Positions 1 to 64,000 of a DNA stretch of 64,000 nucleotides are shown piece after piece. The translations under genes were made by a program, and so were the position numbers. The first letter of the stretch is position 1. Each line of letters opens with the position of its first letter. The DNA is from Paragyromitra xinjiangensis. Lineage: Eukaryota > Ascomycota > Pezizomycetes > Pezizales > Discinaceae. The stretch lies in contig JBCAMK010000002.1 in NCBI GenBank assembly GCA_038503065.1, forward strand, positions 1,364,001 through 1,428,000, given 5' to 3'. The notes below the pieces were generated by a model that was not told where the DNA came from, made no database searches, and was given only the letters and a program-made list of their open reading frames with translations.

Positions 1-510
1 GAAGGGAGATACTGAGTAGCAGCCTTTCCCGAGTGACTCCGGTCTAAATTTAAATAGAACCAACCCTAGAGAATTTTTTCTACGTGAAAGCACTGGAGAG
101 CTGCTTCTCCAAACTGGAGATGCGGGTGATACGGCTCGTGTGAGGCACAGACGACAGATGGCTGGGTGGCTAGAGTTACCATATTTGGTTGGAGCACAAC
201 AACTTCCCATTACCTAGCGCTATAGCACGTATGCGACATGGTAAGCGCGTTTGTCCGCGGAATATCACTACGGCCAATCCCTGGTTTCTTCATAGAAGAG
301 GGTGTCCACCTAGGTTAGGGGAGATACGCATGCCCGCTTATAGCCAATCAGTGCTCTCATGATCAGGATACGGAGGTCTATCAATTATTGAAAAAAGTGT
401 CCAACTCGTATACGTAAAGGTGCAGGTGTGGGTGTGGTGTGAAATTTTTTTTCTATATAACAAGTTTAATTTCCCCCATCCAAGCTGTAAACCAAAGTAA
501 ACTTCACGCA

Positions 511-1049
511 ATGGCCGGTAGAACACCATACAGTCCACAGGATATCCTTTGTCTCATACGTCTATACAGGAAACACGGCAAAAAGCAATGTGATAAAATC
601 CAAAAGCATTACAACATGCGTTCCAGGACCTTAAGGACACAGGACGGTCTGCGAACAAAATTCTACGCAATCCGAAACAGGGTAATACACCATCTATAAT
701 TCCATAGCCTTCAACTAACTCCGAAAGCCATTCCCTACCCTTGAATCTAATGATCAAGAATCTAATGATCAAGATCAAGAGGATAATCACCCCGAAGATC
801 GTGGGGGTGGACCTTCCTCGTATATTGCTCATGATCAAAACAAGGTAACAAACCAATATCCGTAATGCTATCACAAGCTTCAACTGACTATGATAGATAA
901 TCTCTATACTTGAACTAGATGAGCAAGAGCAGAAGCAGTGGGAAGAAAGAGAGTACTCGCGCTTGGTGGCTTCGGTTGCTACAGGGATGGTGGGGGTGGA
1001 ATATTATCAAATTGGAACACGGTGGCCGTCGGAGTCTCTTTTGTATTAG
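511..1049 (+). CDS. Myb/SANT-like small DNA-binding protein (3 exons)
   Basis: Three exons, 511-681, 728-844 and 897-1049, join in phase 0 at both junctions and give a 146-residue protein ending in TAG; the introns are 46 and 52 nt with GT and AG ends. Residues 1-57 look like a short tri-helical Myb/SANT or homeodomain-like unit: it opens MAGRTPYSPQDILCLIRLYR, followed by a KHGKKQCDKIQKHYN helix and a basic stretch with RSRTLRTQDGLRTKF. The middle exon is acidic and rich in N, D and Q; the last exon starts with an E/Q-rich helix. Inferred role: nuclear DNA binding. Small MYB/SANT genes are among the accessory families scored in Starship elements, which fits the nearby DUF3723 and FRE genes. 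The family call rests on pattern only; the open reading across two introns is the strongest sign that the gene is real. Confidence 0.62.
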
Positions 1050-1315
1050 TGAGACAGTGTAATTTGTGTTTTAGTTTAGGATTTGATTACCTCGAGAATG
1101 TATGGCTTGATAACTAATTGCCGAACCAGCGGATAATCGTGTATCTGTTATCAATGGAGGTGAAGAAAGCGCTTTTAACTCTGTGTCGAGCCCTTTCTTT
1201 GTATATTTTGCTGGCACTGGGTTTGCCTTGGAATTGGCGGATGAGACACCCAGTTTTTCGAAATGGCATGGAAACTTGTTCTCAGGCAGCGGATAAGCCT
1301 TATTCTATAGTATCC

Positions 1316-1591
1316 TTATGTCAGCATCGAGGTTACTGATCGGGGTAGATGGTGGTTGCAGACAATCTCTGCCATAGTAGGTGGCCACGACTCATCGTTG
1401 GTTGACTTAAAGGTATAGAAACGGTTGTCTTTCTCAACGACCAAGAAAACTTTAGCTTCACAAAGCTTGCTAAGCTCGAAAGTTTTTTTGAAAAGCCCAA
1501 CCCTCCGTTTTCTGAATCTATTTTTTGCGCACCGTTGGCTGTGCTTACTGTTACCCATCGGTAAGCCTGAGAGTTTATTGTTGTTGGCCAT
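1316..1591 (-). CDS. Small MADS-box (SRF-type) like protein
   Basis: A single-exon 91-residue protein. Residues about 20-70 carry the MADS-box signature: basic KNRFRKRRVGLFKK, then TFELSKLCEAKVFLVV (the amphipathic helix and first strand), then DNRFYTFKS, followed by a short tail with a WPP motif. Fungi have many short SRF-TF-like proteins of this length that end in a WPP-type tail, so it looks complete rather than truncated. MADS proteins bind CArG-like AT-rich DNA as dimers; whether this short form is a regulator is inference. It is divergently placed to the DUF3723 gene, with 234 bp between the two starts, so a shared promoter is possible. The alternative is a recent pseudogene fragment, but the frame is clean from ATG to stop. 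Confidence 0.7.
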   Translation of the reverse strand: MANNNKLSGLPMGNSKHSQRCAKNRFRKRRVGLFKKTFELSKLCEAKVFLVVEKDNRFYTFKSTNDESWPPTMAEIVCNHHLPRSVTSMLT

Positions 1592-1825
1592 GATCTATGG
1601 AGATTTGTTGGCCATCGGTCGGTGGTGGTGTTGTTGGTCTTTATAGAGAAGCAGCTGTCGTTAATTTTATCAAATCTTTATTTAGCTTGAAATTGCCGAA
1701 AAGTTCGTTTCGGCTTAAGTATAAGAAAAGACTGCCTAAGCGCCGTGAATGTAAACAAAATGATACACTGCGCTGGCGCGCGGCTGGCATGAATGGGTGC
1801 TATATAAACCTCTAAGTTTCTCCCG

Positions 1826-4800
1826 ATGGGTCTAAAAACAAGAGAAATCCCAAAAATGGAAAGAGTTCAATCGCAAGCCGAAAATCATATACACTCCGCT
1901 AAGGTATCGTCCTTTAAGGGGTCGGCAGTAGTTCGATTGGATTCTATTCAGCTCACCTGTGATTACTCACGTGATTTGGATAAGAAAAATGTTGAGAGAC
2001 TGAAGAGAATTTTCGGAATGGAAGGCTGCCTTCGCCTAGATGCAAAAAACCATGTGTCAGTCCTTGTCGAGGGGGCCCTCTTTGAGCGCGCTTGGAACGC
2101 CCGAAAGCAGATCGGACCCTATCCCCACCTAGAGTTTAGTGAGCAAAACGTGCTAAGGTGTCTGCATGGGAGGCATCGTATCCTCGCCGCATATGGTTTT
2201 CTACCTCGGGTCGATCAGTGGTGGGTTGTTGATATTTATGTAGAAGGTATTCCACACGTTAAATCTGAATCGGCACCATTGGCATGCTGATATCAGGCTA
2301 GCCAGCCAGTGCTTGCAAAGGAACATTGTTCAAGACTACGAAAATTCGTTGAACATTAGTGATGGGGAAATTTGGCGACATATCCGTTTATGCAATAAGA
2401 GTGGTGATAATATGGGGGAGAGTCAATGGCGGTCACGCCTGTCTAAAGGAAAGGATAAAGATCTATGCCAACTCTTGAAACACCCGGGGTTTTGCCAGGC
2501 GTTTGACCAACTCATCGATATACCTGGTTTATGGGTTGGTCTCAAGTTGGGCACATTGCATAGATTCCTAACCCTAAATTGTGACGAGGTATGCCCGAAC
2601 TTGATTCCCCGATAGCTTTTCAGCTGGTGTTGACCGCAACGAGGAGTTACTCCATTACCTTCGTCATATTCACAGCATGTGGTTGGAGATATTTACAGGG
2701 CATCTAGAATTGATGGGAACAGTAGACTACAGATCTGTCCAGGTCTTACAACTGCGTGCCCCAACTTCAGTAAGAGATTTAGCCGAGATAAATGACAACA
2801 TGCGCAATGGGACATTGTTTCCTTCAGTGCGAAGTGCGCAGGCAAGAGCAGAAATCCTACACAACATCCATGCAATAAAACGAATAATACCTAGCATTTT
2901 TACGTTCTTTGAAGATCTTAAATATCTCGAGCCTCTCGCAAATGCGATGAAGAAGTTGGTCGGGCGCAGCCAAAAGACAAAATCGTCTGTATACAGGGAG
3001 TTTCAGCATGCGTTTGCCGCTACAGACAGCGGATCATTTAAGATAGAGATAGGTGAAGGAATATTCCATACCGCAAATGGAAGTTTACCTGTACAGATGG
3101 AAATGGGATACAGGCAGCTTTGGATGTATGCTATGCGTCATTTTCCGGAATTGGTTTCAGTATCACCACGTAAGGAGAACGGACGATCCAAGCCACCTCT
3201 AAGAGAAGTCGATCATAATATCTGGCTTGGATTTGCAGATCTAGCGTGTAAGCTTGGTTTTAACTCGGCCAATATACAAACGATCAGGTCGGAGAATTCG
3301 AAGAAGGAAATGATTCGGGCGTTCCTGCTTGATGCCAGACCGCGGGAATCTTATAACTACGACGAAAAGTTTCTTGAAAAGAGCGTCGAGAATATATCCC
3401 TTATTCTTGATACTTTCGTAAAAAAACGAAACGCTGCATTAGCACCGAGTTTGGTAATCGAGAAATTTTCCGGAGATCTTCTGCGAAGATGCGGACGTCC
3501 GTTCCAGTTTGACTATGAACGGGACAAGCGTTGCCTTTTCTTCGATAACCTTCATGGTGACCTCGGTAGCTGAGAGGAAATTTGGTCATTTCAAGCGAGA
3601 GAAGCTTTTTACTTCTCTTTTTTTGGGACCGATGGTTTCGGTGTTGGTATCCCTAGTCATAGAATGGTAAGAGACGGATTATTATACTCACAGGTAGATC
3701 ATTTAGTCATGTGACCTTGCTTTACTGGCAATCGTCCGCTTGGCTGGTTGGCTTATCAATAGTGAGTGTTGACATTACAGTGGCTGTGTTTTAACTTTTA
3801 TTTAGGAACCCGAGAATGTCTCAAGCCTAACCCCAGCAGCCAGGGAATTCGATCCAGGAGTCACAGCAACGCAAGCGGGGCAGGCAGAGTACTATACATC
3901 AATGGTAAGTGACTTCTCGATTAACTATGGGATATCCCTGCAGCTGTTGATTGGTTCTTATTAGGATACCGAAATAATCCCTGAACTGCCCAAAACACCT
4001 AGTCTAGTAGAGGTTAACACCACAGAAACGGAATCAACCCAGCAAACTAGGCAATCTATTGATCCACATTCGTTGCTCCCGGTGTCGCCTGGGAGTCTCG
4101 GTGCTACCATGGAAGCGGAACAGACAGAATACCATACGGCGATGGTAAAAGACACTTCTTGTATTCGTGTCACTCTATAGCTGCTGATTAATCCTCATTA
4201 CGTCTAGGATACTGAAATAGTCCCTGAGCTTCCCGAAACACCTGACCTAGAGCTCAACACCATAGAAACGGAATCAGTCCAACATCAACAAAATAGGCAA
4301 TTTATTGATTCACATTCCTCGTACCCGGTACCACCTGGGGAATCGGATCTTAGCACAGCCATGGAAGCGGAACAGACAGAATACCATACGGTGATGGTAA
4401 AAGACACTTCTTGTATTCGTGTCACTTTATAGCTGCTGATTAATTCTCATTACATCTAGGATACTGAAATAGTCCCTGAACTTCCCGAAACACCTGGCCT
4501 AGAGCTCAACACCATAGAAACGGAATCAGTCCAACATCGACGAAACGAGCGATTTATTGATCCACATTCGTCTTACCCTGTGCCACCCAGAGAATTCGCT
4601 CCTGAGGCTACTACTATGCAAGCGGAACCGGCCGAGGGAACCCCAGAACTAGACAGAGCATCCGATCCGGGGGTTGCTACCACGCAACTGGAAGTATCCC
4701 AACATCAAGATATAGTTGACGAGGACTTAAGGAAGGCAGAAGCAGTCGCTTTGGACAGGTCATTAGACTCGATTAAAATAAAAATTACTTCTCCGTTTGG

Positions 4801-5371
4801 TGCAAGGGCGATGAGAATAGCGCCCAACGAACTGAACATGCTGCTAACCAAGGTCATGAAGGGAGGGCTTATACTTGTCGACACAAAAGGTCAAGCTATT
4901 ACCGACAGAGCCAAGTACTTAGAAACTAACCCGAGATATTTTTGTTTCTTGAGCAAGTCAGAATTCAGCAAAGGGAACTCTCAATCGGCAGCTAGGTTTA
5001 AGGCTAAGACTATCCGGCCGACAAAAGGCCCCTCAAAGGAAGCTATGACTGACGTTCCTACCGAGGTTACCCAGTTAGCGGAGTCGGCTAAGGGCCGGAA
5101 AAGGATAAGGATAAATGAGGACGAAGTGGGGGTTCAACAACAGGTGATGCATGGGCCAGAAATCAATGAGGATGAAGTGAGGGTTCAACAACAGGTGATG
5201 CATGGGCCAGAAATCAATGAGGGCGAAGTGAGGGTTCAACAGGTGATGCATGGGCCAGAAATCAATGAGGGCGAAGTGAGGTTTCGACAACAGGTGAAGG
5301 ATGGGCCAGAAATCAACTTTTCAACCACGAACCCATTCGAGAGGAGGCCAGAGCCTGAAGAAGATTTGTAG
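1826..5371 (+). CDS. DUF3723 protein (Starship-associated family), multi-exon, with a repeat-rich C-terminus
   Basis: Supported exons are 1826-2246, 2302-2588 and 2644 to about 3560, then 3806-3904, 3965-4144, 4208-4396 and 4460-5371, roughly 1000 residues. The N-terminal half matches DUF3723: LHGRHRILAAYGFL followed by WWVVDIYVE, SDGEIWRHIR, WVGLKLGTLHRFL, CDE|ELLHYLRHIHS across an intron, LRAPTSVRDL, FTFFEDLKYLEP, and a closing RRCGRPF...DKRCLFF block. The function of DUF3723 is unknown; it is a recurrent cargo family of Starships. The C-terminal half is acidic, with three near-identical exon units and four 17-residue repeats. The junction between about 3560 and 3806 is unresolved: GT donors there do not give the phase 0 needed at 3806, so a small exon may be missing. 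A TATA-like TATATAAA lies only about 25 bp before the ATG at 1826, so the in-frame ATG at 1856 is an alternative start. Confidence 0.85.
3965..4610 (+). repeat. Tandem exon-intron units inside the DUF3723 gene
   Basis: Three consecutive units begin at 3965, 4208 and 4460, a period of about 243-252 bp. Each unit is an exon starting DTEI(I/V)PELP and ending ME(A)EQTEYHT(A/V)M, then a 63-nt intron whose sequence is nearly identical in the second and third junctions. All three exons are multiples of 3 nt and phase 0, so copies can be gained or lost without breaking the frame. The preceding 60-nt intron (3905-3964) has diverged more. Confidence 0.9.
5111..5311 (+). repeat. Coding 51-bp repeat, four copies
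   Basis: Units of 51, 51, 48 and 51 bp encode INEDEV-x-VQQQVMHGPE; the third copy lacks one Gln codon and the fourth is the most divergent. They lie near the C-terminus of the DUF3723 protein and are in frame. Confidence 0.95.
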
Positions 5372-5769
5372 TTCGTAATAGTGTTTTTACTGTAGTGAAA
5401 TATATTAAGTCGAATCGGCTTTGTCGAGACTTGTAGTCTACTATACCTACACAGGACTTTCTAGATGCTAATATTGTCCACAGGTGACAACGCGCCAACT
5501 TATGTTCACTGTAATCCCCCTTTCGTCAACTGCCTTCTATAACTCCCTAAACTCTTTTGGTCCCTACTACTCTAGCCCCCGTACTCTCCTCTAGGGTGTT
5601 AGTATCGATAGCGCTTTGCGTGAACGGTGGATGAGATTAGGTTAGATTGGATCAAATCAGATCGAATTACGTGAACTCTGTTATATACATTATGGAAAAT
5701 AAGTTAACCCGGCCTTCATTCCAACTATTTAGCCTAGCGTTCACGGCCAATAACCAGTTAATCATCTAG
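5372..5769. other. Gene-free spacer
   Basis: Between the convergent DUF3723 gene and the minus-strand coiled-coil gene. I see no coding signal; only simple runs such as the repeated GATTAGGTTAGATTGGATC-like words near 5634. Confidence 0.5.
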
Positions 5770-6383
5770 TCAGATACCAGCCATGGTGATGCCCAGGTAC
5801 TTCTTCAGCTGCCGCCGGCGGACGGCGATAGTACCCATGGTTGGCAAGCCATAGCTGGTGAGGATGGAATTCACAGCCGCAGCTTCCCCATCAGTTAACA
5901 GATAGCCCTCAGTAAAATAATCAGAGCTAGAACTCACAAGTTAGGTGATCGATCTCACCCAGAGTAACAGGGAAGTCCTCGACATCCTCATTCCGATGTG
6001 TCCGCAGAGGAATTAGTTGAGAGTCGGCTGTAATCGCAAGAGAGCTGTTAGTCAAACGGGCCACCGCGTTATAGTCACTAGAGGCTGTCAGTTTCATCAT
6101 TTCTATTAGTAGAAGACAAGATGCGGGAGTGAAGCCCCTATGTAAGAGCCATCAAGACTTACGCTGCCTGGTGTCTTTTCTCCATGCTCTCGAAGCGTCG
6201 CCCCATTTCCTCTCGCATAGCCCTCACTTCAGCCAAGACCAGAGCTCCACCGTCGAAAGCAGGAGAGTTTGGAAACCGGGAAAGTTGAGTCGCCAGCTCT
6301 CCCGAAGACCGAACGATATTGTTCATGCTGATAGCCATAGCCTGGAAGTCAGGCTGTTCTGGATCGCGAGCAGCAGCAGCCAT
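5770..6383 (-). pseudogene. Coiled-coil fungal protein of unknown function, probably degraded
   Basis: On the minus strand three pieces line up with a common but unnamed fungal family. The first (6163-6383) starts MAAAARDPEQPD and ends in a coiled coil with EVRAMREEMGRRFESMEKR. The second (about 5935-6122) has YNAVARLTNSS and IPLRTHRNEDVEDFPVTL. The third (5770-5910) has GEAAAVNSILTSYGLPTMG followed by RRRQLKKYLGI. The order and spacing match the usual architecture (coiled coil, N-x-x-AR-x-x-NS block, P-L-x-x-FP block, small C-terminal helical tail). Neither GT/AG junction I can draw keeps the frame: both are one base out. That suggests frameshift decay, although an unusual intron cannot be excluded. 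Confidence 0.5.
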
Positions 6384-7842
6384 GTGTACCTGTCTCATTC
6401 ATCGTCAGCTGATTCGGCAGAGGTCTTAGCTATAGGGGGGACATGTGTAGGAGCAGCGTCAAGACTCACCGTGAGCTCCCGATCGAGATTCCCTAGATGA
6501 GGATGAGTGGTAGCGGCGACAGATTCTGACAGCGGTGATGGTTTAGGGTTGTCCTTTCGCTCCTACAGGGTTGAGTCATGGTGGTAGAGCTCTCTATATA
6601 CTGGGTCGCCTAGCCGGGTAATTGAGTAGCTGGGTGTTGGTTCCAAGGGTTAGGGGAGTTTCTACCACTTGTGATAGCTCCTCGCCTTGTTTCATGAAGT
6701 TACTAGATTCAATACCCTGGAGGGGATCGTGGGGCAGAGGTATACCGAAGCTTAGCTCAAAAACCCAATACCTCGCCACCTAATGGAGATCGATTTGTCA
6801 GCCAAGCCTCGCTATAGGTACCCTCTGCCTCGCGATCTCCTCCACTTCTCTAGTGGCTGGTGAGTCCACTTAATCAGATAAGACAGGCAATACTTAGCTC
6901 ACCTTAATATTCCAAATCACAACTCTCCGAGGTTTATCTTGATTATTAAGAAAGGCTTGATCCCGTTATCAGCGTCTTCGCCATGCTAGTTGGTTATCGT
7001 ACTGTAAGACCGGTACTTCGCACCACTACTGAATTCTAAGCGAAGCTTTAGATAGCTCTCTAGACTCTGTAACTCGACCGGCTACTATCCGTAGCACAAT
7101 ACCCGAGCGCACGTCCTGACAACTTCTTATGAACCGCACAAAGGCAACGATAGTTTAAGCGAGATAAGGGTCGGGGCTGTTCCGTTGAAAGAACTTTCTC
7201 AATAGGAAGGACACGAGTGTTGAAGCGCGAAGCTATGCTAAACAACTCGATACGATGGAGAATTTATCACGGAACAAAGTATGTTGGTAACAAAATAATA
7301 TTGATAAGGCTCGTTCTTCCTCGATGATAATCGACTCAGAATTGACGTCCAATGCAAGAGTATTTATATCCCGTCCTCTTTACTACTGTGTGTTCTTTGT
7401 AGCTTGGGTCGACGGACTAAACTATCTACTATTACAAATTGAACTAACTCGCTTATCCATTTATCCAACCTCCCATTTGCCGGCTCGATATCTCCAACTT
7501 CCGACGCTTACCCCTCGTTCAGTAATCTTCGGATCGCCGTGGCGATGATACGGTTGCGACGGTTGCGTTCGCCCGATCGAGTAGGTGGTTACACGATATC
7601 GTTTTGTTGCGACAGCTGGTGTTTGGAGCCCCGTAGCGCGGGCAGGAGACCTCTGATGACTAATCCGAATAGCCCACGTGACTCGGCGCCCCAAGTTGCC
7701 CTATGAAGACCTCTCATACATACCCTCCGGGTCACGTTCCGCGGGAAGGGCGCCGTTGACGACCAAAGGGTTACTTTTAGTCTCCGGGACGCGGATATTT
7801 TGCGGGTGTCCCCCCTTCTCGATCTACTCGCTGCTGAAGGCA
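6384..7842. other. Gene-poor spacer
   Basis: Short overlapping reading frames on both strands, none with a domain or a convincing splice model. Nothing assigned. Confidence 0.4.
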
Positions 7843-7997
7843 GGGTAACGGCCGGGTAACCGGGGAAGGCAGGGTAACTGCCTGGGAATAGGCTGGGAAG
7901 GCCAATATCGCAACAGGCAGCCACAGAGGGGTCCAACGAAGACGGGAAGGTGACCAAATGGAAGGTAGGGTAACTCCCTACGTAGGTAGGGTAACAG
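7843..7997. repeat. Cluster of GGGTAAC words
   Basis: Five GGGTAAC heptamers occur in about 155 bp, in the contexts GGCAGGGTAAC, GGCCGGGTAAC, GGCAGGGTAAC, GTAGGGTAAC and GTAGGGTAAC. The flanks are also imperfectly repeated (GGGAAGGC, CCGGG). This is a decayed short-period tandem repeat or a cluster of protein-binding sites. Confidence 0.6.
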
Positions 7998-8340
7998 GGA
8001 GACCACTGCACGCCTATAGCCATAGGTATAACACGTACACTCTAGGATACAGTCCTATTGGTACTTTTCTAATATTAGTGTCCTAACCATGGGTTTGTTA
8101 GCACAAACCTATGACTTTCTACTTTCTGTGGTTTTGGGGATAACATACTCACTGCTGGCCGTGGTTCTATAATTGGCATTGATGTTTTAGTTACGGGTAT
8201 GATAGCGGGCTTCAAAACCCTGTTAGAATGTGCCTATTTTCGAGACTCTATTACTTGCTGTATTAGAGCCGCCGGCCCATTAAGAGCATGGTATTCACTG
8301 TTGGCTAGGTCTATGATAGTCGTGTGTGAGGCCTTGTTAA

Positions 8341-8664
8341 GATAAATAGGTGCGAGCCTACCCTCTTGCCGATACTATCCCCCAATCCATCCTATCCCCC
8401 GAACAACCTCTAGTACCTATCTTGCCAACGCCAAAGCTTCCTTCCAGCGCTCAGTCGAGATAAATAGGCGTGAATCCCCTCCTTCTTGACACCATTTTCC
8501 AATCCATCCTATCTCCCGAACAACCTCTAGTACCTATCTTGCCAACGCCAAAGCTTCCTTCCAGCGCTCAGTCGAGATAAATAGGCGTGAATCCCCTTCT
8601 TCTCGACACCATTTTCCAATCCATCCTATCTCCTGAACCATCTTTAGTACCTATCTCAGCACAC
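8341..8664. repeat. 118-bp tandem repeat, 2.7 copies
   Basis: Units start with GATAAATAGG at 8341, 8459 and 8576, a period of 117-118 bp. The third is cut short around 8664. Copies two and three are almost identical; copy one differs in its first 50 bp. The array stops 12 bp before the ATG of the next gene, so it must form that gene's upstream region. Confidence 0.95.
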
Positions 8665-8676
8665 CAGCAATAAACA

Positions 8677-9236
8677 ATGGAATCGACAAAAATGATGGTA
8701 TGTCGTTTTTGTACCTTCTATTTCATTCGGGAACTAACCGGAGCCCATTATAGTATGTCGTACGAGCTCTTGCAAATATAATAAATCGAAACCTCAACTT
8801 GTCTGATGAGCTCTCGGGAAACACTTCACTTATGGATTTAATATATTACCTGGAGTCCGAAGATGAAGATATGTTTTGTGAAGTTTTGGGCCGAATTTTG
8901 CGTTTCAACCACCTTGAACTTAGCTTTGAGGCACTCTGGGAGTATTTTGTTACTTCCTGGGTGGACTTGATGCCCACGGATACTCTTTCACGGATGGCTG
9001 GTGGTGTTTTTCTGTGCCAGGTGGTTTTAGAGGCTGGCGGATTAGATTCTCAAGAATTAGGACCTATCAACGCATTGTGTCAAGAATTCAACCCAACACC
9101 TCAAACGAGGGATCAACATCGAGCCAACAGATCTATCCATGAACTTTTCCAGGAAGAATGCACGAAGCTCAAAAATAAGCATGTTTGGCGAGGCGGATCT
9201 ACATCAAGATATCTGAGGAGCTCGTTTAGGTACTAG
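8677..9236 (+). CDS. Orphan small protein, two exons
   Basis: Exon 1 (8677-8697) encodes seven residues. A 56-nt intron (GTATGT...TATAG, 8698-8753) follows, then exon 2 (8754-9236) runs in phase 0 to TAG, giving 167 residues. The protein is acidic and helical in its first 100 residues (DLIYYLESEDEDMFCEVLGR, then WEYFVTSWVDLMPTDTLSRM) and basic at its C-terminus. No signal peptide or membrane segment is visible and I do not recognise the family. The reading stays open upstream of any internal start right to a canonical splice acceptor, which supports the model. The 118-bp repeat array ends just before the start codon and probably contains the promoter. Confidence 0.58.
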
Positions 9237-10233
9237 ATAAACTGTTCTCGTGTATATTTTCGGCAAGCTAACCATGTTACTAGAGGCAAGCGATACTGAT
9301 GAAGGAATTCTCTCTTTAAAGTTGGATGCTCCTTGAAAGGAACTAGTGCGATTTCATACCATAATTATTACGTTTGATGAAATTGGTTACATTTTATGTT
9401 CATTTGTTAAGGATTTGGCATTTGTTTATGTTTTTGGATTTTGTTTTATTGTTTATTCCTTATGTTATGGAGTGTTTATTTATGTGCCGTCATAGCCTAA
9501 GGGCTGGATGCGTGCACGTGTATGAACTATAGCCATCAATCAATCAATTCATACCATAATTTGTCCTTGGAGACTACTTTGGAGAAAAAAATTATCCCGT
9601 TATCCTGTATTTTATTCAAGTATTTGTATATTTGGATTCTGCGCCACGAATCGCTTGAAGGGGGTGCAGATACCTAGTGTGTACATGTAGTTAGGTGCTT
9701 GGAGGGTTTAATCTACTGGAGTTTAGGGTTAGGGCTGGTCGGCCATATTTCATACCTCAGCTGTTTCGTAGAAAGTCCAAAGGATACATGTACTCACTAG
9801 TATTATAAAGGGATGAATAAAATAACATACATGTATCACTGATAAGTCACACATAAAACTAAGAGGGCAATAGGTAAAAGGTGAATTCTGTTGAAGCCGC
9901 CAACCTTGAGACATGCCCTAGAGGTACGAAACCAGCCCTCTTCATACCCGATTCGGTTTAGCAAGGTTGGCAGTATCAAAAAGGGATTCACCGCTACCTC
10001 CATCAGTGCCCGGCTAATGTGTGGGGACCGATTTTGGCTTCATGTGTCAAATATGGCCCCAGAGCCGAATATGGCCCCAGAACAGCGGCCGGCCGATTCG
10101 AGCCCCAGAGCCAGTTGTTTTAATCACCTCAAACCCCCCTCAAAAAAAAAACAACCACCCCCAAAAAATAGGAAATAGGATAACGGGGATAACGAGGATC
10201 AAGTTAGTGACTCTATAAGTGAAGACTTGAATA
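9237..10233. other. Gene-free spacer
   Basis: AT-rich. It contains three copies of the palindrome TACATGTA (9682, 9785, 9828) and a short TTTAGGGTTAGGG word near 9723. No coding signal I trust. Confidence 0.45.
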
Positions 10234-10867
10234 ATGTATCTTCTATTCCATATTACTATTATTCTGCAGCTGGTCTCTGCAAGTTTTGCTGCTTGGCTGG
10301 AGTCGAACGCTCGGTACGTAGTCACCAAGCCCAAAACTCACATTCGATACCAGTACTGACTTGAGTCATAGCCCTCAGACTTCCCATACCTGGAATAACT
10401 CGACAAATCAAACTGGACTGACAAGCACCTACTTGTGCCCAAGGCCAACCAACTCTGGATGTATTGTCACTGGTACTGGGTGCCTCCAGGCTGGCACAGG
10501 AGGCATCGCTGAAACGAGGGCTTTGTTTAGCACTCGATGGAGTAACTCTACGTATCAAGACAGGCCTACGAGCACCTATTCATGCCTGGGTCTAACTGGT
10601 ACTGGATGGATTGGCACTGGCATCGGATGCATATGGACAGGTGCTAAAGGCACCGCCGAAACGGGGGCTTCCTTGAGCCCGTCATATTATCCCGGAGGTA
10701 GGAACGACTCCAATACGACCCTTCAATCCACAATTACTCCTACGGGGCCACCACTTATATTGGACACTCCAAGTGCTGGAGGCTCTGCTGCGATAGCGAT
10801 TGGCAAAAGTCTGGCGTTAACCCGAGGGCATTTTGCTTTGATGCTGCTTGTTATGGTTTTAGTGTAA
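10234..10867 (+). CDS. Probable secreted, GPI-anchored repeat protein
   Basis: Exon 1 (10234-10313) encodes a clear signal peptide: MYLLFHITIILQLVSASFAA. A 40-nt intron (10314-10353) leads into exon 2 (10354-10867) in frame, giving about 197 residues. The mature part is rich in T, S, G and N, with several N-x-S/T sites. It holds two imperfect copies of a block of about 60 residues (NQTGLTSTYLCPRPTNSGCI and YQDRPTSTYSCLGLTGTGWI) that share Cys and Trp positions. The C-terminus has a small-residue site (SAGGSA) and then a hydrophobic tail ending LMLLVMVLV, the pattern of a GPI anchor signal. Likely at the cell wall or plasma membrane. The very short intron is the weak point of the model; the signal peptide and the anchor tail at opposite ends of one frame argue for it. 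Confidence 0.58.
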
Positions 10868-11370
10868 TTTCCTGCGAGATAAGAATGGTGTGTTTTGTTT
10901 TGTTTTGTTTTATGTTAAGCACCAGTCAATCTGGGGGTATTTTTTTGCATGTATTCAAGGAGGGTGTTAATAAACGTTTTCGCGGGTATCTAAAATAAAA
11001 TAAAATGCATATGGTCAAAATTGAGTTCCGGTTTGCAAACCAGCTATTCCTTTGACGGACATTTTTCGAGGGTTCTAGCTCTTTTTGTGCTCCTAGTTAT
11101 TCGAGTGTGAATTCGTCGTTATTGAGTACACGCATGTGACAATTGAATTATACATGTAGTTATAGACCGTATATGACAAGCTCTCACTCCACCGTACTGT
11201 GATCATACGCGCCCACTAGTGAGATCAGCTGTGGCTCCACACCCACCCAGATGACATCATTTCACGTCTATTTTTTACGTCCATTTCCAGCTTCAGCCAA
11301 AAATGGAGCCTTGAGGTGCTTTACTATAAAGTCGCGCCATGTACCATACTTTCACAGGGCAGAACTAGCT

Positions 11371-13061
11371 ATGGAAATCACCCAATGGTATGCAATCTCT
11401 TTCGGGGCGCTGATAGCTCTTTGCATTATCTATCGCTTACTTTGTACCGCCCTTTCAACTATACATGACCTTGGGGCATACTTTATCCTCAGCCATCTAA
11501 TCTACCCCCAAATTCCTAAGATTTTGAGGGGTGAAGGTACAATAACTCGATTCCAGTCTCTTCTTGTGCTGTCATATCTCTCGGGGAATGTTATATGCCT
11601 GGTATTCGGGATCAAAAACATCACTCAGCTAGGGGCCCGGTCAGGGCTGATGTTGTTGGTGAATCTGATACCTCTGTGTGCCGGCGGTTGCATGAATGTG
11701 GTAGCGGATTTTTGCGGCTTGTCATACGAGAATTACAGCCGTGCACATCGATGGATTGGGAGGGTAGCTGTTGTTCAGGGTCTCACGCATGCAATCATCT
11801 CGCTCGTAGAAGTGAAGTCAAAACCTAAGCTTCCTGGGCTGCTGGTAACCTCGCCGCTTCCCCACACTCTTATTAACTGTAGCTTACGTATTTCCTAGGC
11901 AGCTGGAGGAATACTATTTCTTTTCCTTTTCTCGCTACAATTTATTCGCCACCTATTATATGAGATTTTCTTAAAGATGCATATGCTGTTCGCGATGGTA
12001 ACTATGGCTATGCTGTGGTACCATGTCATTTCTAAGATAGTGAAGATATATCTTATCCTGGGGATTTCAATACTAGGCGCAGCTATAACTCTACATATTG
12101 CTCTTTCGGTATATCGGAACATCGTCCGTGGTTCATTTGCGGGGAGAGCGGAAATCCAGCAGCTCTCGGATGATGCACTTCAGGTGAGCTTGAAGGTTCG
12201 GAGGCCCTGGAAATTCGAAGCCGGCCAGTATATATATCTTTGCGTCCCTGGAGTCAGTTTTTGCGCCTGGTTTCAATACCATCCATTTGCCGTTAGTTGG
12301 TGGCACAGAGATGAAAACGGTGACACAGAAGTTGTGTTTTTAATTCAGCCCCGCAAAGGATTTACAAGGAATCTGAAGAGATATGCGGGTTCCTCGCTAA
12401 GAGCTTTCATCGAAGGCCCTTATGGACTCGAGAAGGATCTTGGTGCATACGGTAATGTTGTTCTATTTGCTACCGGAATCGGCATTGCCGGGCAGTTGCC
12501 TTATATAAGGAGGCTTCTAGAAGGACACAATAACCGTGAAGTAAAAACCGGACGGATTTCCCTCTTTTGGCAAATTGACAAGGAGTGTGACGAAGGTTGG
12601 GTAAACAAATGGATGAAGGAACTATTGAAATTGGATGAACACTATGTATACATTGGACTGATAATTTTGCTCGATAGGTGATAGCTGATAAAACCAAACC
12701 AGATCCTCGATATAAAGCTCTACGTGCTTGGACAATACTACAGTCAGGAAATGCAACCTGGCGATAGGGTAGAGTATGGAATTCACAAACGCGTCAAAAA
12801 AGTATATGAAATGCCCGACATTGAAGCACTTGTGCAACGCGAACTCAAGGAGCAAAAAGGCCGTACAGTTGTTGCAGGTATGTACTTTTGATGGTGCAAG
12901 CGGTGCTTCGCTGATATCAGGGGGTTGAAGTCTGCGCAGACTATATTGTTAGGGATAAAATACGCAAAATTGTAGGGAAAATGCTTAGAGAAAATGTTAG
13001 GTTTGAAGAGCTGCTCTTCTGCCCAGAGAAGCCTGCGGGCACCGTGTCTTCTTTTGATTAG
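11371..13061 (+). CDS. FRE-family ferric reductase (flavocytochrome)
   Basis: Exons 11371-11844, 11899-12645 and 12703-12877, then about 12921-13061, roughly 510 residues. A plasma-membrane electron-transfer enzyme that uses NADPH, FAD and two hemes to reduce ferric iron. The bis-heme histidine pairs are visible: H-R-W-I-G...L-T-H (14 apart) in one helix and M-H-M-L...W-Y-H (14 apart) in the next. The FAD domain has AGQYIYL and YHPFAVSWW; the nucleotide site has ATGIGIAGQLP. The start at 11371 (MEITQWYAISFG) puts a membrane helix at the N-terminus, as in relatives; an in-frame ATG at 11251 would add 40 residues. It is shorter than yeast Fre proteins, like the compact Starship FRE cargo. Odd point: the last junction (donor 12878, acceptor 12920) is one base out of frame with the conserved C-terminus (VCADYIVRDKIRKIV), so the gene may be freshly broken. 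Confidence 0.85.
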
Positions 13062-13561
13062 GCTGTTTTGAGTGGTAGGGGTGGCTTAGGAGTTTCTAAA
13101 TCAGTTTTTCTATTATTACTTACGTTGATCAAGCTAGATATTTTTCTTACTACACCTCCCCAGCTATCCTAACCTAGGGTGAGACGCGGGAGGTTTTCAT
13201 TCTTAAAATCGCGCAGGTATCATGACTCACCTGCGAGGGAATCACCGCCTGCGCATCCCCGGGACAAGACTCTCGAAATCTCTCTTAAGTCAGCCTGGAA
13301 ATATTACGGTTTTGTAATTCCAGATCTATTTGATCGCAATATCTTGTTTTTTGTTCTCTATTCATTTCATTGGTTTGGTTTTTGGTCACCGAGACTACAT
13401 GTATCTTTTCTAGAATAAATAATCAAACAAAAACCATTAGACATTTCTTAATCAGAGACAGCGATTGAAACTATGACTAAAATAAACCGCGCAACTAAGC
13501 AAAAGTCTAATAGGCGTAACGGCAAATGTTTTTGCCAGAGATAGAAGTATTTGGGACCTAA

Positions 13562-13912
13562 TACGTCATTAAAGGCTTAACTCTCAAAGATAAATTTACG
13601 TACTTATGCTCTAAACCCCCCGATCACAGTCCTCCCGCCGAGCTAGCAGCCCTCTTCAACCTCGAGGATTGGTGGCAGCTACCAAACAGTCATGAAATAG
13701 CCAGAACATCCAGGATAAAAGTTACATACCATGTCGATTATAGCCAATTCTTCTTTGGAAAGGGTTCTCCAACAAAGCCCATGTCCCCATAGGAATGCAG
13801 AAAATTCAATTCTGACTTTCTCGGTATCAATCTGGCCGGCTTCGTTGTTCAAGTCGTGTTCCCGACAGAGGGATCTAGCTTTAGTTCATACTTGGTAAGG
13901 TTCTCGAGCTAG
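13562..13912 (+). pseudogene. Remnant reading frame with one in-frame stop
   Basis: A frame open for 350 bp except for one TAG at 13790-13792. Its conceptual product is not random in composition (LAALFNLEDWWQLP, then VTYHVDYSQFFFGKGSP, and after the stop SDFLGINLAGFVVQVVFP). No start codon fits at the 5' end. I do not recognise the family. Best read as a decayed exon of a lost gene downstream of the FRE gene. Confidence 0.35.
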
Positions 13913-15094
13913 TAGCTTTGCGATATTTTGGTAAGAGATACGGTGGTATAAATAAAAAACGAGGTAGGCTATTTCAAGATTATCCCACATTTCGAGTTGT
14001 CTCATGATCTATCGGTGATGTCCATGCTCGCATTATATATATAGTCCAGCCGCATTACCTGAAGTGCAGACGTTTGTGAATGCTAGCGCTTTGCAGCAAT
14101 CACTGCAGAGAACTCAAACCTTGAAACTCGATGCAGGTTGCGGTCTGATGCCTACGATCTTCACCTAGAAGGCAGACATTTATGAATACTAGCGCTTTGC
14201 AGTAATTAGAGAACTCGAGCCTTGAAACTTGATATCGATGCAAGTTATGGTCTGATGTCTGTGCTTATTATATACACTAGTATCACACTTACGAATCAGG
14301 TTTTGTTATAAGGCGCGTATATTCACAAAGTACTGGTTCATTGGCCGAGCGCTAGGGCAACTATCTCAAAGGGAAAACCGCCTAAGATCAAGTAAACTTT
14401 ACCTTTGTGATATAATATTTTGCGTAGAATAGTGCTATTAGCGGGCATGTGAACCGGGGAGCAGATGATCACCTACAAGTTATGACTCGTATGGAGTTAA
14501 ACCGAACCAATCACAATCCTAATGCTCGGATCAAACTACTTTCAATATCCGTCATAGCTATAGGCCGAATTAAATCGTTCAGCTGGTTACTATTTTTTAT
14601 GTATGTAATGCCTCTATTGAAATACAAAGGCTTCCAAAAGGATAGGACCCTCCATGAGTATTCATCTTACGGATATGATCACCAGTACCTCCGCCGCATA
14701 TCTGTGGGCTATTCGACCAGTTGATTGTATCCTACTAGATACATGTATATCGTGCTCTACCTATCGTCTGGCTTCGTGAGATAATGTTGGTGCCCATGAG
14801 CCACAAACTCCGAGCGAAGCGAAAGATTCGGCGAAGCTGCCGTATTCAGCCAACTTGGGATTACTAATGAGATTGCTATCAGTTAGCATCAGGGGGGTTC
14901 GTGAAGAGAAAGGGAGTATCAGTTGTAATTGGTTGCTTGAAGCACGAATGATCAGGCAAGAGCGTCACGTGTAGATTGATCTAGATCATGAGGCTCAAGT
15001 CCGAAAGGAACCTATGACGTAATATCTCTCATACCCGTCCCACACAAGTGCTTAGGGCAGGGTTATGTGATAGCTAAGATATGTGGCTAACCCC
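13913..15094. other. Gene-free spacer with an imperfect local duplication
   Basis: A roughly 100-bp imperfect direct duplication around 14065-14250 shares GCTAGCGCTTTGCAG(C/T)AAT-like and CTTGAAACT(C/T)GAT words. TACATGTA at 14740. No gene supported. Confidence 0.45.
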
Positions 15095-15204
15095 TGCGGG
15101 CTCCCATCCCTTGCGGGCTCTCATTCCTTGCGGGCTCCCATCCCTTGCGGGCTCTCATCCCTTGCGGGCTCCCATCCCCTGCGGGCTCCCACATCTTGCG
15201 GGCC
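15095..15204. repeat. 17-bp minisatellite, about 6.5 copies
   Basis: TGCGGGCTC(C/T)CATCC(C/T)T repeats exactly every 17 bp from 15095 (starts 15095, 15112, 15129, 15146, 15163, 15180, 15197). It lies roughly 270 bp upstream of the start of the next gene. Confidence 0.95.
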
Positions 15205-15472
15205 GTTCTAACTCAGGCCTGTGCTCTACACGGTATTTTATCCTCGTCCTACCATTGTATCCTTCCGCGTCCACACCTCGGTCGGGTTCAACCAATCAGG
15301 CTCCCGTGAGTTCAGCCGATTCCTAGGGCGCAGTAAGTATATGTATTCATGAGTCGCTTGGCCCAATAGGGTACTTTGTGGTCGGAACAGCTATTCCTGA
15401 CCACGTGTTGCTGCCTTGGCGTATATAACTGTCACTAGGCTGGGAGTTTGCTACTAACCGCACAACACGAAC

Positions 15473-16195
15473 ATGTCTACACTCAGCAAAAAAACTCCAT
15501 CTACGAAAATCTCACCCCCGGAAAATCCATTTGTAGCACTTGAGGGGAAAATGGGGGGGACAGTTCAGATTAAGGTGGTTCGGGTAAGGGCTTTCCCTAC
15601 CAAACAACTCCACCACTACTGATAAGCATGTAGAAAATATTTCGGGACCGCTGGGACCGTAGGCTTCGCAACTGGACAGATTTGGAGGAATCAATCAGAA
15701 GCAAGGTCGCCTCCCAAATCCGTAGCTTTATCACAGAACAGGTTCCTGAAGACCCTGACGAACGGAAGTCATTTGATCAAAAGATAGACACCTTAATAAA
15801 TCTATGTTGGACGAAGAGCTGGGACAACATGAAGCATAGCAGCAGGGAGAAAAAGAAGAAAATAAGGAGAAGCCGCAACGAACCAAAAGGTATGGACCTC
15901 ATCAGGAATGAAAAAAAAATAACCTAACAGACTGATAGGCAGTGGCAGCGAGACAATGCTGGGCGAAAATACAGCAAACGAGATGGAAGAAGACAAGGTC
16001 ATGTCGGACAAGAGTATAGCAACAGAGGAGATGGCAATAGACGAAGCTGGAGAATATCAGATCATGTTGGGTAGCGATGTGGAAGCAAGGAAGACGGGGG
16101 CAAGCGAGATGAGAGAAGACAGTATCACGTCGGATAAGAATATGATGGCAATCAAAACGGTGACAGATCGGGAAGGAAGCTCTAGGCTCCAATAA
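15473..16195 (+). CDS. Orphan charged protein, three exons
   Basis: Exons 15473-15583, 15634-15889 and 15939-16195 join cleanly through 50- and 49-nt introns to give 207 residues. Residues 1-37 are Lys/Ser/Pro-rich and end in TVQIKVVR. The middle exon is helical and very basic at its end (HSSREKKKKIRRSRNEPK, a possible nuclear localisation signal), with FRDRWDRRLRNWTDLEESIR at its start. The last exon is acidic, rich in E, D and M, with two imperfect copies of an (M/R)EED-x-(V/I)-x-SDK motif. No catalytic motif is visible and I do not recognise it. Alternative acceptors were tested by eye: only those chosen avoid immediate stops. A 17-bp minisatellite lies upstream. Confidence 0.58.
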
Positions 16196-17042
16196 TTTCC
16201 TGGCTCGATATGGAGTAGGAGGGAATTGGGGAATTAACGTTAATATATGTTGTTTTCTGGAGCCACAGCATGGCACAATTTTCTTGACCAGCACAGAAGG
16301 TTGACGATTGGACGGGCATACAGATATAGGGGTGATGGCCCTACCCCGCTGCTATATTGGCACCGATAGCCCTAAAAGTAGGCTATACTACGCAGAAGGG
16401 GAAGCATATAGTAGAGAAAGGGGAGGATTTATGTTGCGGTTGTTTGCGTCCTATCCGTCGCAGTAACACGTTTCATTGTTTGAGAACAGTAGATTTGCGA
16501 AGGACCGTGAACAGTGTGGCGGGTGTCTTTTGGCTAAGGACGAAACATTTGCTGGCGAAGCCTAGTTCCTTCCGGTCGAAGTCCATATCCTAGAGCACGA
16601 GTTCTCTTAAAGCTGATATGAGATCAACAGCTCATCACGCATAACACTAGAACTGACAGCATGAGAATTGAGATGCGGTTATAGAACGTAAAAAGTATAT
16701 TCTTCCACCTAATAACAATGAAAATATCACAGGAACAAACAAAACATGTCAAAAGATGGGAACGGAAGAACAAAGAAGGGAACCGATTGTATCGTCTGAT
16801 GATGATGAACAGGAGATGAAGTCGAAGAAAAACAAGCTATAAGTAGCAAAAGAAACCGAACTAGCAACAAAGTGGACTAGTCTCTACTAGTCCACAACAT
16901 CCACGAAAGCATACTAAAACAAAACATAAAACGCTAGGACAAACCACCCTCCAATAATGACATCGTTATCACCATCATTCATGAGCTTTCATAGCCTTCA
17001 GTATCACAAGACGTTGGAACTATAGGACGAGAAAAAGACAAC
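16196..17042. other. Spacer with a weak cysteine-rich reading frame
   Basis: Around 16420-16560 two frames show clustered cysteines (CCGCLRP, and in another frame QCGGCLLAKDE). They cannot be joined without stops, so no gene is called; a decayed zinc-finger-like fragment is possible. Confidence 0.35.
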
Positions 17043-19247
17043 TCAGGCTGCTTCATTAGCTGTGCGAATAAGTCCGACTTCGTGGCAAAACGACCGTCGA
17101 AAGTAGCCTTGCAATCCCTTATCAACATCTAAGAGCTTATGAGTAAATTTCACCCACTACAAGTACGTGACGGGGGGCGTAATCACCTTCATCCGCCAAA
17201 TACTAAATAACAGCATCAACAAATCTTGTGATTCTTTTACCGTGGTGGGAACCTTGCATAGTTTATCTCGGCTCAGAATACACACATGTCCATCTGCATG
17301 ATTCATTCGTAGAACTTGGCAATGTAACCCTAAATTGGAAGCGTTTTAGTACAATCAGTAAAGGTAGAGAGACTCGAATTTCACTTACCCGCGCTCACCA
17401 GCCCAACCACTTGTAATTTACCTAGAATTATATCCTGGCAACTGAGTTCATCCTGTAGATGGGATAACATGTCATGGAGAGCTTTCGCTACCCTCCGAGA
17501 GTCCTGAAGCCATTTGGTACATGTCACACCGCCGAAGGACCTAGCACCCTCTATCGCGGCATACTCATACTCGCCGTTGTTATCCCGAACGAGTCCATCA
17601 AAACGTGAGCCGATTTTCTGCCGTTTGTTTGTATCGACTCTATCCCGATTTTTCCTAAGGGAACTGGCGAAGCAGGTCGACTCCTTACTGCAAGAGTTCA
17701 GAAGGGGACACTTAAAAGGATCAAGTGGCATACCGAAGAACAACCATCCCCCGGAGGTCCTGCAGACAACGATCGACTATGACAGACCAGATATTGATGT
17801 CGTACCAGGCTTCGTGATTGTTCTTCCGGAGCACCTGATCAGGGTCCTCAAATAGCGGGAGCCTAGAACCAGGAATAAGTCTCAACAGAAGCGGGTTAGG
17901 AAAGATGGGATACCCACAACATCGACCAGACCAAGTGGACCCAGTATAAGTCGTAATGCTTATCGCGATCGTAAGATTCACCCTTGGGTAGGTACGAATT
18001 TGTGTCTAAAATACGCCGCAAATCCGCAGTAGTTTCCAGCTATTTGAGAAAAGGTGAGATCGAGGAAGATCGAGGAAACTCAATGCAGACCACATCAACC
18101 TACCTGGTGAAATTTCTTCATCGACTCCCCCAACAACCGGTCGTTCTCCGGCCACTCGGGTACTTTACGGAGTATCGCCTCCCAATCACATGGGTCAAAG
18201 AGCCTCTCAACGTTAGGGTCAAAGACATCAATGACAAATGAATGCCCCAAACTCTCATGACTTGCGTCATGTAATTTATCATAGAGAACCGCTTCGACGA
18301 AAGTGCCACTTGGAAGTGCCCACATAGAGCTTTTGTCCATCTCCTTGTACTTCTTCACGAAAGAAGTTGGGCTCCAGGGCAGGACGTTTCCACCGGACTG
18401 AATTCTGTCAGGAAACCGACAGCACTATGGATTTAATAACGTAACTAACCTCATCGCCCCGCTTTTTCCGCTTCCTCTTCTTTACGTTTGTGATCTGGTT
18501 GTGATTTCCAATAGCGAACCCAGACGAATTCTGGACAAATATCCGTGATAAACCGGTTGCTTCACGCCATGATTTGGCGCGTTTCCGACCGCCGCCCTAG
18601 TTTGATCGTAAAAATATCAGTGTGATCACCCACCAGAACAGCAGTGACTGAGGAAGTCCCAGTGCCCAGTGGGACCAGTGAATGGTGAGCGAGAAGCCTT
18701 AACATCAGTAGACTGAAGAAGTCACCTGATGCCTCAACACTGGTATTATAGCTCGGCGATCACCGTTGGGGGTTAGATAGACCAAGGAAGTCATCTTTGC
18801 CCAACGCCAGCGTTATGGCTCGGCGATCAACCTTGAATGATCAAGGACCGGAAAGTCCCCGCCATGCTATTATATCCATCTGTTATGTTTCCGGAGTAAA
18901 GTTCACGTACCTTTCGATAATTCTTAATAAGCCAGCTAGCCTTGACACGCTGGTCGACTGTCCATTTTCCCGTCGTGTCATCGTCAATTTTCTCCAACTC
19001 TTTGATATAAGTATCGATCGCCAGATCGAACGCCTGCTGTAATGCGGGTGCTTCAACGTATTTACATGGCTCGTGCAAAATCGTGTACTTTAGGTAATCG
19101 ACAACGTCCCAATCTAGATAACCGTTGCTGGCGAAGTAACCGGTACCACGAGAAATCAACGGCTAGGAGGGTTGTGGTCAGCTTCAAATAGTCGTAAAAG
19201 AGATACGGAAAAGAATGTAAACCCACTTGTTTTTCGGGGGAAGTCAT
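17043..19247 (-). CDS. Conserved fungal protein of unknown function with a K-I-G-x-R-x-D-G block
   Basis: Exons in gene order: 19227-19247, 18911-19162, an unresolved micro-exon stretch, 18450-18596, 18104-18397, 17921-18039, 17734-17862, 17389-17687, 17187-17329, 17043-17156. From 18596 down the phases agree. The middle has LPSGTFVEAVLYDK, HSFVIDVFD and WEAILRKVPEWPE. The C-terminal half has ASSLRKNRDR, then KIGSRFDGLV, EYEYAAIEGA, SRRVAKALHDML, VVGLVSAG and a tail ending in LLFSIWRMK. This order is shared by a large uncharacterised family in many fungi. The D...E-x-E/A spacing after the K-I-G-x-R-x-D-G block resembles a PD-(D/E)XK nuclease fold; that is inference. Oddities: a basic KKRKRKKRGDE insert, a proposed 30-nt final intron, and a tandem micro-exon region. 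Confidence 0.7.
18650..18862. repeat. 66-bp degenerate tandem repeat within the minus-strand gene
   Basis: GGAAGTC/GAAGTCA/GAAAGTC words recur at about 18652, 18716, 18784 and 18850, every 64-68 bp. Two units also share GGCTCGGCGATCA. On the coding strand each unit would present a GACTT(C/T) micro-exon core followed by a GT(G/T)-start and AG-end intron-like segment. Confidence 0.7.
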
Positions 19248-19500
19248 AGTTAAGAGCACAAGAGGTGGTGTGAAAATACGAAACTGTCGCCGTCCCAACC
19301 ATCATATAAGTATCCCACTATCTAGAAAGTAAACCTGCTTTGCGGGGCGAAGCAAGGCTGGGGTAGCATGGTAACCACCAAGAGCAAGTACAAGCGTACG
19401 TTGCCTTGACCGCAGCGAAATGTACCCAATCATATGCAGTCGCTAACAGTAAGCCGCCAGGACTGACTCCGTTTGGAACCTTGATAGTATCTACCACGAC

Positions 19501-20460
19501 CATACGCAGTCGTGCAAAGGCGGAAACAAGCCGCCAGAACTGATCCCTGTTTGCGCTATATTCTGCTTAATCGTACGTAGTCTTACGCAACAGTACGTAA
19601 TCGTACAGGGCAACAGGCCGCTAAAATTGATTAGTACCAAAAATATACGCGATCATACGCAGTCGTACGAAGATGGAAAGGAAAGCCGCCAGAACCGATC
19701 CCTGTTTGCGGTATATCCTGCCTTGCTCCTTTCTCAATCGTATGTAGTCGTACGTAATCGTACAGGGCAACAAACTGCTGAAACTGATCTTATTCGTTAT
19801 AGACCCCTATTTACTATATTAGCCTTGAAGGCACCAAAAATATACGCGATCGTACGCAGTCGTACAAAGAAGATCCCTGTTTGCGTTATATTCTGCCTTG
19901 CTCCTTGCTTGCTGAATCATATGTAATCGTACGCAATCGTACGCAATCGTACGCAATCGTACGGGGCAACAAACCACTGAAACTGATCCTATTTGTTATA
20001 TTAACCTTGAAAGCACCAAAAATATACGCGTACGCAGTCGTACAAAGAAGATCCCTGTTTGCGTTATATTCTGCCTTGCTCCTTGCTTGCTGAATCATAT
20101 GTAATCGTACGCAATCGTACGCAATCGTACGCAATCGTACGGGGCAACAAACCGCTGAAACTGATCCTATTTGTTATATTAACCTTGAAAGCACAAAAAT
20201 ATACGCGTACGCAGTCGTACAAAGAAGATCCCTGTTTGCGTTATATTCTGCCTTGCTCCTTACTTGCTGAATCATATGTAATCATACGCAATCGTACGCA
20301 ATCGTATGGGGCAACAAACCGCTGAAACTGATCCTATTTGTTATATTAACCTTGAAAGCACCAAAAATATACGCGATCGTACGTTGTCGTACGTTGTCAC
20401 ATGGGCATAAATGGTAAGCCGTCACACCAACCGTACGCGATTGTACGCAATCGTACGTAG
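19501..20460. repeat. CGTACG-rich minisatellite, five long units
   Basis: Units of about 160-199 bp start near 19612, 19772, 19971, 20149 and 20316 (marked by GCAACA(A/G)(A/G)C-C-GCTGAAA). Each holds runs of the 10-mer AATCGTACGC, two to four times, plus ATATACGCG. Two central units are nearly identical. Related GTACGT/CGTACG words continue to about 20540. Confidence 0.95.
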
Positions 20461-20614
20461 TCGCGCCTAGACATGGAAGCTGACCCCGCCTACGCCACGT
20501 TATCTTAAAGGGAGAAGGGCGTTCAAACGTACGTCAATGTACGTAGTTTCACTTGACACACTAGTGAGGTTGTCTACCTTGTTGACCACGCTGGGGAAAC
20601 AATAACCGAGATTC

Positions 20615-20902
20615 ATGTTACCACTGCGCCAGCGCGAGCTGAAACTAGCTCACACGCGCTGTGAGGCCAGGCGCGTAGAGTGTTGGCCCTGGCACTTGGA
20701 CCGTTGGCTTGAACAAGTTTCGTACGTGAAGCCCACTCTTGGACATATCAAGCACAAGATGAAGGGAACCCACATTTGGGCCCAGAAAGTAGCCAAAAGG
20801 GTACTCCTGCTACCGTTATCGGAAGTATTACCTCCATGCATTCCAGACCGATTGCCCCTGAACTTGATATTTACTGTAAACGACATTTCCCCACAAGACT
20901 AG
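20615..20902 (+). CDS. Possible small basic protein
   Basis: An ATG-started frame of 95 residues directly after the CGTACG array, rich in R, K, L and W (ECWPWHLDRWLEQV). No splice signals, domain or family recognised. It could be chance. Confidence 0.2.
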   Translation: MLPLRQRELKLAHTRCEARRVECWPWHLDRWLEQVSYVKPTLGHIKHKMKGTHIWAQKVAKRVLLLPLSEVLPPCIPDRLPLNLIFTVNDISPQD

Positions 20903-21941
20903 TGCTAGTTAAACTATGATTAACCTAAGTGACCCCGCCAACAGCTCGTTCGTACTGGTACAAGCTTCCGAGGACTACAACTAGCATCTAAATCATGAAC
21001 CAAATGAAACTCTCCTGTTACTCGAGATCTCTGCTATATACCACGCGATGCTAAGTAGTTTTGCAGGCTCGACGCCAAGACATACTCAATCACCCGGGGC
21101 GCGCGGGAAAGACTCCGTGTGAAGGAATAATCTCGTGTGAGTAGTAAAGATCGCATTTTTTGCTAGAGGCGAAAGCCCTGTATATAATATACAAGTTTTG
21201 GGCCAATAGAAAGAGTTCCACCAAATAGCTGGCCGGTCTCCTAAAGCAATCTGCATAGCCTGTGTACCCGCCAAATAAACAAAAGTCTATGAAACGGCCG
21301 AACCAGTGGAGGCACGTAGGGAAACTTGCATTAGGAAGCTGATATATCTCCCACATTAACGGTTCGTTATAACTGAAGTAAATTTGCTTTTGAGAAAAAG
21401 GCTTAATACAAGGACTCACTATGCATCTGATAAAGCTTATGTATGTCTCAGGTTTGGAATGGTGTGTATGTGCTCACCCGCGAAAAAGTAATGAAAAAGC
21501 GCCACACAATGAGGTTTATGCCTAGGCCTATATTTGGTTTGAACTTGCCTGGAAATTCTAGCTCACAAAATTTGAGGGCCTAGGCTGCATATATAAGTAC
21601 ACTTTGGTTGTTAATTTATCTGCTCGCCGGGCGTGGCAACCCTCAAATTAATTGGGTTGTTTGCGAGTTGATAGGCCGAAACTTCATCTCACCTCATGAT
21701 TTGCCGTAATGACCCTTACTTTCGACCGATTTGCGATAAATAATACGATTTCTGTGCTAGTTGTGGCTGCTCCACGAACTGCGCCCGACAAAAGTTTAAG
21801 GCTCTGCAATTACCAGTGCCGAGACCCGTGGCCAGCGACTAGGAACCCTCGATTATCCCGCAGTTTTTCTAAGATATGCAAATGATAGTCTCTACAGCTA
21901 TATACTTTCTTCCCCTTGGGTAGTGATATTACGCATGTGTG
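20903..21941. other. Gene-free spacer
   Basis: No coding model on either strand beyond short overlapping frames; AT-rich. Confidence 0.4.
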
Positions 21942-22123
21942 CTATCTTTGACCAGCCAACGGCTCAGACTGTCCAACGGCCCAAAAAACCTTACCCATAT
22001 TTGATTGGGTCCTTGGCATGATGTTTGGATGGCGGAGCAGCAAGATTCAAACCACCCAATCAAATATGGGGTAAGATTTTTTGGGCCGTTGGACGGTCTG
22101 AGCCGTTGGCTGGTCAAAGATAG
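21942..22123. mobile_element. Foldback (MITE-like) element 1
   Basis: Arms 21942-22010 and 22054-22123 are inverted copies of each other over about 69 bp with few mismatches, separated by 43 bp. The outer ends are CTATCTTTGACC and GGTCAAAGATAG. Inside each arm CCAACGGC occurs twice. No coding capacity and no clear target-site duplication beyond the inverted ends. The size and shape fit a non-autonomous DNA transposon. Confidence 0.72.
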
Positions 22124-23362
22124 TAGAAACAACACTCGATCCCTTCGTGGCGGTATACTTGGAGAGGCCTCACCCTCGGGATTGGCCGCAAAGATCATTG
22201 TTTCAGGCTACCATCTGACTCATAAAATAGTGCCACCCAATTCCAAATACAATGAATGCATGCCGATAGCTAGCATAAGAATATTGTGATCCTGCTAAAT
22301 CCACATCAAGCCCAAAATACGAAATATTTCGATGCAAATGGATTCTAGATGGGCCTTAATTATTTGGGCTTGGAGTTAGAATAATTAATATTCCGCTCAA
22401 CGTAGAACCACTATTCGCATATATCACAACTTTAGGCACTTAAATTAACAAAAGTCAGGAAACTGAAGATCAAAGCTGTGTTAAGTTTGGGTCGGCGATT
22501 TTAGTAAAACCCAATCAGACTCCTGTCAAGAAAGTGGTGGGCTTTGTGCAACTCACCTATTTAGATTTACTTTCAGGGCCCACGTGCGGTGGCGTGATAT
22601 GCATAGCTGTATACATGAGTGGTGTTTGGTGATGTTTGGCCATGGCCATATACCCACTTTAGTACACCAGCTCAAGGTCCTGGCCAAGGTAAGGCGTTCT
22701 CGAGACCAAGCTAGGGCAGGGGCCTCGTGGAGGTTTCTCAGGAAAAATACAAACTATATGAAGCAAAACACTAGTTTAGTTAAGATCTATCCCAAAGGCT
22801 ATATGTAATTTGCCAGACCGAAATTTATCTTTCTGATTGCCGTTCTTCCTAGGCCTCTACACCTGTTTATATTCCACATTCCTTCAACGAATCACCCTTT
22901 GCCATTCTTTAAAAGCCCCACTTCGAAATAGTTCGTTACTGCCAGCTCATGAGAATAGATATTTTGGGACCTATCGCTTCTTATTTCAATGTCTTATCTG
23001 GTAGTTGCTAGTGCTCGGCTAACTTCAAGGCAATGATAGCTCTTAAAAAATGAAATCCACTTCTGTTATGCCACGCCTTGTAGTGAATTCATTGATGGGT
23101 GGGATTCAAAGAAGAAACCATCACTCATAAACCACTGGACAACACTTAAGGGCTATTTTGCGTGGTATGCAAGGTTACTTATTCAGTATATTTTGGCCCG
23201 TGGCCAGGTAAAAACACAGCCGGCTAATGGGTGTGGTAAAACTGTGGAATTGACTATAAGTATAAGTACAGCCCCTGGTTATCCCTACTACATGTCTATC
23301 TATTTTGAAAATACTTATCTACCTTCATAGTTGTCTGATACGACTATCCCAAAACTATCAGT
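22124..23362. other. Gene-free spacer
   Basis: No coding model. The last few hundred bases should hold the promoter of the membrane-protein copy that starts at 23363. Confidence 0.4.
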
Positions 23363-24745
23363 ATGAGTAACATCACAGCCACCAACACTGCCACTACCAC
23401 CAGTGCCGAGAATTGCCTAAGTCAGTACCAAAGCATACTGTTTCTTATCTTGACAGTCGGTGCTTTTGTCTTCACTGTTCCCACTATACCTGGAAGCAAT
23501 TTTTTACTCAAGACAGAAATCAAGATCTGCTAATTATTTTCTCCATTTTATGGCGTCGGACGGGCAGCAAGTCTTATTCAGCAAGGTTCGGTATTGACAA
23601 CCACCCCTTTGCAAAGAGCAGCAAGAGCAGGAGCCCTCTGTGTTGTCACGAGGAATAAGGCCTGGAAAGGAGCTCGAGAAGGGGAGGAGTTTCCGCTGAA
23701 AGATAAAAACGAGAGAACAGCATGGAACGGTGTGCCTTATTAAATTACCATGATCTTATGAAATATAGTTTAATTTTGCTAATGAAAAGTAGGGTCTAGC
23801 TCTATCGATCTGGAGAAATTCGCAATTCAAGGGCAAGCCTGGTTACCTGAAGGTTACTGCATTGCGCTGTTAGATCGGCTCGAGGAAGTCGAACTACTTA
23901 CTCCGGAAGAGGATAATCCACCATCACATCCTCTCCATCTTGCTTCCAACTACAGTGTCTCGAGTATCTTTGCAGGCTTGTACCAGATCACCTCTAGCGT
24001 GGTGATTCTTATATACAACATAAATCAAATCTCGCACGGCCGAAATTTGATTATTCTTGCTGTTATCCCTTATGCTTCGATGTCATTTATGAATTTATTT
24101 GGGGCATTACTCAACCGAGATTACATCTGTATGTTTATGGTAGAGTCGGAGATCATGAAGGAGGCAGTAGCAGAAGGGGCTTTCATCACTGGAACTGTTG
24201 GTCGCGTCAAACAAAGACAGCTGGAAGTCAACGATAAAAACCCGACTGTAAGCCCTAATCTACCTGAAGGGTCACCACATACTAATGATGGAGAGAGAAT
24301 TTAGAGGACCGACTTTGTTGGAAATATATCCATTCGGCGACGGTCAATTTGCGAATGTTTATCAGGGGGGATAGCAATCATTCTTACGCTAGCAGTCGTA
24401 ATCGCCCCGTTTATCATAATCCACCGCTTAGGAGGCTTTGATATATCATTTAGAAGTCGTACCTTTTCAGTTCCACACTTTTTTATACTATTCTTCTTCT
24501 GGCTTGGTTTTTCGATTGTGTATGGTTTGGTTGTTGGCCCTCGTCTGGATCATTATTCTTTATTTTCTTACCTTTTGCATTCAAAATCTTGGGAGTCGAG
24601 TATCTCGATCTGTGGGAGAAAGATCTTCCTACATTCTTTTCTCACTCCACTCAGGTTCTTGTCTTTTTTCTGTTCAGCGGGCGCCTCTATTTATCTCTAC
24701 TATTTTGAGGCGTCGAAAACCAGGGTTTGCGTAGTGAATCAATAG
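23363..24745 (+). pseudogene. Multi-pass membrane protein, left paralogue, with a nonsense codon
   Basis: Exons 23363-23729, 23793-24247 and 24305-24745 align with the paralogue at 29087-30445 along the whole length, with both introns at the same positions. The frame is open throughout except for TAA at 23531-23533 (codon 57), where the paralogue has a serine codon. Shared blocks: VGAFVFTVPTIPGSN, FSPFYGVGR, the motif RAARAGALCVVTR, then after intron 1 LEKF-x-I-x-G, LPEGY, IPY-x-x-MSF-x-N, CMFMVESE, GTVGRV, and after intron 2 three membrane helices with DHYSLFSYLLH. The family is a widespread uncharacterised fungal membrane protein. Either a very young pseudogene or a gene with stop readthrough or a sequencing error. 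Confidence 0.75.
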
Positions 24746-24926
24746 GCAATCAAGGTGCACAAAAGAGTAATAGGAATATACATGAACGTAAAAAAAATCA
24801 TCTTCGAGTTAACGGTTCGCGTCCTAGAGTCAGTGCCTTGTCGCAACCAACAGGCTTGTGTATTGTCACTATCTTGCCACCCAATGCATGTACAATTATC
24901 ACTCACTCACTTTGGGCCTCTGTAGA

Positions 24927-25087
24927 GTCACTCACGGGCGTATGGCGCCCACAGGGGTATAGTTGATTTCAAGTTTTTGGTAGGTATCCCAAAAGAAACC
25001 ATAGAGCAACGCCTGCGTATTATGTATAATTCCTGCGTATATCTGAGATCAGCCATAGTCCCTGGGCGCCATACACCCGTGAGCGAC
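24927..25087. mobile_element. Foldback (MITE-like) element 2
   Basis: Inverted arms 24927-24963 and about 25054-25087 share GTC(A/G)CTCACGGG(C/T)GTATGGCGCCC, with a spacer of about 90 bp. It starts 182 bp after the end of the left membrane-protein copy. No coding capacity. Different sequence from the elements at 21942 and 41312. Confidence 0.65.
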
Positions 25088-28000
25088 CCTATATATAAGT
25101 AAAAGAAAAGAGCATACATGTACTTTAGGTGCATAGTGGTAACAGGAATGTTAACGCGACCATGCATAGCGCGCAGGAAAATCACAAGAAAACAATCATA
25201 CACAATGTAAGACAACCACTGCTAAAGTCCAATAGCACCTATCTGCAATGTCCTTATGCGCACTAATTATATAAATACTTTTGTCTTTTTTGTAGTTCTC
25301 AATTCTCCGAAATTTCAGTTCCTAGTTCCCAGCTAACGTTCTATATATGGTGCACGCACGCTTAAATGTAGATCAATAAAATCCATAGGTGGAACGCCAC
25401 TGCCTTACCGAGAGTGCCAAAAACCCCACCAAACTCGGTGCTTTTCTTCTCCTAAAATCTTCAATCTCGATATTTTCACAGCCAGCTCTTCTAAACATAT
25501 TTCCATCTAAATATGTGTTTCTTATCACTGAAAATACACTAATTAACCTTCAAAATTAACTATCATGTATGTCTTCTCCTGCATATATCTCATCACTTAC
25601 AGAGTACCTCTTGGGACATTCCATTTCACACTTCTCACAACCACTGGGATCCATGGTCTATAAAAAGCCATTGAGCTTTACCACTATCACCCTAGCCTTG
25701 TTAGCTTTTCTTGAGCAATTCTGCCAGGTGTGAGTGTCGGAATATTGGTCCAAAAAGCATGGTCTACATTTAAGAGTGCGCGCACCATAACTGCTAGATT
25801 TTTAGGTCACCAAGATGATCAAAGCCGTGGTTATTTATACTATGCTTTGCAACAGTCATAGCTTCCACCATTAGGTCACTATTAAGTACAGTTTTATTAA
25901 GGAGTATTCGTGCTTCTACCAGCCGACTTATTTTTACTGTTGCTGGTTTTTCGACCCCCCACTCTTGTCTCGAACTAAACCTAATTAGGCTTAGTATATT
26001 TCTTGTGCTCGCATCACCAATCCTCACCTCAATCTGGCAGATTGGTCGCTATATATATAGCTATAGGCTTCTGAGTCCGTACTGCTCCGTGGAAATTGTG
26101 GAGGAATTCAATAATTAGCATGGTACTTCACGCATATGCTAAGTAAATGAACTAATAAACTTTCAATTTGCTGTCAGATTCACCCTCCTACTTCAATGGC
26201 CGAAACCCTAGTCAATCACTCGGCGATTGACAATTGACAGTTTAGTTATGATGTTTCCTTTTTATGCACAATAGCCATACATGTAGTTGTGGAGTACGTC
26301 TCGCCAGCTCAACCTACATGTAGTCTCGCAATCAAGATTCCATTTTTCTGTACCAAGCTCCACCTGACCGTACTTAGACGCCACCTTTGTGCCTGCCTAT
26401 CACGAACTACTTCGTCGCGCCTCATATCGCGTGTGCACGAACAGTCGCATATCAACCACTCGATCTCTCAAAGGCTTAGGCGGCACGGCTATGAGGGTTT
26501 CATACCCAGCCCAAAAAGAGGTTGTCTCAGACCAACACCATATAGGCTTGATGAGTAATCAAATCTAGCGAATCTGTGATGCCAATAAGTACGGCACAAA
26601 AACTTTCGATGAAAACGGGTACTGACATTCAATACCGATAGCTCATAAGAACTCCCACCTTAACTAGCGGCTAAAAACCTGACGGGAATCAACAAACCAT
26701 GAAGGTAAAACACTATGTCGGAAGCTCGTAGATACTTAGAATTCTAGACCACAAAACCTATCCTATCCAAGTCTGCAATGCTGGAATATTGTTGGTCAAT
26801 CATATCCCACTAGGGACTGCATGTAAATCTACTCATTATGCCCCAAATATTTAGGTAGGTATGCACGCGTAGCAATGTGATATCACAGTACCCAGGAAAC
26901 AGAGTGGTTTGAGTAGCGAAATATATCTCTATGCACGACACCGCGCTATATGACCTGTTCCCGATTCCCCTCATGGGATCTACGCGGGTAGAATTGTGAC
27001 AGCCTTTATCGTACTACACTCATACTGGTACTTCCGATTTCCTGTCACCCACTAGCCCGCGTCGACCTTCAGATCTTCTGCAAGATTTGTGCACACGCGC
27101 AGCAATTGCCCATAGGGTACGCTGGATTAACCTTGGGGCTGAGGTGAAACATTAGTCAAAGTTTAATTACATAGCTCGGGTAGAACGGCAACCCAAAAAG
27201 TGCTTCCTGGGAAGACGCGGATGTCGGGAGGCTATGGAAATAAACCCATTTAATCCCAGCTCTCCTATTTGCAACTCCATCATGTCTTAAGAATTAACTT
27301 CGTCACGTCAGTCAACAAGTTCCTCTCAGTAACCAAGCCCATCATTTTCATCATATCATTGTACCAAATCCAATATTCCCTTCTCGAAAGTTATATAAAG
27401 ACTAATTTATATCTCGCTATTAACATACTCGTAGCCTACACATATTGCAAAACAGCTCCGAAGTTGTAATCGACCACGCTACGTATACAGGCACACTAGG
27501 CACATCCTCTTATTAACATAAGAACCACAATTGCAACCACAACCGAAATATTCGAAATATCTAATTAACAAAGGTGTATTCACGACAAAAAAACGGACTT
27601 ATAAATATAAACGTGCCATAGTGCTGTAAGCCTGTAGCTGAGTACGGTACCTCAGGCTGCACGCAGAGAGAGAGTCCATATCGATATCCAAACGCGGACA
27701 GATTATCTTGGAGAAAGCTGGCGTAAAAGGACTCTCTAGCAATGCCTAATAAAAGCTGCCAATCATAGAGTATCACTCGTTGGAGATGCAACAGGGGTTG
27801 TTGGATATTTACTTCCTTTCGCGCCGCTTCCGGCCTTTCTCTATTCATTTGGCTCTATTCCTTTCTCCACCTACGTAGGCTTTCCTACTATTCAGGTTTC
27901 TTATTATTCCTTGCTGATTTGGGCTTCTTTGGCTGTTGATTATTCTGGCGGCTATTCAGTGTAATTGAGGCTGCTTTGAGCCTGGAGGCGCTGACCAGGA

Positions 28001-29086
28001 GGTATATGGTGGAAGGGCTCTGATTGGTTGATTATTTGTATATATACAGAGGCTTTCTGCCTCTTCTTCGTTTCTTTCTTCTCCATCCAATATATTAAGC
28101 CTTCCACTGAAGCAACGAATATATCACCTTATTACTTCAGGGTTTACGTATCATTTAATAAAACGCCCATTGAAATTTGCATAGTGAGCCCAGCCTTGTA
28201 GATAAAATGTGGCAATCTTGTCGAATTCCCGAGGCTGATTTCTGATTAGACGTAACTACAGTACATACCCCGATGAGACCACAGTATCTCGAGCTCTCAA
28301 ACTTATATACGGTAACCTAAAGCCTTCCACAATTGGGATCGTAATCTCTCAGAGCTCGGCCTGGGGTATACGGGTAGCAGCAAAGCACACCATATTAGCT
28401 AGCTTCATGCGTGTGGGCTACTGGTGTTTAAATCAAGTCTAAAACGTTACATTCAGATACCTATGAGCAGGAAATGGCATCCTTGTAATTTTTCCACTTC
28501 ATGCACAGCGGTTATTCTTGCCTGCCTAGAAACGCCACTAAATATGAGACCTTTCTCATATAGAAGTTAAGTGGCTAGCCCATATGCACAAATACGAAGC
28601 TGGCGCTTCCAACGGGCCCGATTTGCCTGGCTGAATTTTGCCGGAAATTTGTAGCAAGTCATTTGGTCGATCTTAGTATTTCCCGATCAGAGATGTTAAA
28701 GAGCCTCAGGTGCGGGCCATCACTCTTCAGCCTACTTTCCTCTTCAAGATAGCCATGTGGTTGAGGCAAAGCCGTCCACGGATTAACATGGTATGTAAAT
28801 CTAGCCCATCATTAAGTCGGAAGTAAAAAAGATGTGGTAGCAATAATGAAAGCTGTTATAAGTAAAGTTGTTATAACTAGCTTTGGTTTTCCCACTCACT
28901 CCCATCTGCATCTTACAAGCAGCGCCAGAAATAACCTCTACCTACTGGAATAGCTAGTCGGCTAGGTTTTTCATCCTATCACTTCGACATACCAGCCCAT
29001 ATCGCCTATTCTTTGGTATTCGAGCCTCATAACGAACTTTTATCTTCTCTAACATACCTATATATCGGCTCCCTAGCGCCTACACT
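25088..29086. other. Long gene-free stretch between the two paralogues
   Basis: Four kilobases without a supportable gene. It has TACATGTA at 25115, 26278 and 26315. Around 27990-28130 an LTR-like stretch (TATATATACAG followed by pyrimidine-rich DNA) lacks a visible partner. Confidence 0.4.
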
Positions 29087-30445
29087 ATGTACTCAGGCCA
29101 ATGTCAAAACTGGTATGAGGTTCTGCTTTTTATCGTATCAGACTTTGGAGCTTTCATCGCTATCGTCCCCGTGCTCCCTGGTAGCAGCTTCTTATTGGAG
29201 GCAGAAATGAAGATCTGTTCTCTGTTTTCCCCATACTATGGCGTTGGAAGGTCAGTAAGCTGCATTAAACGGGGTGCCATATGGGCTGCTACACCCTTAG
29301 AAAGGGCAGCAAGAGCAGGAGCCCTTTGCATTGTTACGAGGACTAAACCCTGGAAACCCGCCAACGTTGCTACCGACGCTAGCAAAGAAATACCACAGGT
29401 CGAGGCTTCCCTGGAAGAAGAAGACGAATGGGAAGCATGGGACGGTATGCCGAACCGAGTTGTCGTGCTGAGCTATCCCGGCCTCATTAGGTATGCTAAA
29501 GCATAACTAACAAACAATAGAATCCGGGCTTGTTAACCTGGAGAAGTTCAAAATCCACGGGCAGATTAAGTTACCTGAAGGCTACGGTATCGTTCGATTA
29601 AACGAATACGAGGAAGTTGAACCTCTTAATTCTGATGAAAAGCTCTTCGAGATTTCCTCCACCTACGGCCTCTTAAAAGCCCTGATTGGCGCATTCCAGA
29701 TTGCTTCCGGCGCTGCGGGCTATCATAAGAAAGCTGTTGGAGAGCATGGAGCCACCGAATTTGACACAAGAATATTCGTTCTTGTTTTTATTCCTTACAC
29801 TCTAATGTCTTTCATAAGTGTCATGGGGTCTTTATGTACTCCTGGATATCCGTGCATGTTTATGGTAGAATCAGAGGTCATGGATGAAGCCAGGGGAAGG
29901 GACGCTTCCATCACTGGAACCATCGGTCGTGTTAAAGCCTCCTTGCCCGGCGAAAATCGTCAACCTGTGAGATTTCCCCTATATCGAATTATCTCCACTT
30001 ACTGACAAGAAAGGTTTAGAGGGTGAAATTTGTTGGGAACATACACATCCGCCAACCGTCAACTTACGAGCGCTTCTCAGCGGTAATAGCGATCCTCCTT
30101 ACGTTAAGCGTCGTAACATTACCGTTTTGCCTCATTGTTGTTCTAGGCGCCTTTGAGGTATTTAGTGGCTTAACACCCCATGAAGCAGCGTTTTACCTAT
30201 TATTCTTAGTTTGGTTCTCGGGCTCAATTATATATGGACTGATCATTGGTAGCCGTGTGGACCATTATTCGTTGATTGCTTACATCTTGCATTTAAGATC
30301 TTGGAAGCCCGCTATTTCTATCGGAAAGAGAAGAGTTTTATTGCGTCAGTTGCTTCCATTTGCTAGGATTTCAATCTTTTTCCTTTCGGCAGGTGTCTCT
30401 ATTTACCTTTTTTTATCTAATTGGGTGTTTGATCACAAGCACTGA
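29087..30445 (+). CDS. Multi-pass fungal membrane protein, intact paralogue
   Basis: Exons 29087-29444, 29521-29966 and 30020-30445 give 409 residues. The first intron uses donor GTATGC at 29445 and a perfect CTAAC branch site before AATAG; the second has GTGAGA and TACTGAC. Membrane helices lie near residues 10-30, 175-235 and in a cluster at the C-terminus (LTLSVVTLPFCLIVVLGAF, then FYLLFLVWFSGSIIYGLII, then ISIFFLSAGVSIYLFLS). Conserved soluble motifs are RAARAGALCIVTR, LPEGYGI and PCMFMVESEVMDEA. The family is common in Pezizomycotina and has no known function; it is not an obvious transporter. The pair probably arose by local duplication, since the introns are shared. The start could lie further upstream, but this ATG gives an N-terminus like that of the left copy. 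Confidence 0.77.
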
Positions 30446-32006
30446 GTTCTGCGTGCGTGCTGGTCATTGATTTTGATCATGGCTGGAAGGGGTACTAGCC
30501 TATGGTAATATAGAGACTACGTGTAATTAGTGAAACAATGTAAATATACTATTTAGATCTTTGGGTGTTGAGGCTACCACCCACAACCTCACTCTGCAGT
30601 ATCGCTCCCTTCTCTCTATATATGTATCTCAACTACAAGAGATTAACTCTATCCGGCGCCGCTCGCGGTTAAGACTACAACGTGATGTCGTGATGTCGTG
30701 ATTAGTCATTAGACAGCTCACGCCGCAGGCATACCAAGAATTATGACTCTCAGGAAATAGGTTTCCAGTTCTTAAGTATTAGTTCGCAGGATACATATTA
30801 AGCAAAACAGGAGCTTATAGGGATTAATCTGTATATAAAGCCACAACTCCTATAGCTAGCTACATGACCAAGGCGTAATTTACCCATTTCATACTTACAG
30901 ACTCCCCCACAACGCCACATATTGTAGATTATTCTCGAGGAGAGTGGTAAAACATGGTTCTATTGATTTGGGGGCTTACCATAACCTAATTGCATAAATA
31001 TGCTCCGCGATCCTCCTCCCTTTCCTGTTGGCCACTATCCTCTCCGTCTCTCTATTTGCTTTCATCACCTATACTCTTCCCACATAATCACACTCAACAT
31101 TCACTGCCAGTGATGGACCCTATTCAGCTCTCAGCTATAGGATGATGGAGCCTTAAACCAACAGTGCGAAGCTACATGTAGTTGCGAAACCACCATCCCA
31201 AAAACAAGAGTACAAGCAGAAACCTCACTATTATATACCACAAAAACCCATGTCTAAACCCAAGACCAATAATAACAAAAAAAACGCGCCATCCACGTGG
31301 CCGCTAAGCACTCAATAGATTGATACATCAACCAAACGTGTCAACCAAAGTACACAAACAACGAGTGATACTCAATGGCCCCTAAAAAAACCAGCACGCA
31401 CCTTCAGCGCACAGTACGACCACCCAATACCCACACCCAACTAGCTAATCAGCCATAACACCCACCTCCATACACTACAAAACCTGCACGAGTGATACCT
31501 GATGTTACTCCCACCCTCCCTCCACCACCTAACCAAGGAGACATCCATCCCGAACCTCAGCCGCACCAAAACTCAGAACCCACCCGGTATCCCCTTTCCG
31601 AGTAACAATAAGCCTGACAACCAAACATTCGAATCCACTATCAGAAACGAATAGCAGAAGATTATTTCCTCGTCTTACCATCAGCCTTCAACCCATTGGC
31701 TTCCACTAACAAAATAGCTTCCTGATACTGATTATCGATCGTCAGAGCACATCATCCGGATGCGGTACTAGAACAAGGAGTATAATCTCGCCAATCTCCG
31801 GTCCAAATCCAAATAAATATCGCAGCGCGGTCAATATCCAAATCCGGATCGGACCTGTATGGTAATTCGAACTGCATGTTAAGGAAAGTGATGGTGGTAC
31901 GTATGCAGTGATTGTACTTTTAACTTGTTTCTAATGTGATTATTTCCTATCGGCTTTTCGGCCCGACCTATTCGTTTCACTAAACGGGCAAAAAGTTGAA
32001 AACAAA
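30446..32006. other. Gene-free spacer
   Basis: Nothing coding. TACATGTA at 31173. The stretch 31190-31640 is unusually rich in A and C on the plus strand. Confidence 0.4.
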
Positions 32007-32078
32007 TGCGTACTCGGGGAGTCGAACCCCGTTCTCCCGCTTGGGAAGCGAAAATCATAACCGTTAGACCAAGTACGC
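32007..32078 (-). tRNA. tRNA-Gly(CCC)
   Basis: On the minus strand the 7-bp acceptor stem GCGTACT/AGTACGC is perfect. The T arm reads CGGGG-TTCGACT-CCCCG, the anticodon loop is TTCCCAA (anticodon CCC), and the D arm contains GGTCTAACGGTTATGA. The discriminator base is A at 32007. No intron. The sequence is that of a typical fungal glycine tRNA. It marks the boundary between the gene-poor DNA to its left and the core-gene block to its right. Confidence 0.95.
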
Positions 32079-32933
32079 TTCTGACAAGTACAACATAGGG
32101 TTGATTATCAACCTGATCAACAGCACCACGACATACCTCGTGATAGATACCACCAACGACGCAGTGAAACATAGGACACCATGGCCTGATCGAAAGGAAA
32201 GACGCTCTTGTTACGCACACCTTGATCAGTAGGGCATTATCCAAGTTAGTTTCAGAATCTCCCCCGCTTATCTACGGTGGTTCATATTTCGTCACTCGTT
32301 CGCACACCAGCTTCTCGCCTTGAAAAGTCCCCAGGATCTAGGGGGTCGAATCGGGTAGGAGTGGCGATCATCAAGCCCGTGCTTTGAGCCGCTCTGATTT
32401 CTAGATTGGATGCTGTGTGACGTGAACCTGCGGGATCGTTCAGCTTGCTGCAAGAGCCCCCCAATGGAGGTAGAAACACGGAACGTCACTCGTTGGGCTC
32501 AGCTGAAGGGAAATGGTGTTGCGTAACTACAGAAGGAAGGGGTGCCAAGGGGAGGAATAGGTGTCTTTCTCTACCAGTATTGATTCTATTGGCCGGCGCA
32601 TCACGAGGGACAGCGCACTGGGTGATATCCGAGGTGGGAATGCTCCAGTGAGTATGTGAACCTGGTTTCAACCAGACGATCGGATGAGGCGAGTGTGCAT
32701 GCTGAAGCGAAGAGGATGGCGGTTGGGTTCGTCGTTTCTCGGCATGTCAGTGAGACAGAGGAGGGGGGTTTCGGAGAGTAACTCTATGTGATATGATGAC
32801 CGCCGAGAGAAAGCTGTTCAGTTCAGTTCAGCTGGGCTCTGGTGAGAGCTGCAGCTCTACCTTCTGTTCATCGCCAGGGCTGATATCTGGTGTTTTAGGA
32901 GTATGGCAGTGTGCGGGCGATATTATATATAAG

Positions 32934-32942
32934 ACAGTCCAT
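32934..32942 (+). promoter_or_regulatory. TATA-like box upstream of DUG2
   Basis: TATATATAA, followed by pyrimidine-rich DNA. It lies 255 bp before the first long reading frame that may be the 5' exon of DUG2. Position-based inference only. Confidence 0.3.
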
Positions 32943-33624
32943 TCCCGCCGGCCACACGGTATTTATTTTATTTTCCCCATGCTATTGGAGATTGGTGTTT
33001 AAGGTGTTTTACCTCTATCGGCTTCTTTTTTATATATTGCACATTGATTCTGCCCTTTTCCACCTTCCCTCTTATCAATTTCTTACCGCCCATCCACGGA
33101 CCGAGGGGCCCGGGCCGAATTGAGGTATTTGCGGGAAAAGAAACCTCCCCCAATTAAAAACGGATATATAAACAAAAAAAAGGCGTGATTTCCACGATGC
33201 CTTCCACCATCTCCGTTGTCGCAGCGCCCCTGCATCTAGGCCTGGAGCCCAAGAAGAAGAAGAAGCTCCAGCTCTCCTCCACCATCCCCCCGAGCAACAA
33301 CACCGCCCTCAGTCCCCCACCAACGCCTACTTCCCCAACACCACACCCGTGCAAGTACAAGCGTCCGAACTGCACCGTCAACCGCGCTCCCTTCAGAAAA
33401 CACAACACCTGCACTCTCGTCCCGGACCTGCTGGCGTGCTGCGGCTCAAACATGAGGGGTGGGCTCTCACCGCCCGGGGGTGGTCGCGGAAGCGAGGGTG
33501 GTAGTCGCGCGGGAACTCCGCTGCCTAGGTTCTTGGGTGAGTTACTAAATAGTAATCCCGGCACAAACCCCACGTGCGGGAGAGGCGCAACTTAAACCCC
33601 ACCTCGGTGTTATCGCAGAGGCTG

Positions 33625-36365
33625 ATGGACGATATAGATAATTCGGGGAGCCCAGCTACGGCTGGGGTTAAGACTGAGACGTCGGATTCAACGCCGAAGC
33701 TGCTGCATAGGGTTAATCATACCCGCTCGATACTCTCTTTGGCTGTGTCGAAGAATTATATCTACGCTGGGAGTCAAACGGGGGAGATTCTGGTTGGTCT
33801 TCGTGAATGTGGGTTTCTACGTTTACTAACAAATGATAGATATGGTCAATTGATACATTCCAACGAGTTGCAACACTGAAAGGTCACCAGGGAAGCGTTC
33901 TCTGTCTGAGCCTATCCGAAGACCATTCACTCTTATTCTCCAGCGCCGGCGATGCAATTATCAATGTACCCCCCCTCTCCCTCTGTACTCACACTGGCTA
34001 ACCCCCCAGGTCTGGAACTCTGAAACCTTCGAAAACCTCTACACGATCTACTCGACCTTCGACGTTGGCGACGTCTTCTGCGTCGCCTACTCCACTGCTC
34101 TCCAAACTGCATACTTTGGCGCTCAGAACACCTCAATCCAATGGTACGACCTCAAAGCCAAGGACAGCAGACCCTGCCCAGGCCTTACCTCACACCCCTC
34201 CCACCGTAACCACCCCTTCTTCGACTCTAAAGGACCTGGCGGCGGCGCTGCCCTCCCTTCATCGTCTACCCACAGCAACTCTCGCCTCCTCGAGATCGAC
34301 CCAGAGAACATCGTGCAGTACGCCCACTTCGGATACGTATACTGCATGCTACTCGTGCAGCTGAGCGCTAGCAGCGAGGTCGGCAGGGCGGGGGAAGAGG
34401 TGCTATTGAGCGGTGGTGGAGACGGAGTGGTGAAACTATGGGCTGTGGAAAGGAACGGTGGGATTGAGGAAGTGCGGTCATTAAGTGGGGGAGATTCTGG
34501 TGTTCTGAGCATGGTGGTACAGGAGGGATTGTTGTACTGCGGGTTGACGGACGGCGAGATTTGTATCTGGGATTTAGATACGTGTCAGCTGGTCCGAAGC
34601 GTCAAGAGCCACTGCGATGATGTCCTGACGATGAGTATCAAGGGGAACTACATGTTCTCCGGGAGTGCAAGCGGGTACATGCGGGTATGTCTCTACCCTC
34701 TACCCAACTCCCCTAACCGTTACTAACATACACAGAAATGGAACCAACGCTTCGAATGCATAACCCGCTGGCAATCCCACTCCGGCCTAATCCTCACCTC
34801 AGCAATCACGACCCGCAACTCCCGTCTCATCCTCATAACCGGCGGCAACGATGACACCGTAACCATCTGGGACGTAACCACAAACGACCTAACCCCCGCA
34901 GCTCCCAAATCCCAAAACGACCAACTCCTCTCCTCCCTCAGTAAACTCGTCTCCTTCCATACCATCTCCAACAACCCCACCTACACCGAGGACTGTCGTC
35001 GCGGCGCAACGTATCTCAAGTCCCTATTTAAGCGCTTCGGTGCAACAGCAACCCTACTTCCATCTGAAGACAGAAACCCAATCGTATTCGCCAAGTTCTC
35101 CGCCCAACGTAAGAAAGGACGGACTATCCTATTCTACGGCCACTACGACGTCATTCACGCTGACTCAGACGACGGCGGATGGACCACGGATCCATTCGAG
35201 CTGACTGGTGTTAATGGGTACCTCTACGGCCGCGGCGTATCAGACAACAAAGGACCCTGTCTAGCAGCGTTATTTGCCGCGGGCGAACTCGCCCAAGCCC
35301 AAGAGCTCGAGGGGGATGTGGTATTTCTAATCGAAGGAGAGGAAGAGAGCGGGAGTAGGGGTTTTGCAGATGTGGTTCGGAAGAATAAAGACCTGATTGG
35401 AGAAGTTGATTGGATCTTGTTGGCGAATAGCTACTGGCTTGATGACGAGGTGCCGTGTCTAACGTACGGGTTACGCGGGGTTATACATGCTACTGTAGCT
35501 GTGGAGAGCGAAAAGCCAGATCTACACTCAGGGGTGGATGGAAGCAGGTTGAATAGAGAGCCAACCATCGACCTCGTTAACCTACTCGCGAAGCTTACAG
35601 ATGAGACTGGAGCTATTAAAATCCCTGGTATGTCCCTCCCCACTATATCCGCAACCAAGCTAACAACCCCCAGGCTTCACAGACCCAGTCCGTCCCATCA
35701 CACCCGCAGAAGAAGAAATGTACTCCGCAATAACCGAAACCCTCATCAAGAAACCAACCTGGTCACACCTCTCCGAAACAGATATAAAAAACCACCTAAT
35801 GTCCAAATGGCGTTTCCCCTCGCTCACAATCCACCGCGTCTCTGTTTCTGGCCCCTCCAACGCAACAATCATCCCACGGTCCGCATCCGCCGCCATCTCA
35901 CTCCGTATCGTCCCGGACCAGGAACTCGCAGTGATCAAAGACTGTCTCGTATCCTACCTCAATTCCGAATACGCGCGTTTCGGCTCCGGTAATACCCTCA
36001 GTGTGACGATCGACCACGAGGCTGAGCCATGGCTTGGGGATCCGGAGAATGATGCGTTTAGGATTCTGGAGGAGGCTGTGGTGGAGGAGTGGAGCGAAGA
36101 GGGGAAGAGGGTGAGACCTCTGTTTATTAGGGAGGGTGGGAGTATTCCTACGGCTAGGTTTCTAGAGAAGGAGTTTGGTGCTATGGCGGCGCATTTGCCG
36201 TGTGGGCAGGCGAGCGATCAGGCGCATTTGGATAATGAGAGGTTGAGGCTGGTGAATTTGTATAAGGTATGTGCTGTGCTGTGATTTGAGTTGGGGGGTG
36301 ATGCTGACTGGGTTTAGAGTAAAGCGATTTTGAAGAGGGTGTTTAGGGAGTTGCCGAGGAAGTGA
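33625..36365 (+). CDS. DUG2: Glutathione-degradation subunit Dug2 (WD40 plus M20 peptidase)
   Basis: Exons 33625-33792, 33840-33965, 34010-34684, 34736-35627, 35674-36266 and 36318-36365 join in frame to give 833 residues. Residues 20-430 are WD40 repeats (LHRVNHTRSILSLAVS, LKGHQGSVLCLSLS, EVLLSGGGDGVVKLW, LVRSVKSHCDDVLTM, LILITGGNDDTVTIWD). The rest is an M20-family metallopeptidase with its metal ligands: FYGHYDVIHAD, GRGVSDNKGP, LIEGEEESGS, and the closing ASDQAHLDNERL. This order is that of yeast Dug2 (878 residues), which with Dug3 forms the cytosolic complex that removes the gamma-glutamyl group of glutathione. An upstream frame from ATG 33197 (Lys-, Ser- and Pro-rich) may be a 5' exon: donor 33355 with acceptor 33620 would fuse in frame, but this junction is not certain. 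Confidence 0.92.
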
Positions 36366-38179
36366 GTGGTGGGTTGGTGGTAGGTGGTGTAGATGTGGTT
36401 CGGTTTTGGTTCTCTGGATGGGTAGAAGTGTAGAGGTTAAACTAAAAGTTTGGGTGGTGAGGCCATCAATTGTTTTTACCATAGAGTATTGTTATCAATT
36501 GTAGTTTTATGTTTCGTTTTCACCATTTATATCTCGTTTTGTTTTCAGGGGTCATGGCTAGCGGTGGATGGATAGGGCTGGGGTGCTTGGGATTATTATT
36601 AGCGATGGGTTGTATGATGAATTAAGCTCTACGGTTGGGCATACGAATGCACACGTGTAGATTAGAGTCTACATACTCTACCCATTACCAACGCCTGTGT
36701 ATCATAGACGCCGCAAAGTGGGCCAAACGTGAGAATAAGCCAAGAAGTCTCTAGGATTTTCGTACTCAAAAGTATAAATTTAGATTCTACTCAAATCTTA
36801 TTACTCTAAAGTCGATCGTCTTTTGTCTGAGAGAATATGAACAGCCAAATGTACAAATATCTCCTGTAACCTCGCCCTCCGCCGATAACAGAACCTCATT
36901 GTATGCTAATAGCTTTTCGAGGGCGCTTTAGAGCTACACCATGCGTACTTCCGAGAACCCGCCATAACTTTCGGGATATCCTACCGTGTAAGTGAGGGTG
37001 CTCGATTCCATGCAATACAGCATAACCCTCCACAACAGTCCTCCTAATGTAGCTATGGCGTGACAGCCACGAGCACATCACTAATAGAATTGCATCGATT
37101 TGTGTCGGCTGCTATCCTCTATGCTACCTCTATAGTGTACTCTACTCCCGAGAGCCCATCCCAGCGAATTTGGAAATGTACCATGGCGATGAAATCCATG
37201 TAGCCAGTATAGTGCAATAGTCCATGAGAATCCGGTTATTCGCCGCATAAGAATATACAGTCCGACACCAACAATGTTTGTTTATGCGTCAGTGCTCTTC
37301 CGCAAGAATGTCTGTTTAATCGGAATGCGCGCTCGCTCCAGTTTCATGTTCGTGTAGAGTGGTAGTGCTGTGATTGTTAACTCTGAATGCACTTTCGGAA
37401 GATGGTTGGTAGGAGTGGAGTGGAGGTGAATAGTTGGTGGTAGTCAGGTGATGCAGTGGTGGGTGATAGGAATTGGAAGGGGTGAATGTGGAGTTGAGTG
37501 AAAGATCCTAACGCGGAGGGCATGTATCCCTTTTGGCGTAGGATTATAATCTTTCTGTGAAGGTAGAGAGTGGGATGGATGGATGGAGTGGATGAAGACA
37601 GGTTCTGGTCGTTGCTATCAAAGATAAGGTTACCCTGAAGGTTGTGTTGGCTCAGGGTTAGGGGAGAGCTGGAAAGCATCATGGCAAAGGACGTATACAT
37701 GTAGGTATTCAGGCATTCAGAATACGTAGAGGAATCCCTTAATACAAGATACCGTGAACAATCCCAACAGAACGGAGATCCACCTACGTAGAAGAAAACA
37801 CCCCGAATATCCTCCCCTGCGCAAACTCACCACCTTGGCATCCCGTTCTGTCGTCATCACGGACTGTTCCTGGGCTGTAACACCACTAGAAAAGGCCAAG
37901 CGGGGGAAACCGAACAGTTCTAGCGCTAATTCCCTCATTCTGCCTGGGCGAATAGCTGGACGTTGCGCGAACACACCCCCGTGCGTCAGTTTGTCTGGCT
38001 TTCCCGCGCTCCGGTTTCTTGGTCCAAGTCTCGAAACTATCTGGGAACTACACTTCTTCCTATATTCGTTATCGTGAGATTCTTTTTTTTCTCCCTGCTC
38101 GCTTAAATTATCTGCCACTACACTCAAGGAACCGTCTTTTCTCCCCTATCGTGTGTGCGTTTAACGCTCTACCCTGTAG
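36366..38179. other. Intergenic region between DUG2 and MAM3
   Basis: TACATGTA at 37696. A 136-codon minus-strand frame (37717-38127) is open but shows no domain, so it is not called. The last 150 bp before 38180 are pyrimidine-rich, like a fungal promoter. Confidence 0.4.
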
Positions 38180-40399
38180 ATGCCGTCAATACCTAGATCT
38201 CGCGCTGGAGGAGGGGGTTCAAGTGCACTGGGCAGGATCGCAGTGTTGGTTGCTGCAAACATTCCGCATTTGCACTCGCGTCCGGCGGGACTAGATGCGG
38301 TGTTGGGGAAGCGGGAGGAGAGTCCCGAGAGCGCGAGCTTCTGGATGAATGTTGGTATTGCAGTAGCCTTGGTAGCATTGGGTGGTATTTTCGCTGGTTT
38401 AACCTTAGGGTGAGTTTGTTCAGAAGATAATTGAATCACGACTGACGATGCTACAGGTTGATGGGGCAAGACGAAATCTATCTCCAGGTCATTGAACAGT
38501 CTGGCGAAGGCGCTGAACGGAGCCATGCGAGGAAGGTGCTCCGTCTTTTGAAGCGTGGGAAACATTGGGTGCTTGTCACGCTCCTCCTCAGTAATGTCAT
38601 CACGAACGAAACGCTGCCTATCGTGTTGGATCGCAGCTTGGGCGGCGGGTGGCCGGCTGTGCTCAGTAGTACGGTCTTAATCGGTGAGTCTGTGGAACTC
38701 CTGCTTTACGGGAGGAGCGCAATTGCAATTCAGTCCCGTCAGGAACCAAACCGGTTAACCTATGGGTTAGTAGGTTAAGTTTGGAGACTGAACTGCAGTG
38801 GCTTTTTATTGCAATTGCGCGGGTTCATACAGAGGTACAGGAATGGTGTTGCTGATCTTTGCGATGTGTAAGGGGAATAGTCATCTTTGGAGAAATCATC
38901 CCTCAATCAGTCTGCGTTCGATATGGCCTCTCCATCGGCGCGTACCTCTCACCGTACGTCTCCCCACCCCTCAAGCCCTACTCTACTAACACACCCTCCC
39001 AGCTTCGTCGTAGGCCTCATGTACCTCATGTACCCCGTCGCCTACCCCACCGCCCTCCTCCTCGACTACATCCTCGGCGAAGACCACGGCACAGTATACA
39101 AAAAAGCCGGCCTCAAAACCCTCGTCACGCTCCACAAAAACCTCGGTCCCTCCCCCAGTGAGCGTCTCAACCAAGACGAAGTAACAATCATCTCCGCAGT
39201 CCTAGACCTCAAAGACAAGCCCGTAGGATCCATCATGACACCAATCAAAGACGTATTCACAATGTCCTCCGACACAGTCCTCGACGAGCCAACCATGGAC
39301 CGTATCCTCTCCGCCGGATACTCGAGAATCCCCATCCACGCCCCTGGAGAACCCACCAACTTCGTCGGCATGCTACTCGTCAAAATCCTCATCACATACG
39401 ACCCCGAGGACGGCAAACGAGTGGGCGAGTTCCCACTCGCAACCCTGCCAGAGACAAGAGAAGAAACCAGCTGTCTAGACATCGTCAACTTCTTCCAAGA
39501 AGGAAAAAGCCACATGGTCCTCGTCAGCGAAGCCCCAGGCGAGAACCACGGCGCACTAGGCGTCGTAACACTAGAAGACGTAATTGAAGAGCTAATCGGA
39601 GAGTACGTCCTCCCCCTCCCCTCCTCTAAACCAAACTAACAAAAAAACCCCCAGAGAAATCATTGACGAATCCGACGTCTACATCGACGTCCACAAAGCC
39701 ATCCGTCGCATCAACCCCTCCCCTCTCGCACGACGCACAATCTCAACCCACTACCGACACACCGACGCAGCCATCGCCGCCACCTCCCTCGCCGCCGCCG
39801 CAATCGGCTCTGACGCGATCGATGACACGGAGGAAGCAAAACGGATCTCTGAGGACCTCCTCCTCCACGATGACACGCTTTCCTCAACCCGCACACCGAC
39901 TCCAGATGGAAGCGTCCCCCCCACGGTACGCCGTTCGTCGCAGCAGACATCTCTCGCTGGTATACCCGAGGATATACTACCGCAGCTCAAGTTCCTAGGA
40001 CCGGCGAACCATGCTGGGAATCCGAGACAGACGTCGAGTAAGACGGTGAAGATCAAACATGCGTCGGAAGGTGCGCCGATGACGCAGAGCGCGGCGGTTG
40101 TTGGGGAGGGGGGGCAGAATGGGATGGATGGGAGTTTAGACCATGTTGCGCAGTTGGCGGTTGCGCGGAAGCCGAAGGGTGGGACGCCGGTGGCGATGGA
40201 GCCGAAGAGGGTTGCGAGGAGTGGGAGTTTGGTGGAGAGGGTGGAACATGTGGGTGGGGTGCCGAAAACGGTGATTGAGACCACGAGTAGTAGTGATGAT
40301 GAGGGAAGTACTGGGGAGGGCAGAGGGAGGAAGAGACGGAATGGGACGTCGAAGGTTGCGAATGAGAGTAGTCCGCTTTTGGGAAGACGGGGGAGTTAG
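38180..40399 (+). CDS. MAM3: CNNM/CorC-type membrane protein Mam3
   Basis: Exons 38180-38409, 38457-38683, 38881-38953, 39003-39602 and 39655-40399 are consistent in phase and give 624 residues. The DUF21 membrane domain (residues about 55-230) has the family signature [20 protein letters not shown] across the first intron, [16 protein letters not shown], and [17 protein letters not shown] across the second. A CBS pair follows ([12 protein letters not shown] ... YSRIPIH and HMVLV ... [20 protein letters not shown]), then a long, disordered, Ser/Arg-rich tail ending [10 protein letters not shown]. Mam3 is the yeast vacuolar-membrane CNNM homologue linked to metal handling. The second intron (38684-38880, 197 nt) is longer than the others in the window. 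It is co-directional with DUG2, with 1.8 kb between them. Confidence 0.93.
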
Positions 40400-41311
40400 T
40401 AGGGTAATGGGGGGGCTTTTTTTCTTTCTTTCTGTGGTACCTGTGTTGCTGTTTTTGCGCGCCTTGTATTTGCTGGGTTTGATCATTTGCTTATTATAGC
40501 TTTTGCTTTTCTTTTCTTTTTTTTTTCCTGAAGTCCGGGTTATTCGGTTGTGGGACGGAGACGTTGGAGATGGGAAGCTGGATTTATGATTCGGTGTTTT
40601 ACACATCTACTGGGTATCATTTACTGGAATGATTGCATTAAAAATTAGTATTTTTTTCTTCTCTTCTTTATTTTTCTCGCATACATTGCGATGGGGGATT
40701 TTTTTTTTCTTTACTAGGCTTTTAGGTCATGGGGTGTATGTGTATGTAGTAGGTATGCCATGCTATGTTATGTTGTGGTCTTGATGGAGGTAAATTGGTA
40801 AAAGACGGATTGATGGGAGGGGGAAGAGGGAGGTGGGGGTTGACAGTATACGGGGTTGGATCCATGGATGGTAGAAGGTAATCTTTTTTTTGTAAAAGTA
40901 TGTAGTAACGGGTGTATGGGAATATCATGTTCTTTTATTACTGTGCTTGTAGAGTGTTGTTGTGCTGTGTCGTGAGTGGATAGTAAGGGGGTAGATTGGT
41001 TGGGCTTGCTGGGGGTAGGTTTTTGGTTGAGGTTTGGGGGTTCTTGCTGTTGTACTCGTAATTGACTGACGTTTGTGCACTGCATACCATACAAAATCAT
41101 AGGAAGTGTATGGGACACGGGCCCAGCCCGGTGCACAAACGTAAGTCATTTACGAGTAGAAGTTCCCATGGTGTTGAGTAGTTTATGATTGACGTTGGCT
41201 ATAGTCTGCCATTCATGTGTTTTCCGGGGAAAGGGTGCTATTAACCTGGATGTTCTAAGGGTTGGGTTCCCAAAGGCAAGGTATTCTAGGGCTACCCTCT
41301 AGGTAGCAGAC
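40400..41311. other. 3' region of MAM3 and spacer
   Basis: Strongly T/G-biased on the plus strand with long T runs (about 40500-40710). No gene. Confidence 0.4.
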
Positions 41312-41473
41312 ATACCGTACAGTTTCGCGCGATACCCCCGGGGGATCTCGCGCAACCAGGAGGATGGTGGCACCTATAAACGAGGCCGAAGGATCTTCCT
41401 ACCAATCAAAAGTTTCTATCCCTCTTGGTTCCGTGGGATCCCCCCGGGGGTATCGCCCGAAACTATACGGTAC
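41312..41473. mobile_element. Foldback (MITE-like) element 3
   Basis: Arms 41312-41361 and about 41421-41473 are inverted copies: ATACCGTA(C/T)AGTTTCG at the outer ends and GCGATACCCCCGGGGG-like inner parts that are palindromes in their own right. The spacer is about 60 bp. No coding capacity. Confidence 0.65.
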
Positions 41474-44400
41474 CCAAGCATGGCGGTTAGATGTACCTAA
41501 TTGGTTGATCAATCCTGTTGTAATATTGGGCACGAAGGAGGGATAGAAGACCCAATCGCTTGCTTGCTAGAGGTGGGCGGTACAGCCCCTATCTAAATAG
41601 CTCTCGTGGGTGCCTGTCTCAATCATTTCCGACTCCGAAGCCACACCTGAGAGGTCACCCATATCAGGAAGCAACTCCAACAAATCCATATCTAAGGAAA
41701 TCGAGTGACATATGATGAACTAATCTAAGAGGGGCCTGGCCCGGTTTATCTCTGTAGATTAGTGGCTCTCATTAAATATTGAATATATTTTGACCTTCTC
41801 ACTAAGTGCTATATCTCTAGGTTTCTCAAAGTTTTCCCGCTGCTGCGCTGTCAAACTCTCAGAGCTCCTATGGCTGCTTCGCACAAGAGCAGTTAGCCCA
41901 AAGGCGAGAGAAAACAATAGTGCTGGACGCGAGCCGCACTCAAGACGTTTCGCGAGCCATTCCGTGGGGCACTTGCCGCGGAGCGCTACCTCTGAACCCC
42001 ACCCCTGAGTGCTGAACTCCATCAATCTCTCAACTCTTCAATCCCCCGCCGGGTGTAAGGTATCGTATTTGCTTCTAAAACCTTGTCATGCACCGGCACT
42101 GTTGTTTCTAACTGTCATCAAGTACAGAATCCTGCCGTTCCTGCATCCTCGTTGTCCCTAGACTTCTACTGCTCTAACCAGAGAACCCACTGTTTCCGAA
42201 CTCCGCCGTTCTTGGGAGTAATTGGTGAAATCATATATTACTATCTTACGATTGGGAAGTTTCGTCCTTAATAATTCGGGAGCCCACGAGCTGCGCTACA
42301 AGACAATACTTGCCGATGATTAGTTTTATCGACATATTCATGCTTCCCCCCACGTAGCCCTGGAAACTGCTCTCGAAATCAGATCAGGATACAAACTCGG
42401 GAGCTCTGGAGTGACTGTGTGGGGCAATCGTCACCTAGTAGGTATATCATCTTCTTAGCAGTTAGATATATATTGGCTCTTGGCTCAGCAAGGTTGGTTC
42501 GCCAATTATTTTCCTCTACGTTGGTAACAGATGTTTCAAACCGGCTTGGCTCGTGACACGCAACACAATCGTTCCACAACAGACATCTGAAGCTAGTAAA
42601 GACCACATAATCCATTGGCTTTTGCAACGTTGGTAGCCTAGAGTGCAAATGATCGATTCGGTTTAGCCTCTAGTGAGATTGCGGTTCGGATCGAAGCGAT
42701 TTGGATCGGTCAAACGTTGGGGTACGTGTATCTGAGACGTATTTATTGTGATTTTTGTGTAACTATATCTATCAGGGTCAAGGGAGATCCCAGTCAGTTT
42801 TTTCGGACGAAGGAGGCCGCACGATCTACTGCTTGATATCCTAAATGCTGGTGTGGATATTTCGCGTTTGCGTATGGCAAAAGGTTTGGACACCGATAGT
42901 TGTCAGGTACTGAGGTTCTCAGGGCGCTAGGAGTAATGGATGCGTTTAGATATGCCTTCAAACTTGAGAGCGTCCACAAAGCGTCGTTATTATTGCTTAA
43001 TTGTACGCTAGAACCTCTGATGCAACAGTAGGTGCGCATCGACTTAAGAGGAAGGACCGCGGGATAGTAAACTAACGGAGAGCAGAAAAATAGGTGAGAA
43101 AAGTTATTCGTATTCGATTCCAAATCCTTTACTCCACGGAATTTCAGTCTAACAGACTTTTCACACACAAGGTAACCATTCCACGGCAACTACCAGTAAG
43201 TTTAATCCTTAATTCTATTAGCACAGCCATCATTGCGCCCACAACGCACACTTACAAGAGCTTGTTGGGTAAACTGTCTCAGGTGGGCTTTAAAAGGTGG
43301 TATTATGCAGGTCATGAAGTATCACTCAACGATTTGGCTCGTATCGGCTTATCACCCCCACTAATCGTGATTTCGATTCAGCTCGATTTCAACCTTGCCC
43401 AAACGAGTTTGGATCGCTGTGCGCACTATAAACTGCCTAGCATGTGGAACTTTTTTTCTTGATATGGTTACTGCCACCAGGGCTAGCCATAGGCCAACCA
43501 GTGCTGGCAGCCCTCGGACCTCGCAGTCTTTCTCGTATGCATTACTACGCCGAATCGTTAGGAGGTCTCACTAATCTCGGTCAGATGCTTCTTAAGCATA
43601 ATTGCTTCTCTGGGGCTTATCATTCACCGTTTATTCGAAACAAATATGCTTCCGATTGATTCATCGATCATCATTCGGATTCGCATTCTATGCCGCTTGT
43701 AGCCTTCAAGACCCGTTAGCACAGCACTAGGAGAATTATTGATCTACAATCTTCTCTTACAAACGATAGATTTGGTCTCAAAAATTTCATCGTTGACTAC
43801 TAAGACTTGCTTTGGTAAATGCCGGCGGGCGTATCATTCAGGAGGATTTGCTAACCCGTAAATTACAAATATGGAACCAACTAGAGGGGCAGTTTTAAAT
43901 CAAAGTAAGGCTGATTTTATAATCTACTTTGCTCTGGGGCCGGCCGCAGCATTCTCTATCGGCTGACCTCACTCAGACGCCCAAGCTGCTGGATAGGGGC
44001 TAATACATAAGGTTGCTGCTAGACCAGCTAGAAAAGCCCTTTGTTGGTTTTCTTTTTTTCCCCCTGTTCATCTGATGCCATTTAAGAACTTTGCACGCAA
44101 GACCTGTAGAGTTTTGCTATGTGCAAAAAGTGCAGCTTTGGAACTGCCCGATCACAGTGAGATGGGACAACGTGATGGAATAGCAGATTATGGTAGGACC
44201 GGGTTAGGCTTTCAGGCAAGGCAGGGAGAAATTATCGGATGAATGCGAAAGAACACACAAGAATTCAATAGAAATGTCGTACCCGCTCTCAGGGTTCTAG
44301 TTCGGTTTCAAGATCGGAGGCTCTGGGTCATCTATCGTCACTCGTTAACGCCCTCGTTTCCACCACTACGAATCGGATGTATGCCAGAATGGATTTCTTA

Positions 44401-45132
44401 TTTTAACGGAGCCTAAACCGATATGCTCAATTACGCTTTGCAGCAAGGGAGGTTACATCACAGCAGTTCCGGGAGCCAATTACACAGTTGGAGCCAACAA
44501 CAGAACATCCGAATAGGGCCCTGCATGCATTGTATCATGGGGTTTGAGTTATCTACCATCGCATGCCTTCGCACATCGCACAAGTTACCTGCTCTCATTG
44601 CATTTGTAAGTCGCAAGAATTATTTGACAGCTACGGGTGTGTGGCATTGTGGCGTGCTGCAAGGTTGCAAGCGGTACGTATGCTGCATTGTGCTTTTAAC
44701 ATCTCAGAAAACAAGAAAATACGAGGTCCTCAACTTTCCTCTTTTAGCAGGATAAACGACGGTAGGCTATGACACATTCCCGCAATTGTGCGCAATTCAC
44801 AGCATAGCAATTTTCGTCACGGAGGCTGTGAATGTATTCGCACACCGTGCTTAGCTTGGCGGTTTGAGAGTATATGAACGATGCTCAAAGATCTATGCAA
44901 ATATTTTCTTGCAAGCACTTTTTCAAAGAGGATCATTACTGGATCATATCATTGCGGTAGTAGAGTTGGTGCTATCATTACCTACAACTACAATCCTCGA
45001 GCTCGACAGCAGAAAACACATAACCTTTATATCATAAATTTTTCGGAAATTTTATTGCCTCGGTCGGCTGGAAGCAGCTGTTTCAATATCACGGAAAACG
45101 CTGCCCGTCCCCCTTGCACCGAAAGAAGCATT
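41474..45132. other. Long gene-free stretch
   Basis: Many short frames on both strands, but none with splice-consistent extension or a domain. Some could be decayed exons, such as the 89-codon minus frame at 42379-42648. Confidence 0.4.
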
Positions 45133-47958
45133 ATGCCGGCCACAAAAATCCGTCGAGTCCCCGACATCAGTCCTGGGGCAATATTCATTGCCGCTCAGAC
45201 TATGCCCCATCAAAAAACGCCGAAGCAACGACCTTTCCTTGCAATTAAGAAAGTCCAGAAACAGATCGTAGCATTGTGGGTGACCCCTTGACCCGAAGCT
45301 GGGACAGGATGCTTACCTCATAATTATATATATCTAGGCCGTTGACTTCATTGGAAGGCCAGACACTCCAAGGAGCCTGCACCAAACACCACCGAACGAT
45401 CTCAAGCTATTACCCGATTTTCCCTAACATAAATGAGGAATACGACCCCATCCCGCTAACGAACCTGGGGGCCTTTCGTGGCTTCATCGATCTCGTTACC
45501 CCAATGACCTTAGGGACTACAACTATTAACTTCAATTTCGGAACTGGCACAGTCTCAAAGGAATGTCTCGAGAAAGTGTTGAAAGCTCATTACAATCTGA
45601 TGCAATACGAAACGATTGACGTTCACCGAGACCCCGCTCCTGAGCTAGCCCCATCACTTCGCGCAAGAATTCTCAAGCTTGCCGGAGATATTCTACGTCT
45701 CAGCCAGCAGGGTATTTTGAACAAACTAGATACCGAGAAAATGACCAATGAAATTATAAATATTTGCGAGGTGCTTCCTTTCTCACCAGGTGCTTCAAGT
45801 ACTTCCGAGGCTTCAGAGAACGGCGAGAAACTTCCTATTCCCTCATCTCCCTGCAACGAAAACTATTTGACTGTCCCAAGAGATGAAGATGATCCCAGCG
45901 GGGGGCCTGGGGAGGGGAGGGGTAGGAGAGGTGGAGGCAGACGAGGGAGAAATAGGGGTCGAGGAAACCAACGGAGTAGAGATTCAGCAGGCAACAGATC
46001 TGCCTCAAACGGTGATTCTGCGCCTCAAGAGGCTGTTGAGTACTTGCAAGCCAACCTCATGGAGTGGGATTGGGAGATGATGGAAAGTGATGATCAGGAT
46101 GGAACTGATGGATGCGAGAGCTTGAATAGTGATGACCAGGAGGAGGCTGAAATTACTGACGGGTTCGGAAACTTAGAGTGGACTTGGGAGATCGTGGAAA
46201 GCGAATCTGAGGTTGATGTTTCAGGGTTTTCCGAAGAATCAAGTATCGCATCGAATTCACCGATTACAGGTAAACAACCGCTATATATCGATGACTGGGT
46301 AAGCTCTATCCAAGACTTGCAAGAGGATTTATGCAACCTAGAACTCAAGTCTAAAATTACGGAACTACCGGTAATTCCTCGTATCTCGAACATGCAAGAA
46401 ACCTTGACCGGTCCGGGGCGGGGAAAACTGTAGGTTTCTAAATTCACTTTAAGTACAGCTCTATTGTATTAAATCTTTTAGGCTTCGTTTGGACTGTGGT
46501 AGCCGGTCGGGACCAAGTCCCTTCCAAGGGCCTCCCCCCGCGTTCGCGGCCCTCGACGATAAACAATTTTCCAGGGACCTATCCCCAGAGAAGCCACCGA
46601 AGTCACCGAAGCAATCAGCGGAGCCAGCTTCAAAAATTTCTTGCCCAAAATGCGGGAGACCCGCTGCCGCTCGGTCAACTGAAACCAGTGGATGTTCTGA
46701 GATACCAATCAAGTTTGTATGCAAGGAATGCAATAATCGTGCTGATGTAAACCATCTTCAAGCACCACTACGTGTGTTAGACGAGCCCCAGAATCCCCAC
46801 TTGCAGGGGCATGAGATATCGGTATCTACCTGCTCTTCCGGGCTCCGAAGGATTCTCACGAAGTTGGTCCCGGGCTTTAGCCATGCGGCATCGTTTCTAG
46901 GTCGAGGTAGCTATTCCAAACTTTGAACTCCCTATTGAAGACTTAGCTGACAGGAAAGCGATGCGTTCAAGCCCATTCCAAAGAGCAGTATTTGAATATA
47001 AAACCTGCATGTAGTAACACTGCGTGCAAACATCCATCGCCCGCGGACGTTCCTGCTCACAGTGAGTCAGATGAAGAGATTAGCGATACAGCTGAAATAT
47101 TGCCACTAGTATTATCCGAAATGGTCGGAATTTATAGGTCAGAGCCTAGAGAAGTGAACTACCTGTTTCAATGTAGGGCAGGGAAAATGGAGCTGCTGCA
47201 ACAATTTCGACCACCCGCTGCTACCCAACCCTGCACACATAATTACGCAAGTATAAGGCTTAATGGGGCATATGTACCCTGTTTAGATAAGGTTGAAGAG
47301 GATAAAAGTTAGTTTGGCCCAGCGCAATCACTATTGAATCCACGCTAACGTTTTTCAGGGTTCGAGTTAGAAATAAACCAAATCTTGCAGCTCCTGAGTT
47401 AGCACTACCAATCTGCGGTATCCAACGTTTAAGTCTCACTAATTCATAGGCACCCCTTCGATTCAGCCTCATTTGAGGATTTTCCTAGAGAAAAATGGTA
47501 TCCCTCAAGATATCGAGCATAGTAACAAAAAATCGGGCCTATTATGGTTTTCCGGTGTCCCCGGCGCTGGGAAAAGCCAATTGACACTCCAATACTTGAC
47601 ACCAATAACTGGCCGGGAAGAATCCCTAAACAAATTTTACACTGCACCTTCAACGCAAAAACCGCTTTCCTTTATTCATGCCATAGCAGAAGATATCCTC
47701 AACCATATACATTCGAATCAAGACCTTCCGGAGAATTTCTGCCGTAGATCTAATTGGTTGGGTCTTGGTTTCTCGCCAAGCAGAATCCAGCCACTAGATG
47801 AAAGCCAGAAAAAATTTCCTCCAGTCATTACCCCATTTACTCCTGCCGAGTTTTTCCACTCGCTCGGAGTCCCGAAGTTATCAAGAGAGGAGATTATCAG
47901 GCTTCTAACAGGCCAATACTTTGATCCCCCGATCGCAGGTGAGAACCATAATTTTTGA
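45133..47958 (+). CDS. Modular protein: DUF6590-like, RGG tract, zinc-knuckle-like, NACHT-type P-loop
   Basis: Six exons (45133-45275, 45338-46429, 46482-46906, 46954-47307, 47359-47397, 47450-47958) close in frame at every junction, giving 853 residues. The N-terminus resembles DUF6590 (ISPGAIFIAAQTM, then VALPLTSLEGQTL, YYPIFP). Around residues 185-220 is an RGG-type tract. Two acidic W repeats follow (LMEWDWEMMES and LEWTWEIVES). A CxxC...C...CxxC cluster (CPKCGRP ... CKECNN) and a second C-rich patch come next. The last exon carries LLWFSGVPGAGKSQLT, a P-loop of the kind that opens fungal NACHT domains, but no Walker B follows and the protein ends about 130 residues later. Inference: an RNA- or stress-linked regulator or a truncated NLR-like receptor. 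The 3' end is uncertain; a further frame at 48001-48198 may be a downstream exon. Confidence 0.6.
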
Positions 47959-49402
47959 AACTTAGGCAAAACGCCCAAACAGTAATTATGCCATGCGAGT
48001 ATGCTAACCGCGTACCTAGATATTGAACCAGATATAGACACCATTGGAGCGTGTACCGAGAGTAAGCAAGCCACCTGGATTCTCCCCTGCTCTAGATGTG
48101 GGGTTCGGCCCCAAGGCCCCGAAAATGAGAATAAGTGGAGGCAAGAGCCCGAAATCACCCTGATATATTTGCAGTGTTCATTGGCATTAAACCCATGAGA
48201 GTAATAGGATTTGCGAATCTGAGACACTTTTTGATAAAGTAGAGGAACCAGGGTTCGAGGTAGAATACAACAGGTAGGTGAAAAGGGATAATAGAAATTA
48301 GCGCCACAAAACGCACGCTAACACTCATGGGATCAGAAGTGAGAACCAAGAAACCTCGCTGGAATTGAGTAGGGCGTCAATCGGATCAGTTTCCGAATCC
48401 CAGATCATTGAACTCGAATCTTCAAGCAATGAAGACGTCGGAGAAGAATCAGATGGTGAAGGGTGAGAAATACCACAGTACTGTCACAATATATTTTCTA
48501 ACGGCCTTCTCGCAGATCAACAATCATACATATACATTCCAATACACGATATGATTAGGACTGGATTCAACTAAAGCCTAGCGGTAGCACGTCCCCGTCA
48601 TGGCTCCATCTACGGAAAAAAAGTCCGCGAAGGAGGTCAATTCGATAACCACTTCTATAAGCGGAGTTGAAATAAGACGTGCCGTGAAGCACCAATAACG
48701 TTCGCTGTCTTTTTTTACCGGTAGTGTTATAATGGTCTGGCTTCTATATCAGGAGACAGACTAGAACCGGAGGGGACACAGAAGGAAGAGAGGGTTGGGG
48801 AAAGGAAATGATTTTGTAGCTAGACCAGATTCTACCTTCCTGTTGTTTGCGATTAGTTTGTAAACCTATCAAGGGAGCTGATCTTTTTCAGACGGATATA
48901 AACCCCTAGACGATCGTACGATCCAATGTAGAGTTCCGTCAACGGTAGAGCTGATTCTACCAAAGGTCATGCGATACACTCACAAGTTAACTATTTGCTT
49001 AAGGCTAGCTAGCCCCAACACAAGCTACTTGATTTGCGGTCTTCTTTACTTGCCATACCTTAGCCGGAACAATCTACTGTCCTGAAAATAGTAACTATTT
49101 CCTAGGCCTATGTATCTGGTTCTAAGGGGAAATCTCCTTTACAGCTAAAAAGATATTTCTTTGTACTTTTTGTCCTACGAATACTTTCTTGCGAAATTCA
49201 AATTAATGCATGACAGGAAATCGTACCATTTATACTCTTGCGCAGACTGTACGTACTGAATATTTGTTTGGCCACAAATAAAAATGTCTTGGAATAAACA
49301 GTATGTAGTTACCCGGTAGTCACATGCTTGTAGGCCTTGGCATTCTCGAAACAATTCCAGGCTAATTACCTGTCAACAGGACAGGGCTTGCTTACCTACA
49401 AC
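47959..49402. other. Spacer with a possible extra exon
   Basis: The frame 48001-48198 (CSRCGVRPQGPENE) looks like coding sequence related to the preceding gene, but I cannot join it in phase. The rest holds no gene. Confidence 0.4.
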
Positions 49403-52400
49403 ATGGCCTCTCCAGAAGAGCCGCACGAGAAAGCTTCCACGAAGCTCCCCCAGGTCCACGTTATCCAAGAATTACTCTCTCCGATCCCCGACCTCCTTCT
49501 CCTGAAGGAAAAGATGATCGCGAATGGATTCCCCTCTGGTCAAGATGCTATGTTTCCCCTGGTAGATGTTACTGAGATGACCGACGAACCAAAGAAGTCT
49601 AAGGAGAAGGAGGATGGATTCGAGGATAGAAGTGGCGGTGGGAAAACCCAGGAGCCAGAGGAGAACTGCAAAGATTGGAGGGACAAAAAGAAGCTCGGTT
49701 CTCGGACCGTGGTTCCGCTAGAGCAAATCTCGTCGTCAGACAGCTCCTGGCTTTCCGAGACAGAGGAGCTTCGGAATAATCCTCCCCGTGGCAGATCCAA
49801 TGCAAGGGAGAAATCTAGTACAAACGGGAATTCTCCAACAAATTCCGAGAAAGTGCTTAGGCTCTCCCCGACTCGGCTCGGAGAACTGTTGCGTGACACG
49901 CCAACACCATTCTCACTCCATCCGTCTCAGAACCAAGCATCACCCCTCATGACTTCCCCATCTATAACATCTCCAACAAGGCACAGGTCTACGACAAATC
50001 CAACTACTACATCGCCAATTGCTGCAAAGAGCCTATCATTTATAAGACCACAATTTTCAACCCAGGAGCGAACGCTTTCTGCTCCTCCGGGTATGAAACG
50101 GAGTAAATCCTTTCCTCGAGCACTGCAGTTGAACACACAAACCTCTCCTCCCCGAGTGCCCCAGATATCGCAACAGCGAGGAAGACCAATAGAAAAAGGG
50201 GGAGACATAATGTCCCCTCAAAAGCTCTTAGCTTCTACTTCAAAAACTCCACAACCTGGTGTCGATGGCCCTAGCACTCATACATTGTCACCAAAGTCTA
50301 GTACAAGTTCTTCCACTCGCAATCCCCAGAATCGTCGTGATTCCAACCCACAATCCTCTACACATCCCCCCACAACCACCCACCTTCTGAAGTCCGCAAG
50401 CTCTGCTCCACCATCGTCATTCCCTCCATTGCCATTGCAAACATACCTTTCCCTTGCCCTTGCTTCTCCTACCTCTCACACCTCACCTTCCACCTTCCAA
50501 TCCTCGCAAAGTTCTGGGCCAACTTCATCCACCATACATAATCCTCCCCAGCATCATCCAGACGACTCAGCAGCGATTGCATTTGAACGAATAACAAACT
50601 TTCTCATTCTCCCAGCCAAACTGGAAGGGACATTATGGTTCGGGATGTTGGCCTGTCTAGACAGTTGGCTCTATATGTTCACCATACTTCCGTTACGTTT
50701 CGTACGAGCCCTTGGTGTCCTATGTGCTTTTTGGTGGGGCGGTATAAAAAGTTCTTTAAGCTGGGGGGGCAAGGCATCAAGATCGCGGCGGAGGAGCAGC
50801 AGTAGTGGTAGTAAGAATGAAAGCAGCGGAATGGACAAGTCTAAGAGAGACACTGCACCAAGTGCTAAGTTGAAGCGGGCAAAAAGGGTATCAGATCTAC
50901 AACCAAGTCACAAAGCAGATATTTTAAGGGGTTTGGTGGTATTTACGAGCTGTTGGATTCTTATGAGGTTTGATGCTAGTCGGATGTACCATTCCATAAA
51001 AGGGCAAAGCGGTATCAAGTTGTATGTTATATATAATATGCTAGAGGTTTGGATCCCTATTCGATACATACTCTATAACCCAAAATTCTAATTCCATATT
51101 ACTCGATTCGTAGTAGTGATGTAGCTAATCCACATAACGGGGTAGATTAGTGACAGGCTGTGCTCTGCGTTAGGACAAGATATCTTTGAATGTCTCTTCT
51201 CAAAGGAAACATTAGAAAGAGGCCCGGATGGGCGTAGTAAAGTCTTGCGACCGCTTGGTTTCTTTTTACTTGCCCTAGCTTATAATAGTACACCACCCCT
51301 GGTCCTTTGGCACGATTTTCAAAATTGCTAACATCGAGTCTCAAAATAGCCCTGCACTCCACAGCACTCTTCTACCAAGTAATAACACTTAACGTTGCCG
51401 TGAATTCCTATTCCAATGCTCTCTTAACTCTGCTTCTCTCTGTTCAATTTGTTGAGATCAAGTCTACAGTCTTCAAGAAGTTCGAAAAGGAAAGTCTCTT
51501 CCAGTTGACCTGCGGGGACATTGTGGAGCGTTTTCAGCTATGGCTTATGTTAGTCATCATCGCGTCACGAAACCTCGTCGAAGTAGGAGTCTGGTCGCTT
51601 GCCGGTGACGATGCTGGTACCGGTAGCGGGAGCGGAGCGGGGATCATGCCTCAGAGCTTCACGATTTTTCCCGAGTGGACTGGTCAGATTATGGGTCCGT
51701 TTTTCTTGGTTTTGGGTAGTGAAATGCTCGTGGATTGGTTAAAGCACGCCTACATCACGAAGTTCAATAATACTAGGCCAGCTGTTTATGAGCGATTCTT
51801 GGACGTACTCTGCAAAGACTATTACTCCCACGTATGATCACTCCCTCGGTTCTTTAATTTGCTCTTTCGTCTGAATTATTGAGTTAACATCTCTTAAGGC
51901 CTTTGCGGACCAAAATTTGACCAAGCGACTTGGTTTACCTGTAATACCCTTGGCATGTCTTTTCATTCGTGCAAGTCTCCAGACCTACCAAATGTTCCTC
52001 GCAACCCACATTCCCCTCCCACTCCCCTCTGTGACCACATCTCTCTCGGAGTCGAACGCATCTCCAGTAACAACGGCGACCCTTGCCAACTTTGATGCAA
52101 TTTTACGCCGTGCGCTAGGCCGATCCTCATTTGGCGGGGGTCTAGCCCCAGGATTGGATTCCTCTTCAGACAATTTAATGGCCATTGCAATGCTATTAAT
52201 CTTCTTCCTCGGCTTCTTTCTAGTCTTCCTAGCCGTTAAGCTTGTTCTCGGTATCTGTCTCCTCACATTTGCACGCAAACGCTACAAGGGTATGAAAGAG
52301 CGTGCAGGAATGAATTTCTTAAATGGTGCAAGACCAGTTGGTGGGTTCGGGCTCATAGGGGTCTCAGATGATCAAAAGAAATGGATTTATGCAGATGACC

Positions 52401-52507
52401 CAGCGGGCGAGAAAGCAATGAAGGAGAGGACGAATAGGCCGCCGCCGAGGGAGATTGACCTCGATACTGTTAAGAGGTATAGCATGGCGGCGAAAAGAAT
52501 ATGGTAG
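49403..52507 (+). CDS. EMP65: TAPT1/Emp65 family ER membrane protein
   Basis: Exons 49403-51046, 51146-51287, 51350-51831 and 51899-52507 join in frame to give 958 residues. The first 400 residues are disordered and Ser/Pro/Thr-rich. The conserved membrane core begins at AFERITNFLILPAKLEGTLW and continues with LRGLVVFTSCWILMRFDASRMYHSI, IKLYVIYNMLE|ISDRLCSALGQDI across intron 1, LALAYN|TLHSTALFYQVITLNV across intron 2, NSYSNALLTLLLSVQFVEIKS, VFKKFEKESLFQLTC and DIVERFQLWLML. These are the defining blocks of the TAPT1 (DUF747) family. In yeast Emp65 works with Slp1 at the ER membrane and protects soluble proteins from degradation. Only the N-terminal extension is variable; the core is intact. 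Confidence 0.94.
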
Positions 52508-55029
52508 CGTCGGTCTTAGCCCGGGTTTCGGGATAAGTTAAAAATTCTTATGTGTTCATGCTTGGTGTTTTTGGATTTCAGCTGTTTTTTCCTGCATAAT
52601 ATGGGGTGGGTATTTTAAAAATATATACATGAGCGTTATTAAAAGCGATGATCGAAGAATATAAGTGATGGAAAGTAGTTTGAACTACCAGAACATCGAC
52701 GCAGCTGAATGGGAGGAGGTTAGGGTTACAGTGGTTCGCAAGAAGCGCAACTTGCCACAATCAGGGGACCGCATGCCAAATGACATGGCTCGAGGCCCCA
52801 GAACTAGAACTGCTTGTGTGTGGGAATATGATTGGTAGGACGCAACGAAAATGATGAGATAGATAAAGCGCACACGACCACTGTTCTGCACCGGAGCAGA
52901 GGACGGGTTGTTGGTGAGGTTGGTGAGGTCCTCGTTCGCTCAGATACATATCAGTAAATTACTGATAAACCTCCTAAATAGCTAGTTTTTCTCTTTTACC
53001 ACGAGACTCTAGAAAAGAGGCGAGGTACAGGGGGCTAAATCATACATCATCACTCGCAGTTTTCTCGATAGAGAAGTAAACGACCACCCCAGTGAGCAAT
53101 AAAGATCTCATTATAGGCAGATTCCGCCCATCCACATCCGTAAACAATCTTCTAGTATATAGAACTATTACCCAAGAATCATCTAAGATGTTCACACACA
53201 AGATCGGCCAATAAACTAGGCCAATTAAGAGGTACTAAGGGGACCTATCAAAATGCCACATCTCAAGAAGCCACAAGGCCCAATGCCATATGCCCCCGTG
53301 TCAAATGCGGGGAACTTCTAGTCAATGCTGCTCGACTTATGGACTTTTGTAGATCTCCTCTTGGCTGTCCTCTTTGTGTCTGCTGCCTTTTCTTGTTTCT
53401 ATGTATACTTCAGAGTATTTGTACTCATTCTCGGCCGTAGGATAAATACCCTCTTAGGGTCTATCCTTTGTAGCTAGCCCCTGGTTACAACAAACTCATT
53501 ATAAAAAAACACATCCTCGGGCTTTGATATAGGTCCTCCTATGGTAGAGAGGTCCCCAAGCTCCGCTTACGTAAAGGCTAGCGAGTTAATGAAGAGTTCT
53601 TCCCAAAATTCTTCAAATACTGCTCAGGAGACATTAGAAGCGAGACAGGTCTGGAAATATAGATATGTACCTCTGAAGCAGCCGTCGAAACCATAAGTTG
53701 CTATTTACTTAAAAGTTGGGCCCGACCCGGATTGGTTAAACCTATGTGAAATCCCTCGCGTGGAGCTTTGGCTTCTACAGTCTACCATTCTTCGATCCTC
53801 CGAAACCCGCAACGTTTGGGAATGTAACTATTGCAGTGAGTGCTAGAACGCTAATCGGGGAATTGCTTCACCACCATCTTTACTGTCTCGTGAAAGCCTA
53901 CATCAACTTTTAGTTAACAACGTTCGAGTGATTATCTATGACCATATCTAGTAGTCTAAGCCTCAGTTAGGTTTATTAATCCTTAATATTTCGCTTCCTA
54001 GTATTCCTTCCCTCCCTCCCATATCCGACCCACCACCCTAAAAGGCACCCACCTAACGATCAAACCCACCAAATTAAGCCCCCAAACACTATAAAAGCAT
54101 AACCTCCCGCCCCATCTAGGCCATATCCACCTAACGGCCAATTCAGCCGCCCAAATGACTCGACCTCCACCTACAACAACAGTAGATCCTCACCTCAACC
54201 CACAGCACACCAGCTGAACATCAAAAGTGTGCTTTCCACTCCCCCTTGCGACACCACCCAGTAGCTAGCAGAAGAGAAGAAAAAGCAATAACACTAGCTG
54301 CCTAACAGATCGTACACGCCTTATTAACTTATCGGGTAGGCAGCAAGCACATTCGTCCCCCCACAACCCACGATCTTGATCTGTTAACCGTGACGTTGCA
54401 CCGCGTGAAGAGGGGTAACAACCATAGAAAATCAGTTACGCCTTGAATAATACAAGGCCAAGGCTTTAACCATGGTTCTGCCTTGTGTTCGTGAGTCCGC
54501 AGCTGGTGGCTTCGTTCTTAGCGTGACGCTTGCTGCGGTACGTGTTGACGGGTGGGTTGATTACTATTGAGTTTGTGTCTGGGTTTGTTCCGATTGGACG
54601 AGCACTCGCGTGGGTTTGGAGACGTATATCGAGTGAGTGGTTATGATTACTGTGTTGGAGTCAAAATGAGAAAGTGAATAATCTTATTTTTCCAGTCCAA
54701 ACTATAAAATGCCATATGCTAAGAATATATACGGTATATCTACAACATCCTCATACCTCTACATACTAACTCCAGTCCATGCCCTAAATCATTACAAAAG
54801 AAAGGTTGGGGTGGAGGGAAAGCGAAAACACAACACGCTTTTACAAAAGAGTACCCAAGCCCGCGAGGTATCAAAGAAGTCAAAAAAAGTCAGAATAAAA
54901 CAACAAAAATATGTCCCAGCCAAATAAAACCATACCTCATGAAATGATCAACAGAAGAACAACAAACGGTCACCGAACCTGCTATCCCACACCTATGCTA
55001 ATACCTGTACTAGCCACAGCTTTTAGGTA
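52508..55029. other. Gene-free spacer
   Basis: Between the 3' end of the TAPT1 gene and the 3' end of the minus-strand coiled-coil gene. No supported gene; 53990-54260 is pyrimidine/A-rich. Confidence 0.4.
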
Positions 55030-56634
55030 TTAAAACATGCTACTTCCCTTCTTTAGTAATTTCTTCCTCTTGTCTTTCTCCTTCTCCTTCCCTCTATCGT
55101 CACTACTCCCTCCAAATCTCAACCCCAGAAAACTCTTCCTCGAATTTAATTTCTTCCCTTCCTCTACCTTTAGAGCACCCGTTCTCCCACCGCTGCCGCC
55201 AACAGACGGGGGTCTCATCCCACTACTTCCCCCTACCACAGTCGGCCTTTGCTGCGGCGGTCGTTGCTGCGATACCGGTCTCGGTGGGGCAGGTGGCCGC
55301 GACTGCGACGACACCCGTTGCGATTGAGCATTCCGTGCACCACGCGCCATATGTTCCTGTCGCTCTTGCTCATACATATGCCGTAACCGCTCAGTTTCAC
55401 GATCCACATCCTCCTCCCTTCTGCGCCGCTCGCGTGCCTCCTCCTCCGCAAGCATCCGCCGAATTTGTTCCTGTTCCTGCTCCGCAAGTTTGCGTTGCCT
55501 TTCCGCTTCTTCGTGTAAGCGCCGAGCATACTCGCCATCAGGATCCGGAGGCGTACTATGACGGCGCTGATGAGCTTGTTGTTGCTGCTGTTGCTGGAAC
55601 CTAGCCGCGAATGACGCATTCGCCGGGGGGTGTCCGTGCTGCGGCGACGTAGTTGGCAATTGCGGCTGAGTAGGCGCAGAAACCGTAACCGCCGGAGGAG
55701 AAGCCACCAACGGAAATGAATTCTTTCGGGATCTGCTCGTTCCCCCGGCACCCCCTCTAATCGGTGGGTTCAGGTTAAACATCTGATTGGTTGGTAAGCA
55801 CCAAATGTCACCAATCGCCATCGCGCTCAATAACAACACGACTTCCAACCCCTTTAGGTCTTCCACCTCAACACGTTTCAGATTCGATTGGTAGATTGTA
55901 ATCTCGCCCATCCCACGTTTGTCGCCAAGACCTAGAAACATAGCAATGGGAATGTCAGGTTCGTTGGCACCGGCCTTTTTGGTGCTAGTGCCCCCGGATG
56001 GGGTTGGGAGGTTAGCCGGGGACACTAGCGAGCAGCGAAGCTGCGGACGAGTCATTATTCCACCTTCTTTGCGCCATCTGAAGGTTGCTCGGGGAAGATG
56101 GGATAAGGCGGCGGCTGCGGAGGCAGCATCGAGCTTGCTTGACGTTGGTGGGAGGAAGCTTGTCTTTGGCAGGGTAAATTCCCAGTAGGCTCCACGGAGG
56201 GTGGAGTGGTGGTGTTCAATTAGTACGGTAGAGTCTGGGTTGAATAGCGAGATTTCGAATTCGGCTGGGAGTAGGACCTTTGGGTCTGGAGGAGTGCCGC
56301 CAGGGGAGGCTGAGGCGGAGGATGGGTGGATTTCAGGAACGGCGGTGATGGAGGCGTAGAGAATGTCTGGGACGAAGGCATCGTGGAGAGTTACGTTGTA
56401 GGTATTCTGTTGAGCCGAGGAGAGTGTTTTGTTGTAGGTTGGTTGTGGAGAGGAACCGTTGGAGGTGTAGGAAAGCGTTGTTATGTGGGGCTCGCGAGGG
56501 CGGGGGGAAATGTGAAAGGCTGTTTTGCAGATAAAGTCAGTGATTGCGGGGGTGGATTGATGAATGGTAGAGCTGGAGATGAAATGAAGGAACCAGGGGG
56601 AGAGCTTACTGGGCAGATTGACATCGAGAGGCAT
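55030..56634 (-). CDS. Conserved ascomycete protein with a C-terminal coiled coil
   Basis: An intronless 534-residue frame. Residues 1-275 form a folded, mostly beta-looking domain (LSPWFLHFISSS, AFVPDILYASITAVPE, FEISLFNPDSTVLIEH, AYWEFTLPK, FLGLGDKRGMGEITIYQSN, MAIGDIWCLPTNQMFNL). A Pro/Ser/Ala linker follows, with a Q run and then a charged coiled coil at about residues 365-430 (EEAERQRKLAEQEQEQIRRM, REEDVDRETERLRHMYEQE). The last 40 residues are basic and end in a KRKKLLKKGSSMF tail. It looks conserved in Pezizomycotina but has no name I can attach. The length and the clean frame, together with strong codon bias against the other frames, make it secure as a gene. Confidence 0.8.
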   Translation of the reverse strand: MPLDVNLPSKLSPWFLHFISSSTIHQSTPAITDFICKTAFHISPRPREPHITTLSYTSNGSSPQPTYNKTLSSAQQNTYNVTLHDAFVPDILYASITAVPEIHPSSASASPGGTPPDPKVLLPAEFEISLFNPDSTVLIEHHHSTLRGAYWEFTLPKTSFLPPTSSKLDAASAAAALSHLPRATFRWRKEGGIMTRPQLRCSLVSPANLPTPSGGTSTKKAGANEPDIPIAMFLGLGDKRGMGEITIYQSNLKRVEVEDLKGLEVVLLLSAMAIGDIWCLPTNQMFNLNPPIRGGAGGTSRSRKNSFPLVASPPAVTVSAPTQPQLPTTSPQHGHPPANASFAARFQQQQQQQAHQRRHSTPPDPDGEYARRLHEEAERQRKLAEQEQEQIRRMLAEEEARERRRREEDVDRETERLRHMYEQERQEHMARGARNAQSQRVSSQSRPPAPPRPVSQQRPPQQRPTVVGGSSGMRPPSVGGSGGRTGALKVEEGKKLNSRKSFLGLRFGGSSDDRGKEKEKDKRKKLLKKGSSMF

Positions 56635-59600
56635 GATTACGGTAGCAGCAGGATAGCTTCTTCTTGTTTAAACGGTGGCGAGAGATGCAGCATTCACGGC
56701 GAAAAGGCGTAGAAAGGAATCTTGGAAGAAAGGATAGGAACAGAAGTGGATACAAGTAGGAAAGAAGGCGTCGTCAGGAGAATCGAAAGAGGAAGAGATA
56801 GAAGCTCACAGCCCCGTTGAGGTTTCATGTCCTGAGTAAATATAGCAGCAGGGAGGGGAGAGATACTTCTGTTACGTATGCAAGGACTGGGCTTAGAAGC
56901 TTCCTTCTTCTTTCTCAGGAACCCCGCCCGAGAGGGATCTCAAGTCGAACTCCATCTCTGCCTTTGTGCTACCAACACTTACGACGCAATTGCTCTTCAA
57001 TCACGTACATCTACATCAGGGAGCCCATTTGAGCCATATCCCAATCCCGTCTGGACTGGGTATTGAATCGGGGTGCTTTCTTAACCATGACTCACTGGGA
57101 GAAATGTGAGAAATGACTATCGTTTCTTTGACCAATCACCCAACTCGCTGCCGGACTGCATGACAGCCAGGCCACTATTTACCACCATGGAACCAAAGGT
57201 TATCCTAAAACCACTACTAGTCGCTCATTAAACCCTGGATACTTCCAAAGCAGGCAGACAGTGTTTTCTTCATTCTGGATTAGGATAGAGATGGACGGTT
57301 CATTCCCAGTCCGTCCTTCACAGCCGTCTACATACAGCAACCATCAAGATTTTAGCCTTATCAGACACAATCTTTATTGATAGAACCCTGCGTTCTTCAA
57401 CATCTAATTGCGTACGTACACCCCATGTCGTCTTGTCAACGAGCCTCCTCCCACCAACGACGATGACCTGGCAGATCAAGCACTGTCGAGTTCCAAATTT
57501 AAACACTGACGGTTCAAAGACTGATAGTCTTACAAAAGAGATCATTAAGCACAGACCTTAAACCAGACCCTCCATTCTAGAAGCCATCATCCAGAAGCCG
57601 CTATTACAAACCTATAGCAGTATCTTCTGATCCATTGGAAGACCTTACGGCATTCCGGCATTCCGGCAGTATTATACTAAGCCACGGAAATAAAGTTTAC
57701 TCGAACTAACAACCAGAATGACGTGCAAGCGACCTGGTTTGTCAGGCCTACGCGTACTCTAAAGCTCTAAAGGAACTGCTTCATTCCATCAATGCGCCTT
57801 GCGAAAAGAATCTCGAATCCAATATTTCCCAGACTGAAGTCCTCGCCTCCACCCCACTCACAGAAAACCAATGTTCATACACCATCCAACACTGTCTTGC
57901 GCAAAACACATTATAAGTCGGTGGATTGAACTCTATCCTTAAAAGGCAGCTGGACACGAAATATCCAGTGATTCGATCCATCTAAGCTATTCTCAGAATG
58001 TTATGATAAAGCGGACGGACAGCTTCATTCTAGGATTGCCCTCACCATCAGCAGGATCATATCACCTCGACGAAGCCCCAGGCGACACATTCTATACTCA
58101 CCTGGTGACCAACGACTACTTTCTCCTCAATATTACTTTTTAACATCTTCCGTCACCGGAAGGCATGAAGTCTCCACAGCATTACAGCAAATATAGCAGC
58201 AAAACAGCTGAAGAAGAAACGCCTCGTCTCGACCGCTGTTTATCACACCCTATACCGAGTCTATGCATTGCTCACTCATGACTTAGAACACCCATTATGT
58301 GCCATCGGTATTTCGCTACAGCCGTCTAATTCCCCGGCAGGTTGTGATATTCTCACGGCTGACCCTGGCTAGAATCAGCGCCATGCTTAAAAGAGTCCAG
58401 CCTTTCTTTTGGAGCATCACGTTTCTTTGCTGCAACCTGCCACTGCACCTCACAGAATCATATTATCTCATCGAAACATTCTCCAGGCTAGAGTGGTGTA
58501 CGCTTTTGTCGGCGTGCGCGATCATCTATTTAATATTCCTGCTGAGAAAAATTCTTGGACTCCAAGAGTTATTAGTTCATAGGTCTCATTCTTTAATCCT
58601 CAAACCCCAGTTAATCGGGAGTAGGGTATGGCGCCGCAACAGTCCAATTCGATATTTTCCCAATGGGTAGGCCAACAAAGATTATTTCACCATCATACGG
58701 GTTTATTCCTATGAGTGTCAGGAACAGAGCCATTACGGATTAACACTGACGAGCATCACACATTCCCGAGAGATTGCGGTGGCTCCATAGCTCAACTGAG
58801 AAATGATAGTCTCATCTCATCTCAGATGTCTGTGACATTTGGGTGGAAGCGTTAACTCAAGATTACAATATTACTTCACGAAGGCTTCTGGAATGCGGCT
58901 CAAGGGCATTGATATCAAGTCCCTCAAAGTCTATTGGCACTTGATTAGAAGCTATCACGGATTTACCTTTACTAGATGCTGAAGCAAGTCCCGTGGCCGC
59001 TAGAGTTATATCGCCAGATAAATGTCACTAAGAGATTATATTCATCGCTGTTGGCAGCATCTGTAAGGCACGATGGGCTTTGGAGAACCAGGTGTTTCAC
59101 GAAGGCATGATGGAAGCACTAGAGCAAGATGAATGGGGTATTTCTGCTAGTGACGATACGGCGAGCCAAGGGGTGTTTAGCTTCCTAAGCGGTGATACCA
59201 ACTATCGACCAGGCAAATCATATTATCTTGTATGTTTGTCCTTCCGTTACTTATATAAGTAGTGACTAATGACATCCCGCGAAAGGCTGAGCGACTTTAG
59301 GCTCGAACTGTCATTCTGCGTTCTATAGCATGGGCATGCGGATTTACCCTCGAAGGGCTGGAACTGCTACAAGCTACCCTAGGTATTCTGTGAGTCTCCC
59401 GTTGTTCTTGGCATGTGTGCTGTGCTGTGCTTACTGGAACGAATCGGCTAAAATACAGGACTGTTCTATGGTTCTAGTAAGACAATCAACTATATTGCGG
59501 CTAGAGATGGAATTTCTCCGAATGCCATGGCGAGTCAACGTCACTACTATCATAGAGGTGTTAGTGAATTTCCCCGGGATTTGGGTAGGATTGATTCGTT

Positions 59601-60425
59601 CCTTGCCTATGACATCGGTTAGAGTAATGAGCTGTGGGGGCATGGCAAAATTGTAATAGTAAAGAGAGTTTGCTACTTTCTGTTGCCTAAAAGCCATATT
59701 TTCTCTCGACTGGAACACACCCAACTTATTCAACCGACAAAACCGAAATTTTGTCCCATTTTGGCATTTAGTGGTCAGATTTATTTTTTTCCTAGTTCCA
59801 ATTTTCTGAAAATTCATAATCCCCGATTCTCTTGCACGTGATCGCTACGTATGAGCAGCTGGAGGTACTACGCTCCCTTTTATTTTGCTCATTTACCTTA
59901 CTCATTTATTTACGTCTGTAATCCTGGAGTTATGATTAAAGGCACTGCAGTCTTTTATAATATAGTTTAGTAAATGGTTCATATCTAGATTCCAGGGTTC
60001 TACCCTTTCTGTAACTGGAGGGTGTTTATAGTTGTAATTTGTAGAAGGGCCGGCTGAGATGCAAAGCTGCTCGTTCGCAAACAGGCCAACCTATTTATTA
60101 ATGGTTCAGCCAATTTACAAACGAGATCCAATGATATATGGGCCGGAACACATACCTACATCACAGGGAGAATGAAAAAGAGTTCACAAAACATCCCCGC
60201 AAGGCCTAGCAAAGTGGGATTGCTACACCAAACCTGAGCATGAGCGAAATGAGCAAGCGAAAGCGTAAAGAGTAAGCGAGATACTATGAATGTCTTTTCC
60301 AAAAAGAACCCATTTATAAAAGAACCCATTCATAAAAATCCCCTACAACCCTGTACGCTACTCAACCTTGTCCAGTCGGTTGGTCAACCTCCCTCAGAAC
60401 TACCATCTTCAATCGCAGCCAACGT
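56635..60425. other. Gene-poor stretch with one exon-like frame
   Basis: From 59027 to a GTATGT donor at 59231 one frame reads as coding (AVGSICKARWALENQVFHEG, then SQGVFSFLSGDTNYRPGKSY), but I cannot find flanking exons that fit. The rest, including the promoter region of the minus-strand gene near 56640-57000, holds no gene. Confidence 0.35.
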
Positions 60426-61357
60426 TTATCTTTTATTCATCCACACCAGTATCTGTCCCTTCACTAGCTCCAGCATCCACCATCCCACATAAACTTTCCC
60501 AACCACATTCACAGCTTTCCACCCACCTCCAAAGAGCCTCCAGTCCAGCTCCTTACCTGGGCCATTAACCATGTTGTTGCCAATCCATACCCATATCTTA
60601 CAATAACTGGCTGCCAATAGCGCAAGGTGCATGATCTGTACTAACATACGCCGTTGGTCACGCCTTGATGAGGATATGGCGACAGAGTTCAGAAAAAATA
60701 GTTCTGTCAGGACGATACCAACATTGAAGGTGTTAAGAACCACCTCAAGCAGCACCACAGGATGGCTTGAGGGATACAGGAGGGAGAAATAGAAAAGCGT
60801 GCTAGCGAATGGGAAAACCATAGTGGCAGTATAGAAAGTGTGGAACATGGAGGAAAACCAAACATTATGCTCCGTAGGGAAACTACTCATACGAACGAGA
60901 CAGCCAACGAAAAGGCTACGGGCAGTGAAGAGAGAGCCGTTTGTTGAGTAGGATATGTAACGGTGACACAGTACTGCATATGGATGGCGACGGTCTTCCT
61001 CAGATATAGCAGTGAGATACGTCCAGTACTAGTGATCTTAGTGAATATATACTACAGTATTTTAGGGGCATTCTTTAGTAAACTCACCGATGTCAACCAC
61101 ATGTAAATGCACTGCTCAGCCCACGCAAGATTCATCGATCGGAAGATGAAAATCTTGCCGTTACCAGCGGTGATTTCAAGCATAAGGTACACGGCTAAGA
61201 TTGAAGTCATAATGATAGCAAGAGAGGTACGAATGAGAAAGAGGGATTGGCCGGAGATGAATACCCATGGTGACTCAACGATTTGCAAGAACATGTCGGA
61301 TTCGGTGGGTGGGATGTGGCCAGTAACCTGGCCAAGGAGCGGGGTGCTATCATTCAT
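60426..61357 (-). CDS. Multi-pass membrane protein, two exons
   Basis: Exon 1 (61088-61357, 90 residues) and exon 2 (60426-61028) are joined through a 59-nt GTGAGT...CACTAG intron in phase 0, giving 290 residues. About six hydrophobic helices: SLFLIRTSLAIIMTSILAVY, AEQCIYMWLTS|YWTYLTAI across the intron, SSMFHTFYTATMVFPFASTL, FYFSLLYP, VLNTFNVGIVLTELFFL, LVQIMHLALLAASYCKIWVW, and a last one near the C-terminus with YVGWWMLELVKGQILVW. The layout (six helices, His in two of them) is reminiscent of the FAR-17a/AIG1-like group of fungal membrane proteins, but this is only a resemblance. Membrane location is clear; the substrate or role is unknown. Confidence 0.72.
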
Positions 61358-64000
61358 TGCCGACCAGCAGCATGAAGTGAAAATTCAAGGAATCATGGCT
61401 GCAGAAGAGTGGAATAAAATCCGAATATCAGGCCAGGTGACGTCAAACAGAGAAGGTGAGCCTCTAGAACGAGTGACGACCTATGCATCATCTGAAGAGA
61501 GGTTAGCGCTAGGATATCAACACATCCTCCTAACGAATACAATGCTACCTTTTTTGCGCCACGTATCATGGGTATCAACACTGCTTTGAAGTACTAATGT
61601 ATACACGCAGAGTAAGGGATGAGAACAAGCCTATACAGCAGGCCCCGCCACCACATAGCCCTGCCCTGCGACTTCCCCTTACCCATAATCTGTCAATGAC
61701 TCCATAGTTCAGTACTTTTAATTCAGTTACCCGCCTCTATCTTGGGTTAGGGTTTTATGTGCCACAGTCGAACAAATGGCTGTTTCCATTACGCAGCCAG
61801 GAAATCGGAATACTCCTGCCCGATGGGGGCCCCGAAGCAAGGCAGAAAACCCAGTTGAAAGGCTAGAACCTTAGATTAGAGCTGATCCATGTTTGTTTGA
61901 TCATCTTTTTCTGCACTTTGTTTCGGGACCCGTCGCGTATTCGCTAAACAAAACATAGGGCATATGAGCTAGCGTATTAAAGAGGTTAAATGAGAGACCT
62001 ACATGTGGCCAACGGGGCACCCCAGCCAAAGAATTTGCTCCAGAGTATTTTGAATAAGAGCAGAAGACAATAGTCTTGTCACCAGACCCTTAGAGGGTGG
62101 GACGGGACAACAACCATCTGCAGCTTCACGAATCTTAGAGTGAAATATATGAAGAGAATCGATTAAAAAGAACTTGCAACATAAAAATAAGCGAACTACG
62201 GAATAGAAAGGACAAGCCGAATTACACAACTATCACATGTAGTTATCATATCGTCTTAAGAAAGCCGTAGTACAACTACATGTACACTAAGCAGCACAGT
62301 ATCATCATGTATATTACTGGATGTGATGGAAGTTTAATAAAGCTACTCCTGCATAAAATGACTCGAACCCTTGCTTCTGCTTCTATCCGCATCGTTCAAC
62401 GCATCCAATGATGAAAGTTTCTTGTAATGACAGGTGGCTATGGAACGGCAGATTCGTTATCCATGTAAAGCTCTCAGAAATCGCGCAACGGCATGAAAGG
62501 TTTCACTATCTGGAACCGGTTGGAGCTGTTTGAAATATCGCGTAATTTGAAAGTTGGTACAACGGAGCTTCCCAGAATACGGAGGAAGATGGACAATTCG
62601 AACACACGTATGTATACTTGAGCACAAACCACTCAGGTGTTCAGTGAGAGCTTAGAGGCAGTTACAACAAAATGAACGGCAACATATAAAATCAACCAAC
62701 ATGTTTCCGGCTTCTCACGTGCCAACTTCTATCGCCAGCTGCATGTGTGGCTTATCGTTCGGTTGTTATCTACGCCTAATAAGCACAAATTTAAGTTTCC
62801 TAGTAACTCGATCACCACAGCTTCCATGCCACAGCTTCCAACGCCTGTTAAACCCACTGCCACGGTCATGGAACAAATAGATGTTGGTGGCTACACCACG
62901 GAAATAAATACTTATTGCATTTTACGACCAGAGTACATATAATTAAGAACGTAGACCCTATGATAGTTTATGCCGTTAAGTTGAAAATCCCACGTGCACA
63001 CTTGTCAAGTCGTTTGTGTAACTTGACTTTTTGCCGTGAAGCAGTGCAACAAACATATGAAGCGAGAAATAATGCACTGCAATTACCAACACTCTTCCCT
63101 GCAGAATGGTCATTGCATCACCCCGCTTATGCCATCAGAAGAATCCAGAGGGGTGAGTTGGTCATCCCAGCGTCAGCCTTGACAGTTGACAGAGCTTCCA
63201 TTAACAAAACAAAATTCTTGGCTAAACACCGGCAAACTTGCTTAGTATGCACTATAAGTCGGAAAATACCCGTAGACTAGCGTACTCCATATACTTAAGT
63301 TGCTAATGCTGACAGCATATGAGCTCTAGGCGAAGATTAGGCAAGGACCCGAATCTTCGTTACTTCTATCATATAGCAGTGCTAAAGCCACATCACCTGC
63401 GGAAGTTAATGGCATTTTTTGGTGATATTCCCGACACCCACAAGTAGAGTGAGATTGACCCATATGACCTACAGGTCCCACAGTACACCCCAGGGCACAC
63501 AACATACATACTAGCCTCCATGCCCCTTAAATGTCGAAAGAGGGTTACGCAACCTCAAGGTAGAAAAAGACATTCGAGTGGCTAAAGAGAGTTGAAAATG
63601 ATGTTTGAAGGATAGTTTATAGATCTGCAAATTCTGTATAGATTTATTTAACCCAAGGTTAAAAGGAGCGACTTAGGTAACCATTACGGATAGGGAGAAA
63701 GACATCAAGTAGTAGCCTATTGTGATAGAAGCTAGGGGATAATGATAGCCAAGGCCAGAGATAGATGTGCAAGGGAGGAAAAGAGGTCTTTAGGGGTTGG
63801 ACATAGCGATATATTATGATGGGATTGCACGCACTTGGTGGATAATTGAAGGAAAAAACAAAATGTGACGATGGTGACAAAGTGGGTTTTGCGATCCAAG
63901 AATCATGTTGCATCACTCGCTGAGATACCGCCTTTCCTGGTGTCCATGCCGACGCATATATCGTCTGTTAAATATAATCAACGTTCTATGATTCCAATCT
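61358..64000. other. Right-end spacer
   Basis: No supported gene to the edge of the window. TACATGTA at 62277. Confidence 0.4.

Follow-up and report, generated by a model that had tools for sequence, protein, structure and literature searches.

The genes of the locus

The window analysed here is a 64,000-nucleotide stretch of contig C2 of Paragyromitra xinjiangensis (C2:1364001-1428000, window base n being C2:1364000+n), and the genome surveyed comprises 48.2 Mb on 22 contigs. Domain searches of it gave 59 Fung_rhodopsin matches at exon level and 4 of HET, in keeping with the distribution of these families in Pezizomycotina; DUF6533, a basidiomycete family, gave 0, as did its control, and is uninformative. 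Coordinates without a contig name are window positions. A group of accessory genes occupies the left end. The first is a forward frame at 511..696, with an ATG at 511, which matches a Myb/SANT-like domain at E = 2.9e-4 and 21.3 bits, below the cut-off of 24.4; a MYB/SANT identity is plausible at this sub-threshold score. It is followed by a reverse-strand MADS-box frame (1319..1594; SRF-TF 41.7 bits, cut-off 26) and by a forward DUF3723 gene of several exons (1808..3573; PF12520). The first exon frame of the latter (1808-2287) scores 60.2 bits against a cut-off of 22, and the counterpart of its main exon frame (2605-3570) in a second copy on contig C17, described below, scores 293.8 bits. A whole-genome PF12520 search recovered C2:1366027-1367627 (window 2027-3627), split into three pieces, of which the third contains one stop; the 8 exon-level matches in all belong to the two copies and to one distant gene on contig C9.

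A ferric reductase (FRE) gene lies at 11203..13061 (+), with FAD_binding_8 (47.7 bits) and NAD_binding_6 (29.2 bits) both above cut-off, as is Ferric_reduct (34.8 bits) on the C17 version of the first exon. Both copies keep its two long exon frames open. Of the 11 genome matches of the second exon, two are these copies; the best of the other 9 is 38% identical and none exceeds 42%, which argues that FRE was not recently captured from the host.

Further frames lie to the left of the window, all on the reverse strand. The Pfam scan assigned a C48-peptidase-like frame (C2:1336376-1336936), a patatin gene in two frames (C2:1349352-1350323 and 1352732-1353724; 27.8 bits against a cut-off of 27.7 for the C-terminal frame and 24.8 bits for the N-terminal one) and weak kinase-like frames (C2:1355845-1356727). 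It covered 20 sequences, that is, the spliced captain described below and 19 frames, some being exons of one gene, drawn from 661 stop-to-stop frames of at least 40 residues. Matches at E 0.01 were obtained for 8/10 of one batch and 4/10 of the other, several of them below the curated cut-off.

A DUF3435 search of the genome (3 candidates scored) gave two matches: C2:1334185-1335084 (+), which lies 29.8 kb before the window start, and C17:430607-431506 (-). Only one captain type was found in the genome. The 60 kb preceding the window were examined, as were 80 kb around the match on C17. The C2 captain gene (C2:1333448-1335567, +) has five exons with GT-AG introns and 632 codons, and its ATG stands 522 bp inside the 5' end of the element delimited below, reading inward. 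DUF3435 (PF11917) spans 335 residues, 138-472, in the Pfam comparison (E = 4.5e-44), and a zinc-finger match at residues 564-620 falls below the Pfam cut-off. Among 7,993 candidates scored, a capped list from a collection of 5.8 billion proteins, one homologue was found at E 1e-3 (P0001, 73% identity over 63% of the captain query); it keeps the captain motifs YWLRRG and YYAD, which we take to hold the active-site residues (R-Y-R-Y). A PDB sequence search with the captain matched no recombinase, the 11 chains found being KCMF1 and zinc-finger proteins aligned over the zinc-finger region. In the C2 captain, codon 386 is an in-frame stop, which falls within the DUF3435 match and ahead of the zinc-finger region. 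The C17 frame is open throughout, and the captain that it encodes is probably functional.

MYB/SANT proteins are a recurrent accessory family of Starships, the giant transposons to which captains belong; the Starship literature searched gave no instance of that family. A sequence-only reading of this DNA had recognised MYB/SANT, DUF3723 and FRE genes clustered with a MADS-box-like gene, and had proposed profile searches for Starship families; the lack of a captain in the ~100 kb to the left would, on that reading, have counted against a Starship. The DUF3723, FRE and MADS-box assignments were borne out above Pfam cut-offs, the captain was present starting 30.5 kb from the window start, and patatin was found as well; Myb stayed sub-threshold, and no NLR was recognised among the 20 scanned sequences. 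The recurrent Starship accessory genes in the element are thus DUF3723, FRE and patatin.

Two copies with common ends, and their insertion sites

The stretch C2:1332920-1384857 is colinear with C17:432773-386565 apart from three large gaps on the C17 side, and 44,970/45,508 aligned columns (98.8%) are identical in the global alignment. From this alignment and the ends, the whole C2 copy is C2:1332926-1384854 (~51.9 kb) and the C17 copy ~46.2 kb. The in-window part of the former is 1..20854 (+), its right 40% and the window's left third, so that 31.1 kb of it lie outside the window to the left. The 5-kb flanks of the two copies have no mutual match at E 0.01 and are thus unrelated by detectable similarity. 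Two near-identical copies with common exact ends at unrelated sites, a captain gene and the empty target of one copy are direct observations, and the clustering of cargo families is not due to chance, since the entire stretch has a colinear counterpart, 98.8% identical, at another locus. What fills the window's left third is almost certainly the right-hand part of a Starship.

That identification agrees with the sequence-only reading, which had suggested a Starship or its remnant extending beyond window position 1: the captain, the sharp ends common to two insertions with unrelated flanks, and the C17 empty site with its short direct repeat all support it, and the element continues past the 511..13061 cluster by ~31.6 kb on the left and 7.8 kb on the right. 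The same reading saw neither captain nor ends. The captain and the 5' end do lie outside the window; the right end is inside it, at 20,854-20,857. Its suggestion that the element may be derelict is partly borne out: the C2 copy has a captain stop and damaged cargo, and in C17 the captain frame is open.

The 3' end and the target core occupy 20840..20857, the element reaching 20854 and a CC(C) core following at 20855-20857. The two ends offer a candidate imperfect inverted repeat, 5' GTAACAAAATCTGGA versus 3' (reverse complement) GYAATCGGTCTGGA. With a slash at each border, the C17 junctions read ...AACTTTCC/ATAGTAAC... and ...CCGATTA/CCCAACAAA..., and those of C2 read ...GGTTTGCC/ATAG... and ...GATTG/CCCTGAAC....

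The C17 copy sits inside a ~440-bp inverted-repeat element (TACAGTGCTTCCCTACC...), whose two pieces form its flanks (C17:386203-386564 and 432771-432846). An empty-site query of 490 bases was made from the joined C17 flanks, the junction C's being left out. It gave 47 matches in the genome, 16 of which span the junction uninterrupted at 76-96% identity with small indels only; the others comprise both C17 pieces, partial copies and matches of the inverted ends. The empty site ...AACTTTCCCAACAAA... was identical in all six that were read of the 16 uninterrupted copies. Comparison of the C17 junctions with this site indicates no loss of target and a repeat of one or two C's: CC stands on either side of both copies, and the run of C's leaves a repeat of 1 or 2 bp at C17. 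Since uninterrupted copies of the target family lie in the same genome, the empty site can be read without a second strain.

At C2, no match crossed the junction of the presumed empty target (40 of 72 candidates scored); the 40 listed are the two flanks themselves and 38 matches on a dispersed repeat in the right flank. With no unoccupied C2 target among these 40, the C2 direct repeat (CC to TTGCC) is read from the junctions alone. An undivided C2 allele is expected to read ...AAGGTTTGCCCTGAAC....

Taken together, the DUF3435 tyrosine recombinase encoded at the 5' edge, the captain, would recombine the two ends of the element with a short core rich in C, TTT[G]CCC at the two sites, and insertion would leave a CC direct repeat of 1-2 bp. 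The captain probably catalysed both insertions, and the candidate core is now available for captain assays.

Two other accounts of the unit have to be considered. One is that an accessory gene cluster which happens to include a DUF3435 gene was duplicated as a segment, with no transposed unit; the DUF3435 search and the 1-kb end queries of the genome found just two full copies, and both cover the identical unit, as such a duplication would have it. We regard this as very improbable, because the C17 copy breaks a repeat of known sequence, leaving the target intact with a repeat of only 1-2 bp, because the captain stands at the element's edge, and because a third contig (C15) bears a diverged 5' end. 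Equally improbable is that the unit falls outside Starships proper, among the broader Crypton-like tyrosine-recombinase elements. The 1-2 bp direct repeat, at or under the low end of the published range, would suit it, but the 335-residue DUF3435 match (E 4.5e-44), the size, the captain at the edge and the DUF3723, FRE and patatin cargo all speak for a Starship.

Decay and block-wise divergence

The C2 copy is decaying, with stops in the captain and in DUF3723, an insert in patatin and a solo LTR. Its last DUF3723 frame meets a stop at 3571-3573, and the C17 frame stays open 47 codons longer. Three insertions longer than 1 kb, of 2078, 2313 and 1036 bp, are present in the C2 copy only. The 2313-bp insertion (C2:1350383-1352695) splits the patatin gene, whose frames lie 95 bp apart in C17, which lacks it. 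It shares common ends, CATCAG...CTGATG, with the 2078-bp insertion (C2:1345416-1347493), and the two are bordered by 2-bp repeats (AT, AA); they are related and contain long internal repetitive open frames. The remaining one, missing from the C17 copy, is a solo-LTR-like unit of 1031 bp, TG...CA, at 7003..8033, bounded by the 5-bp repeat CGTAC at 6998-7002 and 8034-8038 (1031 + 5 = 1036 bp). Tandem arrays were also observed at 4107-4587 (252-bp units) and 8382-8656 (117-bp units), and the copies differ by exactly one unit per array, C17 having 252 bp fewer and 117 bp more.

Unpolarised transitions between the copies, per unchanged site, amount to 0.016-0.028 at CpG, 0.007-0.008 at CpA and 0.006-0.009 at CpC/CpT, and at CpG the T is in C2 at 107 sites and in C17 at 60. 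RIP is not supported as the cause of decay, the enrichment lying at CpG with none at CpA. The transition pattern between the copies fits CpG deamination.

When CpG transitions and columns near gaps are excluded, divergence falls into blocks. A three-block fit gives 41/19,400 (0.21%), 181/6,400 (2.83%) and 104/18,977 (0.55%) from left to right, with borders near C2:1357.2 and 1364.3 kb, the middle block ending just inside the window. The BIC drops from 3869.8 for one block to 3578.5 for three, 3576.5 for four and 3553.3 for five, the extra blocks subdividing the middle one; the five-block fit isolates a 200-column stretch at 15%, possibly misaligned. In the middle block transversions and transitions are both raised, and non-CpG differences are 5- to 13-fold higher over more than 6 kb. 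The two outer blocks, too, have different divergences (chi-square 26, p 3e-7).

For the middle block, the most economical reading of this pattern is recombination or conversion involving a related element; the donor was not found. On this basis we tentatively propose, with a confidence that falls somewhat short of even, that the copies are recombinant, one of them having received its ~7-kb cargo block (C2:~1357.2-1364.3 kb) from a related, unseen Starship in place of its own, and that the dispersed inverted-repeat element supplies landing sites with the TTTCCC core. If true, the element would represent a Starship lineage not described before, one that diversifies through block exchange. A rather unlikely, though still serious, possibility is that the element is a Starship whose middle block (about C2:1357-1364 kb) evolves fast and was never exchanged, the copies being simple duplicates. 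The low-complexity frames and small indels of that block, and the perhaps misaligned 15% stretch, favour such an explanation. It accounts poorly for a non-CpG rise that affects transversions and transitions alike over more than 6 kb and then falls (2.83% against 0.55% and 0.21%), and for outer blocks that are themselves unequal. The locus offers a direct case of block-wise divergence between the two copies, which bears on cargo exchange among Starships.

Comparison with known Starships and other traces

According to published accounts, Starships carry the captain at the 5' end and are ~20-700 kb long (PMC12153272), and NLR, PLP, FRE and DUF3723 are among their accessory genes (PMC12506042). 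One survey records them in 36% of the Eurotiomycetes genomes and 28% of those of Orbiliomycetes (PMC12134995). Four of the Starship features tested were found here: a captain at the edge, two sites with conserved boundaries, both within one genome, an empty site, and accessory genes. As in Starships of the Pezizomycotina generally, an inward-reading DUF3435 captain stands at the 5' edge of a ~50-kb unit with short direct repeats and DUF3723, FRE and patatin (PMC12153272, PMC12506042). The present element differs in that no NLR was recognised among the 20 scanned sequences, and in its CC repeat of 1-2 bp, at or under the low end of the 2-12 bp direct repeats given for 19/20 Aspergillus fumigatus elements, with inverted repeats in 18/20 (PMC12153272).

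The Hephaestus/Nebuchadnezzar target is given in the same paper as TTAC(N7)A or TTACA(N5)AAT (PMC12153272). The site described here resembles it in a T-rich stretch followed by a C core and in a TTAC at the C17 3' junction. TTAC is not supported as the target by the empty site AACTTTCCCAACAAA, which is without it. Starships can insert into other transposons, as one report notes (PMC12134995), and the C17 copy likewise lies within a small inverted-repeat element; unlike the cases there, the target family and its uninterrupted copies share the genome. Cargo swapping occurs between Starships, according to another account (PMC11623301). The blocky divergence of our two copies similarly suggests exchange, but it would be a possible allelic replacement inside one family, with no named cluster moved. 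Starships are known as a kind, and what is new is this particular element; no report of such an element was found in the literature searched on Starships of Morchella, Pezizomycotina, Pezizomycetes and truffle. One genome thus holds an open-captain copy and a decaying copy of an exactly delimited Starship, with the empty site readable in the same assembly. The block-wise divergence and the within-genome empty site make the element more useful than an ordinary annotation.

Further traces are few. The 4 matches of a 1-kb query from the 5' end comprise, besides both copies, C15:1244147-1244362 (69%) and 91 bp on contig C1; of the 5 obtained with a 1-kb query from the 3' end, two are the copies and the others are repeats within them. 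The 216-bp C15 match, which retains GTAACAAAATCTGGAGATCA and CC before the border, represents a 5' end of this Starship family that has diverged, and it is the sole substantial further trace found. A full third Starship on C15 is not supported: besides this end, the 70 kb examined there gave just two DNA matches, of 47 and 38 bp. No captain (best tblastn E 0.72) or recognisable cargo was found in those 70 kb, and the 661 element frames gave one 42-residue match there (E 7e-5), outside the relic past its 5' end. The distant DUF3723 gene (C9:2022632-2025014) is 22% identical over the window's first-exon frame, and C9 also has a 113-bp repeat match; no captain match was found in the 20 kb examined there, and the gene is possibly a relic of another element.

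In the rest of the window, strong local GC-skew swings (-0.34 to +0.49) at 31000-41000 and 54000-57000 overlie long open frames resembling host genes, and a tRNA gene lies at 32007-32078 (-).
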